Part shown: piece by piece, positions 1-64,000 of the stretch | Position numbering within the stretch: the first letter of the stretch is position 1 | How the letters are laid out: each line of letters starts with the position of its first letter | DNA from: Plicaturopsis crispa FD-325 SS-3 | Lineage: Eukaryota > Basidiomycota > Agaricomycetes > Amylocorticiales > Amylocorticiaceae | Direction: 5' to 3' | Length of the DNA stretch: 64,000 nt | Assembly (NCBI GenBank): GCA_000827205.1 | Contig: KN832554.1 | Span: 1,424,345-1,488,344, forward strand | Notes under the pieces: generated by a model | Told to the model about the DNA's origin: nothing | The model's input: the letters and a program-made list of their open reading frames with translations, nothing else | The model's database searches: none | Position numbers and translations under genes: made by a program

Positions 1-371
1 GGCATGAATTTGACTTAATTCCGTATGTCGCTACGTTTCCCTCTGCGCCACTAGTACTACCGCAGCTAAACCACGATCTCATTTTTAGAGAGGCCTCGAA
101 ACAATGGTTCCCTCCAGAAGGCGTATGGCTCGTCTGGTGGATGAAGTATCAGATCTTCTTTGCAATCAGCGCCCTTCTAGTCCTCAACTTCATTTGGCTC
201 TATTATCTTCTACGTGTACTCGTGCGGTAAGTCCCCCTATGGCCCCTACCTGCTTGTGGATCCCTGTATACTGAATGGGGTGCCAGGTCACTTACTACTG
301 CGGACATGACGGACGAGCGAGAGGTCGAAGATGACGATGAAGAGGCTGAGGACGAGAAGAAGGATCAGTGA
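1..371 (+). CDS. lag1: Ceramide synthase (Lag1/Lac1 type), C-terminal part
   Basis: The gene enters from the left edge, so only its 3' end is visible. Lag1-type enzymes are ER membrane proteins that N-acylate sphingoid bases with acyl-CoA to make ceramide. Reading from base 3, the frame ends the TLC domain with a Trp-rich stretch (WLVWWMKYQIFF) and a last hydrophobic helix (ISALLVLNFIWLYYLL). A 60-base GT-AG intron (227-286) follows, and the final exon encodes an acidic tail (EVEDDDEEAEDEKKDQ) before a TGA at 369-371. Polar acidic or basic tails are usual in fungal Lag1 proteins. The catalytic HH motif would lie upstream and cannot be checked. Seen: hydrophobic profile, splice sites and stop. 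Inferred: family identity from the terminal helix and tail. Confidence 0.75.
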
Positions 372-677
372 TTGGCGTATAAGCCATGACCTGCGCCCTG
401 ACCATACACCGGTGCGGTCATCCGTGCGCATACCCATCACGAAGAGGTTACGACAGGACAATTATTCCCGCCCTCACCTGCTTCAACATAACGAAGGACG
501 AGGACGATCCTGGCGTATAATATTTATCCGTATAGATGGCCAGGACAAGTTGGGATTTCGTACAAATACAACGGCAAGCAACATTCTACTACATAGCTTG
601 GTACATTAATGCGCATGATATACAATCAAGAAAACCTCCCCTCCTACACATCGCTACGTGCGTGCGGCAGCCTTCAA
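372..677. other. Convergent intergenic spacer
   Basis: This is the 3' spacer between the ceramide synthase (+) and the Gfd2-like gene (-). The overlapping short open frames have no supporting motif, splice site or conserved start. I see nothing else in it. Confidence 0.5.
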
Positions 678-2265
678 TCAACTCTCCACATCCATGGGCG
701 TCGCCAACTCGCCCGTCTTGGGGTCATATCCAGACGGAGGCGGAAAGATACCCTCCATGTCGCTCAAGTCGCTATCCTCATCAGACGGCTTGAACTGTAC
801 TCTCAGGCCGGCTTTGTCACGGTTTGGCCATCGTCTCTCCCGCTGGATATCGAGCGGCTCCCCCGACGCCATCAGCCGTAGAGCACGAAGTGTATACTAC
901 AATGCAGGGTGATCAGGAACGATACTCGCGAGGACAAGCAAGGTACATACAAAGGCATCGTTCCCTGCGTTGTGCAGATACTCGGTATCGATATCCAAGA
1001 GCTTGCAGACGCGCTCCAGTGACCGTTTGTTCCCTCCGGAGTCGCCTTCGAGGGCAGCAAAGAGATCGCATGTATCGACTGCGAAGATTCCTTGGTCAGG
1101 TGTGACATCGGGGAGGAACGTCTGGAGCTCCTTGAGGGGCGCCTCGACCATCTTTGACCGCAGGTACCTGGGCATATACGTCTGTGTAAGTGCGAGCGGT
1201 GAATATGCAAGATTGATCTCTGACTTTATGTCGTTATTGCTGTCATGAAATATCAGAAAGAGTGGACCGTCCTTGGAGAAACGAGCGATCAAGTCTTGAA
1301 TCCGTTTTTTAAACTCTGGTTTTTTCACGATCTCACTTGTTCCAAACTCGGCGTTGTATTGCTAGCGATACAAATGAGTTGGACAGATGAAATTCCCCGA
1401 AAAGGTTGGCACTTACCTCGGGGTGTTGTGTGGGACCATAGACGTTCTTGGGCAGCAGTTGGTTTTCCTTGACGATGAGGTGACAATTCTCTTGGACCTC
1501 TTTTCCACCCTCCCATCGCACGGCGCTCCAGCCAATCTCGGTAATGCAAGTGTGATCTCGGTCCCAAGCTTCAAAGTCAATTGCACACCATACACCTGCT
1601 CTCTCCGACCAGAAAGTGCGGACGCGTTCGAAAAGATCGCGTCGCGTATTCAAGTACGGGCTCATGCCGCCCTTGAGGCGTTTGTTGTTTTTGGTTATCT
1701 CCTAAGATGCACGTTGGTCATGCTTATCTGGTTTTATGCAAACGGCTCACCTTTACAGCTTGCTTTAACTCGAATCCATTTTTGAATACTACGGGGGAGA
1801 CTTGTCTAAGATCGGAGCTGGTGAGGAGGCAGTTGGAGTATGGGATGGGGATCGGGTTCTCAGTGAGCCGCATCGCGTGCAGCCAGTATCTAACATATTC
1901 GACTTGGGCAGAGGAGAACAGGAGGCGAGATTCTCCGTTTAGCAGGGTCCCTACTCAGCGCGTCGGTCCGTGAACACTGCGAAACCTGCTTAAATCGACG
2001 TACCCATGTGCATCTCAATGCCCTCGACACCATCCTTGTGCAGCGGGCTTTCTGGATGCACGAGCGAGTCATGAGCGAATACAGCTTTCAAGGGGCCTGC
2101 ATCATCAGGATTCGGCAGCGACTGATGCCTAGCAATGCATTAGCACGATCTCAGCCGTTTGACCATGTAAAATGCTGTCGCGACTTGCGATCCGCACCAT
2201 TCAAACCAGACATCGGTGTATCGGTAGTAGCCAATAGTTACTGGCGCTATGTCTGCTTCGCCCAT
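678..2265 (-). CDS. Gfd2/YDR514C-like DEDDh 3'-5' exonuclease family protein
   Basis: Six exons give a protein of roughly 440 residues. The RNase-H-like fold is in the second half: first acidic pair in CAIDFEAWDRD with the following E of TEIGW, then LFLIFHDSNND, FAVDTCDLF, and a last helix with LHNAGNDAF ahead of the next exon. This D-E-D-H-D arrangement is that of DEDDh exonucleases and matches the fungal Gfd2/YDR514C C-terminal domain. Yeast Gfd2 is linked to mRNA export through Dbp5. The start at 2265 gives MGEADIAPVTIGYYRYTD, the usual kind of N-terminus for this family. The donor GTATGT at 950 splices NDAF to YTLRAL; reading through it would end the protein early. The tail after residue ~370 is polar and probably disordered. 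It is divergent with CENP-A, 218 bp apart. Catalysis is inferred. Confidence 0.72.
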
Positions 2266-2483
2266 TTTGTTGTCAGATTTCCACAGGTAGCCGATGGCGA
2301 TGTAAGTTGAGACGAGAAACCAAAAAGAAACAGGCGCGCGACGCGACGAGCGCGTCTCGGCTGCTACATTCCCAATTAGGCAAGACAGGTCTTCCGCGAC
2401 TTGTCGTGTTGAACCGTCCTCTTGCCTTCATTGTTCCACTTTTCTCCTTTTCCTGCTTCTTCATATTCTCGTTCGTGGCTACA
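2266..2483. promoter_or_regulatory. Shared divergent promoter, Gfd2-like / CENP-A
   Basis: Only 218 bases separate the two start codons, so both 5' UTRs and promoters must lie here. No clear TATA box is visible. A pyrimidine-rich run (TTCCACTTTTCTCC, near 2431-2444) precedes the CENP-A start. Confidence 0.45.
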
Positions 2484-3193
<710 letters not shown>

Positions 3194-3543
3194 CGGAACT
3201 CATGTCTGTCTCTGATTCGCCGACCGATGTTTATTGCTCGGCTTATTCAAGGTTATGTTGTAGATACATCTATACGCCATGTACGAATTTGATTTAGTTG
3301 GTTTTGCCACTTGTCCAGTAACGACTTCCACAAGTGCTAGGTTTCGCGCTGCGATCCTGCGTGTTTGGCATACCGTACGTACTCCACGTGATCGCGACAC
3401 GTCTGTGGCGCTTGGCGTTTGCCCTCGAGCAAACTGTCAGAGTGCAATGGTATTGTCAATGTCATACAGAAGGATCCTAGTCGCCGAGCTCAAGACCCAA
3501 AAACCATATCCTTTTTGAAAAGACAAATGACCGAATCAAACGG
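3194..3543. other. Convergent intergenic spacer
   Basis: This is the 3' spacer between CENP-A (+) and the dehydrogenase (-). No gene, RNA or repeat is visible. Confidence 0.5.
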
Positions 3544-4847
3544 TCAAACAGTCAGATATTCACTGACGATGCTACCAAGTTTCGACGACGCCTTTGTCAA
3601 TATCTCAATGGTTTCATCCTGTTGCAGAGTTAAAGGTAGTGGTCAGTACACTATACTTTCTCGGGAAACAGTCAGGCTCTCTCACCCATAAGCGCTTCTG
3701 AATGCCGTTACTCTCCGCGTTGAGTGCAAAGTCACCGATTTCCCTGATCTCGGACATGGCGACATACGCACCGTGCAGCTCGGAGTCTTTCCCGCCCACG
3801 GCTGCATATATGAGGTTGCGGCTACCCAGTTCGGCTGATTGTGCAAAAAGCCACTCGAACACTCGCACGAACAATGTCGCATACTCGGGGTCTCTGCGGA
3901 GGTCGGAATAGCAGAAGCCGGGGGAGACGATGTCGACAATGACACCAGAGGAGGTGCCGACGTGTTTGCTCAGTGCGCGAGCAAAGATGAGATTGAGAAC
4001 TGGGAAGAATTAGTGTGGATAGGACTCGTCGGAGTAAGAGCTGAAATCACGTTTGGTTAGAGTATAGCGCTCCTTCATGATTTTGGGCCTGAGACGGGGT
4101 CAATGTTTATGAGGCAGATACGCAAATATAGGAGACTTGCGAGGAAGTGCTGTAGTCCTTGTCATTAAGCTTCTCCAAAATCTTGGGGCTCTGCACAACA
4201 TCGTCTGGAATGCTCGAGAAGTAGTGTAGTCCACTCGACACAAAGACTAGCCGAGGTCTAGTCGAGTGCGCCTTCGCCGTTCGCTCCATTATTGGAAGCA
4301 GCAGAAGCGATAGCAAAGCAGTCGACAGGTGATTGACTTGGAGACTGCAATTTATTGATTCAGTCCTTCAAGTATAAGAATCTGTCGAGCAAGAACGCAC
4401 TTCGACTCCCATCCTTCGGGAGAGACACCGTAGCGTAGGGCTGCCACCGCAGCATTGGCAACGACGATGTCGAGTCGCACGTCCTCTTGCTCGACTTTTT
4501 CCGCAAAAGCAACGATGGAGGAATAACTGTTGAGGTCCAGAAGCCAGACCTCGGCACTCTTGTACAGAGTCTCTATTTCTACCTCTGCGGTAGCGGTAGT
4601 GTCAGTCACAACAATTTGAAAGCGCGTAGCAGAACGTACTGGTTTTCGCCGCATTGCCCTTGTCGACGTTCCTGCACGCCATGATGATACGGGCCGGCTT
4701 CATGGTGGCGAAATGGATCGCTGTCTCGAGACCGATCCCGGTGTTGGCACCGACGACCAGAACGGTCTTCCCAGACAAGTCGGCAGTGACAACATCGGCT
4801 TGTTTGTGAAACACGTCGCTTATGAAGTTAAAGAACGTGTACTTCAT
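3544..4847 (-). CDS. Short-chain dehydrogenase/reductase (retinol-dehydrogenase-like)
   Basis: An NAD(P)-dependent oxidoreductase of the classical SDR fold, about 330 residues; the substrate is unknown. Visible motifs in order: GKTVLVVGANTGIGLE (Rossmann TGxxxGIG, residues ~27-42), DIVVANAAV (NNAG-like), LQVNHLSTALLSLLLLP, LVFVSSG (catalytic Ser region), ERYTLTKLLN (catalytic YxxxK), and DIVSPGFC. The last exon gives a typical fungal SDR end, RLWDETIEILTKASSKLG. There are at least five introns. One only keeps frame with a GC-AG intron (donor GCAAGT at 4140-4135, acceptor at 4089), which joins DYSTSS to PKIMKERYTLTK; all the GT alternatives there break the frame. The start at 4847 is the only Met that precedes the nucleotide-binding motif at the normal distance. 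Function beyond the fold is not claimed. Confidence 0.85.
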
Positions 4848-6438
4848 CTTTCTAGATGATCGGGATGCGGGGAAACGGCGGTGCTGCGGAATCGCTGCTT
4901 AAATACGCAGAATGTAGGGGTGAGCGATGGCAAACTACGGGACGTACAGGAGAAGGGGCCGATAGTGTCCACACACGGAGCGCCGGGCCCGATGCATGTC
5001 ATGCTGCAGTGCGAGAAAGGGACAAGAAAGGCGCTGCAAGGCGACGCCCCCGCTGACATATACTCGGCAGAATATTATTGATCGACAACGGTGTTGGCTT
5101 GCGCGTTCGTTGCCGCATTTATAACGGTTTATGATCATCTTGCAGTACTAACTAGATAAGCGCCGACTGCCGTCGGCAGAAACCTTGCTTGCCCGGACGC
5201 GCACAGTCCAATATAACATCTAGATTTCGAAAGGATGGAAAGGCTCGCTAAGTACATACATAGAATCCTGAACAAAAGTTGTGACGCTTCGCTGAAGGCG
5301 AGGAGGAAAAAGGAAATCAAAACAAAAAGGCCCGCTAAGTACATAGATTCATGAACGCAACTTGTAAACGGTAATCAAGAAAAAGGAAAAAACAAAATCG
5401 TGTATCGGAAACAGTCATGAGCCTCGCAAGAATGAATATTTAAGATGAGTGGGGAGTCGAGGGGGCAGTACGTCGCGCGGCCAAGCATCGATAACTTATG
5501 TGACCTAGATGAATAGTGGCAGTGCTAAGCCCGCGTCGTACAAACTGCAATTCACTTCGAGCTTACCGTGCGGAGTTCAGGACTGCGCTTGTGTTTCTTA
5601 GTCGGGCTCGTCTCCAGGTCCATCGGGTCGAGACATTCAGGTTTAAGAGAGCACAAGCGCAGAATGAGTACAAAGTAGTAGGAGACAGCGCCTCGGACAC
5701 CATGTTTCGATCACTAACTCATCGGGCCCGGGCAAAATAATCGGATGGGTACGGACTACGGAGATCATCGGGAATGCACGGGTGAAGAATTTTGGGCTTC
5801 ATTTCGAGGATGGGAGAGACCTTGCAAGCAAGGTAATACCTGTAGTGAACAAGAACGCATGATGCACAAAGTGACGAAAATAAAATTATGCGGCGAGTAC
5901 AAACGGTTGATGACCATATCCTGCAGGGGAACAATGTCTAGGTCAACTTGAGCATGGACGTTCAACGTGGAACAAGTACTTACCTACAGGCTCACCTCCT
6001 CGTCGAACGCGGTACAATGAATAAGAACCGTAAATCAATTGCATGCGCTAAGTAGGAAGACAAACAAATAAGAAAGCCGGGCCAAGGCATAGAGTCTGTG
6101 AAAGAGAGGAGCAACAGGCCATACGATGAAATAAGAAGGGGGAGGAAAGTACGACAAAACGACCAGAACCGCACGGTCGAGCAATTAGAGAACACAACTG
6201 TGGCCGATGTGCAGGCAGGGGGAACAATGCAGAGAGATGCGGTATGGACAAAATCCAGGTGTGATGAGGCAGACGATTGGCGGGGTGGGGAGCGATGGTA
6301 GATGATATGCGTGGCGGAACGGTAAAGATCGAGGTATAAATGAGTGGGCGGGGTGTAACATTGATTATAGTGTTCAATGCATTCCGTATTATAAAAGTTA
6401 TGATGCGGTCCGATGCAGAGGCAAAGTCGATATTAAGG
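4848..6438. other. 1.6 kb intergenic region with a small local duplication
   Basis: No convincing gene is seen in either strand; open frames are short and lack conserved motifs. It contains the promoter of the dehydrogenase (transcribed leftwards from 4847) and the 3' side of the next gene. A short imperfect direct repeat is present: CGCTAAGTACATA followed by a TGAAC block at about 5246-5272 and again at 5333-5356. Confidence 0.5.
5246..5356. repeat. Imperfect short direct repeat
   Basis: The block CGCTAAGTACATA...GAATCCTGAAC (5246-5272) recurs as CGCTAAGTACATAGATTCATGAAC (split here as two parts, 5333-5356) about 87 bases on. Copies differ by a few changes and a 4-base gap. Origin and function are unknown. 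Confidence 0.4.
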
Positions 6439-9055
6439 CTATGTGATGACAGACTGGCGTCTATTAGACGGCGGACGACCTCGTAGAGACGAAGAAAGAT
6501 ATTGTGGCGACGCAGGTGCAGTCCGCGAGTTTGGTGGAGGCTGGAGATATGGTGAAGGGGCGGAACCTGAGCGGGAGGGGGCAGGTCGGGAGGGGGAAGG
6601 CATATTCGGGTGAGACGAGGACCGCCGATCAGCTTCATGTTCACGGCTGTGAGTCGAATGCGCGTAATTGCTGGTCTGAGGGTCATCGCTTGACCGACGC
6701 TGATGATCAGTACGCCTTGGGGAAGGAGAATGATGCTGCCTGGAAGATTGAGGTAATTTGTCCGTGCTTCGACTGTGTGGTGATCCTGCCGTTTTTTGAC
6801 GCTGACTGGAGGAGGGAGACGATGGCCCAGGCGAATGCGAAGAATTGTAAGATGAAGCACGAGGATGATAACCCATGAAAGGCGGCTGAGGGGGGAGTAA
6901 GGGCATGTCCATGATGTAAGGCTGCATGTATGGCATTTGCATCTGCATTTGCATGGGCATCTGCGGAATTTGGGCGGACGACCAAGTGGGATAAGCCGCA
7001 GGGGAAGTGATGGCACGATCCGCTGATGGGCGTCGGGAATGGTGAGACGACGAGGAAGACCCGGCAACCATGGAAGAGGTCCGCAAGCCACTGCCTCGGC
7101 TCTCGCGCAAGCGCACATCCTCAGACGACGATGTATGGACGGACGGGACGGGGGAAGGAATTATCATGGAGCTGCGATTGCTACCTGTACCGGGCGATGT
7201 GCCACCGCGCATGCTGGGGGGCCGAGATCCAGTGCCAGGTGACGCGGTACGCGGCGAGGAACCTCCACTGCTGGGCTCCCGAGGGCGCATATACGAGTGT
7301 TCGCTCCCGTCGTATACAGGTCTTGACAGCCTCCTGGTCTCGCGAACCGCGAGGTGATCAGACTCCTTTACCGACGAGGATGACGGCGACGTTACGATGC
7401 CTATGCGTTGGGATTCTCGCCTCTTCCGTGCGGCGGCAATTTCCTCAGCGTAGAGTCTCTTCTTCCTCTCCTCTTCCATCGCCTTCTTCTCCTTCTCCCA
7501 ATTTTTCCTCTCTTTCTCCCACTCCCGCCGTTCAGCCTCCCTCTGTTGTCGTTCCTCCACCTGCGCCCTGTCCTCTTCTTCCATGCGCCGCTGACGCTCT
7601 TCCTCCATGCGCCGCTCGCGCTCTTCTCGAAGAAATTTCGCTTTTTCCTCTCGCTGCTTTTTTATGCGGAGGACATATCCTATTGGAATCTGGTCTTCCT
7701 TGTCTTCCTCTGCAAAGCGAACGCCTCGTTTTGTGGCGGCGAGCTCAGGCATGGGATGGAAATCCGGTGCGGCTGCTGTCGAAGGGGGCATGGCAGGGGG
7801 ACCGTGCTGCATACGAAGAGGCGAGGGAAGTGCCTTATACGGAGTGCTGCGAGATGGCTCGGATACTAGATACGGCCGTGTGAGACTCTGGCCTTGCGCA
7901 CTTAGCGAGGTTAAATGGCTTACCGGAAGGTTGGGTAATCGTGCTGCTCGCCGAGATGTGCTGTTCGAGATCTTCAGGCGTCGCGAAATCAGGGCCTGCG
8001 AGCGCTTCCACAGATTCTGACAGCTCCAAAGCGGCTACACCGAAACCGCAGCCGGTGACACCCCGACAGATCACAGCCCCAGAATGATCGTCCGGGACCC
8101 ATACGACCATTCGGTCTTCAAAACAAGGTCGCACTATCCACCGTTTGAGGCCTGGGCTGCAGGAACCGATGCGTCTGGCAAATGACTTGACAGACACCGC
8201 GTCAACACGATCCAAACGAAGTGCCGGGGTTTTGCAAGGTGCGGCCTTGGGGCGTAACCCTAAAGGCATCAGCGAGAGTTCCTCGGCCGGAGAGAACTTC
8301 TTTTGATCCAAATGTAGTAGGACTCGCTGCTTGTGCATGGTGGATTCCACGGTTTCTCGAAACGACAGGATTCGCTGAGAATTGCATGAACGAGGAAAGG
8401 CAGGGCCTCCTCCGTCAGCATGCAGCAAGGGGGGCAATGAAGCCTTGGGCGTAAGGGAGTTTAAAGTCCGGGTTCGTAGATTCGTCAAAGCCTGAGCAAG
8501 GGGGGTGTGCGCGTCAGAAGAACGCTTGGTGAGTGCAGGTGCAACGTCCTCGGATTCGTCGTCCTCGTAGTCGTCCTCAGACTCCGACTCGGAATCCGAA
8601 TCCTGGTCTGCACCGGCATGAATTCGTGGCGATGGGATGTTCAGTCGAGGGACGGGGGTACCCTGCCATGCCTCCTTGGCGCCCTCCCACTCCGGCGGGT
8701 GGGACTCAGGTTTCCCCAACGACCCACGAGAGCGACTTCCGAGCCACGACATGAACGTTTTCTTCCCATAGCCATGGAGGGCGAGATTGTCGTCGTCGGG
8801 GGTGCGCAAATCATCAGGAGTCCGCAGGCTAGCAGACCCGGCCGACGATGCGGAGGATGCGGAGTTGACCTGCTCGTTTACCGACAACTGGACGGCGGGG
8901 GCATTTGTTCGTGGACCGGTGTTGAAAAAGCGGCTTTTCCTCCTCTCAGGACGAGCGTTGGCAGGGGGAACGGCGAGCGACTCGTCGACGGCCACCGACT
9001 GAGTGTTGTCGGATTTGTCGGAGCGCCTAGAGAACAAGGACGCAACGCGGCGCAT
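6439..9055 (-). CDS. Large Ser-rich, coiled-coil protein of unknown function
   Basis: Two exons (9055-7924 and 7865-6439) joined by a 58-base GT-AG intron give 852 residues. I do not recognise the family. In order: a basic N-terminus with SLFSRRSDK and a conserved-looking FMSWLGSRSRGSLGK block (~residue 100); an acidic run DSDSESESEDDYEDDESEDV (~160); a compact hydrophobic stretch including RWIVRPCFEDRMVVWVPDD and GCGFGVAALELSE (~300-340), perhaps a small fold; a charged E/R/K coiled coil (~446-530, heptads such as REERERRMEEERQRRMEE); then a long Ser/Pro/Arg-rich disordered tail containing MPMQMQMQMPYMQP encoded by a short TGCATT-type repeat. The architecture suggests a scaffold, but no function is assigned. 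The start at 9055 is the first Met of an uninterrupted exon. High GC and steady codon use support coding. Confidence 0.72.
6934..6964 (+). repeat. TGCATT-like hexamer repeat inside a coding exon
   Basis: Four to five degenerate GCATTT/GCATCT units in tandem. On the minus strand they encode the alternating Met-Gln tract (MPMQMQMQMP) of the unknown coiled-coil protein. It is likely to vary in length between strains. Confidence 0.5.
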
Positions 9056-9590
9056 CGTTGAACGACGAGGAGGGAACTCGGGGGATTGTGGGGTGGAAAA
9101 GAAAGGTATTATACCGCGATCAAAGCATTAGAATAGACACCATAAGGGCTGTCGGCATGAGAAGGAAATATGGCAAGGAAAGGCGCGAACGAGAAACGTA
9201 TAAAATCCTACGGTGGCCCCCGGTGATGTGAAGCCGAAGCCTGACTTATGGAACTGGAACGTCTCTATTTGATCGCCCAGCGCCATACATATGTCAGCCG
9301 CAGAATGTACAGCTCTCGCAAGCTCTCAGGTTGCCGCAGTCAGGTCGTAGTCCAAGACTCTAATGGAGAGCGGTAAGTAGCTTTAATTATTATACTATAG
9401 ACGAGCAGGAAAATTAAAAGGTAAGTAAGTTCAACGGCATCGTAACGGCACTGTTTACGACTGCCCGATGTGAGCAGCCGGAGGGTGACAGTCATCGCTG
9501 CTCACCTAATTGGCAATGCCCGCACCCACGCCGCCCTGCCTCGAGGCTCCCAGCCAATTCCGCATTCGCGCACCCGCTTCCTTGTTTCAT
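9056..9590. other. Intergenic region, promoter side of the coiled-coil gene
   Basis: 535 bases between the 3' end of RRN7 and the start of the coiled-coil gene, both on the minus strand. It must hold the promoter and 5' UTR of the latter. No RNA gene, repeat or mobile element is seen. Confidence 0.45.
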
Positions 9591-11880
9591 TCATCTGTTC
9601 TCCCGTGATTTCCGCTTCTCGCCCTTCCACCATCTCAGCACCCTGTGCTCGTACTTCTGCACAACGCCGGCAAGGTACTCGTTGCTCACGCCCACACATC
9701 GCGCCCCACGGCTGAGCACACGTTCGTACTCCTCCGGGAGCGTGCCGGAGACGTCGCGGGAGTTGTAGATGATGTACGCCTCTCCCGGAAGAATGGCGTC
9801 CCCGCCGATTTCCTCCCGCGAGGCTGGGCCTGTTACGTTCCGAGAAACGCGTGAGTATCCCACGTTTGTTTGAACATCCGGCGGCGGGCGCGCATGTCGA
9901 TCGTCACTATTCTGTAGGGGGAAGTGGTTGGCCAGCACATGATGTTGCTCTATAACGACGTTTTAGAGAGGTCGAAGCTTGATTAGAGAACTTGCTTACT
10001 TTCGCTACGATCATCTGGGCCTAGCAGGGCTTGGTCGCAAAAGTCAAGGTATTTATCGAGCAAGTCATCGGTCAAGTCCCCGACAGACCTGGGAACGAGA
10101 GTCAGTTTAAACCACTGGGAAGAATTAAAGACCGACATCGGTGTCTTAGCGCTGAATAAACTATCTTGCATCCCGGCGTCAATATCATCCATTGCTCTGA
10201 CTAGTCTCAGATAATCGTCTAGCCTTGGAAGTGCAAAGGCGGGATCATTTGGATCGTGAGGCGCCCTATGCACTGTCAGCATAACACATAGTCACATGCC
10301 GTACGGGTCGACTCACCTGGGACGACCATCGAGGCCAAGTGCCATTTTGAGAACGATGATCACGGTAGCGACTATGGCTAGTTCAGGAGGAACATTGTCG
10401 TATTTGTGACTCTCTGGATCTCGTTTTTGCAATTGCTCCAACATTGGCGCCATGGAGTTGTGCAGCGTCAATGGCAGGGATAGGGTGGACCCTAACCGTT
10501 TCGTGAGGTCGTAGAGAGTTGCTGAAGCACAGGTTAGTAGCATTTTATAAGGCGAGGAACGACGGCGTACGCGTTCCACCCATGTACTGGACCGTCCTCC
10601 ATAGTATCGGTGCAGCATTAAGTTCCGGTGTATAGATGCCATAAGATGCGTAAATGCGTTTCGATAGGCGCGAAGTTAGGGCGTGGAGGAATAGCGTGCT
10701 CGGAGCATGCTGTAATTCAAATGAGCTTGACTGAAGGAACACAAAAAGGATAGGACCCACGTAGGGCGAGAGCAATTGAATGGCATGCTTTGTGAGATGG
10801 CATGTCATGGTTGCGGGTAGCAACCGTACAGGATCTAAGTACGGTAGTTCATAAGACTCGATGATCCTGACAGCTGGGTAAGACGCCGTTCCCGCCGTAA
10901 ATGAATGCAGTCACCTTTGGAAATCCATGTACGTGACAGGAATGCGCATCGTCCATGATGAAAACATGAGCACGGCGAGGTTGCTTGCAGGAGACTCGTA
11001 TTCGCTGCGTCTTCCCTTCTTTTTCGATCTGCCGACTGGGGGAATAGGTTTGGAGTCGCCGGGCGCACCCTCGTCAGAAGATGTGCCAGAGTCCGAGTTC
11101 TCCTGCAACAGCCGTGCAAACTCGGGGTCTTCCTCGTCCTCGTCCTCGCTAGAGGACGAAGAAGATGACGACGAGTTCGAAGAGGACGAGCCGTCCTTTT
11201 CATTTTCAGCAGGATTTTCCGCGCGTTCCGGCGTCGAGAACTTGGTCTGCGTCATGTGCGGAGCACTGTCTTTTTCAGGGCTGCGGGAGTCTCCTCCGGA
11301 TTCTTTCTGGTGGAAATACGGCTCGGCTGGGGGAGGATTGGGTAGCAGACTAAGGTGAAGAGCCCACGTGTCTCTGCAAACGATCTATGTTTCCACGCGT
11401 ATCAATTGAGGGAGCAAAAACCAATGCGCAATGCGGCGTACCTCGAACTCGGGGGGCAGGTCCCATAGTCTGGTCAATGCCACAATCTGCTTTCTGAGTA
11501 TTAGCTGCAGGCATTGGAATACGTGGTATCGTGACCGGGCTCCGTGGTACACTGCAGATGGTAGAAGACAATTAGACGGCGGGCGGCGCGTGCAGAATTA
11601 AACAAGTACGCGCATTTCGGGTCGCCCTTGCTGAGCTTCTCTTTCTTCTTGCGCTGAGACTTAATCGTACGCTTTCGCATGGCATGGGGACCCGCTTCAT
11701 CGCGTTCCAAGTTTTCGTTCCTATAATCCTACAGCTATCGGTCAGTGAGCTCGAGTAAAGATGCTAGCCGAGTGCACACACCTGGAGAACGTGGCCTTCG
11801 CTACAGACAACTAGCCCACTTGACGGCTCCTTGTGCCACTGCTTGGACTGGCACAGAGGGCAGCGTCGACGCGGGGCCAT
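9591..11880 (-). CDS. rrn7: RNA polymerase I core factor subunit Rrn7 (TAF1B family)
   Basis: Rrn7 is the TFIIB-like subunit of the Pol I core factor that recruits the polymerase to the rDNA promoter. The first exon starts MAPRRRCPLCQSKQWHKEPS and continues GLVVCSEGHVLQ, a zinc ribbon (CxxC...CxxH) as in TAF1B/Rrn7. Next comes a cyclin-like region: YHGARSRYHVFQCLQLILRK, ALTRLWDLPPEFE, then, after a Ser/Glu-rich insert (~residues 190-260), SNLAVLMFSSWTMRIPVTYM, IIESYELPYLDPVRLLP and HLTKHAIQLLSPY. About eight exons, ~600 residues. A conserved join (GDPK to LYHGARSRY) needs a GC-AG intron with donor near 11613; the nearby GT donor shifts frame. The start at 11880 puts the zinc ribbon at the extreme N-terminus, as in orthologues. 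It is divergent with ERJ5, 228 bp apart. The catalytic role is known for the family; the gene model is inferred. Confidence 0.85.
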
Positions 11881-12108
11881 CGTACTAGTCGCGAGTAAAC
11901 TTCAACTTCAAAACGGTGCGGCGGCGTCGCGGACTCGCGGTAAGTAAATGGACGGAGATATTGCCCGGATCCACCCACGTGGTCCCGATCAGTACGCCGA
12001 CGAAAGCAACTGCTGCTTGCTGGCAATAATTTTGAACAACCAAAACTACTGCTGAACTGAACCAGTACACATCTGCGCCTGTTCTGCGCTGTCGACGAAA
12101 GCTTCGCC
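11881..12108. promoter_or_regulatory. Shared divergent promoter, RRN7 / ERJ5
   Basis: The two start codons are 228 bases apart, facing outward, so this stretch must drive both genes. It contains CCAAAACTACTGC and a CCACGTGG E-box-like core (inside ATCCACCCACGTGGTC, near 11970-11985). No TATA box is obvious. Confidence 0.45.
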
Positions 12109-13521
12109 ATGAAGCTCTTGCTGTTCTTCGCATTTCTCGCCGTTCTGGCAACGGCAGTGTCGGCGTGAGTGGAATCCACTTCCTCCCGCGCGTCGTTTTT
12201 GTATGCTTACGCGCTGCATGCAGATGGACCAAAGTAAGCACTCGGGAGCGTATGGGCCGCTGTATAGCGCAGGATCTCACTCTTTATGTAGGAGGATCAC
12301 GAAATATTCGATCTCGTTAGCGCCGTCGAGGGCTCCGAGGGTACGCTGCTTCTTGTTAACCGTTTCCATCCCGCCTGATCAACGCGACCGCTCGTGTAGG
12401 AAGAGGAACGACGTTTTACTCATGGCTGGGCGTCCCGTCTACGGCGACGACGTCTGAGATCAGTAAAGCCTACCGAAAAAAGAGCATGCTGCTCCAGTAA
12501 GCAGGTTATAACATCGTCTGTGCGCCGTAACTCAAAGCGCAATCGGCCAATAGCCCGGACAAAAACCCCAATGTAAAGGGTGTGCAGGAACGCTTCGCGC
12601 GTCTGGGTGTCGTTGCAGCGATTTTGCGGAACCAGGAGGGTCGCGAACGGTGCGCGGATCTGTTCGCGTTACTCTTGAGCCGTGCGACTCATTGATACTT
12701 CACTGAAGCTATGATTTCTTCTACAAAAACGGTGTCCCCAAGTGGCGCGGAACTGGGTATTATTACTCGCGCTTCCGTCCCGGGCTCGGGGTATGTTCAC
12801 TTCTGCTGTACTGTATTCGGATTGCACTAACGTAGCGCGCGCTTGCAGTTCGTTTTCGTGTTCCTCACCATCCTCACGTCGGTCCTGCAGTACCTTGTGC
12901 AGCACCTCGGATACAAGAGTGATGTGCAGCGCATTGAACGCGTCGTCTCCGACGCGCGGGCGGCGGCTTGGGGCTCGAAGATGGTTCCCATTGAGGGCCA
13001 GAGAAAGGTATTATATCGCGCTCTTGATAGTGAACACAAAACTTAATGCGACTCAATCCAGGTCAAAGTGAACTTGGGAGGACAGTCTCAAGAAGGCGCT
13101 GCAGTGAATGGGCGATGGATCGACATGGTCGTCGAAGGTCCCAACGTCTACATCGTACGTAGTTATATGCATTCATCAACTGCATATCTGACACGTCTAC
13201 ACCAAACAGCTCGATGAATCCGGCGACCTCCATCCCCTGGACGCGTCCACCGCCACCCCGCCCGCGGTCACCCGCACCTGGTTCATCGCCCTCCTGCGCA
13301 CCCTCGCATCCAAAGTCTATACGCCCAAACTCGCCGTGGAAGAGCCCGCAGAGACCGAAACCGACGACACAGAGTCGGAGGCACCCGAGAGCGGGAGCGC
13401 GACACCGAAGGAGAAACGCGCTCCCAAGGACGGAGTGCCCGCGTCGGGCGACCTCAAGGGTGGGCGGGCACCCGCGGTTAAGGCCGGGGGCAAGCGGAAG
13501 AAGGCTGTGAAGAAGAGATGA
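12109..13521 (+). CDS. erj5: ER membrane J-domain protein (Erj5-like)
   Basis: A DnaJ co-chaperone of the ER, thought to help Kar2/BiP in folding. The first exon encodes a signal peptide ([19 protein letters not shown]), followed by [20 protein letters not shown], then the J domain ([35 protein letters not shown], with the HPD motif created by a splice). After it: [20 protein letters not shown] and [20 protein letters not shown], the block typical of fungal Erj5 that runs into a transmembrane helix. A cytosolic region with AAAWGSKM follows, and the C-terminus is K/E-rich and ends KKAVKKR. About eight exons; GT-AG introns are short. The start is the only Met giving a signal peptide. The order signal-J-TM matches Erj5 rather than soluble DnaJ proteins. 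Divergent with RRN7. Confidence 0.88.
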
Positions 13522-14627
13522 GGGCGTTGATTTCGTTGTTTTTTTGGGAGTCCTCATGATACCTTATGGCAGTAGTAATAAAATGGAGCTACCGTGCCCG
13601 CGTCCTCGCTTGTTTGCCACAAGCGTTCTATAACCGTCGTTTCACGATGTGTACAGCACAAACGATCCGTTGATTCACGCGCTACACACGGATACAGAGG
13701 ACCATTTGTACTTAAGTATACAAAGTGGGTTATAGCCTATGTGGGTCTGATCCGGCGACATGATACAGATGCAAGGCAGCTTCGGAGGCGAGAACTCGGA
13801 GAAGAATGAAATGCGGGGTAAGCTCTTCTCAAACATCCGTCACCAGACTGGTCAATGGTCGGAACATCAGGACACCGCAAACATGCCCAGCAGCAGCCAG
13901 GCGCCGGATAGAGTCGGACCAAGGCCCAAGGGCCAGTCGGGGGAGTGTACCATCTTCCGGAAAATAGGTAGGAGGCGGAAGCAAATCAACCGATATTTTA
14001 TCGTCGACTATACATTATAGCCGTCCAAGCTGCGCACGTAGACGAGTTCGACGCGATTCAGAGGCAACAGACTTGAAAGTCCATGAGGTAAGCTGTACCG
14101 TACAGTCGCGTGAGGGTCGTCCAGGACGCAGAGCGCGACAACCGTCGGAAATTCAGCGTCAGAGTGACGGTGCGCGTCCAGGAATGTTCAATGAAACATC
14201 CCGGCAGGCCGCAAAGTCGCGATCGGCCGAAACGGAGTCATTGGCGATTGCTCGAGGCGGGATCCAGGCGGCCTAGAAAACCGCGTCCGCTGTGCATTTG
14301 ACCATACGAAATACCGCAAGGACGACTAAAGAAGGAGTCAAGAAAGCGAACGCTGTGCACGGCCAAGTGGAAGGAAGGAGGAAGAGCCGTCCGACGCTGA
14401 GCAGGGTGGAGAAACAGGGCGAGGAGATATTTGACCGGAAAAGGGAAAAAGTCTTATCGGACCAATAAGAAAAGAGGGAAATTGGGAGGTGCCTAGATCA
14501 ACAGGCATCAATAGGACGACGCCGTGTTCCTCTTAACAGCGTCCTCCATCGATCCTCTTTCTTGCTTCAAACGCTTTATTGCGCAACTCGCTCGCAAACC
14601 TAGCCCTTCTCTCTCTCTTTCTCTACA
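13522..14627. other. 1.1 kb intergenic region, promoter of glutamine synthetase
   Basis: No gene is supported in either strand. The right half is the glutamine synthetase promoter and leader, with a CT-rich tract just before the start and a GATA-type and CCAAT site near 14.45 kb (listed separately). The left half holds the ERJ5 3' UTR. Confidence 0.5.
14453..14466 (+). promoter_or_regulatory. GATA-type site and CCAAT box upstream of glutamine synthetase
   Basis: CTTATC (reverse complement GATAAG) at 14453-14458 is followed at 14462-14466 by CCAAT. They lie about 165 bp before the start codon. Fungal glutamine synthetase genes are commonly under GATA-factor nitrogen control, so this pair is a plausible regulatory site; short motifs also occur by chance. 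Confidence 0.35.
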
Positions 14628-15907
14628 ATGGAGTACCGTAATGACCTCTTGGCTCCCTACCTCGCCTTGCCCCAGGGCGAAAAGGTCCAAGCAGAATGTG
14701 TGTTGCTTTCCAGTTAATCTAATCAACTGCGCCGTTTCCTGATCACTCTTCTCGCACAGACGTTTGGATCGACGGTGAAGGTGGTCTCCGTTCCAAGACT
14801 ACCGTTCGTTCTTCCGGTTTTATGGCTCTTGACCACTAGTTGACACCCTCCTTAGACCGTGAGCAAGAAGGTCACCGACATTGGCCAGCTCCGTGTCTGG
14901 GACTTCGACGGTTCCTCCACCGGTCAGGCGCCAGGCCATGACTCCGACGTCTACCTCCGCCCCGCCGCCATCTTCCCCGATCCATTCCGTGGTGGTGACA
15001 ACATCCTCGTTCTCGCAGAAACCTACAACAACGACGGCACCCCCAACATGACCAACTTCCGTCACCACGCGAAGAAGTCCATGGATCTCGCCAAAGACGC
15101 AGAACCCTGGTTCGGTCTCGAGCAGGAATACACCCTCTTCGATGCCGATGGTACCCCATACGGCTGGCCCAAGGGTGGTTTCCCTGGTCCCCAAGGTCCT
15201 TACTACTGCGGTGCCGGTAAGTCAAATCTAGTATCAAAACCCGGAACGCCGACCTGACTGTCCAAAAGGCACTGGAAAGGTGTTCGCACGTGATCTCATC
15301 GAGGCGCACTACCGCGCCTGCCTCTACGCCGGTGTCAACATCAGCGGAATCAACGCAGAGGTCATGCCGTCGCAGTGGGAGTTCCAGGTCGGCCCGTGTG
15401 AGGGCATCTCCATGGGCGACCACCTGTGGATGGCGCGCTTCCTCCTCATCCGCATCGCTGAGCAGTGGGGCGTGAAGGTCTCCTTCCACCCCAAGCCCCT
15501 CCAGGGCGACTGGAACGGCGCCGGCTGCCACACCAACTACAGCACCAAGGCCATGCGCGAGCCCGGAGGCATGAAGCACATCGAGGCCGCCATCGAGAAG
15601 CTCTCGAAGAGGCACAACGAGCACATCGCCGTGTACGGAGAGGACAACGACCTCAGGCTGACCGGGCGCCACGAGACCGGCCACATCGGCGCGTTCAGCT
15701 CTGGTGTCGCCAACCGTGGTGCGTCGATCCGTATCCCCAGGCACGTCGGTGCCCAGGGCTTCGGGTACCTCGAGGACAGGCGCCCCGCGTCTAACATCGG
15801 TATGTGCGCGCCCTTCTTACTTGCAATCAAATTGCTCACGCTACTGTTGTATAGACCCGTATCGCGTCACCGGCATCATGGTCGAGACGACTATTCTTGA
15901 CAAGTAA
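14628..15907 (+). CDS. glnA: Glutamine synthetase
   Basis: Makes glutamine from glutamate, ammonia and ATP in the cytosol; central to nitrogen assimilation. Five exons. Clear landmarks: [20 protein letters not shown] (the DGSST glutamate-loop region), [13 protein letters not shown] (metal ligands), [73 protein letters not shown] (R-G-A-S substrate residues) and a C-terminus [11 protein letters not shown]. Length about 355 residues, the eukaryotic GSII size. The start at 14628 ([19 protein letters not shown]) is preceded by a CT-rich leader typical of strongly expressed fungal genes. The first intron interrupts AEYVWIDGE, and two short introns follow in the first 250 bases. Codon use is strongly biased to C-ending codons, more than in the neighbours, consistent with high expression. 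Confidence 0.97.
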
Positions 15908-16225
15908 ATATTAGCAGGACGGGTGGTGGAGTAAGGTTGGAAGTATTATGGTCGTGTACAAATCTCGGGATTCACCACGGATATCGCTCTCGTTGTATGA
16001 TTCTTGGACTTTCTCGCGAAGCTCTGGTCAATGGAATTTGAGTGTTATCAGTGCACACAGATAATCTCGTCCGGCTGCGTAGGATTTTTTTCTTCGTTGT
16101 GAAAATGAACGCAATGGACCGTGGGAAAGAATAGAAGCCCCCCACGGCGTTACTCAACGCTTCGCCTTTCTTGACTTGCAACGATTACAAAGTCAGCGTT
16201 CAGTAGCCTGACCGACTCAAAGACC
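15908..16225. other. Intergenic spacer between tandem genes
   Basis: 318 bases between the glutamine synthetase stop and the next plus-strand gene; holds the 3' UTR and the next promoter. Nothing else is visible. Confidence 0.45.
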
Positions 16226-17786
16226 ATGACAGACGGCATCAAAATACCCGTCCCAGCCTTCATCAAGCTGCTCTCTGAGAATGGTGTCCCAGTTCCAAAG
16301 GCTATGGCAGCGACCGGGAAAATGTAGGCCGTCTTACAATTAACGCTCTCGAGCGTTGTCTGAGGACGGATTCCGACACAGATACAAAGAATTCAACACC
16401 CGCGCCGCACTCGCGAAGCTGACGGATGTCAAGCTGGCAGCTCTCGGGCTGGAAGACAAGGAGGACCGCAAGCTTGTCCTTGCTGCGCTGCGCAAAGCTG
16501 GATACGCGTCTGACCACCGGAAGCCCGCTAGCGCTGGCCCTTCCGACGTGACTGGGTCCTGCGGTGTGAGTCCTGAAAGGCAGACGACACAAACAAGCGC
16601 GTCGACGTCGAACGCGCAAGCTGGGCCGTCTATTTACCCGTCGCCGAATGCATTCCGCGCCGTCGTACGTTCATACACGCACTCTGATATGTTCGCTGTT
16701 GACGCATTCGTGCGAAGACTACACCTCCGAAGAAAAAGCGAAAGCGCGATTCGCTGAAAGACTTTTTGCCGGACGGCCCAGTTGACGAAGCGACCGAGTA
16801 TGGAGATCTCGACTTTAACGAGGTCCTTGATGAGGAGGTAAGTGTGTACCGTCCGTTTACCCTCCATCTGCATCAGAATACAGCAAAACCGACACAGCTA
16901 ATTTCACTACGCGTTAGGTGCTCAAGACGAAGTCCACTGTGGTGAACCGTGCGCCGCTTATGAGTGCGTGGGCAACGGTCGTCGCTGAACGGATGGGCTT
17001 CCAGCGGGAGGAAGCCCTTAGCATTGGTGAGTAACCGGGTTTATTGGTGATTAATGCAACGATAGTGCTCATATCATTATTTAGCCTCGGTATATACAGA
17101 GATGAACGCCATTTCCAAAGGCGTGTCTCTCGGAATCTACAAGGAAGACAAGAAGAAGAATAGGGACGCACCACTGGGCGGTACACAACCCTACGTCGAC
17201 ATTATGGGCAGACGGTCTGTGCATCACATCTTTCTGCCGTAAATTTGTACTTACTGCCCGACCATCTTCACACAGAGTGTAAGTCCATCTTTGTTCAATG
17301 CCGTACACCTACTGACAGGCCCTCAGCTCGCTCTACCAGACACAAAACTCCCAATGGCGCGCTCTAGCAGACGACGCTCCCGCACAGCCCTCCACAGCGT
17401 TCTCCTACATCTCCCGCGCCCTCCGCCAGACGACCCCGCACATCGTAGGCGCGCTGCGCCTGCTCGCTGCAAGCTACCCGCCAGGAGAGCTCAACGCCAA
17501 GGGCTTCGCGCTGTATGCGGATTTCCGCCCGGAGGTAGACGGATGGGGGAAGAGGGGCGAAGTGAACTGTGAGCGGATTTTAGCGGGGCGGAAGAAGGAT
17601 GATCGCGTTTCCGCCCAACTGGAGGCGGGGTCATCAATTGACGTGGTGAAACACGAAGTAGCTGGGGCGAAACCTGTAGAGGATGTGAATGGGCCAGATA
17701 GGAAGCGACATAAAGGTCCTACTCTGGAGGAGTTCGAAGACGAGGAGCCTACCTTCGACGACTTTGACCTGAGCAACCTTCCATAA
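16226..17786 (+). CDS. Conserved fungal protein with an N-terminal SAM-like domain
   Basis: About 370 residues from six or so exons. The N-terminal ~75 residues (IPVPAFIKLLSENGVPVPKA ... LTDVKLAALGLEDKEDRKLV) look like a SAM-type helical bundle with the usual L..LG..D...R closing pattern. A polar linker with a basic cluster (PPKKKRKRDS, a likely nuclear signal) and acidic FNEVLDEE follows. Then comes a strongly conserved-looking block, RAPLMSAWATVVAERMGF then QREEALSIASVYTEMNAISK and GVSLGIYKED, and later HIVGALRLLAASYPPGELNA with GFALYADFRPEVDGWGKRG. I recognise the AWATVVAERMGF block as a recurrent one in uncharacterised fungal and bacterial proteins but cannot attach a function. The C-terminus is acidic (EEFEDEEPTFDDFDLSNLP). 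Alternative: a chromatin-associated protein, given the basic cluster; not proven. Confidence 0.72.
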
Positions 17787-18064
17787 CACAACTTATTCGA
17801 ATTCGCCGACACTAGTACTGGACTTGCACCACACAATTACTTACAGTATTCACACTAACAGTCGTCCAGACGCCCGATGTACACAGGCAAATGTAAAGTC
17901 ATGTAAAGGCATCTACATTAAATATAACCCTAAACAATCTATCCCGGTGTGCTGCAACGAGTCCGTACCACGCGCCTACACCCTCAACCCGGTTCGAAAG
18001 CTCAACGCTAGCTCAAAAAGACCGGTGTACATGACCGAGGATGCAAGTCTCCAAGTATACGGTT

Positions 18065-19625
18065 TTACAGGTTTTTGATGATAGCGGAGGTGAACTCGGA
18101 GGTGGTTGCAGAGCCTACGGTAAAGCGGCATCAGGATACTGCTATAGTGTGAAAGGGACGATATAAACTTACCGCCCATGTCTGCCGTCCGGACCTTGGA
18201 GTCATTGATGACGTTGAAAGTAGCGCTGGCAATGCTGTTGGCGATGGGGTCAAGGCTACAATATGCCAACGGTCAGAATAGACGAAAGGGAGAGGCATGA
18301 GAGAGCGACGCACCCGAGATGCCTGAGCATCATGGTCGCGCTGAGGATCATGGCAGCAGGGTTGGCACGGTTGGTACCCATGATGTCCTTTGCGACGTGA
18401 CGGCATCCGGGCTCGAAGAGGGCGTATTCCTATGCCATACTCTGCGTCAAGAGATAATTCCGTGGGAGGAACAATTAACCCACCCGTCCAACATTGCAAC
18501 CAGGGACGATTCCGGGTCCACCAACGAGGGCGGCACCAATGTTCGAGACGATGGCACCGTACAAGTTGGGCATGACCATGACGTCGAACTGTCCGGGCTT
18601 GGCAACAAGCTGCATCGACGTGTTGTCGACGATCATGTCATTGAATTCGATGCCAGAGGATTTGTACTCCTCTGCGACCCGACGGAACGTGTTGAGGAAG
18701 AGACCGTCACCGAGCTTCATGATGTTTGCCTTGTGGACACATGTCACTTTCTTGAAAACAGAGATTCAAGTCAGTTTTTACTGCGCAGCTGAGCGAGCCA
18801 CAGCGCGTACCTTGCGGTTGTTCTTGAGCGCAAAGTCAAATGCGAACCGCGAGATACGCTCGGCCTTGGCGCGCGTCGACACCTTCAAACTTTCGACGAC
18901 ACCGGGGTAGCTCTGGTGCTCAAGGCCCGAGTACTCACCCTCCGTGTTTTCACGGATGATGGCGAAGTCGACGTTGGAATGACGCGTCGGGAAGCCGGGA
19001 AGAGATTTGCAAAGAACAACGGAGGCGTAGATATCTAGCTGCTGGCGCATCGCGACGTTCCACGAGATGTGGCCGGACTGCGATATGGGGGTGAACAGGA
19101 TACCTAAAGGTTGGCAGCGTAAATTAAACAATACAGCAGGAGCATCTGGACGTATACTTACCCTTCAGTCCAACACGGTTGCGCTTCAAACTCTCCATAG
19201 CCTGCTTGAACAGATCCTCGCCAGAGGAGGACATGCCAGACACGTCGTACTGCTCCCACTCAATGGGTGCGTTGACGTGCTCGAAGATTTCCTTGACCGA
19301 GTCTGTGATCTCGGCGCCGATACCGTCACCGGGAATGAGGGTCACCTGCAAAACTTAGGATCTACACCCGGTGTGTTCATGGTTTCGCCATACCGTGTAG
19401 ACACCACCATATTTGGTAGGCAGCTACAAGCAGATTGTGAGCCGCGTCTTCCAGCTGCAAAAGTACTGCACGTACCCTCTGCGTCACTTTTGGGAAGCCA
19501 GCCGACAAGGTTGTCGCGGTTCTCTACGCGCGAATGTGAGCGCATTCCACCCGGTAAAAACGTGCAAAACATACCGATTGAGAGAGGACAGGGCGAGCAG
19601 CAGCCGAGATAGCGTTGCGCAACAT
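18065..19625 (-). CDS. idh1: NAD-dependent isocitrate dehydrogenase subunit 1, mitochondrial
   Basis: Subunit of the TCA-cycle enzyme that oxidises isocitrate to 2-oxoglutarate with NAD in the matrix. A targeting peptide ([17 protein letters not shown], then [10 protein letters not shown]) is coded by two small exons. Next: [113 protein letters not shown], and a C-terminal [19 protein letters not shown]. These are the conserved blocks of the Idh1/Idh2 family. [20 protein letters not shown] identifies Idh1-type rather than isopropylmalate dehydrogenase. About ten exons, ~375 residues. The start at 19625 is the first Met with a presequence in frame. It is divergent with a membrane hydrolase, 320 bp apart. 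Confidence 0.95.
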
Positions 19626-19945
19626 CACAGACGTTGGACGGACGAGAAAGAGAAAGACAAGAGATGTCGACGAAGGAGAGAACCGGGTAGCTTTCAAAAA
19701 TCAGAGTCTCCGGATCCGAGTCCGCGCTGTACGTCGGAGTCCGGATCAAGCCATGCGATCCTGTTCGGTCCTGTATCGGACACCGGGACTCCACTTGTTC
19801 TTCAGGTTTTGGTTTCACCGTCAGCTGCCTGCTTATATTTTCTATAATTTCACGAGCATCTTGCTGCTCTTCCTTTCTTTTATACAGCGACGTACGCGAA
19901 ACATATACCCCCTCACCGAATTTCCGCAAAAAATTGGTCTCGCCA
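19626..19945. promoter_or_regulatory. Shared divergent promoter, IDH1 / alpha-beta hydrolase
   Basis: 320 bases between two outward-facing start codons. Contains AT-rich ATATTTTCTATAATTTC (about 19835-19852) and TTTTATAC on the plus strand. No named factor site is claimed. Confidence 0.4.
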
Positions 19946-21907
19946 ATGGCCCACGATCCATCCGAGACAGTAGACCCCCCACGGAAACGCGCTGGCTCTT
20001 TCTTCTTGGTCTTGTTATTCATCATCGCTCCGTTCTGGCTGGTCGTTCCTCTTGCGTGGACGTTCGTTATCTACGCGCTGAGGACCGGAAAGATCTGGTC
20101 TTTCTATTGGCCTGGCCGATTACTATTTGGTGCAGCGTTATGCGAGGTACGCTTACATCCGTGATTCGTGCAGAAGTACAGACTGATATATCGGCCTTGG
20201 GATTAGGTCTTCTTCAGTGTGTACCACTGGAATCTTGCGGAGCTGGTGTCGAGGAACTCCCCTCATAGTCCCGGGAGCCTCACCGAGCTGCAGAATGCAT
20301 ATTCTCGCGTCTTGAAAGCCGGGCTCGCTCAGCTACCGGAGGATGGATTTGACGAAGAAACGCTTGACGTAGACAGGCCAGGGAGCCCCGCAGAGGAAAT
20401 CGAACAGCTTCGTGCAGATGACCCGCGTGCTATCGACTTTCGGACGGTCTTACGGACTTGGTTCGGCGGTGCGCCATGGTCGCATCTGCGCCGCACGGAA
20501 GTACGCGCTTGGCTCTACTGGTCCATCTTCAACGCGCCCCTTCCGCTTAACGATGATTTACAGCACGCGCATCGCGTTGTTCTCAACGACGCGCTTGACT
20601 TGCTGCAAAAGCGTTCCGGCACCATCATTCCCGACGGTTCTAATCCCTCCGTGAAACCCATGCTGATGACACTCGACAAAGTCAAGGTCTCGTGGCGTCC
20701 TTTCGGATTCTACGTCTTCGTCGCGGTCCTCAACATGGTACTGAAAATATATTATACTCGATTTTGTGGCTTCCGGCTCGGTTGTTATAATGGACTTGAG
20801 TTCGTATCTTTTTCATATGCAGCAGCGGAATAGACGGCTAACGCATCGTCCAGATACATAATCCGCGTACCCAAATCTTGGAACCAAAGTAGCGGTGCCC
20901 GCCCTCTCGTCTTTGTCCATGGTCTTGGGCTGGGACTCGCCCAATATCATCATCTTCTCTCCAACCTTCGTCGCGAATTTACCGACCGTCCGATTCTCGT
21001 CCCTCTGCAGCCACATATCAGCCAAGACATATTCCATCCACAGTATCTAAAGCCCTTGAATAGATACGAAGCCGCCAATGCCCTCGCGGGTCTATTGGCT
21101 GAGCTCGGGTGGGCGGATCCGAAGAAGGTCGATGAGCTCGGGTTGACAGAAGATGAACAGAGCGAAGGGGAAGAATCTACGAAGGGTGCATCGCGGAAAG
21201 GCGTCACCATGATGAGCCACTCCAAGTAAGCTCATCTCATATCAGCGCTACTTGTTCGTTGATGTGATGCATGTTATAGCGGATCTTATTTCCATGCGTG
21301 GATGCTAAAGAGCCACGGGAAGATGGTCTCTCGTTCATGTTTTGTTGATCCTGTGACTTTCTGTTCCTGGGAAGGCCGTGAGTGAATCCCTGCAGTCCCC
21401 ATATATCCTCTATTCTAATATGCCCCATAGACGTCTGCTACAATTTCCTCTATCGCCCCTGCAAGACGGTATGCTCATATCAACCGTCAAGCCGTAAAAC
21501 AGATTCCTGACATTCTTGTGGCGATCTAGGGAATTGAATTAATCATGCGGTACTTTGTTGGCACCGAGCTCGGTGTCGCGAACCTCCTCTACCGTCATTT
21601 CGAGTGGTCCTCCAATGCCCTTTGGTACGAGGACATCCCGAACGCACGCGATCCCTCTAAAACCATGTTCGCCTTGGGAGGCCAAGATAGCATCGTCAAC
21701 GCAGAGGTCGGTCGCCCATACTTCTCTGTCTTAACCCAGATTCATATCTGACGGTCCTATGTCTGTCAGCGCGTGAAACGGTACCTGACCTCGCACGGCA
21801 TCCGCAAGGGTCTATGGTACGATCCGAATGGCAGACATGGCCAGGCTTTGATCCGCGGTGGAAAAGGCCACGCAGAAATTCTACGCTGGCTCCAGGCTGA
21901 CTGCTGA
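19946..21907 (+). CDS. Membrane-anchored alpha/beta hydrolase
   Basis: About 530 residues over eight or so exons. The N-terminal exon has two hydrophobic segments (SFFLVLLFIIAPFWLVVPLA and WTFVIYALRTG...GRLLFGAAL), so the protein is probably anchored in a membrane. The hydrolase core follows: PLVFVHGLGLGLAQYHHLL (oxyanion HGxG), GVTMMSHSNGSYFHAW (nucleophile elbow SHSNG, a variant of GxSxG), VDPVTF, ALGGQDSIVNAERVKRYLTS (acid D) and RGGKGHAEILRWL (catalytic H). A middle region (FRTVLRTWFGGAPWSHLRRT, EVRAWLYWSIFNAPLP) is shared with a group of fungal hydrolases I have seen without a known substrate. The start at 19946 gives MAHDPSETVDPPRKRAG ahead of the first helix. Divergent with IDH1. Confidence 0.82.
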
Positions 21908-22599
21908 TAAGCACATGTATATTCCTTACCAGAGGTACTATATATTCCTTACTAGAGCTTCTCCCACTTGGACCTATACTGAAGGGCGCGGCGTGTATCA
22001 TTACTGTCATCATATATCTAGATAATTCTCTGATACCCTAGTGCCCAATGTACCGTTAGTCACAGTGAGCACGCGCAATATGAATCGATGACAGACGTTG
22101 CCTGCTCCATCTGCTCTTTGGTTCCATCGCCCGCGCGCTACAAACGAGTGTCACAGATTCGCTGGCTGACATTGACTATCCACATCTCCGAAACTGCCTT
22201 GTCGTCACTACCCGTACTTGAAGCTTCGACTTCGCTGGCAAAAGTACGCAGCTTGAGTGCCAGGTTGTTCTCGGTCAAGCTAGTCAAGGGGGTCGTAGAC
22301 TCGGATGATCGAGAGCGGAATCGTATGAAAACCATGGCACATTGCTCGCATTTCCAATCAATTAATCACGTATGTCCCTACTGTTCTCGTGAGCAAGTGT
22401 AATCCAACAATTGAAAATGTCCCATATGTTTGTGCCCTTGTGAACTCGAGCATACGCTTATGCTACACAGTTGGCTGCGTCGAGAAGGACGGTGGAAAAC
22501 GGTGCATGTTTGTAGCCTCTGCAAGGTTCAGCTCATTAGCGAAGACCATTTCTGCAAACACGTGGTAGTGATGCGCACATCTTTGTGAGACGAAGGAGT
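21908..22599. other. Intergenic region downstream of the split methyltransferase
   Basis: Convergent spacer. A minus-strand frame at 22138-22335 and a plus-strand frame overlapping it are present, but neither has a motif, start context or splice support. The EgtB-like second half that follows the methyltransferase in Egt1 proteins is not seen here. Confidence 0.45.
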
Positions 22600-23319
22600 T
22601 TACTGACATCCCTGGGAACATGGAAGGGGGCGATCGAGGAGCCACAATGAATACTGTGAGGCGCTGTCAGTCCAGCGTTGGATAACCCGTAAGTTTGCGC
22701 GGGTGAACAAGGTGTGGACGTCGTCTTCAGAGAACTACAAAATTACACGGCAATCTATGAACATAGGCAAAAGATGCAATGCCTATTGACATACCTTGTA
22801 CGATACCGCAACCTTGACAATTTCATCAGCAACAAAGGTTATTTCAGTCTCGCTGGAGGGGGGAGTGATTGTCTGTGCGCATCTCGACCTGTAACAAGCC
22901 TCGTGGAATCCTGCAGATGCTTAGTCTTGATGTGAGTACATGTTGTAAGGAGAACGATGATAACACTTACACTCCTGGGGCATGTTATATCTCCCAACAT
23001 AATCCCACTCTTCCTCGTCGAAGAGATTATCATTGCCAAGCGCTCTACCTGCACCAGTCAAACCGTTCATGACGAATCTCCTGCTGTATCCCTTTTCGTC
23101 ATTGTAGGCTCTTTCGATCTTGCCACGGTCGTGATCGTGATCCAAGCCCATCAAAAGTGTGTCGCCAGAGTTAGCACGCAGCGGCAAGGAGCGAAGAAAA
23201 TCTGCGCCATCCTGGCGATCGAAGTTCCCCAGAGACGATCCGAGGAACATGATGTGCAAAGGGGACTGAGCGGCGTCTCGCGTGGACGATTTCATTGAAC
23301 GGGGTAAAGTATCGCTGCT

Positions 23320-23326
23320 CTCCTCC
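23320..23326 (+). repeat. Target site duplication, left copy (CTCCTCC)
   Basis: Seven bases directly before the left terminal repeat. The identical CTCCTCC follows the right terminal repeat at 27417-27423. The pair is a perfect 7-bp direct repeat of host sequence. Confidence 0.85.
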
Positions 23327-23536
23327 TGGGCTTGGGCAATTGCGGTTCAGAAAGTGTACTGCTTATGTAATCACTTTGCCAATGAACGCGACTTTCAAAG
23401 TGACGCACCTCGAATTTTCGACCCGAGTACCCTCTACGACTTCAGTTTTGATTCAAATCGTGCATTGTATGTGTAGTAGGTACATTAGATGCCAAAATAG
23501 ATGTCTGGAATGTCAATATTAGTTATTATAAGTGTG

Positions 23537-26500
23537 TTAAGTATCGTATTCAGTGTCCAATGCCGTATCACCCAGTTCCATAACAATTTCCGGCGAAAAC
23601 ATTGCATCCTCTCGAGCGACTCCTTCAGGATCGATATCCTCGAGATCACCATCGGCTACGTCGACGTCCATTTGCTGTGAGTGGCGCGCGATGGCTGCTA
23701 ACAAACCGGAAACTTTTGCAGCTTTGAGTCTTGCATCCTTCTTCTTAGGTACATCCGGGTTCCCGAGATCGCGATGCTTCTCCAGCTGCTCGTCAAGCTG
23801 AACGTTCGATAGAGACGCGACAGTCGACGGGTCTAGGTGGAGAGAGAGAGTGGAAAGGTGAGCCCTTTTCTCGGCCACCTTCTGCGCTTTCACGGCGTCC
23901 TTGGCGCGCTTGTCCGCAACGATTTTCTCGTCGTATTCGTGCTGCGCCTTCCTTTGCTGTGCGGCGAGACCGCTAGCATCCTCCTCTCGGGCTTTCCGTC
24001 GAATATGCTGGTGGTCTTCGTCCTCCGTAAAATGGGCGTCCATGAATGCATCGGTGTCGTTGTGATTAAAAGTCGCCTGCGCACCGTACGCATGGATTGT
24101 TGTGTTCGGTTTCATCCGTGCATGCAACCTGAACGATCCTAATGCACCTTCGTTCGCGTCGTTAGTCGCAGGCATCCAAGCGCGCTGGCGCTCGTCGGCC
24201 GTCGCCTCGTCAATCAAGCCTCCCGGAGCAAATTCGGATGTAAACCGCTCCCACGTCGCAAGCGCTCCTGTGAAGAATGCGACAGTGATAGGCCGGACAT
24301 GCGGAAGACGAGGGGAAAGCTCGTGGATTGCGACCATGACGTCGGAGCGAGCCCAGTCGTGGCCATCCATGGTCGCTGTCTCGAAGTCGGCGTCAGGTGA
24401 GAGCAGTAGATCGGGGTTGTCGATGATCTTCTGACAATGATTCTTCACTAGGACGTGAAGGGGACCCAAATCGAGCATGTTGGCACCGCGTCCTTCCAGG
24501 CCGCGGACGCACCGCATATACGGGTATGTGATCGCGAGTGCGTAGAGAGCAAGAGCGACAAGCTCCGTGAGGGTTGCGAGGTCGTGAAGCGCATCGTAGA
24601 TGTTCTGCTCCATGTGATTGAGCTTCCGGTTTGCTTTTTTGTCGCGCTCCGTCTCGAGTAATCTGATGATTCCAAGAATGTAGACCAACGCTTCCATCGC
24701 AGCGTCGCAATGGGATTGATAGCGAGTGTTGTTCGTGTCGGGGAATTTGGAAAGGCAACCGTATAGCTCACGTACGTGGATTCGATACAGATCCTGATAC
24801 CCCTTCTTATCGTCCTTGTGATTCATCAGTGCGCCGAGGAGCTGTGTCAATTTGACGCCACCCCGCGAGGAAATGTCGAATGCGCGCTTTTCGGCAGCCG
24901 TGGTGTAGCCCGATGAAGACGCCCCGTCGAGCGTCGCAGCGTTGTCTCGATTTGCCAGTAGCATGGGCCCAACAATACTATTCGCGATCCACCATTCCTG
25001 CATCGCGCGGTTACCGCCTTTGACCGAGTTCAGCTCCTTGTGCATGCAGCACCCGCACCAAATGAAGAGGTCGAGTTCGCGTTTCCGCTTCTCGGGTAGG
25101 TCCGCATAAGCTTCCTTTCCCAAGCGCACGGACAAATCCTTCATCGCGTTGACCTCGAGTACAGTCTGGGCCTCCGGGGACAGCGCCTCCCATGCCTCGT
25201 CGCCGCCAGCTTCCTCAATCTTGCGACGGTTTGTATCGAGTAGCAGTACAAGGAGCTCCTCTGTAGGTCGCGCTATTAATTCCCTCCGCCCGAGCTCGGC
25301 CTGCATGCATTCTGCCTTCCACAAGCACGCGAGCCGGAAGAGTTTCTTTTGATCTTCGGCGTGGTCTGTATTCATCCCCGAGAATTTCGCGACGATCTCC
25401 TCGGCCTCCAAAGTTATAGCCTCACGTCTCGCAAGGGGGCTCTCGTTGTACGCGGTACGGATACTCTCGAGGTCTTCTTTCAAGCCGGCCAGCTGACTCT
25501 CGCTCGTGTGGTTCACAGACGTGCGGACCGACATTAGCCGTACCCGCTGCGAAGGGCTCTCCGAGTGGGGGGTACCTGGCGCGTAGGATTTCGCCTTGAG
25601 TGCGATATGCCGTGACTCATACTGGAGGCTTTTGTGTGAAGTTCCATCCGTGCTGACGGTAAAGCCTTGGTTTCCATGTCAATATCACTTGCGACGGACA
25701 AGAGGTGAGTAACTTACTATCTGCGTTCTTCACCTCATGGCCAAGCTGAATCTTCGACGCTATGCCTCCCTCACGCAGCGCCCGTCCAACGGTACGCCTG
25801 CTTATCCGACCTTTCACCGAAATCCCCAGCATCGAGGCGATCGAGGCGATCGTCGGCCCGACGTGTTCCTGCGAGCATCCGGCTTTGACGAGCTTTCTCG
25901 CAAGCGAGCGGACACATGGTGTATAGCCCCCTTTATGGGTAAGACGAAAGGTCTGCGCTACAGCATGCGACTGTCGTTTTGAGCGCGCCACGGCTTTTGC
26001 GATACGCTCAGGTATGTGCTCGCATTTGATCTTGTATTTCTTCATCGACTGCTTGTTGACTATGGCCTGTCGCTTGTAGAAAGAGGCCGTCGATACCGCA
26101 TCTTCCATGAGCTTGTCGATGAGCGCCTGCTGCGCCCGAGAATCGAGTCGCGCGGACTGGAGGTGCTGCTCGGTCTCGTACAGCTTCGTCGACGCTGCGG
26201 GCAACTGGACAAGCTCGAGATCTTGTATGCGTCCCGCAAAATCTCTGCGGGCGCGCTTTGCGCGCTCCACCTTCCGCCGCTCGTTCCGATATATCTGGTG
26301 TACTGCCCGCAGACGCTGCTGCATGGAAGCGCGGGTGTTCTCGCTCGAGGCGAGTTTGTTCTGCACATCCGCAAGGGCAGAACGCGTCGCTGCATGCTCA
26401 ATCCTCTCGGCGGCGCCAGCCTCTCGTGCTGCTGCTAGCTCGCGTCGCCCGGCCTCAATGCCGTCATTCAATGCCGCGATTTCTTGAGCTGCGGCCCCTG

Positions 26501-26684
26501 CTCTCGTTGTACGTGTGGAGATCAAAGGTGCAGCAGATCCGCGGGGAGCGTCGTTTTCATTACCCGCAGGGTTTACACGTTGGCGAGAGAAGTCGGTGGG
26601 GGCTAGGTTCTGGAGCAATGCTTCTCTATTCTTGCGCGCGGTGTATTTCCTCGTAGGTCGTCGAACTGATCTATGTTTCGGCAT
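23537..26684 (-). CDS. Putative DDE-type transposase of an unrecognised family
   Basis: Two exons (26684-25718, 25665-23537) joined by a 52-base intron give 1031 residues. The intron is needed: it joins KNAD to STDGTSHKSLQYESRH and restores one frame. From the N-terminus: basic MPKHRSVRRPTRKYTARKN; a long coiled coil (~55-220); a helix-turn-helix-like block (~255-310: SLARKLVKAGCSQEHVGPTI, ISRRTVGRALREGGIAS); STDGTSHK (D329); GMNTDHAEDQKK (D423); FIWCGCCMHKELN (CxxH, ~528-531); MLDLGPLHVLVKNH; and TNDANEGALGSF (E828). D-D-CxxH-E is what hAT-like and KDZ transposases show, but the sequence is not KDZ and I cannot match it to hAT. Similar proteins are common in Agaricomycete genomes under hypothetical labels, as I recall. 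The C-terminus is charged. Catalytic residues are a proposal. Confidence 0.75.
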
Positions 26685-27116
26685 TGCTCTAAATGTGCTG
26701 GACTACTACCTCTGCATCCTCCCTTTAAATCGGTGCCCTTCATAGTGAACTTCGTTAGCGTCAAGCACATAGGATGCTCGTGTTGGATATAGCGTACCCA
26801 GCAATCAATTCGGACCAAGGACTTTAAAAAACCAACTCTCCCATGCCCGAAAAAATATAAATAAGAGACTGAGAGAGAGCAAAAATTAGGACATTTAAGT
26901 TATTAGAGAATGGGGCAGTCCATGGTGCGAGAGGGACAAAATCGAGGAAGAGGGAGAGTGTCGGAGTCAAATTCACGACGCGACTGATCAACAAAACGCG
27001 CTTGTGGCTGAACTTGGACCGCGTTTGTGTGCCCCTCGCCGTAACATGCTTTTCGGCTTCCTCACTCATTGTATGGCCTCAGCATGCACAGACAAATGCA
27101 TGGTACAAGGTATATC

Positions 27117-27244
27117 TGTGCAATGATTGGAATGGACATGGATAAAATGGCTGCCATCTCTCAAAGCATACTGAGATTGAAGGTAAACACGGTCATTTAC
27201 ACGGAAAGGGGCATATCAAAAATTTCTACTCCAATCATTGCACA
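27117..27244. repeat. 15-bp inverted repeat inside the transposon, near its right end
   Basis: TGTGCAATGATTGGA (27117-27131) and its exact reverse complement (27230-27244) flank 98 bases. It could be a hairpin in the transposase 5' leader, a binding site for the transposase, or the ends of a tiny nested element. No target duplication was found around it. Confidence 0.55.
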
Positions 27245-27416
27245 CTCTAGGTATTTTTGAGACACTTTCTCTCTCAAAGTCTTCTCGGATTCGAGTTGAC
27301 GAGGCGGAAAGCGTGTTACCGTCAGGTGTGCCATTCAGATCGACGCATATGCGCGCGCGCGTTCATCGCCACAATCGTGGGACTTTTTTTTTGGAGCAGA
27401 CGATTGCCCAAGCCCA

Positions 27417-27423
27417 CTCCTCC
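27417..27423 (+). repeat. Target site duplication, right copy (CTCCTCC)
   Basis: Second copy of the 7-bp host sequence, directly after the right terminal inverted repeat; see the left copy at 23320-23326. Confidence 0.85.
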
Positions 27424-28084
27424 CCGTCGAGCATGTGCGAGTCGAAACAAGTGCTTGCGTCACGTCCACGCAGCCCGCCTTTTTTCAAAAATTTGATCCC
27501 GTCGTCGTATGTTCCCCACATTCCCATGGTTTCGACTTTGCCCTCCAGGAGCGCGCCGATGTCGGAGTTTGCCAAGTCCGTGAGGCACCGTTGTAGCTCG
27601 TTCTCATCTAGATCAAGGGCGTAGTATGTGATGGGAGCGGGCGTAGTGGGAGTTCTGACAGTGCGAGATAATGCGCTGAGGATATGCGTTGTCTTACGCA
27701 GAGTGCTGAAGAGTTTGCGGAATCCGTCAGCGGTATATTCTGGAATTGCATAGGGCTTACAGCTCACCCTGCCCCGAGTTCTAAGAGAATCTCGTCTGTG
27801 ACGCTGTTGTCGCTACTATGCGAGTGCATCGCGGAGACGATCTCGTCTGCATGGTTCTTCAAGATTTCTTCCTCGGCAGCGAAGAGGTAGTACTCTGGGG
27901 CTTGTGTGGTAATATCATCGTAGAGCCTCAAGCCACGCTCGTCATATAATACCACCGCAGGAAGCGTCTTGTACCCAGCTGGTTGAGTGAGGCCCTCTAA
28001 GATCTGCAGCGTGATGGTCTTGTTGAATACAACGTCGTGGAGGGGCTCGTCAACGCGGATGTCAACAATGTGAATGGGTGCCAT

Positions 28085-29651
28085 CTTTACGGTAGTGCAA
28101 GGGGAGAAGTCTCAGGGATGAATGGGTTGCGTTGTATGAGTTGGACGGTAGAAAGCAAGAGAATTGGGCGTGGGTGTCCTATATAGCAAAACAGTGGTGA
28201 ATACGACGAGACGCCCAGACGAGCATATATTACTTACCTATCGTCGCATATACCACCGGCAATAGCGGGATGGATTGTGCATCGTTGTTTCAACATGACG
28301 CCCGTTCGAAGTATCCTCTGGGTCGGACTGCATCCTACAAGTCATAGAAAGGATTCAGCTACGTGTGTTGGGTACTGCTCCAGGGTCCCTATAAATTTTC
28401 AAGATTGCTGACGCTGCACGCATCATGATGCAAACGGGCGATATAACGTCAAGGCCCGTATCTTTTGTATAGACTCGTAGAGCGACAGTAAGCCTGGGAG
28501 AATTCCTGATCAACAGGAATCCCATCATGCTACTAAGTACATGACGGTTCAGGAATCATACGAGAGGAATAGACTACTAAGCCGCGCTCACCGCGATAAC
28601 TTTGTGTTCAGTCTTCAAGATGTCAGACACCAGGACAGCGCTAGCGCTCTGTACTAGCTGCGCCGTATGACTCTGCCCGGGGTTGGCCCGTGAACGCAGA
28701 GCGTTACAGTCTTTCAAGACAGGTCGTCACAGTTACGTACATACCCGGTGTCACCATGAGCAATTCGTGAGTAACTGTATTCCAACGATTCATAATCGAT
28801 AATCTGCGCCTCCCGTAACATGAAACTTATCCTTCATGCTGCAGCTGCCAGCTCAACTTCGAAATGGAGCACCCCACAGGTGAGGGTGCGATATCGTTCA
28901 ATCTCAAGCCAATCTCACGCCAATTGACGCCAGTTTCCCAATTCAATCGGGGTCAAAAGTAGTAGTACGGTCCGTACAGCAATCTACCTACCAAACAAGT
29001 CGTGATTGAGCGCTCCGACATTAGTGGAACACATCCCCGACGAGATCTCCGAAGCCTATGTACAGTCGAAAGCCCGGCGCTAAACATGAGCGCTTAAGAC
29101 GTTTTGCTCCTCATATTTCCACTTTGCTTGTATTGCGAGTACATTGCGAATACAGGTGAGCATTACATGCTTGTAGCTTCTGTGTTTGTGCTGACTCGAC
29201 GGTACTATTCAGGTGAAATACTGCACGTATCAAGGAGCTTGGAATCCGGGACCTCGCACCCCGCAGGTAAGGGCGCTTACACAGCGGATGCGTTGACAAT
29301 TTAATCCCTCGACTGCCTTTTCGGAGTACTGTTGCCCGGAGAGATTGTTCTCCCTTTGTTCAGCAAATGTAGCAGGCCGGTGTTCAGAAGTTCCATTTGA
29401 GGCTCTGTTTTCGGCAGGTAGGCGTCTTGTCATCATAGTAGGTCCATGTATTCACTAGTTGGCTAACTTCATTAACACAAAGGTTATTATCTCAGGATCT
29501 ACCTCTCTCATGGGCGAGCTACCATTCGTTACTCAAGTGGGGCTGTCGCACATCAATCAAGCTTTCCTCGCGTTGTTGCCATAAGTACACGCACAGTGAA
29601 CCTGAGGCGCCCGCCTGGCCCTGTTAGTCGCCTCTTGTCCTCTCCCTCACC
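28085..29651. other. 1.6 kb intergenic region, low coding signal
   Basis: Divergent spacer between the methyltransferase and the MFS transporter. It must hold both promoters. Short frames occur but none has a motif. Two stretches are alike: GCACCCCACAGGTGAGGGTGC at about 28870 and CGCACCCCGCAGGTAAGGGCGC at about 29257, each given here only as a degenerate 21-base match. A 7-bp-arm palindrome (ATTCCTG/CAGGAAT, 28502-28520) is also present. Decayed gene sequence is possible but cannot be supported. Confidence 0.4.
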
Positions 29652-32137
29652 ATGACCGGAAATACTTTGCCAGTTGTGCCAGTCCGAAGGTCTAGAATGT
29701 CAAGCATTTCGCTGATTTTTGCGTGCGCTGTCCTTGTCATCTTTCCGTTTCAATTTGACCTTGATAGTCTTGCTCGTCTGCTCCTGCGGCCACTGTCTCC
29801 TATAGATGTGGAACTGCGCTATTCTCCGATGGTGCGTATACGCGCGGGATTTTGCGGGGCTATACTCAGGCCCAATCTTTTGCTCTCAGGATACGCAAAC
29901 GGAGTCATGGGAAACGGTATGTCAACAACATCTTCTCGCGTGCTTACAATGGTTTACTAATTCGGGCATTGCAGTCAACACTAGTAAGGGATCAGCCCTC
30001 GGCATTGACTGCGCAAGAACGAAACTCAATGTCCGCATGGGTGGCAAGTTTTGACGAGAGTATACGGGAAGGCCGCTCTCGCAAAGAGCAATTACAGCAT
30101 CGTCTTGACCAGCGTCGGATTTGCCGGGACTATTGTCGGCATGCTTGTATTTGGTGTTCTATCCGACAAGATTGGGCGGAAATTCGGAATGGTGAGTTCG
30201 TGACTCGGTCGCCTACAGTATACGGAGAAAACTTATATGTTCCACCGAGATGTTGGCAGCCGGGATTGTAGCCTTTTTTTCTGCGCTTTCCTCTGTGTCA
30301 ATCGGAGCTCACCACAGTGTCAGCGGCATGCTGTCCATGCTCAGTACCTGCCGGCGAGTACCGGGACATAATGACACCGGCCATTTCCTTGACAGTACTG
30401 TATGTTGCACAGATTCTTCTTAGGTATCGGCGTAGGCGCTGAGTGGCCCTGCGGGTCTGTCGCTGCTTCGGAACAATCTGAAGACCCGAGCATTGACAGG
30501 AACACCCAGCATCGATGGTTTGTACTTGCTACGAGTACGCGCAGCTCCTTCCAAGATATGACGTTGTAGCTGAGACGTACCCTTTGCAGATATCATGAAT
30601 GATTTGGGATTCGCGCTATCATCGTTTGTACCGCTTGTGCTCTTTTGGGTGTTAGTTCTTTCCCTCTGCTCATTGACAGTATGTTGCGCTTAACGGTTGG
30701 CACAGTTGCGGTGAGAACCACCTACGCGCCGTTTGGCGTCTTTCTCTTGGCCTGGGCACAGTCCCCGCCGTTGGCGTATTTATATGGCGCTGGAATATGG
30801 AGGAACCTGTACGATACAAGGAATCCAGCATGAAGAGGACACAGATTCCGTACAAGCTCGTGGTCAGGCGGTATTGGAGGGGTGTGCTTGCGTTGAGCGC
30901 TGTTTGGTTTATCTACGATTTCATCACGTAGGTCGTCCCGAGTTTATATTGATGCTACAGATCATTGGACTGACAGAACACATAGCTACCCAGTATGTGT
31001 TCGGGTATATCTTGCTCTCGGGATCGCTCACCGTGTCATTTCAGTTTCTGTTGTACTCTTCGACCGTTGTAAACAAGTATGTGTCACGCGCTTACTTCCC
31101 CTGCTGTTTTGATTGATTCGCCTCTTGCCTGAAGCATCACGGGCGGAAATCAGTCTCTGACTGTGGTTCTCGGCTGGACTGTCATCATAAAGTATGGCCT
31201 TGCCTTTTGGGCTTGCGTTCTTGGCTCGCTGACGAGGCTCTGTGGCTCAGCTTGTTCTATGTGCCCGGTGCAATCGGCGGTGCTTTCATTGTTGATTATC
31301 TTGGACCCAAAGGGACTATGGTGTGTAAAAGCTCGCATACCGCAGTGTCACTGAAGTTGAAGTGGGGACTTCTTCTAGATTTTTGGCCTCGTCTCCCAGG
31401 CGCTGATCGGCTTCATCATGAGCGGCTTGTACACTCAGCTCAGACAACATGTATCTGCATTCGCTGTGAGCTCACAACCTTTCATCTTTGGACGGGAGCA
31501 TTGACGAAAGGTCTATACAGGTCATGTATGGCATTTTTCTAGCGCTTGGGGAGGTCGGACCTGGCAACTGTCTCAGTTTGCTCGCTGTCAAAAGTGGCCC
31601 CACTGCGGTCCGTGGTCAATATCATGGACTGGCCGCGTCGATAGGTAGAACTGCGAGCCCTTTGCCCGCACGTGGTCTGTCATTAATGTGTCCACGGCAC
31701 CAGGCAAAATTGGCGCCTTTGCAGGAGACTGGGGTGAGCGGCAAAATTTACAAACACTATCTTTTGCTGACATTAGCTGTATTCCCAGTGTTCCCCGCGT
31801 TGATCAAGAGGGTCGGCGGAGCCGAGAGCATCAACGGGAATATCATCCCATTCCTGTTTGGTAGTGCCCTCGCGCTTGTGAGCGCCATCATAATGTTCTG
31901 CTTCATCAAGCCTCTGGACCACGATGGTATGGTTCTAGAGGATATGAAGGTCAGTCTCGGGGTTGTATGTAGTTCAGCATAAGTACTCATTGTTACATGG
32001 TGCCGGCGCAGTTCCGTGCATATCTCGAAGCCAACGGCTACGACACCTCACAAATGGGTCTTGCCAGTGAAACGGCGACGATAGTGTCAGATGGGTCAGC
32101 CGAAAAAGTTGATGACCGGACTGGTGCTGCTGTTTGA
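29652..32137 (+). CDS. MFS transporter, phosphate/glycerophosphoinositol (Git1-like) type
   Basis: A plasma-membrane proton symporter of the major facilitator family; substrate by analogy phosphate or glycerophosphodiesters. About a dozen exons. In order: [60 protein letters not shown] with IGRKFGM (the loop 2-3 MFS signature), [102 protein letters not shown] and [19 protein letters not shown], then an acidic tail with GYDTSQMGL. One intron joining CR to FFLGIG needs a GC donor (GCGAGT, 30354-30412). All exon joins I tried keep frame, so the gene looks functional. The start at 29652 gives a polar N-terminus before the first helix. Confidence 0.82.
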
Positions 32138-32551
32138 GCTGTTTGAGCGCTTGCGACAGCTCTCCGGATTTGCTCGATAATCTGCCCTTGGAGCGGGTGA
32201 CCGAGATCTTAAACAGCCTGTCTTTAAAGTGCCTCCGGACGGTCTTAATTGACTTCGTAAGCAAAGATGCGGAGGAGGGAGGGAGGGAGGGAGGGAGGAA
32301 GAAGTCGCAAAAAGGATGGCTGTCTTCGTCGAGAAAGGGATATTGAAGGTCAAAGAACGTGAAAATTTTAGCTATAACATATTTTCAATGTACCCAGCAA
32401 GTCGTTATGCGTATACATCAGCTACAAGAAGAAGCATTCAGTTTTGGGTATTAGTAGAATCAATCGCTCACAGGACATACCTACTATACGCGCAATCAAG
32501 CACACTTATTTTCCTCGACCGTATTTCCCTTCTCCTACACAAGAAGCTCCT
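32138..32551. other. Convergent spacer with a GGGA repeat
   Basis: 3' spacer between the MFS transporter and the MYND gene. It contains a purine run of GGGA units at 32271-32300 (listed separately); otherwise nothing is recognised. Confidence 0.45.
32271..32300 (+). repeat. (GGGA)n purine tract, possible G-quadruplex
   Basis: Five GGGA units in tandem after two GGA units. Four runs of three G separated by single A could fold as a G-quadruplex in DNA or in the MFS 3' UTR. It lies about 135 bases after the transporter stop. Confidence 0.55.
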
Positions 32552-34468
32552 TTAGGATTGTGGTCTTGGTGTGTGGAATTCAGATCTAAGCAGGGTGAGG
32601 TGACCAAGGCTATCTTCGCCACGCTCAACGGTAACGGCGCGGACGATAGCCAAAGGGCCGATAAGCCCCCGGGCTTTGTTGACCTCTTCCGCCTGTCGTA
32701 CAAAACTGTCCCAAAACTTGCGTGCTTCAGCGCTCATAGAACAGATGGCTGGCCTCTTTGTTGGAGACTGCGTTACCACCTTCACGGGGAAGACAGTGTA
32801 ATCGAAAGTGACGAAGGGCAGCTGAATTTCTTGCGCCGCCGCCTCTTTGAATATACTCTCGACCCGGTCTTTGAAATCACGGGTTGCGATGGCCGTGACG
32901 AACTTAGCTGAGTCGCTCTCGACGGCATCGTCTATGGCACGACCCGATGAGACATCCCGTTCATCGATGCCATAAGTATCACCCACTCACCGCTCGCACG
33001 TTTTGAGCATTCGAGCTTGTGACTGATTTTCCAGTCAGCGTTCTGACAAGCCGTACTGCAATATACAACGCTCCGACAGCGAGAGCAACGCTTGAAAGTC
33101 GTACGGGTTTCGTCGACATTTCCGCACTATTAAACAGAGCTTAATCAAAAGATCATAGAAAGAGAAGAAGCGACGCACAAGATCGTTGCCGCATTTGTAG
33201 GTTCTCAGGGCAGTATTTGGGTCATCCTTGAGAGACCAGCGATCCGCAACCAAGGCCTTGAATGCAGTCCATGCGCTCCACACTGGGAGAGCCTCGGCAG
33301 TGCGAGTCTCGACGTGATCGGAAATGCTGTCGAGGGATTTCTTGAATGCCTCTATGGCGGGCAAAGAAACCGTATATCGAGGAAGAATCTCGCGTAAGAG
33401 AGTAAGATACGGCTTTCTTTCCTTCTCGCTAAGATGAGATAACCACTGATCGCACAGCACAAGAGCAGGGAAGAGACCCGCTTCGACTGCATGGACGACG
33501 TATGGATGTCCGTCGGATTGTGTCTCCTGTACCATGCGTCCGAGATACGACATGCATTCATAGATCAGGAATCTGGCGTTGAGATCGCTAGTGTTATGCC
33601 GTTTCGCGGTAAATTCGAGCACTTCGATGACGAGCGGGATGGAATTTTGCGCAAGGGTCTCGTTTATGAGTAGATAGGAGTTGCCGCATAAATTGTCCAG
33701 GAGCAGAAGATCGGTGCCTATCCATTGAAAGTTGGGAAGCCAATGCAGACGTTCCTGGCGTATGTTGTTCAACGCGGCTGATGCAATGTCCGCTACAGTT
33801 CGTCCCGAAGTACTCTCGATGGCATGGACGAGGCGATCTGTGTCCGCCCTACTGACGTCGTCGTGGTTGGTGTACAGGAACATGAATCCATTAACGACCG
33901 ATCCTAGGTACGGAACCTCTGCGGAGCTTAGACTCAGCGCGCGATGGTCTAAGCGGGGGTCGTTGGCCTCCATGACCCATAGATCGAGTAGAAAGTCCAT
34001 TGCACCAGGAGTCGTGCGGACAATTGAGGACAGCTCCGGAGTATTGAGGAAAAAATCGAGGGCGCAGACCTCTGTCTTGAAAACGGAAGGTCGTATGAGG
34101 CCGATCAACTTATCATCGTCGGCCTTTAGAGATGTCGCGAAGAAAAACTGCAGCCAGGCCCATGCGCGAGGCCACATTGCTGTAACTTTGGAGACTATCC
34201 TAGGACCGTAGCCTTTAGTGAGGTGGGGTTTCACACTTCGAATGATGGACAGGGTGAACAGAGCTAGAGTGTGCCGGATCTCTGTGTCGGTATGCTGCAA
34301 GGCCGGTATTCCCGAGGGCTCAAGATGGACGTCGAGAGCGGATAGTATATATATGAGCTCTTCCGGAGTAGCTGGCTTTATGCAAGTCGCAAGTTTCACG
34401 AGACTGTCAGGCGAGCCATCTTTGGCGTCGCGGACCAGTCTTTGTGTGCACTGCTCAGGCGGCTGCAT
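32552..34468 (-). CDS. MYND zinc-finger protein with an N-terminal helical region
   Basis: Three exons; the first (34468-33179) codes 430 residues. This is the basidiomycete layout of a long helical repeat-like domain ending in a MYND finger, a protein-protein interaction module. Helical region: LVRDAKDGSPDSLVKLATCI, PAWAWLQFFFATSL-like repeats, LLREILPRYTVSLPAIEAFK. The finger is built across the first splice: YKCGNDLC, then FKRCSRCRSVVYCSTACQN and DWKISHKLEC (CxxxxC-CxxC-CxxxC-HxxxC). The C-terminal exon has VESIFKEAAAQEIQLPFVTF and ends RSEFHTPRPQS. I took 34468 (MQPPEQCTQRLVRDA) as start because family members begin just before the LVRDAKDG block; the frame stays open to 34735 but that part is unlike the family. 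No enzymatic SET domain is present. Partners are unknown. Confidence 0.8.
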
Positions 34469-34946
34469 TTTTCGAATGTGAAAAGAGGGCGACCAGGCGA
34501 AAAGCTGGAGCTCACCTCGTGCATCAGCTGGCGACTTTTCAGTTGATAAACCATAGATGCCATTGTGACGGCCATGTTGGCGAGGTGCACAAACCGATAG
34601 ACGGTCGTTGAAATTGAGAGTGCAAAAGACGCGTCTAGTAAATTGAAGTCGCGACGGCGCGGCATAGGCGCGGCCAGGGCGCGGCACGCCATCCTTCGCT
34701 TGTACTTTGTACTCGTACTCTTCGGCTTGCACCACTTCATTCCATTTGCTGCTGCGATTTGTGGTGAAATCTTCGACAAATTAACCCTTGTGGGCCAGCG
34801 ACATCGTTCTGAGCTAACAGACTCTGGCGTCTTTCCGCCATAGATACTATCCGGACAGTAGACGCGCTCAGAGGCGGCGCCACAGTGCTACTCCAGAGAG
34901 TTCGGGCACTGGAGTAGGAGTAAACATCAAAATAAAAATTAGGACG
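34469..34946. promoter_or_regulatory. Divergent promoter region, MYND gene / F-box gene
   Basis: 478 bases between two outward-facing starts. The MYND frame stays open through part of it, so the true MYND start might lie further right. No clear TATA box or factor site is visible. Confidence 0.35.
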
Positions 34947-36300
34947 ATGCCCCAGTGAGTTAGACTTGAGAGCAACTATCGTCATTCTCAACTAAATCTT
35001 CTCTTTGTAGATACGGAATTGCACGACTTCCCTGCGAGCTGGATGCTCATATCGTCGCCCATTTCAGAGACTCCACAATCGATCTACAAATAATGTCATT
35101 GGTATCCAAGTCATGGGCTCTGGCCGCACAGTCCTGGCTCTTCTACGACATCAATCTTTATGCCGACCACGATGAGCACGATCGCTACGAGCGCGCCGAC
35201 ACCTTCGCTCGTTTGATCGATGGTAATCCACGTCTCGCATATTATGCCAAGACCTTGAATATCGATGCGGGGTCATCGTACCCGGATGAGCGCCCTCACG
35301 TCGATGCCATTCTACATGCCATAGGACCGAAGCTGGTCAACGTTGACCACATTCGACTCAAATTTTTCCCTTTCGCGCCATACCATTCTCTTCGCTCGTC
35401 CATAATCACCTACTTTCCCAATTTGCGCACATTGCGTGTAGAGATGTCCCTTTTCGAGTCGGCCGACGACATGGGCTCTTTTTTAGCATCGTTCCCGCGC
35501 ATGGAGTGCCTGCAGTGGGTACACAATTGGCATCGCGATTGGACTGCCCCCGCCCCAGCCGCAAGGCCTAAAGGTGATTGCGTCGAGCACGGAGCGCCCA
35601 ATACTTCGTTTGGGCCTTGCTTGAAGAGTCTGGAATTTGGTGCTATGAAAGAAATTGGCAGTACGCTTTCGCAGATGATCAAGCGTCGTATGTTGTATGC
35701 CGTCAAGAAATTAACGATAGCCTCGATATCCGACAAGGACATCGCACAGATAGACAACCTGCTCCAGTATTTTGGAGCCAACCTTGAGCACCTAGCTCTC
35801 AATAGCCCATCCACTTGGAACAATGCTAGCTGTGAGTCAAGTCAGCTCAACGTTGTCGCTATCCCTCATCTGTATGTCTCCCAGATCTTGGCACCGGGGT
35901 CATCTCTTTACTACCCAACGCATCTCTGAAATCCATCACTTTTGACAACCTCATCTGCCTCCGCAGCAACGATAAAGCCTGGATCTCCTCGATACTGTTA
36001 TCCGTCTCGTCGCCGCATTTGGAGACGGTCTCCTTCACCGTGACCTACTCTGACGCCACTTTTATTCGGAGTCTACCCCTCGAAGAGATAGCGCAGATCC
36101 TGACTGAGCCGCTGTTCACCCGTCTGAAGACGGTCTTCTTCGACTTAAAATGTCAGTTCGTGGAAGAGGGTCCCAGGGGCAGGCATGATATCCAGCGCCG
36201 GATGCCCGTGTTGGCAGATGTGCTACAGTTCAGCGAGAGTGCATACGATATCGAAGACGTCGTGCACACTAGACAACGAGGAACCGCGATCCTGTTCTAG
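34947..36300 (+). CDS. F-box protein with leucine-rich-like repeats
   Basis: Likely an SCF ubiquitin-ligase substrate adaptor, one of the large basidiomycete F-box set. The first coding exon is only 8 bases (34947-34954, ATG CCC CA) and is joined across a 56-base intron to give MPQYGIARLPCELDAHIVAH. The F-box follows: LPCELDAHIVAHFRDSTIDL, QIMSLVSKSWALAAQSWLFY. Then LRR-like helices and strands: YFPNLRTLRVEMSLFESADD, FPRMECLQWVHNW, LKSLEFGAMKEIGS, NLEHLALNSPSTWNNAS, and after a second splice LLPNASLKSITFDNLICLRS and SSPHLETVSFTVTYSDATFI. The tail ends GTAILF at 36300. About 405 residues. Without the mini-exon there is no Met before the F-box, so the small exon decides the start. Its target is unknown. 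Confidence 0.82.
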
Positions 36301-36431
36301 GAAAGGAGGGTGGACAAGCTACTTTCCCCCTCTACTAACACGTTTTTCGCTCTCTCGATGGTCCTGCCAGTCTTGTAGTACTAATACATTAGATATGAAA
36401 CAAATATACCAAGCAGATGTTCTACAAGTAC

Positions 36432-37689
36432 TTAGCTCAATCGAGCACGCAAGGTAGGCAATAGGTTCAAAGCGTTTTCATTCATCACCGCCGCCAATTT
36501 CTGCTCGTCGGTAGCCCAGAACGTCTTGACATTGTTGCTGTACCACTGGGCCATTTCAGCGCTGACAGCTAGAGAGCAACCGACATTGAGACCTGCATTG
36601 GGCGCAGACAGAATCAAGACTTACCTGGAAAGTCGGTGCCGAACAAGATGCGGTCAGGAGACACGAATGCCTGCATAGCAGTTAGATTGGCCTCGTATGC
36701 GCTTAGTGCCGTCTCGTAGTAGAAAGACTTGAAGTCCTCTAGTATCTCTTCGGGAGTGAGCGCGCATCCCATGTGAGAAGAGAGCACAGCAACACGAGCC
36801 GCAAGGAACGGGGTCGATCCACCAAGGTGCGCAAGTATGATCTTGACGCGGGGATATTTGCGCTTCCTACCTGTCACTACTAAGTGTGCCGCGGCCTTGA
36901 ATGTCTCGTTGGGTACCTGCAGACATGGAGTCACGCGTCAGATGGATGGCACAAACTTTCGAAAGAAACTTTCCCTTTACTTCTGAGATTGGAAGGCCCA
37001 AGAACGCATGAGGATACGGAGTCGACGACGGTATTTGAGCACCGTGAAGAAACACGGTGGCACCCCTCCTGTCCAGCTCCGCCCAGATAGCATCATATCT
37101 ATCATCGCCGACATATGCTATGACACGTCTTCAGGAAAAACCTTGAACGGGAGAAAACAAGGTGCTTACTCGCAGTGTCGCCTATGCCATATGAGGATGC
37201 TAGCGCCACACCATCTGCACCGAGGATATCCAAGGCGTACGCTATTTCTGCTAAAACACCTGCAATACAGGACTTAGGGTGAGCTCAATTACACGATGAG
37301 ACAACGATACCTGGAACATCGTCGAAAAATGGCACGCCTGCAAAAAAACCAAATCGACCCGTATGTTCCTTGCATACGTTGGCTGCAAACTCGTTGTGCC
37401 TCCGTGCCTTTTGTCGGTTCTCGTCGCTGATATCCCCAGACGATATCGCAGGCAGTGACAGAATAGCGAGATCGATTCCAAGCGCATCCATGGCTTTTAG
37501 ACTGATCTCAGGCGTCCATGGCAAGTTGCCTTCGGGTGTCTTCCACCCGATCTTGGCGTTTATATTTGCCTTGTCTAGGGAGGCGGGGAAGAAGTGATGG
37601 TGCAAATCAATGCACACAACGTCACTGCGAGGCTGTGGGCAAGGTCAGACCAAGATACATCGTTATGGTTAGGTGGCACTCACACTCAT
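36432..37689 (-). CDS. Amidohydrolase-2 family protein (ACMSD-like)
   Basis: A metal-dependent hydrolase/decarboxylase with the TIM-barrel fold. The family includes 2-amino-3-carboxymuconate-semialdehyde decarboxylase and related aromatic-acid decarboxylases; which reaction applies here is not determined. Landmarks: VVCIDLHHHFFP (HxH metal ligands), LSLPAISSGD, GFFAGVPFFDDVPG, ALDILGADGVALASSYG, VFLHGAQIPS, KIILAHLGGSTPFLAARV (metal-binding His) and RILFGTDFP (GTD acid), then the C-terminus ENALNLLPTLRARLS. The first exon has two codons (MS, 37689-37684) joined by a GTGAGT intron to PRSDVVCIDL; no other Met precedes the HxH motif with a sensible N-terminus. About six exons, ~320 residues, the size of this family. 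It sits head-to-tail after an SDR gene on the same strand (201 bp apart). Confidence 0.85.
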
Positions 37690-37889
37690 ATTGCCGGAAG
37701 TAACAATCAGTGAACGAAGAGCTCAAACCTTTGGATCGTGTTTATAGGCTGGCCGCTCCGTCGATCCAGAATTCGAAGCAATCCATGCACAAACTGGGAT
37801 TTTGCCTTGCCCTTTTAGCGAGATTTACAAAACCTGTCGATACACGTTAAATAGCGTTAAACAGACACGGTACATCATCTGGCACTCCT

Positions 37890-38892
37890 TTATTTCCTTC
37901 TATAATCCTTGCACTGTTCCGAATCCCAGCTAACAAACTGCCCGCTCAGTGACGGAGATGCTTGAAGCGAGAGCGCAGCGATAACATGACCAGCATCTTC
38001 GGGCTTGACGAGTTTTCCTTCCGCGTGGACGCGAAGGAACTTGTTGTAGTCGGTTTCTGTCATGTGAGACCCTCCGATCTCTCGAAGCGCAAGTTGCATC
38101 TGTAGCAACATTTTAGCAAAGTGATAGGGTCCAGCATAGTATGACGAACATTTGTGTCTACCATCCCTGGCCGAAGAGCGACTGAAACGACATCCGGCTC
38201 CTCCTGGGCGAGGGTTCTGGAGCAAAGCAGATGTCAGGACGCGCCATTTGCATACTTACACGACAGGAATACGTACCTGCACAGACTATTCATTGCGGCT
38301 TTCGACGCGTTGTAAGGGCCCCATCCCGCTGTGCCCCCCACCGCCGCGCCGCTGCTCACGAACACTATTTTTCCCTTGCTCTGGCGAAGGGCAGGCAAAG
38401 AGGCCTTGACTGCCGTCACAAGTGAGAAAAAGTTGACATCGAAATGGGTTTTCCACGAGTCGAGTGTGTTGCCTGGCGCGTCTATGCGGCCAAGAGGGTC
38501 TAGGGTGCCCGCGTTGAGCACTAGCCCGTCGACATGGGAGAATGTGCTGTATGCCAGTGCAATCGCTCCGGTAATGGCTTTCTCATCGGTACTGAGATAA
38601 ATTCACATGTAAGATAGGCTAGTATAACAGACAGGATGCAGGAACCACGGACACATCTGCTTCGATAGCTAGCACCGAGCTTGGATTGTTATCGCTCAGT
38701 TCCTGGAGCTCGGGCGTCTTGGTGCGCGATATGGTTACGACGACTGCGCCAAAGATCTCAAGCAGGATCCTGGTGACTGCCAGACCGATTCCTCTAGCCG
38801 TAGGACCGCATTAGCATCTGGATGGACAACAAAAATTAACCATTCGGTATGCACTTGGACGCGCCAGTGACTATTACAACAGGTTTAGCCAT
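37890..38892 (-). CDS. Short-chain dehydrogenase/reductase (Irc24/sepiapterin-reductase-like)
   Basis: NADP-dependent SDR of about 260 residues, four to five exons. A short first exon gives MAKPVVIVTGASK, and the splice with the next exon completes the nucleotide-binding motif TGASKGIGLA. Then: VVVTISRTKTPELQELSD, VDGLVLNAGTLDPLGR (NNAG-like NAG), FDVNFFSLVTAVKASLPALR, KIVFVSSGAAVGGTAGWGPY (catalytic Ser), NASKAAMNSLCR (YNASK catalytic Tyr/Lys) and C-terminus LSGQFVSWDSEQCKDYRRK, which is the usual end of fungal Irc24-type SDRs. The start at 38892 is the only Met at the right distance from the glycine motif. It shares a 204-bp divergent promoter with PDB1. Substrate unknown. Confidence 0.86.
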
Positions 38893-39096
38893 AGCGAACA
38901 GGCGGACAAGATCCAGTAGATTGTAGACCGAGGACAAGGTCGACGGCCGTTGCGGCAGAGGCGTTGGGACACAGTCCGGGAATTGCCGACCCCAAATATA
39001 CGCTGGCAAAAGGCACTTGGACAAAAGTTTTGAATTTCACCCGTTCTCCTCCGCCCTTTCCTCCTCTCCTCCTCCTTCACGGCCACAAAATATTCT
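38893..39096. promoter_or_regulatory. Shared divergent promoter, SDR / PDB1
   Basis: 204 bases between outward-facing starts, with a CT-rich tract (CTCCTCCGCCCTTTCCTCCT, 39046-39065) before the PDB1 start. Confidence 0.45.
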
Positions 39097-40553
39097 ATGG
39101 CTGCCCGTATCGCCTTTTCTCGTGCCGCGCCCTCTCTGGCTGGTCTGCGAACAGCACGGTCGTCGCAATGCGCGCGTAGGGTTGTCTTCTTCGCTCGCGG
39201 TTATGCGTCCGAGCCCGAACATACTGTCAGTTATCATTGGCGTCTACGACGGTTTCTAGCCATATATTGACTCAAGACCCCCTTCAGATGACTGTTCGCG
39301 ATGCTCTCAACACGGCCATGGAGGAGGAAATGACCCGTGACAGCACAGTCTTCGTAATCGGTGAAGAGGTTGCAAGGTACAACGGCGCGTACAAGGTGTG
39401 TACACTTGCAATCTCTAGAAAGCGCAAGCATCCATTTACACACTTCCCCAGGTCACCAAGGGGCTCCTCGACAAATTTGGCGAGAAGCGGGTGGTCGACA
39501 CGCCAATTACTGAAATGGGTTTCGCGGGTTTGGCAGTCGGCGCTGCCCTCTCTGGCCTCCGACCAATGTTTGTCGTGTCATCCGTCTCCAGGAGCATCAT
39601 GCTAACCTTCTGGAACGTTTAGATGCGAGTTCATGACGTTCAACTTCGCAATGCAGGCAATAGACCAAATCGTCAACTCCGCAGGAAAGACGTACTACAT
39701 GTCTGGCGGAAACGTGCCCTGTCCCGTCGTTTTCCGTGGTCCCAACGGTGCTGCTGCTGGTGTAGCAGCCCAACATTCCCAGGACTACGCTGCGTGGTAC
39801 GGCTCAGTTCCCGGCCTGAAGGTCGTGAGCCCTTGGAGCGCAGAAGACTGCAAAGGTTTATTGAAGGTATGATGCGTCTGCACCCGCAGCTGCGACAAGT
39901 ACTTAAAATAATTTTCTAGTCTGCGATCCGTGACCCTAACCCTGTCGTGTTCCTCGAGAACGAGATGCTTTACGGTGTCTCCTTCCCCATGTCCACAAAG
40001 GCCATGTCGGACGACTTCCTTCTCCCCATCGGCAAATGCAAGGTCGAGCGTGAAGGCTCCGATGTCACCCTCGTCGCACACAGCTTGCAGGTCACACATT
40101 GTATGGAGGCTGCAGAGTCGTTAGCGAAGGAGGGCATCAAGGCCGAAGTTATCAACCTCCGCAGCATTCGTCCGTTAGACATTGAGACCATCATCAAATC
40201 GGTCAAGAAGACCAACAGGTGTGTACATGCCTGCTGGCACGTTTCGAGTTAGTACTTACGCATGTCTTCTAGACTTGTTATTGTGGAAGGTGGCTTCCCT
40301 GCGTTCGGTGTGGGCAGCGAGATTTGCGCACAGATCGTCGAGAGCGAAGCCTTCGACTACCTGGACGCGCCCGTCGAGCGTGTCACTGGTGCCGACGTAC
40401 CTACTCCTGTAAGGCATCCGTTTGTTACACCTGAGTATGCCGCCCTAACGTCTTGACCCCCTGCAGTACGCCGCCAACCTCGAGGCACTTGCCTTCCCCG
40501 ACGTCCCCATCATCGTCAAGGTCGCAAAACGCGCGCTCTACCGGACGAACTAG
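39097..40553 (+). CDS. pdb1: Pyruvate dehydrogenase E1 component, beta subunit, mitochondrial
   Basis: Beta subunit of the E1 enzyme that decarboxylates pyruvate with thiamine diphosphate in the mitochondrial matrix. Targeting peptide: [20 protein letters not shown] with an Arg-rich continuation ending near GYASEPEHT. Core: [95 protein letters not shown] (E1-beta PYR-domain signature), [60 protein letters not shown] and a C-terminus [14 protein letters not shown]. About seven exons, ~365 residues, full length for the family. The start at 39097 is the first Met with a presequence. Divergent with an SDR gene. Confidence 0.96.
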
Positions 40554-40799
40554 ACGCTCTTCTGGTCATGCAGTCGCTCCTATATAGTTAGGTATCCTAT
40601 AGACTTTTTCATTTGGGTGTCCATGAGCTTTGGGAGGAGCACTACGGTCGTTTTTGTCGTTTGCACATTGTCTACATTTCAGTGATAATACAGCTGCAAG
40701 GCCCACTTCTAATCCTAATTTCCGCCTGAGATGATACAACAGTTGATTTTACCGGTTTGGCCGTCCGGCTTTTACGATCTGGGGGCAGCTATCCGCGAC
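40554..40799. other. Convergent intergenic spacer
   Basis: Spacer between the 3' ends of PDB1 and HIS4; nothing else is visible. Confidence 0.45.
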
Positions 40800-43449
40800 T
40801 TAGGCTGCCCGTAGACGGATGCGCACAGCGTTTGCGTGGGCTTGAAGTCCTTCGCAGTCGGCGAGCGTAGCGACGACGGGTCCGAGCTTTTGCAGTCCGC
40901 TGGCCGTGATCTCTTGCGACGTGATGTGCTTCTGGAAAGAAAGCGTGTTGACCCCGCTGAACTGACGCGCGTAGCCATTTGTCGGGAGCGTGTGGTTGGT
41001 GCCCGACGCGTAGTCGCCACAACTGCAGACGTGTTAGAATGTAATCAGGATAATCAATAAATTGAATGCACGAACCTTTCTGGGGAGTATGGGCCGACGA
41101 AGATGCTGCCAGCGTTGTCAATGGAGGCTACCCGCTGCGGCGCGTCTTTCAGGTGGAGGATAAGATGTTCCGGTGCGTAGTCGTTGGAGAACGCGATAGC
41201 CTCCTCGGTGGACGATGCCTTTACGATGATACTTCGTGCGACGGACTGCCGCACAATGTCTACGCGGGAGAGCGCGCGGGCCTGTTCGTCTACTTCCCGC
41301 TCGATGGCAGCAATCTCATCAGAGGACAGGTTCACGCCGACGAGGACGACTTGGGAGTCGATGCCGTGCTCTGCTTGCGAGAGAAGATCGGCAGCGACGA
41401 ACGCGGGGTTCGCTGTGTAGTCTGCAATTACCTGGCGAAGACGATACAGTCAGTAAATATAGCGGGAATGAATATGGGGGAGTCACTAACAAGGACTTCA
41501 GAAGGCCCCGCAGGCATGTCAATCGACACCAGCGCATCGGTGTCATTCTGAACGAGCATCTTCGCAGCAGTCACCCATTGATTCCCAGGCCCGAAGATTT
41601 TGTCAACCTTCGGCACCGTCTGCGTGCCGTACGCCATCGCAGCGACCGCCTGGCCTCCCCCAGCCTTCAATACCGCGCTCGCCCCGACCAAGTGCGCGAC
41701 ATACATCACTTCCGGCGATATGCTGCCGTCGGGCCGCGGGGGCGTTGCCAGCACGACCTCCTTGCACCCGGCGACCTGCGCGGGTATGCCGAGCATGAGC
41801 GCGGTGGAGGGGAGGATCGCGGTGCCGCCGGGGACGTACAGCCCCACACGCGCGATGGGCCGCGCGAAGCGCGAGCACACGACGCCGGGCATCGTCTCGA
41901 CGACGAGCGGCGCGCGCTCGAGCTGCGCCTCGTGGAACGTCCTGATGTTCTGGTACGCGGTGTCAATCGCGGCTCGCACAGGCGCGTCGAGCACCATGGA
42001 CTCGGGCGCGTATGGCGGGAAGAGGACGGTGGAGGTGAGCTGCGCCTTGTCGAATTTTGCGGTGAGCTCGAGGAGGGCGGCGTCCCCGCGGACGCGCACG
42101 TCGTCGACGATGGGCTTCACTTTCGAGATCATCTCGTCGGATTTGAGCACGGGGCGGCGGAGGAGCTGCGTGCGCTCCGCTGGCGAGATGGTGGATAGAT
42201 CGGACGTGCGCATCCGGATGGGGGCGCTGGGGTCGAACGATGGGCCGGGCACTGGCGGTGGTTCTACCTTGGGAGGGGGCGAAGGTTTCGAGGACCACTG
42301 GGGCTTTGCATTGCCAGCTCTCCGCGTGATCTTTTTCGCCTTCTGGTCTAGCGAGTGCTCTATATCCGCAATGCCAACGCCTGCAGCCACACATCGTGTG
42401 AGCGCAAAGTACAGTAAATCGGCAGCTTCGAATGCGACTTCTTCTTTGGTCTCGGCACGGCACAGCTCATCCGCCTCCTCCATGATTTTTGACCGCAGGA
42501 GCTCTTGATCGTCGAAGAGCCGTTTTGTGTAAGATCCCGGGACGGCCGAGTGCAATCGTGACTTCAAAGTGTTTTCCAGGGCAGACAGTCCGTTGACCTC
42601 TCCGAAGCAAGAAGTCCGATCCAGATGGCAGAACCCTGCACCGTGCTGGACAACGCTGAATTCGAGACAGTCCGAGTCACAGTCCAAACGGATACGGACG
42701 ACGTCCTGTGTAGCGCCGGATGTCTCGCCTTTGCGCCACAATCCGTGCTTCCGTGACTGATAGACGCCCTTTCCGGTGAGGATACTCTCGGTGACGGACG
42801 CAGTAGACGAGTATACGAGGCCGAGGGAGCGACCGCCCTGAGGGTACGAGGATACGACCGTTGGGAACAGACCATCCGGGCGATCCGAGACGACAGGAGC
42901 GAGGAATGCATCCGCGATGTTCATCTGAGCGGGCGAGGACGCGGAGGTCGTGAGCTGCGCCGTCGGTATGACGAGCCGCGCGTTTATACCCAAGAGCTCC
43001 CTGATCGTTGAAGGAGACGGCGGAGAATTTGTCGCGGGTAGGACGTATATGTCTGCACCGGTGAAGAATCTCGAGATAGACGTGATAAGATCGAGGTCGG
43101 CAACGGCTGTCTTTAGCAGGACGCCGGATACACCACTGCGGACTGTGTCGGAGACCGCACTGACATTACCTGCGTCGAGGAGTAGGACGAGGCGCTCCGC
43201 GGGGATGACGCTGATGAGCTCCTTCGCGCGTGCCAAAGGCACGATGACCTTCTCCGCGCCGGCGTCGAGCCATGAGATGATTTCCTCGACGTCTGTGGGA
43301 CCCTCATGGTCTGCGAGAATGTAATAGTCGCATATGATAGGCAGTGTATCTAGGGATTGTCCTGCAGGCACAATGACTGGGCCTATGCGAGCGAGGACCT
43401 CGTACAGGTCCGCGTCCTCAGGGTCGAGGAGGGGCAAGAATACCGACAT
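40800..43449 (-). CDS. his4: Trifunctional histidine biosynthesis protein (PRA-CH, PRA-PH, histidinol dehydrogenase)
   Basis: One polypeptide for three steps of histidine synthesis, as in yeast HIS4; about 850 residues, three exons. N-terminal ~200 residues form the extension found in fungal His4 ([20 protein letters not shown]). PRA cyclohydrolase: [20 protein letters not shown] and [10 protein letters not shown] (~220-290). PRA pyrophosphatase: [35 protein letters not shown] (~330-375). Histidinol dehydrogenase from ~405: [66 protein letters not shown] (His/Glu catalytic area), [18 protein letters not shown] (metal His). The start at 43449 is the first Met of an open exon; [12 protein letters not shown] fits the family. 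A TGACTC element lies 131 bp upstream (listed). Spliced ends GT-AG. Confidence 0.96.
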
Positions 43450-43886
43450 TCTGCGGTAGAAAAATCAGGATTCAGCTCCATTTCACTTGCGGTATGTTTG
43501 CGGGTAGAGAACGTACCGGAAACCTGTTTTCAGCGGCTGAAGGCCAGAAAGTTGTGGAATCGAGTGAGAGTGTAAATTAGAGTCATGTTAGCGGAAATCG
43601 GAAGCAAGACTTTTTCTGCCACGTGCGGTATGTCGTCAGTAAGTTCAATTTCAAATTACTGCCTCTGTGTAAGGCGACTCTACGCCAGCTTGCAGGTTTG
43701 CGGATGGCAGATGAGAGTACTGATACTTATGTAGCATAATGGCCCATATATGTGGGCATTTATCTAAATGCATGTGCGTAGCGCACCTGCTGAGGACTTG
43801 CGTAAGTAACAGCCGGTGCAAGCGACATAGAAATAAAATATGTTTCCCTCCAAGTCGAGTACAGTAAAATAAACTCTGAGTGCATC
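43450..43886. other. Intergenic region, HIS4 promoter and tRNA upstream flank
   Basis: Holds the HIS4 promoter (with one Gcn4-type site), an AT-rich stretch at about 43820-43880, and the 5' flank of tRNA-Gln. No further gene is seen. Confidence 0.5.
43580..43585 (-). promoter_or_regulatory. Gcn4/CPC1-type element (TGACTC) upstream of HIS4
   Basis: Reading toward HIS4 the sequence is ATGACTCTA, the core bound by Gcn4/CPC1 factors in the general amino-acid control of yeast and other fungi. It lies 131 bp before the start codon. One copy only; the site is inferred from the motif. Confidence 0.4.
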
Positions 43887-43986
43887 GGTTGTGTAGTGTA
43901 ATGGTTATCACCCCAGATTCTGATGAGACGCGCCGACCGGTGCAATCAGGTCTTCTGGTGATCCAGGTTCGATCCCTGGCACGACC
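43887..43986 (+). tRNA. tRNA-Gln (anticodon CUG) with a 29-base intron
   Basis: Acceptor stem GGTTGTG (43887-43893) pairs with CACGACC (43980-43986), with one G-U. The anticodon stem CCAGA (43913-43917) pairs with TCTGG (43954-43958), the T stem CCAGG pairs with CCTGG around TTCGATC, and the loop T-T-CTG-A gives anticodon CTG (43920-43922). The intron 43924-43952 (29 bases) follows base 37, the position used by eukaryotic nuclear tRNAs, and contains CAG that can pair with the anticodon. The mature length is 71 bases before CCA. A run of five T at 43990-43994 is a Pol III terminator. Glutamine identity agrees with the acceptor GGTT, shared with fungal tRNA-Gln. Confidence 0.9.
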
Positions 43987-43989
43987 TTA

Positions 43990-43994
43990 AATTT
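43990..43994 (+). terminator. Pol III T-run after tRNA-Gln
   Basis: Five T residues beginning four bases after the tRNA 3' end, as expected for RNA polymerase III termination. Confidence 0.6.
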
Positions 43995-44240
43995 TTGCAA
44001 GGCACCTGTTTGCTTGCGAACAGACGTTGTTGTGCGGTTTTATCATCGGCATCACGCCTGCGATTGATGAGCCAGGGCTTTTGTAAACCTATCGAGTGCC
44101 TCAGAGTCAACGGCAATCATTAAAATCTAATTTTTGCCATTTCTGGGGAAAGCGGTTGTTTGAACCTATTTGCCCGCACCAGCCCGGCCTCAATTGGATT
44201 TGCCCCTGATGCCACCCCGATACGTTTGCAGTTGACCACC

Positions 44241-44770
44241 ATGAACTACACGCCTCGATACGCGCAGCCTTTTACCCTCGAGCAAGCGATCCTCCTCGAC
44301 GTGCCCGTAATTACCGAAGGTCGCCTCCAAGTCTCCGCTACTCTTTCTGTCCAGCCTTGAATGAACGCCACCCGTCTACAGAGATCGCGCGGCTGGAGAA
44401 TTCCTTGGCGCGCCTCAAGAGCACGCAGGAGATGTTGCGGGAGCACCTTTCTATGGAGGAGTCCGAACCAGATCCGGAGCTCTCAGAAGCGCTCGCGGAG
44501 AACGAGCTTGTGATGTGCGTTCTGGCGTCTCCTCCCTCTCTCACCATGTACGCGCGTTCTCAGCATCACGGTCACAGTGGCTCGCAGGAGGAGCGAATAG
44601 GGATACTGAAGATCGCGCTGACGCATAAGGGCATTACGACGAGCGCGCATTATGATACGAGCACACCGCCGCCTACTGCTACGCGACCACCAGCACCTGT
44701 GAACGGTGTGAACGGTGCTAGTGAAACGCATAACGGAACTGAAGACGACGACGAGGGCGTTTACTTGTAG
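44241..44770 (+). CDS. Small coiled-coil protein, Tma17/Adc17-like
   Basis: Three exons, 139 residues or so. The N-terminal half is ITEEIARLENSLARLKSTQE followed by MLREHLSMEESEPDPELSEA, and the next helix is ALAENELVIGSQEERIGILK with ALTHKGI; the tail is Thr/Pro/acidic (TEDDDEGVYL). The helix-acidic linker-helix order with ENE.VI...EERI..L...L...G resembles yeast Tma17/Adc17, a stress-induced assembly chaperone of the proteasome base. The match is by pattern, so this is a tentative call; a prefoldin-like hairpin would look similar. The start at 44241 (MNYTPRYAQPFTLEQAILLD) sits in a CACCATG context. It is 254 bases downstream of the tRNA. Confidence 0.6.
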
Positions 44771-44973
44771 CTTTACATGCCAGCAGGGTATTGTCCGTAT
44801 GTTCTTTGTCTTGTATTTCTCCAAACAAATTGTACGAATTTCTTGAAATCAGGTTTGAAATGCGAACGTGGCAGGGACGCGATCGTCCGCCGCTCGACGT
44901 CATTGCTCGACAATACCATTTTGTTGATATTTTGCGGCGACGATCTGCTTTTCATCCTTCGAAGTGAACCACC

Positions 44974-45800
44974 ATGTCGCCCATCTACATTCCGTCGTTT
45001 TTCCTTGCGATTCCTCGTAACTCTGTCACAGCCGTCGGGCTCCCGCTCGGTCTGGGCATCCTGTGTGGTTCAATGACCGCGAAAGTCGTGCGCGGCGAGT
45101 GGTACAAGGTCCGTGCTTCTGTTATATACCTATGGTAGTCACTGACGGAGTGCTTTAGAGCTTGTACACCCCACCCGGGCGCCCACCCAGACAGGTCTTT
45201 CCCGTCGTCTGGCCGCTGCTTTACATATGTGTGTTTAAGGCTTCATAATGTTTTTGCAAAAGGCTGACACGCGTAATTAGCTATGGGATACGCATCGCAC
45301 GTCGCCGTCAAAGCCCTCGACGCGACTGTTCTCGAGTCTACTCGGTACGTGTGCCCACAGAATTTTACGCGTCTTCCACTGCGATATTGATGCCAATTGA
45401 TCAGTTCCAAACTCTCGCTGGGCATCGCGTTGTATTACGCCCAGTTAGGCATGAATTGCCTTTGGTCGCCTCTATTCTTCGGCGCGCGCGAAGTACGCAG
45501 TCCATCCTACGTCCAGTATGTATCATCGGCACTGATTAATCGTCAACAGATTGGATGGGCCTTCGTCGATAGCATCGCTCTCGCTGGAACCACGTTCTAC
45601 ATGACCGTACGTTCATGCCACCTTCACCTTGTACAGATACTAATACTCTGCGCTCGCGACAGAGCATTCTGAATAAACCGACCGCGTCCCAGACGACTTA
45701 CGCGCTCTTGCCGTACTGCGCGTGGCTCTCGTACGCGACGTACCTCAACGGAGGCATCTGGTGGTTGAACCGTGGTCGCAGGTCGCTGAAGAAGTTGTAA
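44974..45800 (+). CDS. tspO: TspO/MBR family protein (TSPO, translocator-like)
   Basis: Five-helix outer membrane or mitochondrial protein that binds porphyrins and cholesterol in other organisms; its function in fungi is little known. Six exons. Characteristic blocks: GEWYKSLYTPPGRPPRQVFP with VWPLLYISMGYASHV (the W-x2-L-x-PP-R and VWP motifs), LGIALYYAQLGMNCLWSPLF, IGWAFVDSIALAGTTFYMT, LLPYCAWLSYATYLNGGIWW with LNR. Hydrophobic helices alternate as expected. The start at 44974 (MSPIYIPSFFLAIPRNSVTA) precedes helix 1. About 190 residues, near the family length. All introns are GT-AG. Confidence 0.9.
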
Positions 45801-46440
45801 GGATGGGGCATTGTTGCTTTGGTATAAGTGCATCGGTTCTAGAGTGTACAAACATGTGATGAAACAATGCGGTCGGAGCAAGCCATATGCATTGCGCCCC
45901 TCTTGTGTTTGACTGTGTCAACATCGCATATGACAACGTGAGATCTGTATGTCTAGTCTCATAACTGGTGTTCTGTCTTGCTACGGTACCGTATTGCAAT
46001 TGGAGGAGACGGGAGCAGGTTTGGAGCAAGGTGCCAATGCCGCGAATTCGAAGCCACGTGGGACGGAGGTAAAAAGGAACCAAGTTGAAATCAGCGAAAT
46101 TGCCTCACTGCGACGACCGGCTTAACTTGGCTTCAACCACAAAAACTATACACTGGCACGAAAGCTTTATAGCTCGCAATCGTCGACAATGTGTACCCTA
46201 AAGCTTAGAACAAGCCCTTGTACTGCTACAATATAACGCCCAAGATGGACAACAAAAATCTGGGCAGGACAGAGAACAATGGCGGCCTCGCGGTCGAGGA
46301 AGCACAGGAGCACATTGTTACCGTCCGGGCCCTTTGAGTAAGTAGACGTTACCGACCACTATATATACCCCCGTCTACATGTTTGCAATGCCCCATATTT
46401 CTCTTGTTTCTCCTCTACATCCTCCTCCGCTCCTTAGACA
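45801..46440. other. Intergenic region, promoter of the GH16 gene
   Basis: 640 bases between tandem genes. It contains the TSPO 3' UTR and the GH16 promoter with a TATA box at 46360-46367. No other gene or repeat is seen. Confidence 0.5.
46360..46367 (+). promoter_or_regulatory. TATA box of the GH16 gene
   Basis: TATATATA, 74-81 bases before the ATG at 46441, followed by a C-rich CCCCCGTCTACA tract and CT-rich leader. Spacing suits a TATA-driven secreted-enzyme gene. Confidence 0.5.
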
Positions 46441-47816
46441 ATGCCCCGTCTCTCCCTCCTCGCCGCCGCCATACTCCCGCTCGCTGTGCTCGGCGGGAAC
46501 CAGCACCACGGTTCCGCCCGCAGGCACTCTAGCATCCACGCAGCGCGCGGACCAGCGTACACACAGACCGACTACTACAAGGGCAACGACTTCCTCACGT
46601 CAGTGGTCTTCGGCGCGTCGTGGAGTGTCCTGTGGTACTGACAGACGCGACAGTGAATGGGATTTCTTCTCTGGGAGCGACCCGACGAACGGTGTCGTCA
46701 ACTACCTCACTAAGGACGACGCCGTCAAGAAGGGCCTCGCGTATGTGCAGTCGGACAACACCACTGTCCTTGCTGTCGACTCTACCACGCAGCTTAGTCC
46801 CGGTCAGAATCGCGATTCGTGAGTGCCTTTCGTGACAGCCTCTGCCAGACCCAGTATTGACAGCGGTATATGCTGGCAGTGTCCGTATCGCTACCAAGAA
46901 GAAGTACAGCGGTGGATTGTTCATCGCGGACTTCTGGGCAGCCGCTACTGGTTGCGGTACTTGGCCCGCGTACTGGTCGGTTGTAAGTCGAATCGCCGAC
47001 AACTATCTTTTGTGCATGATCCTCAATGTCTTGATTATCTGCAGGGACCTACATGGCCTGATGCTGGCGTAAGTCCTCTCTGTTCGTGACCATCTTCGTC
47101 GCTGACTTTCTGTTCCAGGAAATCGACATCATGGAAGGTGTCAACGGCCACGGCACGAACCAAATGACCCTCCACACCGGCGATGGCTGCACCCTCGACA
47201 ACAACACCATCAACCAGGCCAACGCGAACGGGAACGGCGGCAACCAGCTCTTCACCGCGAACATCCTCGGCACGCAGTGCCGCAGCTCGGACGGCGCGAA
47301 CGCCGGCTGCGCGTTCCTCGACACGGATGCGCGCAGCTTCGGGCCCGCGTTCAACCAGGCCGGCGGGGGCGTGTACGCGCATCTGTGGGACGACTCCGGC
47401 ATCAAGATCTGGCACTTTGCGCGCGCGGAGATACCGCAGGACATCACCGCCGGCAACCCGAACCCCGCGTCGTGGCCGACGCCGGCGGCGAACTGGCGCT
47501 CGGCGACGTGCGACATGCAGAGCCACTTCCACGACCACACGCTAACTATCGACACCACCCTGTGCGGCGGGTGGGGCGAATGTATGTCTCCTTTTACTGG
47601 CGTATAGGTTGATGTTGACTGAGCGTTATTTTATAGCTGCGTACAGCCAGTCCACCTGCCCGGGCACCTGCGCTCAGGCCGTCGCGGATCCCAACAACTT
47701 CGTTGGTATGTGTTCCTGTTGTCCTTACGCCGCCATATCGTCGCTGACCCCCCATTGTAGACGCCAAATGGAAGATCAACTACGTCGCCGTCTACAACGG
47801 CGTCACCTCCAACTAA
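46441..47816 (+). CDS. Secreted glycoside hydrolase family 16 (endo-1,3(4)-beta-glucanase-like)
   Basis: Cleaves beta-1,3/1,4-glucan of cell walls outside the cell; exact specificity is unresolved. A signal peptide (MPRLSLLAAAILPLAVLGG) starts at 46441. Then EWDFFSGSDPTNGVVNYLTK, SGGLFIADFWAAATGCGTWP, and the catalytic region GEIDIMEGVNGHGTNQMTLH (E-x-D-x-x-E). Later: NQAGGGVYAHLWDDSGIKIW, FARAEIPQDITAGNPNPASW, CDMQSHFHDHTLTIDTTLCG and a C-terminus AKWKINYVAVYNGVTSN. Cys residues are frequent, as in secreted GH16 proteins. Six or so exons, ~320 residues. GC content rises to very high values in the third quarter, and C-ending codons dominate, consistent with strong expression. Confidence 0.92.
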
Positions 47817-48428
47817 TCCAGCGTCCCTCACCATCTTACGAACCATCATCATCAACACACAGCACATCAACAGCACCTTCACTGTACCTAATACACACAC
47901 ACCAGCATCCTAGAGGCCTTTCTGCACATGCACATTTACGCCCGTCACGCCATATACTACTCGCCGACGCCTACGCGTCGGCTTATTCGTGTTGCTTATG
48001 CACTACACGCTGGATCCGCGGCTGGTACTGATCTATTTAATCGCTACTTACTCACTGTGTATCCTTCAAATTTTCGGTGTTTGTTCTCTGGGTGGTTAAG
48101 GGGCATCGGTGCCCATTGCGAGGTGCAATTGGTTTGCTTGTCGCATCTATACTCATTATCACTGGGATTCGGAATTCAATGTGGTTTGGAATGAAGATTT
48201 TGCATTAAAAAAGGACTAGATGCGTATCGGCTACGGGCAAGCTACGAGAGTGCAGGTATGACATGGGCTTTGGTATTTACAGAGGAAAACAGGGGACAGC
48301 ACTAAAGCAGTTATGAAGATGGAGTAGTGAAAAGGGTGACAAGACGGTCCACGGGAGTGACGATACAGGGTGGATTGCAATGAGACAGCAGAATACAGAG
48401 CAAGAAATTTGGAACAACAGCTATACGT
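47817..48428. other. Convergent intergenic region
   Basis: 3' spacer between GH16 (+) and Argonaute (-), about 610 bases. No gene or repeat stands out. Confidence 0.45.
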
Positions 48429-51400
48429 TCACGAAAAGTACATCAGGCGCTCCATGTTCTTGTGGAGAGGCTTGAAGTTGCGGCGGTAGCTCTCAAGGTT
48501 GGCGTTTGCCTGCGACGAGTCCATGTTGGTCGTCTGGCCCTCCTCGTTTTCGAACGCGAAGCCCTCTGTGCCGCCGGACGGGTCGTAGTGGTTCTTTGCG
48601 CGGGTACAAACAATGTCGGCGTCTGCGACAAACGAATCAGTTTGTAGACACGACGGATGGCGGGGATGGACGTACAGTACACGGGTGCGGGAATGGAGAC
48701 AGAGCGCGTCGCGCGAGCATAGACGTGGCATAACGCGAACGAGAGGGACTGCAGACCGTCCGGACTAGAATGCAAATGCGCAGTCAATACACAGAAACGA
48801 GACACAAACGGAGTGTGACGCACGTGAAATTGTTATCATCATAGAGGACGTTGTAGTGAGCAGGCCTTCACAGACTCGGACATTAGCAACCCACGGGGTG
48901 ATGAGGGGGGTAAGAGATCAAACCTGCTTGTGCCGAGCAATCCTCCGTGACTTTGGAGGTAGAAGTCGAATTCAACCGGGCTGGTGACCCCTTGGTCGAC
49001 GACGGTTCCAGCTGGCAGGTTGCCGGACTTGTCCTTGTCGCGAGGGTCTCCCTTCTCGGCGTCGTGGAAGAACCGAACGTGATGACGCTAAGAATGTGCA
49101 TCAGCATCTGGTAGTCTGTCCTCGGGATAACATGTTTACCTTCCCCACGACGATGAATGTGATCGTCGGGTTGATCTTCAGCGTGCGGCACGCAGCTGTA
49201 GTAATCACCGTTAATACAGAGGTTGCTCGTCCATCATAGCACATAATTTACCTTCCAGTAGAGGAAGCTCTGGAGACACAAGACGAGTGATCAGAAATAC
49301 ATACGGCTATATAAGCCCATGATAGAACACACACCTTGCTCAAGTACATGCTTGAATTGTCCTTCCGAGACACCGTCTGCAGCGAATGATTAGATAGAAC
49401 CCACAGATGCACCAAGTGAACGAACCTCTGTAGAATATGATGCGCTTCGGCTCCGGGTTAGGCTTCTTTTCCCGGTTTTTCCTGTAGTCGATGTACATCC
49501 TTAGGACGTGCTGTAGGGACGTAAATACCGACAACGAATGCATCGTAGCTATACCACGCTCACCTCGCTCATGGACTGTAGGTCCGCAATCATTTCTTGA
49601 CGCGATGTTTGCACCCGGCTTTGGGCGATGTATTTCGCCGTGTCGGAGTCAACGTTCGCGACCAACGAGGTAAACGATGGGCGTCCGTCAGATCCCGGGG
49701 CAGGATGGATGACGTCGGCACCTGGAACATTGGAGTCAAATTCCATCCTATCCTATTAGTTACCGCAGTCATAGATCTTACCCATGACGATCGTAGGGTT
49801 GCGAGGGTCGGTGAGAACAGCCACCGACTGAGGGTCGGGTATCGAGTTGATACCACCCAGCTTTACATTGATTCTTTACAGGTATGTTCAGTGTACAAAA
49901 TAGGCTCAGGAAAGGGCTACGACTCACTTGAGGCATACGTTAGCGTAGTATTGGGGCTTAGCGCGGAAGGCCTTCGAGCTCTTGAGGCACTGCGTTGCGA
50001 CTCCAGTCTGTTTCGAATTATCAGTTTCCTACTAGTGGCCGATCACTTGGACACATAGCATGCTCACCATGATGTCTCCGAAGCTGAGGTGATGGAGGTT
50101 TGATAAGCGTGGAACGAGCGACAGCATAGGTCATGACTCACTGCTTGACGGCGGTGTAGATATCGTTTCCGCCCTCCGGGAGGATGACGACGATCAAGGT
50201 CGGGAGCTCCTTGAACTTCTGCATGCATTCCCCTCCGAGCCGGCGTAGTTGCTGCGCACAATTTAGAGTAGCTAACACACACGAAACACCGTGTACACTC
50301 ACCTCGTCGATTCGGCCTTGCCCGTTGTGCCACTGAACAATGTACTGAGGACTTTTGACGGTTATGCCTGGGATGTCCGTGTCAGAGATGATAAGGATGT
50401 ACGAATAAAACACTTCTTACCGACGTCTTTGCACGATGCAAGGAGCCCGTTGATCATGTCGTCGACTTGAGTCGCACCGAAACGGTTCTGTCGTTCGTAG
50501 ACAGCAACTGCGATTCGGTTTATGTTGGCCGGGCTGATGAACTTCTTGTCCACCCTGCGAAAAACTTCGTTAAAATATGCGAAGGCTATCTTGACAGTAG
50601 AAACTGACATGTTCCAGGCACCGTCTCGCGGGACCTTCATAAAAAGGAATAAGTCAGAAACACACGAGTGTATGGTATAGTACGCGATGCTTACAATCGT
50701 AGGCATCTTGCTCTGAGGGCTGTAGCGCAGCTTCGGGGCAGGCAAAATGCGCGCCGGGATGCGCATCGCAGATTGCGACTGGAGACCCAGACCGAAGCCG
50801 CGTACGTACTCCGATTGACCGTACGCGAGGACCTAGTGGCACGCGTAAGTGTATGATAAAACCGTAGACTTGATAGACCATACCTCGAGTCCCCGTTCTA
50901 TGCTTTCGAGGCGTTCGTTTGGCTTTTTGGTCGCGAACTCCAAGACGTCCTTGGTCTTCTCGGCCGGGACCTGCTTGCGCATGATCTGTCCTTTGGGGAC
51001 CCAGCACCGCTCGAGGGGTATCAGGGCACCTGAGCCCACCTGGGTCTACTGTCAGAAAGAAGATGTTTATGGTGAAGGGAAATCATACTTCGACGCAAGG
51101 TAGCTTCGGGAACCTCAGTGGCTTGTTAAGTGTTCGTTGGAAGTACGCCGCGACTGTCATTGACGGTCCGTCGCGCATTGTAAATGTTAGATCCGCTGCA
51201 CCCTGGGGAGACAGCTTCTTGACGACACGAGGGGCATCAGTCTCTTGAGTAGGCCCGACCATTGTGATCCTGATACCGGCGATGAATCTAGTTAGAAGCA
51301 TTAGGATTACGAAACAATTTTAGGCAGGATACATGAGGACTTACCGTTGCAAATTCATCCTCTCACGAGGAGGAAGATTTGCTAGTCGGTTCGGGTCATT

Positions 51401-52571
51401 TCCAAGTTTCAAATATTCGAGGCATATGCTGAGAAGATACGTGTTCTTGAACATGGTACCCGTCGAGATATCGACGTTTATGAGCATCCTGTCTCTCCCA
51501 GGGCGTACCGATTGGAAATATCCTCGCCATAGTATCATGCCCATTCCGATGTCCTTCGTTTCCCGGTCTGTGAAAAACGAACGGACATTGAATGGCCACA
51601 CTAAGGTTGGGGCCATCCGAATGATGACGTTCAAAGCCTTCAAGATGCCGTAAGAAATAGTGAACTTATATCCCGAGGGGTAACATACCGTGATAGCAGT
51701 CAAAACATTGTTGTCGTGAGATTGCTGGCCCTTGATAAACCGATGCAATACCCTGTGCACATGATTGATTAGCGGGAGAAATGCATGCAAAACAGCAAGT
51801 GACTGACTCGGGGTTTATCTCGGCCACCTTTGTAAGGCGAACCTTGTATGTCTTCGGCTCTTTACCAGCAGGTGCTCCTCGGCTAGCTAACGGAACAGTG
51901 AACTAGGAAAAGTATTAGCACAAAAAATGTACGTGGGTTGTGATGCTTTATCCTCACTTCTTGCGATTTCGCGCCGCCCTCAAAAGGTAGCTCGCGCGAC
52001 GCGATCACGTTCTTGCGACCATCGTACGCAACGCGAGGAGTAAATATTCCTGGTGCGACCACCTCCTGAAGCCTTGTGATGATCTCAAGGTTGAGCTTCG
52101 CGGGTAGCACCTTTTCGGAAGGTGATATTACTAGAATCCGCATGTCAGATGTATGACCTCGTATCAGCTCTTCAATGGTACACACCGACTGTTCATAGCA
52201 CATTGTAAATGAGATCCCCCCGTCACAGAAAATAATTCAACATGGTACGAACCGTCATAATGATGCATGATAGCTTCGGGTATCGTGGTTTCAAACGAGT
52301 TGGTCTATTACTTCTCTCAGTAAACTAGTAATACAGACCGCGTGAACCCATATGTTACCTTCACCGTAATCGCTTTGCCTTGCTTGCCGTAAGACGGCCG
52401 CTTGACGCCTACGGTGTCGACATGGGAGGGGATGCCCGCGTCGCCACTTGTAGAGCTGGGTGCCGGACCTCCTAGTAGTGCAGGCCCGCCTCCACCGCGA
52501 GGCGCAGCCCCGCGCTGGCCTCCGCGTCCACGTCCGCGAGCGCTGCCGCTTGGAGCGACTCGAGGAGGCAT
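48429..52571 (-). CDS. ago: Argonaute (RNA-silencing effector)
   Basis: Binds small RNAs and silences matching transcripts; fungal members act in quelling-type silencing. About fifteen exons, ~950 residues. Gly/Arg-rich start ([19 protein letters not shown]), then N/linker domain ([40 protein letters not shown]), PAZ-proximal block ([35 protein letters not shown]), MID-like [20 protein letters not shown], and [41 protein letters not shown] (D), [12 protein letters not shown] (E), [13 protein letters not shown] (D), [13 protein letters not shown] (H). The complete D-E-D-H set suggests slicing ability. The start at 52571 (MPPRVAPSG) is the first Met before the RG-rich stretch. The tail ends NMERLMYFS. 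All introns examined are GT-AG. Confidence 0.94.
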
Positions 52572-53386
52572 TCAGTCAAGGATAAGACACGAGAAAGAGA
52601 AAAGCAGGCAGTGGCGGGGAGAGAGAAAAAACAAATGGCACAGGTCAATCGATGGATCGAAGACAAAGTAATATAAAGACCAGCCCGACTGCCTAATCTA
52701 ACCGAGCGCCTCGAGGTCAGCTGCGCCGCATTGCTCTTTCTTCCTTTCTCTCTCTTCCTCAGACTCTGACTGTGATATGCCGCAGTTGCGCAGCTACTTT
52801 TCTTGACACGCTCATCCAAAACTCTACCTGCGCATGCACCGGACCGAGACTCTCCTGGGCTCTCCGAGGTAAATGCGACGCGCTTTGCATTGGCACCAAT
52901 CAAATTAATCAAAGCTCGTCGAGTAGTACTTGGGCTGCGCTTAGAAGGATTCCAGTGATTTGGTTGGGATATACCTTGTGACAGTGAGTCTATCTTATGC
53001 CAGGAATGCACAGCACTCATCGGATGTCACCGTCAGGAACTTAGGCTATCTAGATTCTATGTAATTGCACGAGTGGTAAAGATTGTCATATACCAGGCGC
53101 GTGTGGGGCACGCTCACGCTCGCCGAGACAAACGCGTCAAGGGCCTGCGCATGGCCGTTTCAGCGTGTGCAATGACTGCCCGAATCTATGTCAGAATGCT
53201 CCGGGTACGTGCACGTCCTCTTGTCTCGTCCGTCAAGGCCTTCTGTACGGTCGCCGTCGCCGCTGCCGCTGGCCCAACTCGTACGGGAACCCAAGCGACC
53301 ACGATATTTCTCTCTTTTATTCTTTTTGGGCTGTATCAACTAGCCAGCAGGCTGAGCTGCATTTTCTATACTCTGTTCTCGTCGAC
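52572..53386. other. 815 bp divergent intergenic region
   Basis: Promoter side of both Argonaute and the small disordered gene. Open frames in it overlap no motif. A CT-rich stretch (TTTCTCTCTCTTCCTC, near 52745) lies on the Argonaute side. Confidence 0.45.
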
Positions 53387-54318
53387 ATGTCTCCCCAACC
53401 GAGCCACAAGAGCATGAGCTATCGGAAACCAGTTCCCAAATATATTCCCTCACCACCACCTTCTCCTCCCTCCTCACCATCCTTCGATGTAAAGATGCCT
53501 TCATCACTGGACTATATGGTAAGAAGGCCACCAGTGGCGTGCAATGCCTTCCGTATATCTCAATGCTCATAAACCGTTTCAGCTACCATCGGAGTGGCGA
53601 GATATACTTGAGAGAGCGCTTTCTAGAGATAGCTGGACGCGAAGGAGTATCACCGTGGACGACGGCATCGCCGCACGGCCCATTTCTTATGCGTGCGGCA
53701 GTACATACCAACCTACGGCACCCTCAGTCGTTACACAGCCAAATCGCAAACGGACGCTCTCTCAGGTTAGCGAAAGCGTCACTCGTCGCAATCAATACTG
53801 ACCACCCTTTAGGTTACTCGCTCACCTTCACCCCCGATGCCCGTGCATTACAAGCGGCGGCGTCCTGACGATGTAAGATTGTCTCTCCCCTTCTTCATAC
53901 CCGGCTACATAGTACGTGGGGAACCATAGGGTGCAGCATACTGAAGGGTCAAACCATCGTCTCGCAGATTTATCCCGATCTCATTTCCAAGCAGGGCGGC
54001 CCTCACTCCCGCTGTCATACTCCCATCGAGCCTCGCCTTAGCATCAGCATGCGTGGTGTATCCACCTCTACGGGCGGCCATCCTGAGAAGACACGGCCCG
54101 ATGCCAGCTCGGAGTCGATTTCGTCCTGGTGCCTTTCGCTCGCTGGCAGTCGCAGTACAGTCTCCGACCTGCCAGCCCTCCCTTCATACAACGTGCCGCA
54201 AGATACAGCTCACAGGTATCTTTCCAAGGCGCGGGAAATCCGGGGACGCATTGGTACTTGGCTGAGGCTGTTCGCCGCAAAGACGAGACTGCTGGTCGAG
54301 ACAATATTTTCCGCTTAA
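53387..54318 (+). CDS. Small, mostly disordered protein of unknown function
   Basis: Four exons give about 230 residues. The first is Pro/Ser-rich (YIPSPPPSPPSSPSF); the second has an amphipathic stretch PSEWRDILERALSRDSWTRR; then a basic HYKRRRPDD and, after a 98-base intron, IYPDLISKQGGPHSRC and a Ser/Thr-rich end with RYLSKAREIRGRIGTWLRLF. I do not recognise the family and no domain is visible. Splice borders are GT-AG and the frame is consistent across all joins, which supports a gene. The start at 53387 is a CGACATG context. Confidence 0.5.
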
Positions 54319-54663
54319 TGTTCCATGGACTCGGGGGTCAGACAATCATACAAAATGTCTTTTTACCTTACACCAAGCTGTGCTATTTTCGTGTTGTATC
54401 GCTTTACTTTGGCATCCTACATACCTGTATTTTATTTATGACCCAATCGCAGCAAAGGACTTTGTACTTCAACGCGCGTCAAGTTGCATGTGTTACGTTC
54501 GGACACCTAACATTCTTTCACCCCGACCACACCTATCGCCGCTCACCGCAAGGACTTCTCTATACCCTTGGAAGCAATGAAACTTTGAAGACGTGCTCTA
54601 CATTGCACCACTCGTACACGCGGGGCCACCGACATTGCAACGGTCTGCGAAATCCCCCGTTGG
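54319..54663. other. Intergenic spacer before the carrier gene
   Basis: 345 bases between tandem plus-strand genes; holds the carrier promoter. Nothing else is recognised. Confidence 0.4.
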
Positions 54664-57027
54664 ATGGAGCAACCGATTAACAGGAAACGTCCTAGCGGGC
54701 GGGAAATATACGACTCCGTTTTATCCGGCGCTAGGGAACGCCCATTCATACCCAGGCTACCATCGGACCCTCCACCACAGCTGCCGCTAGCTTATGGTCT
54801 GCACGAATTTCGCGAAAGGGAGGGCAGGGAGGCACGCGAACGGCGCCTACACGAACTATGGAAATGCCTACCGAAACCGACCCACCGTGGGTCGGATCCC
54901 AGCGCGATTCCAAAGGCCGTACCTCCAGCGGGCGAATCTTCACTGACGCCCGAGCAGGCGCAAATACTCAAGAATATGTACGACAACGAGTTGCTGGGTA
55001 GCTGTGGTGAAAACTCGGCGGGGTCACCGCCCGGACATATTGGATGGAAAGAGTTCAGACGATACGCTGAAGCAAAAGAAGTCGGTGCGTGTTTCCAGAA
55101 AGCTCAGCTGCTAGACGGACCCGTCAATGATTATAATTATACGCGTAGAGCTATGGTCTTTATTCCATGACGAACTTGACTTGGACGGGAATGGTCACCT
55201 TGATGCCGACGAGCTTGCTCTCGCGTTGAGCAAAGCTGGTCCGTCGTGGCGAATCTCGTCTTGTTTATAGCACTGACTTTCTTATAAGGCGTAACTCTGG
55301 AGCCTTCGACGTTAACGGAATTTATGTCCTTTCTGACCTCCTCACCCCACTCACATGCCGTCAACTTTATCGAATTTCGCGACTTCCTTCTCCTACTTCC
55401 CCGGAAGATATCTGCAGCCGAGATATATCGGTACTATGAGATGAAGAGGTTCATGGGTGATGACGGGAGGGGTGCTGCCCGTGTCAACATGGAAGGTCGG
55501 TTCTATTCCTCGTGCCTACTTTATAAAGTCTGACTAGCGACCCATTTGCAAGGCGACGTCAGCCTTAGTGCCGAGGATGTACCGCCGACCGCGGCACCGC
55601 ACAAATTTCCGTATCCTGATCAGTCGACACCTGGAGCAGTGAGCACTGGGCCAGACCTGGACCCGGATGAGGAGTTTGAGGACGAATTTGAAGAGGACGA
55701 GGAGGAAGATGACCGACATAGCTGGCTGGATGGTAACACTGCTGTCAAGTTTCTTTCTGCCGGGGGAATCGCAGGCGCAGGTTCGTCTCAATTAATCTAA
55801 TGTATACTCCAAATTAATCTGGTTGCGCCTCCAGTATCCCGAACATGTACCGCGCCATTTGACCGCCTAAAGATATTTCTAATAACCCGGCCCCCGGATC
55901 TTGGTGGGGCGGCGCTTGGTCCAAAACCAAGCGTACACGGAATCAAGACCATTGCGAATGCTGTAGTGCGCATCTACAGCGAAGGCGGTGTGCTAGCGTT
56001 CTGGACGGGAAACGGCCTTTCAGTCGCGAAAATATTTCCTGAGTCCGCTATCAAGTTTATGACATACGAGTCCTCCGTCAGTCTATCATTATTTTTCGCT
56101 GCATGCTTGCAGTACACTTACGATTCCCATCTATGATCGTAGAAACGGATGTTCGCTCAGTATTGGGACAAGGTTGATGACCCACGAGATATCAGTGGCG
56201 TTTCGCGGTTTCTGTCCGGAGGCATGGGTGGTATATGCAGTCAACTCAGTACGCTCTTACTACCGTTTTTTCTTCTCACTGCTAACATCGTAATTTAGGT
56301 ATATACCCGATCGAGACACTGAAGGCAGGTCGAACGTCCTTTTGAGTGAATCCATCTAACTGATAAACCATAGACGCAAATGATGAGCAATACTGGGGAC
56401 CAGAAACGGACGCTCGTCGCGGCAGCCCGACATTTATGGAGAATGGGAGGATTCCGTGCGTACTATCGTGGATTGCAGATAGGCCTTGTTGGCGTGTTCC
56501 CGTCAGTCTCTTGTTAGCTTCTAAATGCAAAGGAGCGCTGACGATGCCATAGGTATTCTGCAATCGACATGTCAACCTTCGAAGCACTGAAGCTCGCATA
56601 TCTGCGTTCTACAGGTAAAGATGAGCCCGGAGTGATGGCATTACTGTCTTTCGGGAGCGTTTCTGGAAGCGTCGGTGCGACGAGCGTGTATCCGCTCAAT
56701 CTTGTGCGCACACGATTGCAGGCGAGCGGTTCGTCTGGGCACCCGCAACGCTATACAGGCGTTTGGGATGTCGTTTCTACAACGTACGCTCGTGACGGAT
56801 GGCGCGGATTTTACCGCGGCTTGTTTCCGACATTGGCAAAGGTGCGAAGGCTCTATGATGACCAATTTCTAGGGCTGTTACTGATCTATCGGTGCATAGG
56901 TGGTGCCGGCTGTATCGATATCTTATGTGGTTTATGAACATAGTAAACGCAGGTGCGTCTCGAACCTCCCTTCGTTGGAAACATGATCCGCTTTCTAACT
57001 GTTCATTTCCTAAGACTTGGTGTATAA
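54664..57027 (+). CDS. EF-hand mitochondrial carrier (SCaMC / Sal1-like ATP-Mg/Pi carrier)
   Basis: Inner-membrane exchanger of ATP-Mg for phosphate, regulated by calcium, probable but not proven here. About ten exons, ~580 residues. N-terminal regulatory half: SLTPEQAQILKNMYDNELLG (helix), FHDELDLDGNGHLDADELAL (EF-hand loop D-x-D-x-N-G), and FIEFRDFLLLLPRKISAAEI. A strongly acidic linker (EEFEDEFEEDEEEDDRH) follows. Carrier half: FLSAGGIAGAVSRTCTAPFD (P-x-D-x-x of repeat 1), EGGVLAFWTGNGLSVAKIFP, SGGMGGICSQLSIYPIETLK (repeat 2), YYRGLQIGLVGVFPYSAIDM, GSVGATSVYPLNLVRTRLQA (repeat 3), WRGFYRGLFPTLAKVVPAVS and an end SKRRLGV at 57027, reached through an intron with a clear CTAAC branch point. 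Without that intron the frame ends at 56986. Start at 54664 chosen as the first Met of the exon. Confidence 0.87.
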
Positions 57028-57447
57028 TTATCTATGCTGCTTTCCCCTTCCCCTCCCTCTCAACATTGAGGTCCTCGTTGTCGGGCTGATCTTGTTGCAT
57101 TGCCTCATATAATTGCTCGTCCGATCGGGACACCCCACATCACGCCCATAGCTAGTAGAACATACTCGTAGCCCCGTATCATTGCAATCTTATCGCTCAA
57201 TTACTTACCGCTTCACAGACGGACTCCCAACGCAATGGATGTGATATAGGCACAATATACTTATCCTGTCCAAAAAGGTGGCATGGTGCTCCCCGGTGCA
57301 GATTGCAGAGTTGATGTAATTCCCCTTGGCATTCGTCGACCCAATTCTTCTACTGGCTTCCTCGTGGGGTCGAAGACACATCCTTGTCTGACGGTCAGTG
57401 CTCACTTCAGTTACTCTTTACTGTCTTCCCGCTTTTCAGGCTGCCGT
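57028..57447. other. Intergenic region before a disordered-kinase locus
   Basis: 420 bases; promoter of the next gene. A longer open frame runs in from 57384 in another phase, so the exact start of that gene is uncertain. Confidence 0.35.
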
Positions 57448-58331
57448 ATGTCGATTATCCAGGACGATTGCTACCACGGAAGTTCAAGGGAAATGCCTCA
57501 CAGTCCTCCCGCGGCCGATGGAATGCCTTCAACTTTGGATCTAGTTCAGGATTTTCTATTGCCGCGAACATCACCTCCAGGTGTGTAATATTTATTGAGC
57601 AAATCGCGTTTCTAATCGTTCAAACCGCTCAACGCCCACGATTTATAGTGCCGATACGCCCACCGAGCCCGCACTACGTCTTTCCAGATGAAATCTATCA
57701 GTATGATCACACTAAGCCCCCAACGACAGACTATGGCTCTCGCCCTTTCCCCTCGCCTACTGAGAAGGAAGCGTTATTCAACGATCCCTTCCTAGGTTCT
57801 GGTGCTCGTCATCATATGCCACCTTACAAGCCTCTCCGACGGAATCATTTCGCCTCAAAATCCTCGCCCCTCCCCTTCCTATACCAATCCGGGTTGATGC
57901 GCAGCCGACCCGTGTATCGGTATGCCCCCGTGGGGCAGGACTCGATGCAGGAGCACGGTTTTTTTCGCGCTAACGTGCACCGTGACACTAGTGCCGCGTA
58001 CGTTCGCAAGGTATACCCCTTCGCAGCTGAGCCCGCTATGCACGAGCAAACCTACGACACGGATGAGCATCCCGCAAAGAAGAAGCGGAAGACTACAAAT
58101 TCAGTACTCCTAAACCACTCGGCTGAAACCAATAAGGACCACACGACGGACCTCCATGGGCCGGCAAGAGGCTTCCTGTCCCCTCCTACCTTCTCCACAC
58201 ATCCATCAGAACAGGTTTCTGAAGAAGAAAGTTCCTTCAGGATCTACAAGGTGTGTGGCGTCTGCTGGCACCATCAAGTGCACCCGTTCATGCGTATATC
58301 GTGCATGTCAAGTGCCTTCGGACGACTCTAG
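57448..58331 (+). CDS. Disordered protein region, possibly the N-terminus of the following kinase gene
   Basis: Two exons in this model: MSIIQDDCYHGSSREMPHSP ... LLPRTSPP joined by a 73-base GT-AG intron with a TTCTAATC branch point to VPIRPPSPHYVFPDEIYQYD. It is Pro/His/Tyr-rich with SPTEKEALFNDPFLGSGARH, a KKKRK basic cluster (likely nuclear) and an acidic SEQVSEEESSF. No domain is recognised. The frame stops at 58331 only if the last GTGTGT donor is unused; if used, it continues as CLRTTLENKLKTLTVSTEEG and joins the kinase below through another intron. Only 100 bases separate the two, so one gene is more likely than two. Alternative start: a phase-shifted frame from 57384 without the first intron. 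Low certainty on boundaries. Confidence 0.4.
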
Positions 58332-58431
58332 AGAACAAGTTGAAGACACTGACGGTTTCTACGGAAGAAGGGACACTTGCAGAGTACAGCAAGTTCGTAC
58401 AGCCCCATACTGAAAGTCACCCCTTTCTCAT

Positions 58432-60085
58432 ATGCCGTTGTTCGACAGAGTCTCGGAGACGTTGGACGCTATCAATATGCGAATGACCGAGCTGGACCCG
58501 GTCGCAGCATTGGTAAGGAGTGAAGAAAGCCGGGTGGATCTGCTTTCCGTGAGTGAGACTATTTGTACTACGTATACGACGGTGTTTGTCACTGACTCGC
58601 ACGATCCATCAAGCTGTGCGAGCCATTGGGAGTTCCCATTGAAGGCGACACCATCAGAGAAGCCCTTGATACCGACGAGGGAGAGTTAAGGCATATCCTG
58701 GGTCGTATCTTGGCGTCTACATCTGAAATACGACGCGCCTGTGGATTGACGCGCGAGGAAGCTGGGAGATTCATTGATGCTGTGCACAAGGTACGCTGTG
58801 GCAATTGCGACCTCGTCCTATTGCTAATCAGTGCGATATTTGAGCACCATAGATCCTCCATGATCTACCGACGGGCAGCAATGCAGAATCATCTGACCAC
58901 ACCATGTTTAGCCACCGTGTCCACCGGTTTCTCGTCAAGGTCGTCGAACACAGCGGAATAATACCAGCCGCTCTTAAGATTGAAGGCATCCAGCTTCTCG
59001 AGAAAGACCCCATATCGAAGGGCGGCTTTGCAGATATTTATCTCGCGACGCACAATGGTAACAAACTCGTGCTGAAACGAATAACGTGCCAAAATCTTGA
59101 CTCGGAGGGCCTCATTCGACCTCTCGACAAGAAGAGTATGGTACGTCCCCAGTAAAGACTCGGTTGATCCAGTTTTTATTTGAACTTATGCTCCGCGATG
59201 ATAGGTATTTTGTCGCGAGGCTATGTTATGGAAGCGCCTCGATCACCCTCATGTCCTACCATTCTTAGGTGTGGATTATGATACCTTCTCGTTGAAGTTT
59301 ATCTGCATGGCATCACCATACCTTTCAAACGGGACGATTCTAGAACATATCAAGAGGTGCGGCAGAAGAAGCCCAGATCTCATTAGCTATGTACGTGCTG
59401 CTGGCTACATGAAGCGTTGAGCAATGCGAATGCGATTACCGTATTGCAGATATGCCAAATCGCAGTTGGTCTCCAGTATCTCCACTCTCAGCACATTGTT
59501 CACGGTGATTTGCGAGGGGTAAGCCACGATTGCCTGCAACATCATCTCTTAGTGCTGACTTTGCCCCACGCCACTCTTTAGGCCAATATTCTGATAGACG
59601 ACCAGTTTCGTGTTCGTCTCGCTGACTTTGGTCTCTCTGTCTTCGTCGATTCCACGGTCACTACATCCCACCATGAAGGCACCATACGATGGATGGCCCC
59701 CGAATTGTTCAAACCTAGCGATTTTGCGATGACGCACTCCCGACGCACATTCCCCAGTGATGTGTTCGCCTTCGGACACGTATGCGTAGAGGTGAGATGC
59801 TGCTACTCCCGAAAACAGCCATCAACGAGGACGCTCACAGTTTCGCAGGTTTTCACCGGGAGGGAACCATTTCCTGAACTGCGAAACACGATGCAGGTAC
59901 TTTTGACGGTGGTGGACCGAGGTCGACCGCAGAGACCTTTACCGGGCCAGGGCAATGAGTACTTGCCATTGCCCGACTGCCTATGGGATTTGGTCAATTC
60001 CTGTTGGGAGCACCAGCCCAGCGACAGACCTCACATGAAAGATGTCACGCACACGGTAGAGAATTGGCAGAATGCGGCACGATGA
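58432..60085 (+). CDS. Protein kinase (TKL-like Ser/Thr), basidiomycete type
   Basis: Kinase domain in the C-terminal ~300 residues, about eight exons. It has the glycine loop ISKGGFADIYLATH, Lys in KLVLKRITC, HVLPFLGVDY, HSQHIVHGDLRGANILIDD (catalytic loop HGDLRGAN in place of HRDLKxxN, as in many basidiomycete TKL kinases), RLADFGLSVF (DFG), EGTIRWMAPELF (APE), FPSDVFAFGHVCVEVFTGRE and PSDRPHMKDVTHTVENWQ. Upstream ~170 residues are helical: MPLFDRVSETLDAINMRMTE, LRHILGRILASTSEIRRACG, LTREEAGRFIDAVHK. The kinase core is firm. The start is not: 58432 is the first Met in the frame, but an intron from 58390s (GTACAG...ACAG) would instead fuse it to the disordered region at 57448 as TLAEVSETLDAIN. 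Substrate unknown. Catalytic D and K are present, so activity is likely. Confidence 0.8.
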
Positions 60086-60876
60086 ACATATCGTCCGTTC
60101 TTCCTCAACCCTTCTATCCTTCTATCCACTTTCCCCCTCATCATGAGTTCACTGTCTGTCTGTACGTTTAACACCCTGCTTTCGTCCTTGCTTTCATCCT
60201 TCCAAGCTCAATTTCAGCTTTCGCTCTCGATCAGCTCTCCAGTTACGACATGTCTTGTATTGACCTATTCAACAGCCCGCGCGGGTCTATCACACCACTG
60301 TAAGTGTAACGCCGCAAAAGAGGCTTGGTCTCGAGTGTCCACATCGACGAGCACTATAACGATTTCAAAATATATTCTCTATTGGTTTGTATATTCCCCT
60401 CCCCGACCCGTCAATGCTACATCGACACGAGCAAGATAAGTAGTATCCAAATATGCGTACAATGATGAGATAGCCCAGAACTAATAAAACTGCCTGCAAA
60501 AGAAGGGTGGTAGGTAGAAAGCGGCGCCGAATACTGGCGAATGTATCGAAGAGTGGCGAGAGTGTATGCACATGGGAATAATGGGGGTGCGATCGGAGAG
60601 CGCGGTGTATATGCGGGTCCTGCGAACATAAATACCGGTTAAACGGGTGGGCGCGGGGAGGGGTTGTCATTAAGATGGGGTGTCGTATGCGAGCGTCAGC
60701 GTCGGGAATTAGTGTCGTGTCGTGAAGTATGCGGCCAGTCGATGCGGGGTAGGCAAAGCAAAGCGATAAGCAGGGTGCGATGATGATGGAAGCAAGCATG
60801 GTCGTCGTCGGTCATGTTGGGAAGAGATAAATATACCATCCGTCCACATATGCAACAGATCCAAGCCGGAGACGCC
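60086..60876. other. Convergent intergenic region, 0.8 kb
   Basis: 3' spacer between the kinase (+) and the Tvp38-like gene (-). A 144-codon minus-strand frame at 60365-60799 is open but has no conserved domain. No repeat or RNA gene is seen. Confidence 0.4.
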
Positions 60877-62404
60877 TCAGGGCATCTCCCGTTTTTCCCT
60901 CACTAGTTCCGCCAGCTCCTCTTCCCGGGTCCGCTGGCGCGACTTGGACCGAGCTAGTCCCTTCACCCAGTTCACCCACCGAGCGCGGCCCCGCATCTCC
61001 TCCTCGGTGGCATCAGGGCGTGCCGTCGGGGTGACGAATGCCTTCAGCTTGTCCCGCGCCAATATCGGCGCCAGACTCAGCAACGTTAAACACGCGAGTT
61101 TCGCAATCACGCCCGGGCTTGTTAACAACGCTCCGACCGTCTCCGACCCTTCACCGTTGCTACCGGAGGAAACCGTCTGCAGGATGTCTCCGATTTGGCA
61201 CGTGACCGCTGTCCAGGGGAGTACGCCGATGAAGGCCCCGAGTGCGCAGGAGGAGAGGGGGATGTGGGCGGCCCCACAGGCAATGTTGAGTCCGGACCAA
61301 GGGACAACGCCAATCAGGCGCAGTATGGTGAGGCGAACCCAAGTGCTGTCTGCGGAGGCTTCGGGGTGGGCCGTGGAAGCGGAATAATTGGAGTCGGAGG
61401 ACCCTTGGAGAGCGGCGCGCGTCATGTCTAATGCGCGGGGGAAGAAGTGGCTGACTATCGGTGCCAGAGGTGCAGCCAGGGCTGTGGCACAGACGGAGCC
61501 GAGCGTCGTGAGGGCAGTCAGGAGGAGCGTGGCGTACGCTGGCGAAAACAGTGCGCCTGCTAGCACGTTCTACAACACGTTCAATCGATCAGAAACCGTT
61601 TCCGAGCAAGATGGAGATGAAAAACTCACCCAGATAACGCTCCCCGGGACAGACCACGCGTGCATCCACACGGCGGTAACGGAGATCACAGCGAGTACGT
61701 GTGCCATCGGCACACGGCCGCTTTGCGAGTACGCATGAAGCTCCCGGCCCAGTTGAGCTAGGTCCGTCAGTGTCCGTGGCCAGGTTAAGGATATTGGGAG
61801 TGTAGACAGGCAGAAGAGCACGGAGGTCGCGGAAAGCACAAACAGGGCAAGCACAACAAGTACAGGGGTGTGGATCTTTGGGATTCGTGTAAATAAGACG
61901 ATAGCATCAGAGAGATGTACAACGCACGGAGAACGACGGCCGCTGTGGCGAGTACTTCTCAGAGTGAACGTCCTGGCCGAACGAGGTCTGGTGTGCGGAT
62001 GCGGACATGGGGAGCACATATTCGCCGTCTATGCTCGAGCGGGGCGACGAAGGAGTCGACCAAGAAAACTGTGCGTGTTTGGGGTGCATATGCAGAAACT
62101 GAAGACATCGCGAGGCGAGGATGAAGAGCATGGACGGCGGCGCGGGTGCAGAGGTGTTGACTGGTGCCGGCGACCGCGTACGAGGCAGGGCGGTGTCTCG
62201 TGGGGACTCTTTGCTCAGGTCAATCTCGAAGGGGGGCGGTGTCGGTGTCGGTGTTGGCTGATCGCTAACCGAACATGCGCGTCGTCTGTTCCCGCAGGTT
62301 GAAATGCTGAGCGGCGGGCGTACACCGGTAGACCCAGCGCGACTGCGACTTGGCATGGGAGGGCTTAGAGTCGCAGTTTGTGCCATAGAAACAGACATTG
62401 ACAC
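60877..62404 (-). CDS. tvp38: Tvp38/TMEM64 family membrane protein (VTT domain)
   Basis: Golgi/ER multi-pass membrane protein of the DedA/VTT superfamily, whose members act as lipid scramblases or in membrane trafficking; the exact role is unproven. Three exons, ~455 residues. Long polar N-terminus with PTPTPTPPPFEIDLSKESPR, then hydrophobic segments: VLVVLALFVLSATSVLFCLS, HVLAVISVTAVWMHAWSVPG, NVLAGALFSPAYATLLLTAL, TTLGSVCATALAAPLAPIVS. The VTT signature follows: RLTILRLIGVVPWSGLNIAC, GAAHIPLSSCALGAFIGVLP and WTAVTCQIGDIL. A charged basic tail (KGLARSKSRQRTREEELAEL, VREKREMP) ends at 60877. Introns: GTGCGT donor after SFS, joined to IHTPVLVVLA, and GTGAGT after PGSVIW. The start at 62404 (MSMSVSMAQTATLSPPMPSR) is the first Met of the exon. 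Confidence 0.85.
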
Positions 62405-63346
62405 GACGACAGGGAAATATTACTTAGAGGGAAAGAAGGAAAAGTAAAGGAAAGGTAGAAGAGATTGAAAAGTTGGTGTTCAAAAATCTGAATCAGAGCG
62501 GATGACTGTTTGCAAATTTCTGTTCCATCTCTTCCGCCGCCTCCGTCGGTTCCCTCGCCTTCTTCTCTTCTCCTCCTGCGCTGTTCATCATTTCTCTCTG
62601 TTCCCACCGAGTCGCTACCGCAGCTCTCACAGGTCTACCTCCGCATTGCCACACATAGCTTCCCCGCAGCCACGTCTACAGGATGCAATATATGGCGCAG
62701 TTCAAGCAGCTTTGGATCTGACCAATGCAGCCAGAGGGGCTTTGAAATACAGATGCTTCGTAAGCGTGCTAGTGTGGCACATCGATTGCCGGTAAGTATC
62801 GTCTGCTCTTGTGCCGAGGCTCGGACGTCGGACGTCGCTCGGGCATCCAACGGGCATTGACTCGGAGAATGAATGGAGAACAGCTGCCAGAGCACAGTGC
62901 TCGTTTGGGGAGACATGTCCTCTTCAAAGATGACGCTTGGGCGGCACACTTCGGCGTATGTGGGTACGCGGAGCCCTCGGTGCAGAGACCTGGGTCAGAG
63001 GACCACTGACTCGATCCCATGGAAAGGACTTTCGAGCTGAAGGTGATCTGAAGGAGCAAGTAATAGCTATCGATGTGACCATGACCGGGGTCTCGACATC
63101 CCAGAAATAACTCATCGATGCATTATCTGTGAAGACATCGCTCGACGGACCGTGCATGCTGCAACCCAGAAAGTCGCCGTAGCTCCAGACCCTGACAAAA
63201 CATGCTCGGAACATAAGCACCTGCGTTTCAATGCATACGACGGAAATACAATCGGGAGTGCATAATCATGGATAGAGTGCGCGTAGCTGGTGGTGGTGCA
63301 TACATCCCTCGTCTCGTCACTAGCCCTGCTTTTAATGGTCGGGGAT
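62405..63346. other. Unresolved 0.9 kb region, possible small gene
   Basis: Between the divergent start of the Tvp38 gene and the eL36 3' end. Plus-strand fragments look coding: MLRKRASVAHRLP before a GTAAGT donor at about 62791, and a 50-codon reading MWVRGALGAETWVRGPLTRS ... VTMTGVSTSQK ending at about 63108. I could not join them into one supported model. Probably a poorly conserved gene or remnant. Confidence 0.3.
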
Positions 63347-63855
63347 TTAGTGCGTAGTCCGCCTGCTCTCCTGGATGATCGTGCCAAGCTCTTCGAGCTT
63401 GCGTTTCGAGCGGAGGAGTGTGCCGAGCTAAACAATGTCAAAAATTTAGCTACGATAATCCAACACTCTGCGGAAGGCATGCAGCGGGTGCGCACCCTCT
63501 TCTTTGTGAGCTTCCGCGCCTTCTTGTCCTGCACAACACGAGCCCGCGAGTTAGCACGGCCGACACCTTCCAGCGAGTCGCAGCAAACGCACCTTCGAAT
63601 TCCTGAGCAGTTCCATAACGCGGCGCTCGTACGGGCTGAAGCCCGCGACCTCCCGAATCACCGACCGGACGAACTTCGTGCGGGTGCTCTGCACGCCTTT
63701 GCGGTGCGAGGGGCGCTCAGCCCGGGGGATGGCCGTCGTGGGGTGGCCCTTGTTCAAGCCGTAGCGCAAGTCTAAAATCACGAACGAGAGGCGTTAGCAA
63801 GACGGTCTACGCAAGGTCAAAGGTTTGTGCAGCGGGACGCACTTGTGCGAGTCAT
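63347..63855 (-). CDS. rpl36: 60S ribosomal protein eL36
   Basis: Cytosolic large-subunit protein of about 100 residues. Four exons here. Exon 1 is MTRT plus one base (ATGACTCGCACAA, 63855-63843), joined by a GT-AG intron to [20 protein letters not shown]. Then [51 protein letters not shown] and, after another intron, [20 protein letters not shown] with the end SRRTTH. Each block matches eL36 (GLNKGH, RRKG-type, TKFVR, PYERRxMELL, KKRLGT). The tail differs mildly from the usual VIAESRRAH but is collinear. Small exons and intron-rich 5' ends are usual in ribosomal protein genes. The stop is at 63347-63349. Confidence 0.93.
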
Positions 63856-64000
63856 TTTGTGTGTCTTGAGGAGGATATCGGCGTCGATTTTGGCGGTGGC
63901 GGCTGCACTCGACGGTTTGCAGAGTGTGCTGCCCGATTTGGTAACTACTGTACAGGACCTCACAAAATGTTCCCACGCCTATCCACCCGGTCCTCATGCT

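What the first reader, a model, noticed from the sequence alone, without database searches (positions are those of the whole stretch)
23327..27416. Young, complete DNA transposon defined to the base by TIR, TSD and host reading frame
Three independent facts agree on the ends. First, a 14-bp perfect terminal inverted repeat, TGGGCTTGGGCAAT, at 23327-23340 and 27403-27416. Second, a perfect 7-bp direct repeat CTCCTCC just outside both ends (23320-23326, 27417-27423). Third, removal of the element plus one CTCCTCC leaves the host codons GAG GAG | AGC AGC in frame, between GGL...DGEE and SSDTLPR...HIMFLG. A 7-bp duplication is unusual: hAT and KDZ elements usually give 8, Mutator 9, CACTA 2-3. With a fully open 1031-codon gene this is a good type copy for a family that may not be described.
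Basis: seen in the sequence. Interest (0 to 1): 0.88.

Follow-up and report, generated by a model that had tools for sequence, protein, structure and literature searches.

The report
Intact fungal jumping gene, unassigned family
A complete-looking 4.1-kb cut-and-paste jumping gene sits inside a probable fungal methyltransferase gene; its enzyme matched no transposase family in the libraries searched, but no second copy could be examined, so its family and its exact target rule remain open.

Summary
A perfect 14-bp inverted repeat bounds 23327-27416, with CTCCTCC directly outside both ends. A minus-strand gene (exons 26684-25718 and 25665-23537, predicted 52-nt intron) encodes 1031 aa with strong codon periodicity. 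The joined flanks stay open through an EgtD/EasF-type methyltransferase, so this is an insertion into a gene, most likely by a DDE cut-and-paste transposon.

Two corrections. (1) The three facts do not fix a 7-bp duplication: CTCCTCC has period 3, so lengths 1, 4 and 7 fit both junctions and all leave the host in frame. Seven is favoured because it needs a shorter target tract. (2) Seven bp is not exceptional: hAT7, Kyakuja, Dada (6-7) and Galileo are published with it.

No transposase family matched in Pfam, NCBIfam, PHROGs or (exon 2 only) PDB sequences. By eye the protein carries D329, D423, C528xxH531 and E828, the order described for hAT, P, MuDR, Kolobok and Dada. No relative was found in the four collections searched, none fungal; the host genome is not held. 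Family status is untested.

The parts
23320..23326 (.). left copy of the target-site duplication CTCCTCC (7 bp most likely; 4 bp CTCC or 1 bp also fit)
23327..23340 (+). left terminal inverted repeat, 14 bp, TGGGCTTGGGCAAT
23382..23390 (+). subterminal 9-bp ATGAACGCG, 55 bp from the left end; its inverted partner lies 50 bp from the right end; weak (28 of 1000 simulated end pairs do as well)
23537..25665 (-). transposase exon 2 (residues 324-1031 and the end of codon 323); holds proposed D329, D423, C528xxH531 and E828
   Evidence: motif assignment by eye
25666..25717 (-). predicted 52-nt intron, GTAAGT...CAAG; chosen by eye because it keeps the frame and the residues around D329; no transcript evidence
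25718..26684 (-). transposase exon 1 (residues 1-322 and the start of codon 323): coiled-coil-like region about 50-234 and a weak helix-turn-helix-like region about 273-312
27117..27244 (.). 128-bp internal inverted-repeat structure (23-nt arms, 87% complementary) between the gene start and the right end; folds as a DNA hairpin, z -2.15
27358..27366 (-). subterminal inverted partner of 23382-23390
27403..27416 (-). right terminal inverted repeat, 14 bp, perfect
27417..27423 (.). right copy of the target-site duplication CTCCTCC
22921..28084 (-). interrupted host gene: EgtD/EasF-type S-adenosylmethionine-dependent methyltransferase (Methyltransf_33); extent approximate, not a full gene model; the element lies inside it in the same orientation

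Best explanation
An apparently autonomous cut-and-paste DNA transposon of 4090 bp. Its 1031-aa transposase would bind the 14-bp ends (and perhaps inner sites) through its N-terminal half, cut the element out with an RNase H-like DDE core (proposed D329, D423, E828, with a C528xxH531 motif), and join it to a target cut with a stagger, most likely 7 bp, giving CTCCTCC on both sides after repair. Here it landed in the coding frame of an EgtD/EasF-type methyltransferase gene. Shown: ends, flanking duplication, long coding frame, interrupted host frame. Inferred: the intron, DDE chemistry, DNA binding, length of the stagger, recent age, autonomy.
For: Perfect ends and flanking duplication, unique in the window; no match of this strength (12 bp or more with duplication of 6 or more) in 20 random sequences. 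Gene open over 1031 codons, period-3 power 21 against at most 1.54 in 50 mononucleotide shuffles. Flanks joined in a script read through; the joined piece hits Methyltransf_33 at 8.4e-32 and, with one more host exon, TIGR03439 at 209.8 bits, just above its cut-off of 205.55. A D...D...CxxH...E order with spacings 94 (D-D), 105 (D-CxxH) and 405 (D-E) agrees with the statement that a D/CxxH motif follows the second D in hAT, Kolobok, P, MuDR and Dada (PMC3706591 section 5).
Against: No profile or solved-structure match names the protein a transposase. Structure prediction from single sequence failed (mean pLDDT 38.1 and 43.5), so the RNase H fold is not shown. No second copy was seen: none in the rest of the window, none in the four collections searched, which are not fungal. 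The catalytic residues were picked by eye from one sequence; a second [C/D]xxH match exists at 680, and D563 is another possible second D.
Confidence: 0.87

Rival explanations
1. Same transposon, but the true target-site duplication is 4 bp (CTCC), inserted into a pre-existing CTCCTCCTCC tract, so that 7 is an accident of the trinucleotide repeat.
For: Duplication lengths 1, 4 and 7 fit both junctions and all leave the host in frame. The target is a period-3 tract. The hAT/Kolobok/P/MuDR/Dada group makes duplications of 4 to 10 bp (PMC3706591 passage), so 4 is not excluded by group.
Against: It needs the 10-base target CTCCTCCTCC, which occurs once in the window on both strands (39066); CTCCTCC occurs 25 times apart from the two copies at this insertion, two of the 25 being inside that longer tract. 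That favours 7 by roughly 25 to 1, resting on a count of one.
Confidence: 0.08
2. A divergent member of an established superfamily (hAT in the wide sense, as with hAT7, or Kyakuja/KDZ, P or Kolobok) whose similarity is too weak for the profiles used.
For: 7-bp duplications are published for hAT7, Kyakuja and Galileo/P; D...D...CxxH...E order.
Against: No Pfam transposase match even for five pieces scanned at E up to 10. The two Kyakuja families described have 5'-CA..TG-3' ends and no inverted repeats, unlike here.
Confidence: 0.5
3. The open gene is not the transposase of these ends: a cargo gene or an unrelated gene carried by an element moved by another enzyme.
For: No profile match to any transposase.
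Against: The gene fills 77% of the element; apart from its two exons the longest frame lying wholly inside the element is 140 aa; it shows a plausible acidic triad with CxxH.
Confidence: 0.06

Closest known systems
hAT superfamily, hAT7 lineage of rust fungi (PMC12730594, section read)
   Same: 7-bp duplication, fungal; D/CxxH motif after the second D is stated for hAT; short inverted repeats are usual for hAT (recalled)
   Different: no hAT profile match here; hAT7 is placed in hAT by transposase similarity, which is absent or undetectable here
Kyakuja (KDZ) of Agaricomycetes (PMC12730594)
   Same: 7-bp duplication in mushroom-forming fungi
   Different: the two Kyakuja families described end in CA..TG without inverted repeats; here TG..CA with a perfect 14-bp repeat; no KDZ profile match (that Pfam holds a KDZ model is recalled)
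Dada (PMC3706591)
   Same: 6-7-bp duplication, DDE, D/CxxH, intron-bearing gene; families listed from Laccaria bicolor
   Different: Dada with definable ends sits in small RNA genes; no terminal inverted repeats were found for the U6 and U1 families; CCCC and CCHC zinc fingers. None of these holds here
Galileo / P superfamily (PMC2775673, passages)
   Same: 7-bp duplication, likely cut and paste
   Different: Drosophila; no P-type transposase profile match here

Membership tests
DDE cut-and-paste TIR transposon (class II) | terminal inverted repeats flanked by a short direct duplication of host sequence | tested here: met
DDE cut-and-paste TIR transposon (class II) | transposase with RNase H-like fold and DDE/D triad | tested here: inconclusive
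   candidate residues by eye; fold prediction failed; no profile match
DDE cut-and-paste TIR transposon (class II) | several copies with the same ends | not testable with these tools
   genome not held; none in the rest of the window
hAT | transposase similarity to hAT (such as the C-terminal dimerisation region) | tested here: inconclusive
   0 Pfam families at E up to 5 for the whole protein; five pieces at E up to 10 gave only weak HTH models. Not met at profile sensitivity; a divergent member could be missed. That Pfam holds hAT models is recalled
hAT | duplication of 8 bp, or 5-7 bp in named lineages | tested here: inconclusive
   7 likely, 4 or 1 not excluded; hAT5, hAT6, hAT7 described in PMC12730594
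KDZ (Kyakuja) | 5'-CA..TG-3' ends without inverted repeats | tested here: not met
   ends are TG..CA with a 14-bp repeat; feature from PMC12730594
Dada | insertion in small RNA genes; no terminal inverted repeats | tested here: not met
   insertion in a methyltransferase coding frame, 14-bp repeat; features from PMC3706591
Dada | N-terminal CCCC and C-terminal CCHC zinc fingers | tested here: not met
   only cysteines 221, 257, 270 before the proposed core and none after 733; the one CxxC is at 526
CMCT (EnSpm, Transib, Plavaka, ESTA) | C(2)C and H(3-4)H motifs between second D and E | tested here: not met
   one CxxC at 526 but no H(3-4)H between 423 and 828; definition from PMC12730594
CMCT (EnSpm, Transib, Plavaka, ESTA) | 5'-CA..TG-3' ends in most cases and 2-5-bp duplication | tested here: inconclusive
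   ends are TG..CA (PlavakaA is reported with TGT..ACA); a 4-bp duplication is not excluded
MuDR/MULE | MULE transposase profile (pfam10551) and long, about 9-bp, duplication (length recalled) | tested here: inconclusive
   no Pfam match; the longest duplication compatible is 7
P superfamily | P-type transposase similarity | tested here: inconclusive
   no Pfam match; that Pfam covers P transposases is recalled

The most novel reading that the evidence does not exclude
The element is the type copy of an unnamed superfamily-level lineage of fungal DDE transposons with TGGGC..GCCCA ends, a strict 7-bp stagger, an N-terminal coiled coil and a D-D-CxxH-E core not captured by the profile libraries searched.
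Probability: 0.25. Interest if true: 0.6.

Novelty: new member of a known kind. Interest (0 to 1): 0.36.

Why it matters
If relatives confirm the ends and the stagger, this copy is a precise reference for a transposon lineage that the domain libraries searched here miss, so that such elements may now stand in fungal annotation only as hypothetical proteins (inference). It also marks a methyltransferase gene interrupted by one insertion in this assembly, and warns that frame-based arguments about duplication length fail when the target is a trinucleotide repeat.

Tried and rejected
Other copies: the own genome is not held; no copy in the rest of the window by protein or DNA (best outside matches E 2.1 and 0.77). 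Relatives, all with exon 2: six exact 8-residue patterns in viral contigs (1 stretch, 0 confirmed) and genome contigs (9 stretches, 0 confirmed); two degenerate patterns in viral contigs (0 and 0); tblastn in plasmids and phages (no match at E up to 1). These collections hold viruses, bacteria, archaea, plasmids and phages, so absence says nothing about fungi. I used 3 of 8 viral scans.

Profiles: Pfam on the whole protein and on five pieces; PHROGs and NCBIfam on both exons; PDB sequences on exon 2 only. The SMC match in NCBIfam (4.4e-06, 24.7 bits, cut-off 567) was taken for a coiled-coil effect and rejected as homology; likewise five weaker NCBIfam rows, three PHROGs at E 0.074-2.1 (one a tail tape measure protein) on exon 1, and a ribosomal protein at E 0.7 on exon 2. 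HTH_17 (0.044, below cut-off) was kept only as a hint.

Structure: two single-sequence predictions, exon 2 (mean pLDDT 38.1) and a 123-aa piece of exon 1 (43.5); too poor for a fold search, which I did not run.

Splicing: the donor GTAAGT with the acceptor CCGTCAG (ending at 25653) shifts the frame; the acceptor CAAG 13 bases upstream keeps it. Another repeat pair at 18915-35792 (11-bp repeat, 7-bp duplication) was rejected as chance: 20 random sequences gave 10 matches with 10-bp repeats and duplications of 6 bp or more. Subterminal repeats: the best pair is equalled by 28 of 1000 simulated pairs, weak.

Papers: 8 searches ran. I saw listings only, some capped (20 of 106, 10 of 28, 20 of 35); no title or abstract start there described an element with these ends or in this host gene. 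Seen: PMC12730594 (abstract and outline, introduction, sections 3.1 and 3.2), PMC3706591 (12 passages and section 5), PMC2775673, PMC4455052, PMC8290104 and PMC9674265 (passages). That this protein resembles many unnamed mushroom 'hypothetical proteins' is my recollection only.

Mended: the target ratio from 27 to 25 (own two copies removed), the 4-bp control added, the second CxxH match added, GC comparison reworded, and the hAT, P and MuDR rows set to inconclusive.

Full report
What was checked. The repeat TGGGCTTGGGCAAT lies at 23327-23340 and inverted at 27403-27416, and CTCCTCC lies at 23320-23326 and 27417-27423. Among perfect inverted repeats of 12 bp or more, 100-20000 bp apart, directly flanked by a direct repeat of 4-12 bp, this is the only pair in the window. 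In 20 first-order Markov sequences of the same length, no match with 12-bp or 14-bp repeats had a duplication of 6 bp or more; with duplications of 4 bp or more there were 7 matches at 12 bp and 1 at 14 bp. The structure is very unlikely to be chance, though a 14-bp repeat with only a 4-bp duplication would turn up about once in 20 such windows.

The gene. On the minus strand an exon from 26684 to 25718 and an exon from 25665 to 23537, parted by a predicted 52-nt GT-AG intron, give 1031 residues. The frame shows one stop (the terminal one) against 22 to 36 in the other five frames, and period-3 power 21 against at most 1.54 in 50 mononucleotide shuffles. The element's GC content (0.538) is close to that of the window (0.530). 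GC at codon positions 1, 2, 3 is 0.63, 0.50, 0.62 in exon 1 and 0.62, 0.41, 0.65 in exon 2; a HIS4-like frame in the window gives 0.63, 0.47, 0.72, so third-position GC is somewhat lower in the element's gene.

The target. Both flanks, joined in a script, read through without a stop. The joined piece matches Pfam Methyltransf_33 (8.4e-32), EgtD structures for the part after the insertion (5.5e-10) and, with the preceding exon, the NCBIfam EasF-family model (209.8 bits, just above the cut-off of 205.55; the EgtD equivalog model gives 131.6 bits, below its cut-off of 290.9). No sulfatase-type domain was recognised by eye downstream in unjoined pieces (not searched by profile). The host is thus an EgtD/EasF-type methyltransferase, product unknown. 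The element lies in the same orientation. In the numbering the insertion follows residue 201, between the two best stretches shown there (19-183 for the EasF model, 217-315 for the EgtD model); the second stretch of each model is not shown, so a loop position is plausible, not proven.

The duplication length. Left flank ...GCTGCTCTCCTCC and right flank CTCCTCCCCGTCG... match for lengths 1, 4 and 7. The net insert is then 4091, 4094 or 4097 bases, all 2 modulo 3, so each choice leaves the host in frame, with four, three or two glutamate codons at the empty site. A 4-bp reading needs the target CTCCTCCTCC, which occurs once on both strands of the window, against 25 occurrences of CTCCTCC other than the two at this insertion, two of them within that longer tract. 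Seven is preferred, by roughly 25 to 1 on this small count, before any prior from superfamilies.

The enzyme. A whole-protein and a piecewise Pfam scan, NCBIfam and PHROGs on both exons, and PDB sequences on exon 2 gave no transposase. Exon 1 scores as coiled coil (SMC model, far below its cut-off) and weakly as helix-turn-helix at about 273-312. By eye, D329 (in STDGT), D423 (in NTDHAED), C528xxH531 and E828 (in NDANEG) are the likely core; D423 lies 94 residues after D329, C528 105 after D423, E828 405 after D423. PMC3706591 section 5 states that a D/CxxH motif follows the second D in Dada, hAT, Kolobok, P, MuDR and IS256; a passage of the same paper gives hAT, Kolobok, P and MuDR duplications of 4 to 10 bp, which covers 7 and also 4. 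Against uniqueness, a second [C/D]xxH match lies at 680, and D563 in ANRDNAA remains an alternative second D. An H(3-4)H motif, part of the CMCT signature of PMC12730594, is absent. Fold prediction from one sequence failed.

Comparison. A 7-bp duplication is published for hAT7 in Puccinia and for Kyakuja in Agaricomycetes (PMC12730594), 6-7 bp for Dada (PMC3706591), and 7 bp for Galileo (PMC2775673); a usage example in the Repbase paper also searches hAT entries for '7-bp TSD' (PMC4455052). The Kyakuja families described lack inverted repeats and end CA..TG; Dada sits in small RNA genes, has zinc fingers, and its U6 and U1 families lack terminal inverted repeats. None of these features is met here. 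The element is therefore a DDE-type TIR transposon by anatomy, with superfamily unassigned.

What could not be done. 'Young' is plausible from intact repeats, gene and host frame, but not measured.

Verdict. A real, complete, probably recent insertion of an autonomous-looking transposon; a good type copy, of moderate interest. Whether it founds a new superfamily is open.

Noticed in passing
window 27117-27244: 128-bp inverted-repeat structure (23-nt arms, 87% complementary) inside the element between the gene start and the right end; folds as a DNA hairpin (z -2.15, 5 of 200 shuffles as good). No clear duplication at its ends by eye; possibly a nested small element or a binding or regulatory hairpin.
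   Followed up: partly
window 22921-28084: The interrupted host gene is an EgtD/EasF-type methyltransferase with at least one further intron (by eye) before the insertion; it reads open on both sides of the insertion.
   Followed up: partly
window 18915-35792: An 11-bp inverted repeat GGTGCTCAAGG with 7-bp flanking TAGCTCT, 16.9 kb apart and enclosing the element; at chance level.
   Followed up: partly
window 41428-43464: Long minus-strand open frame that looks like a fungal HIS4-type protein (phosphoribosyl-AMP cyclohydrolase and histidinol dehydrogenase); identification by eye.
   Followed up: no
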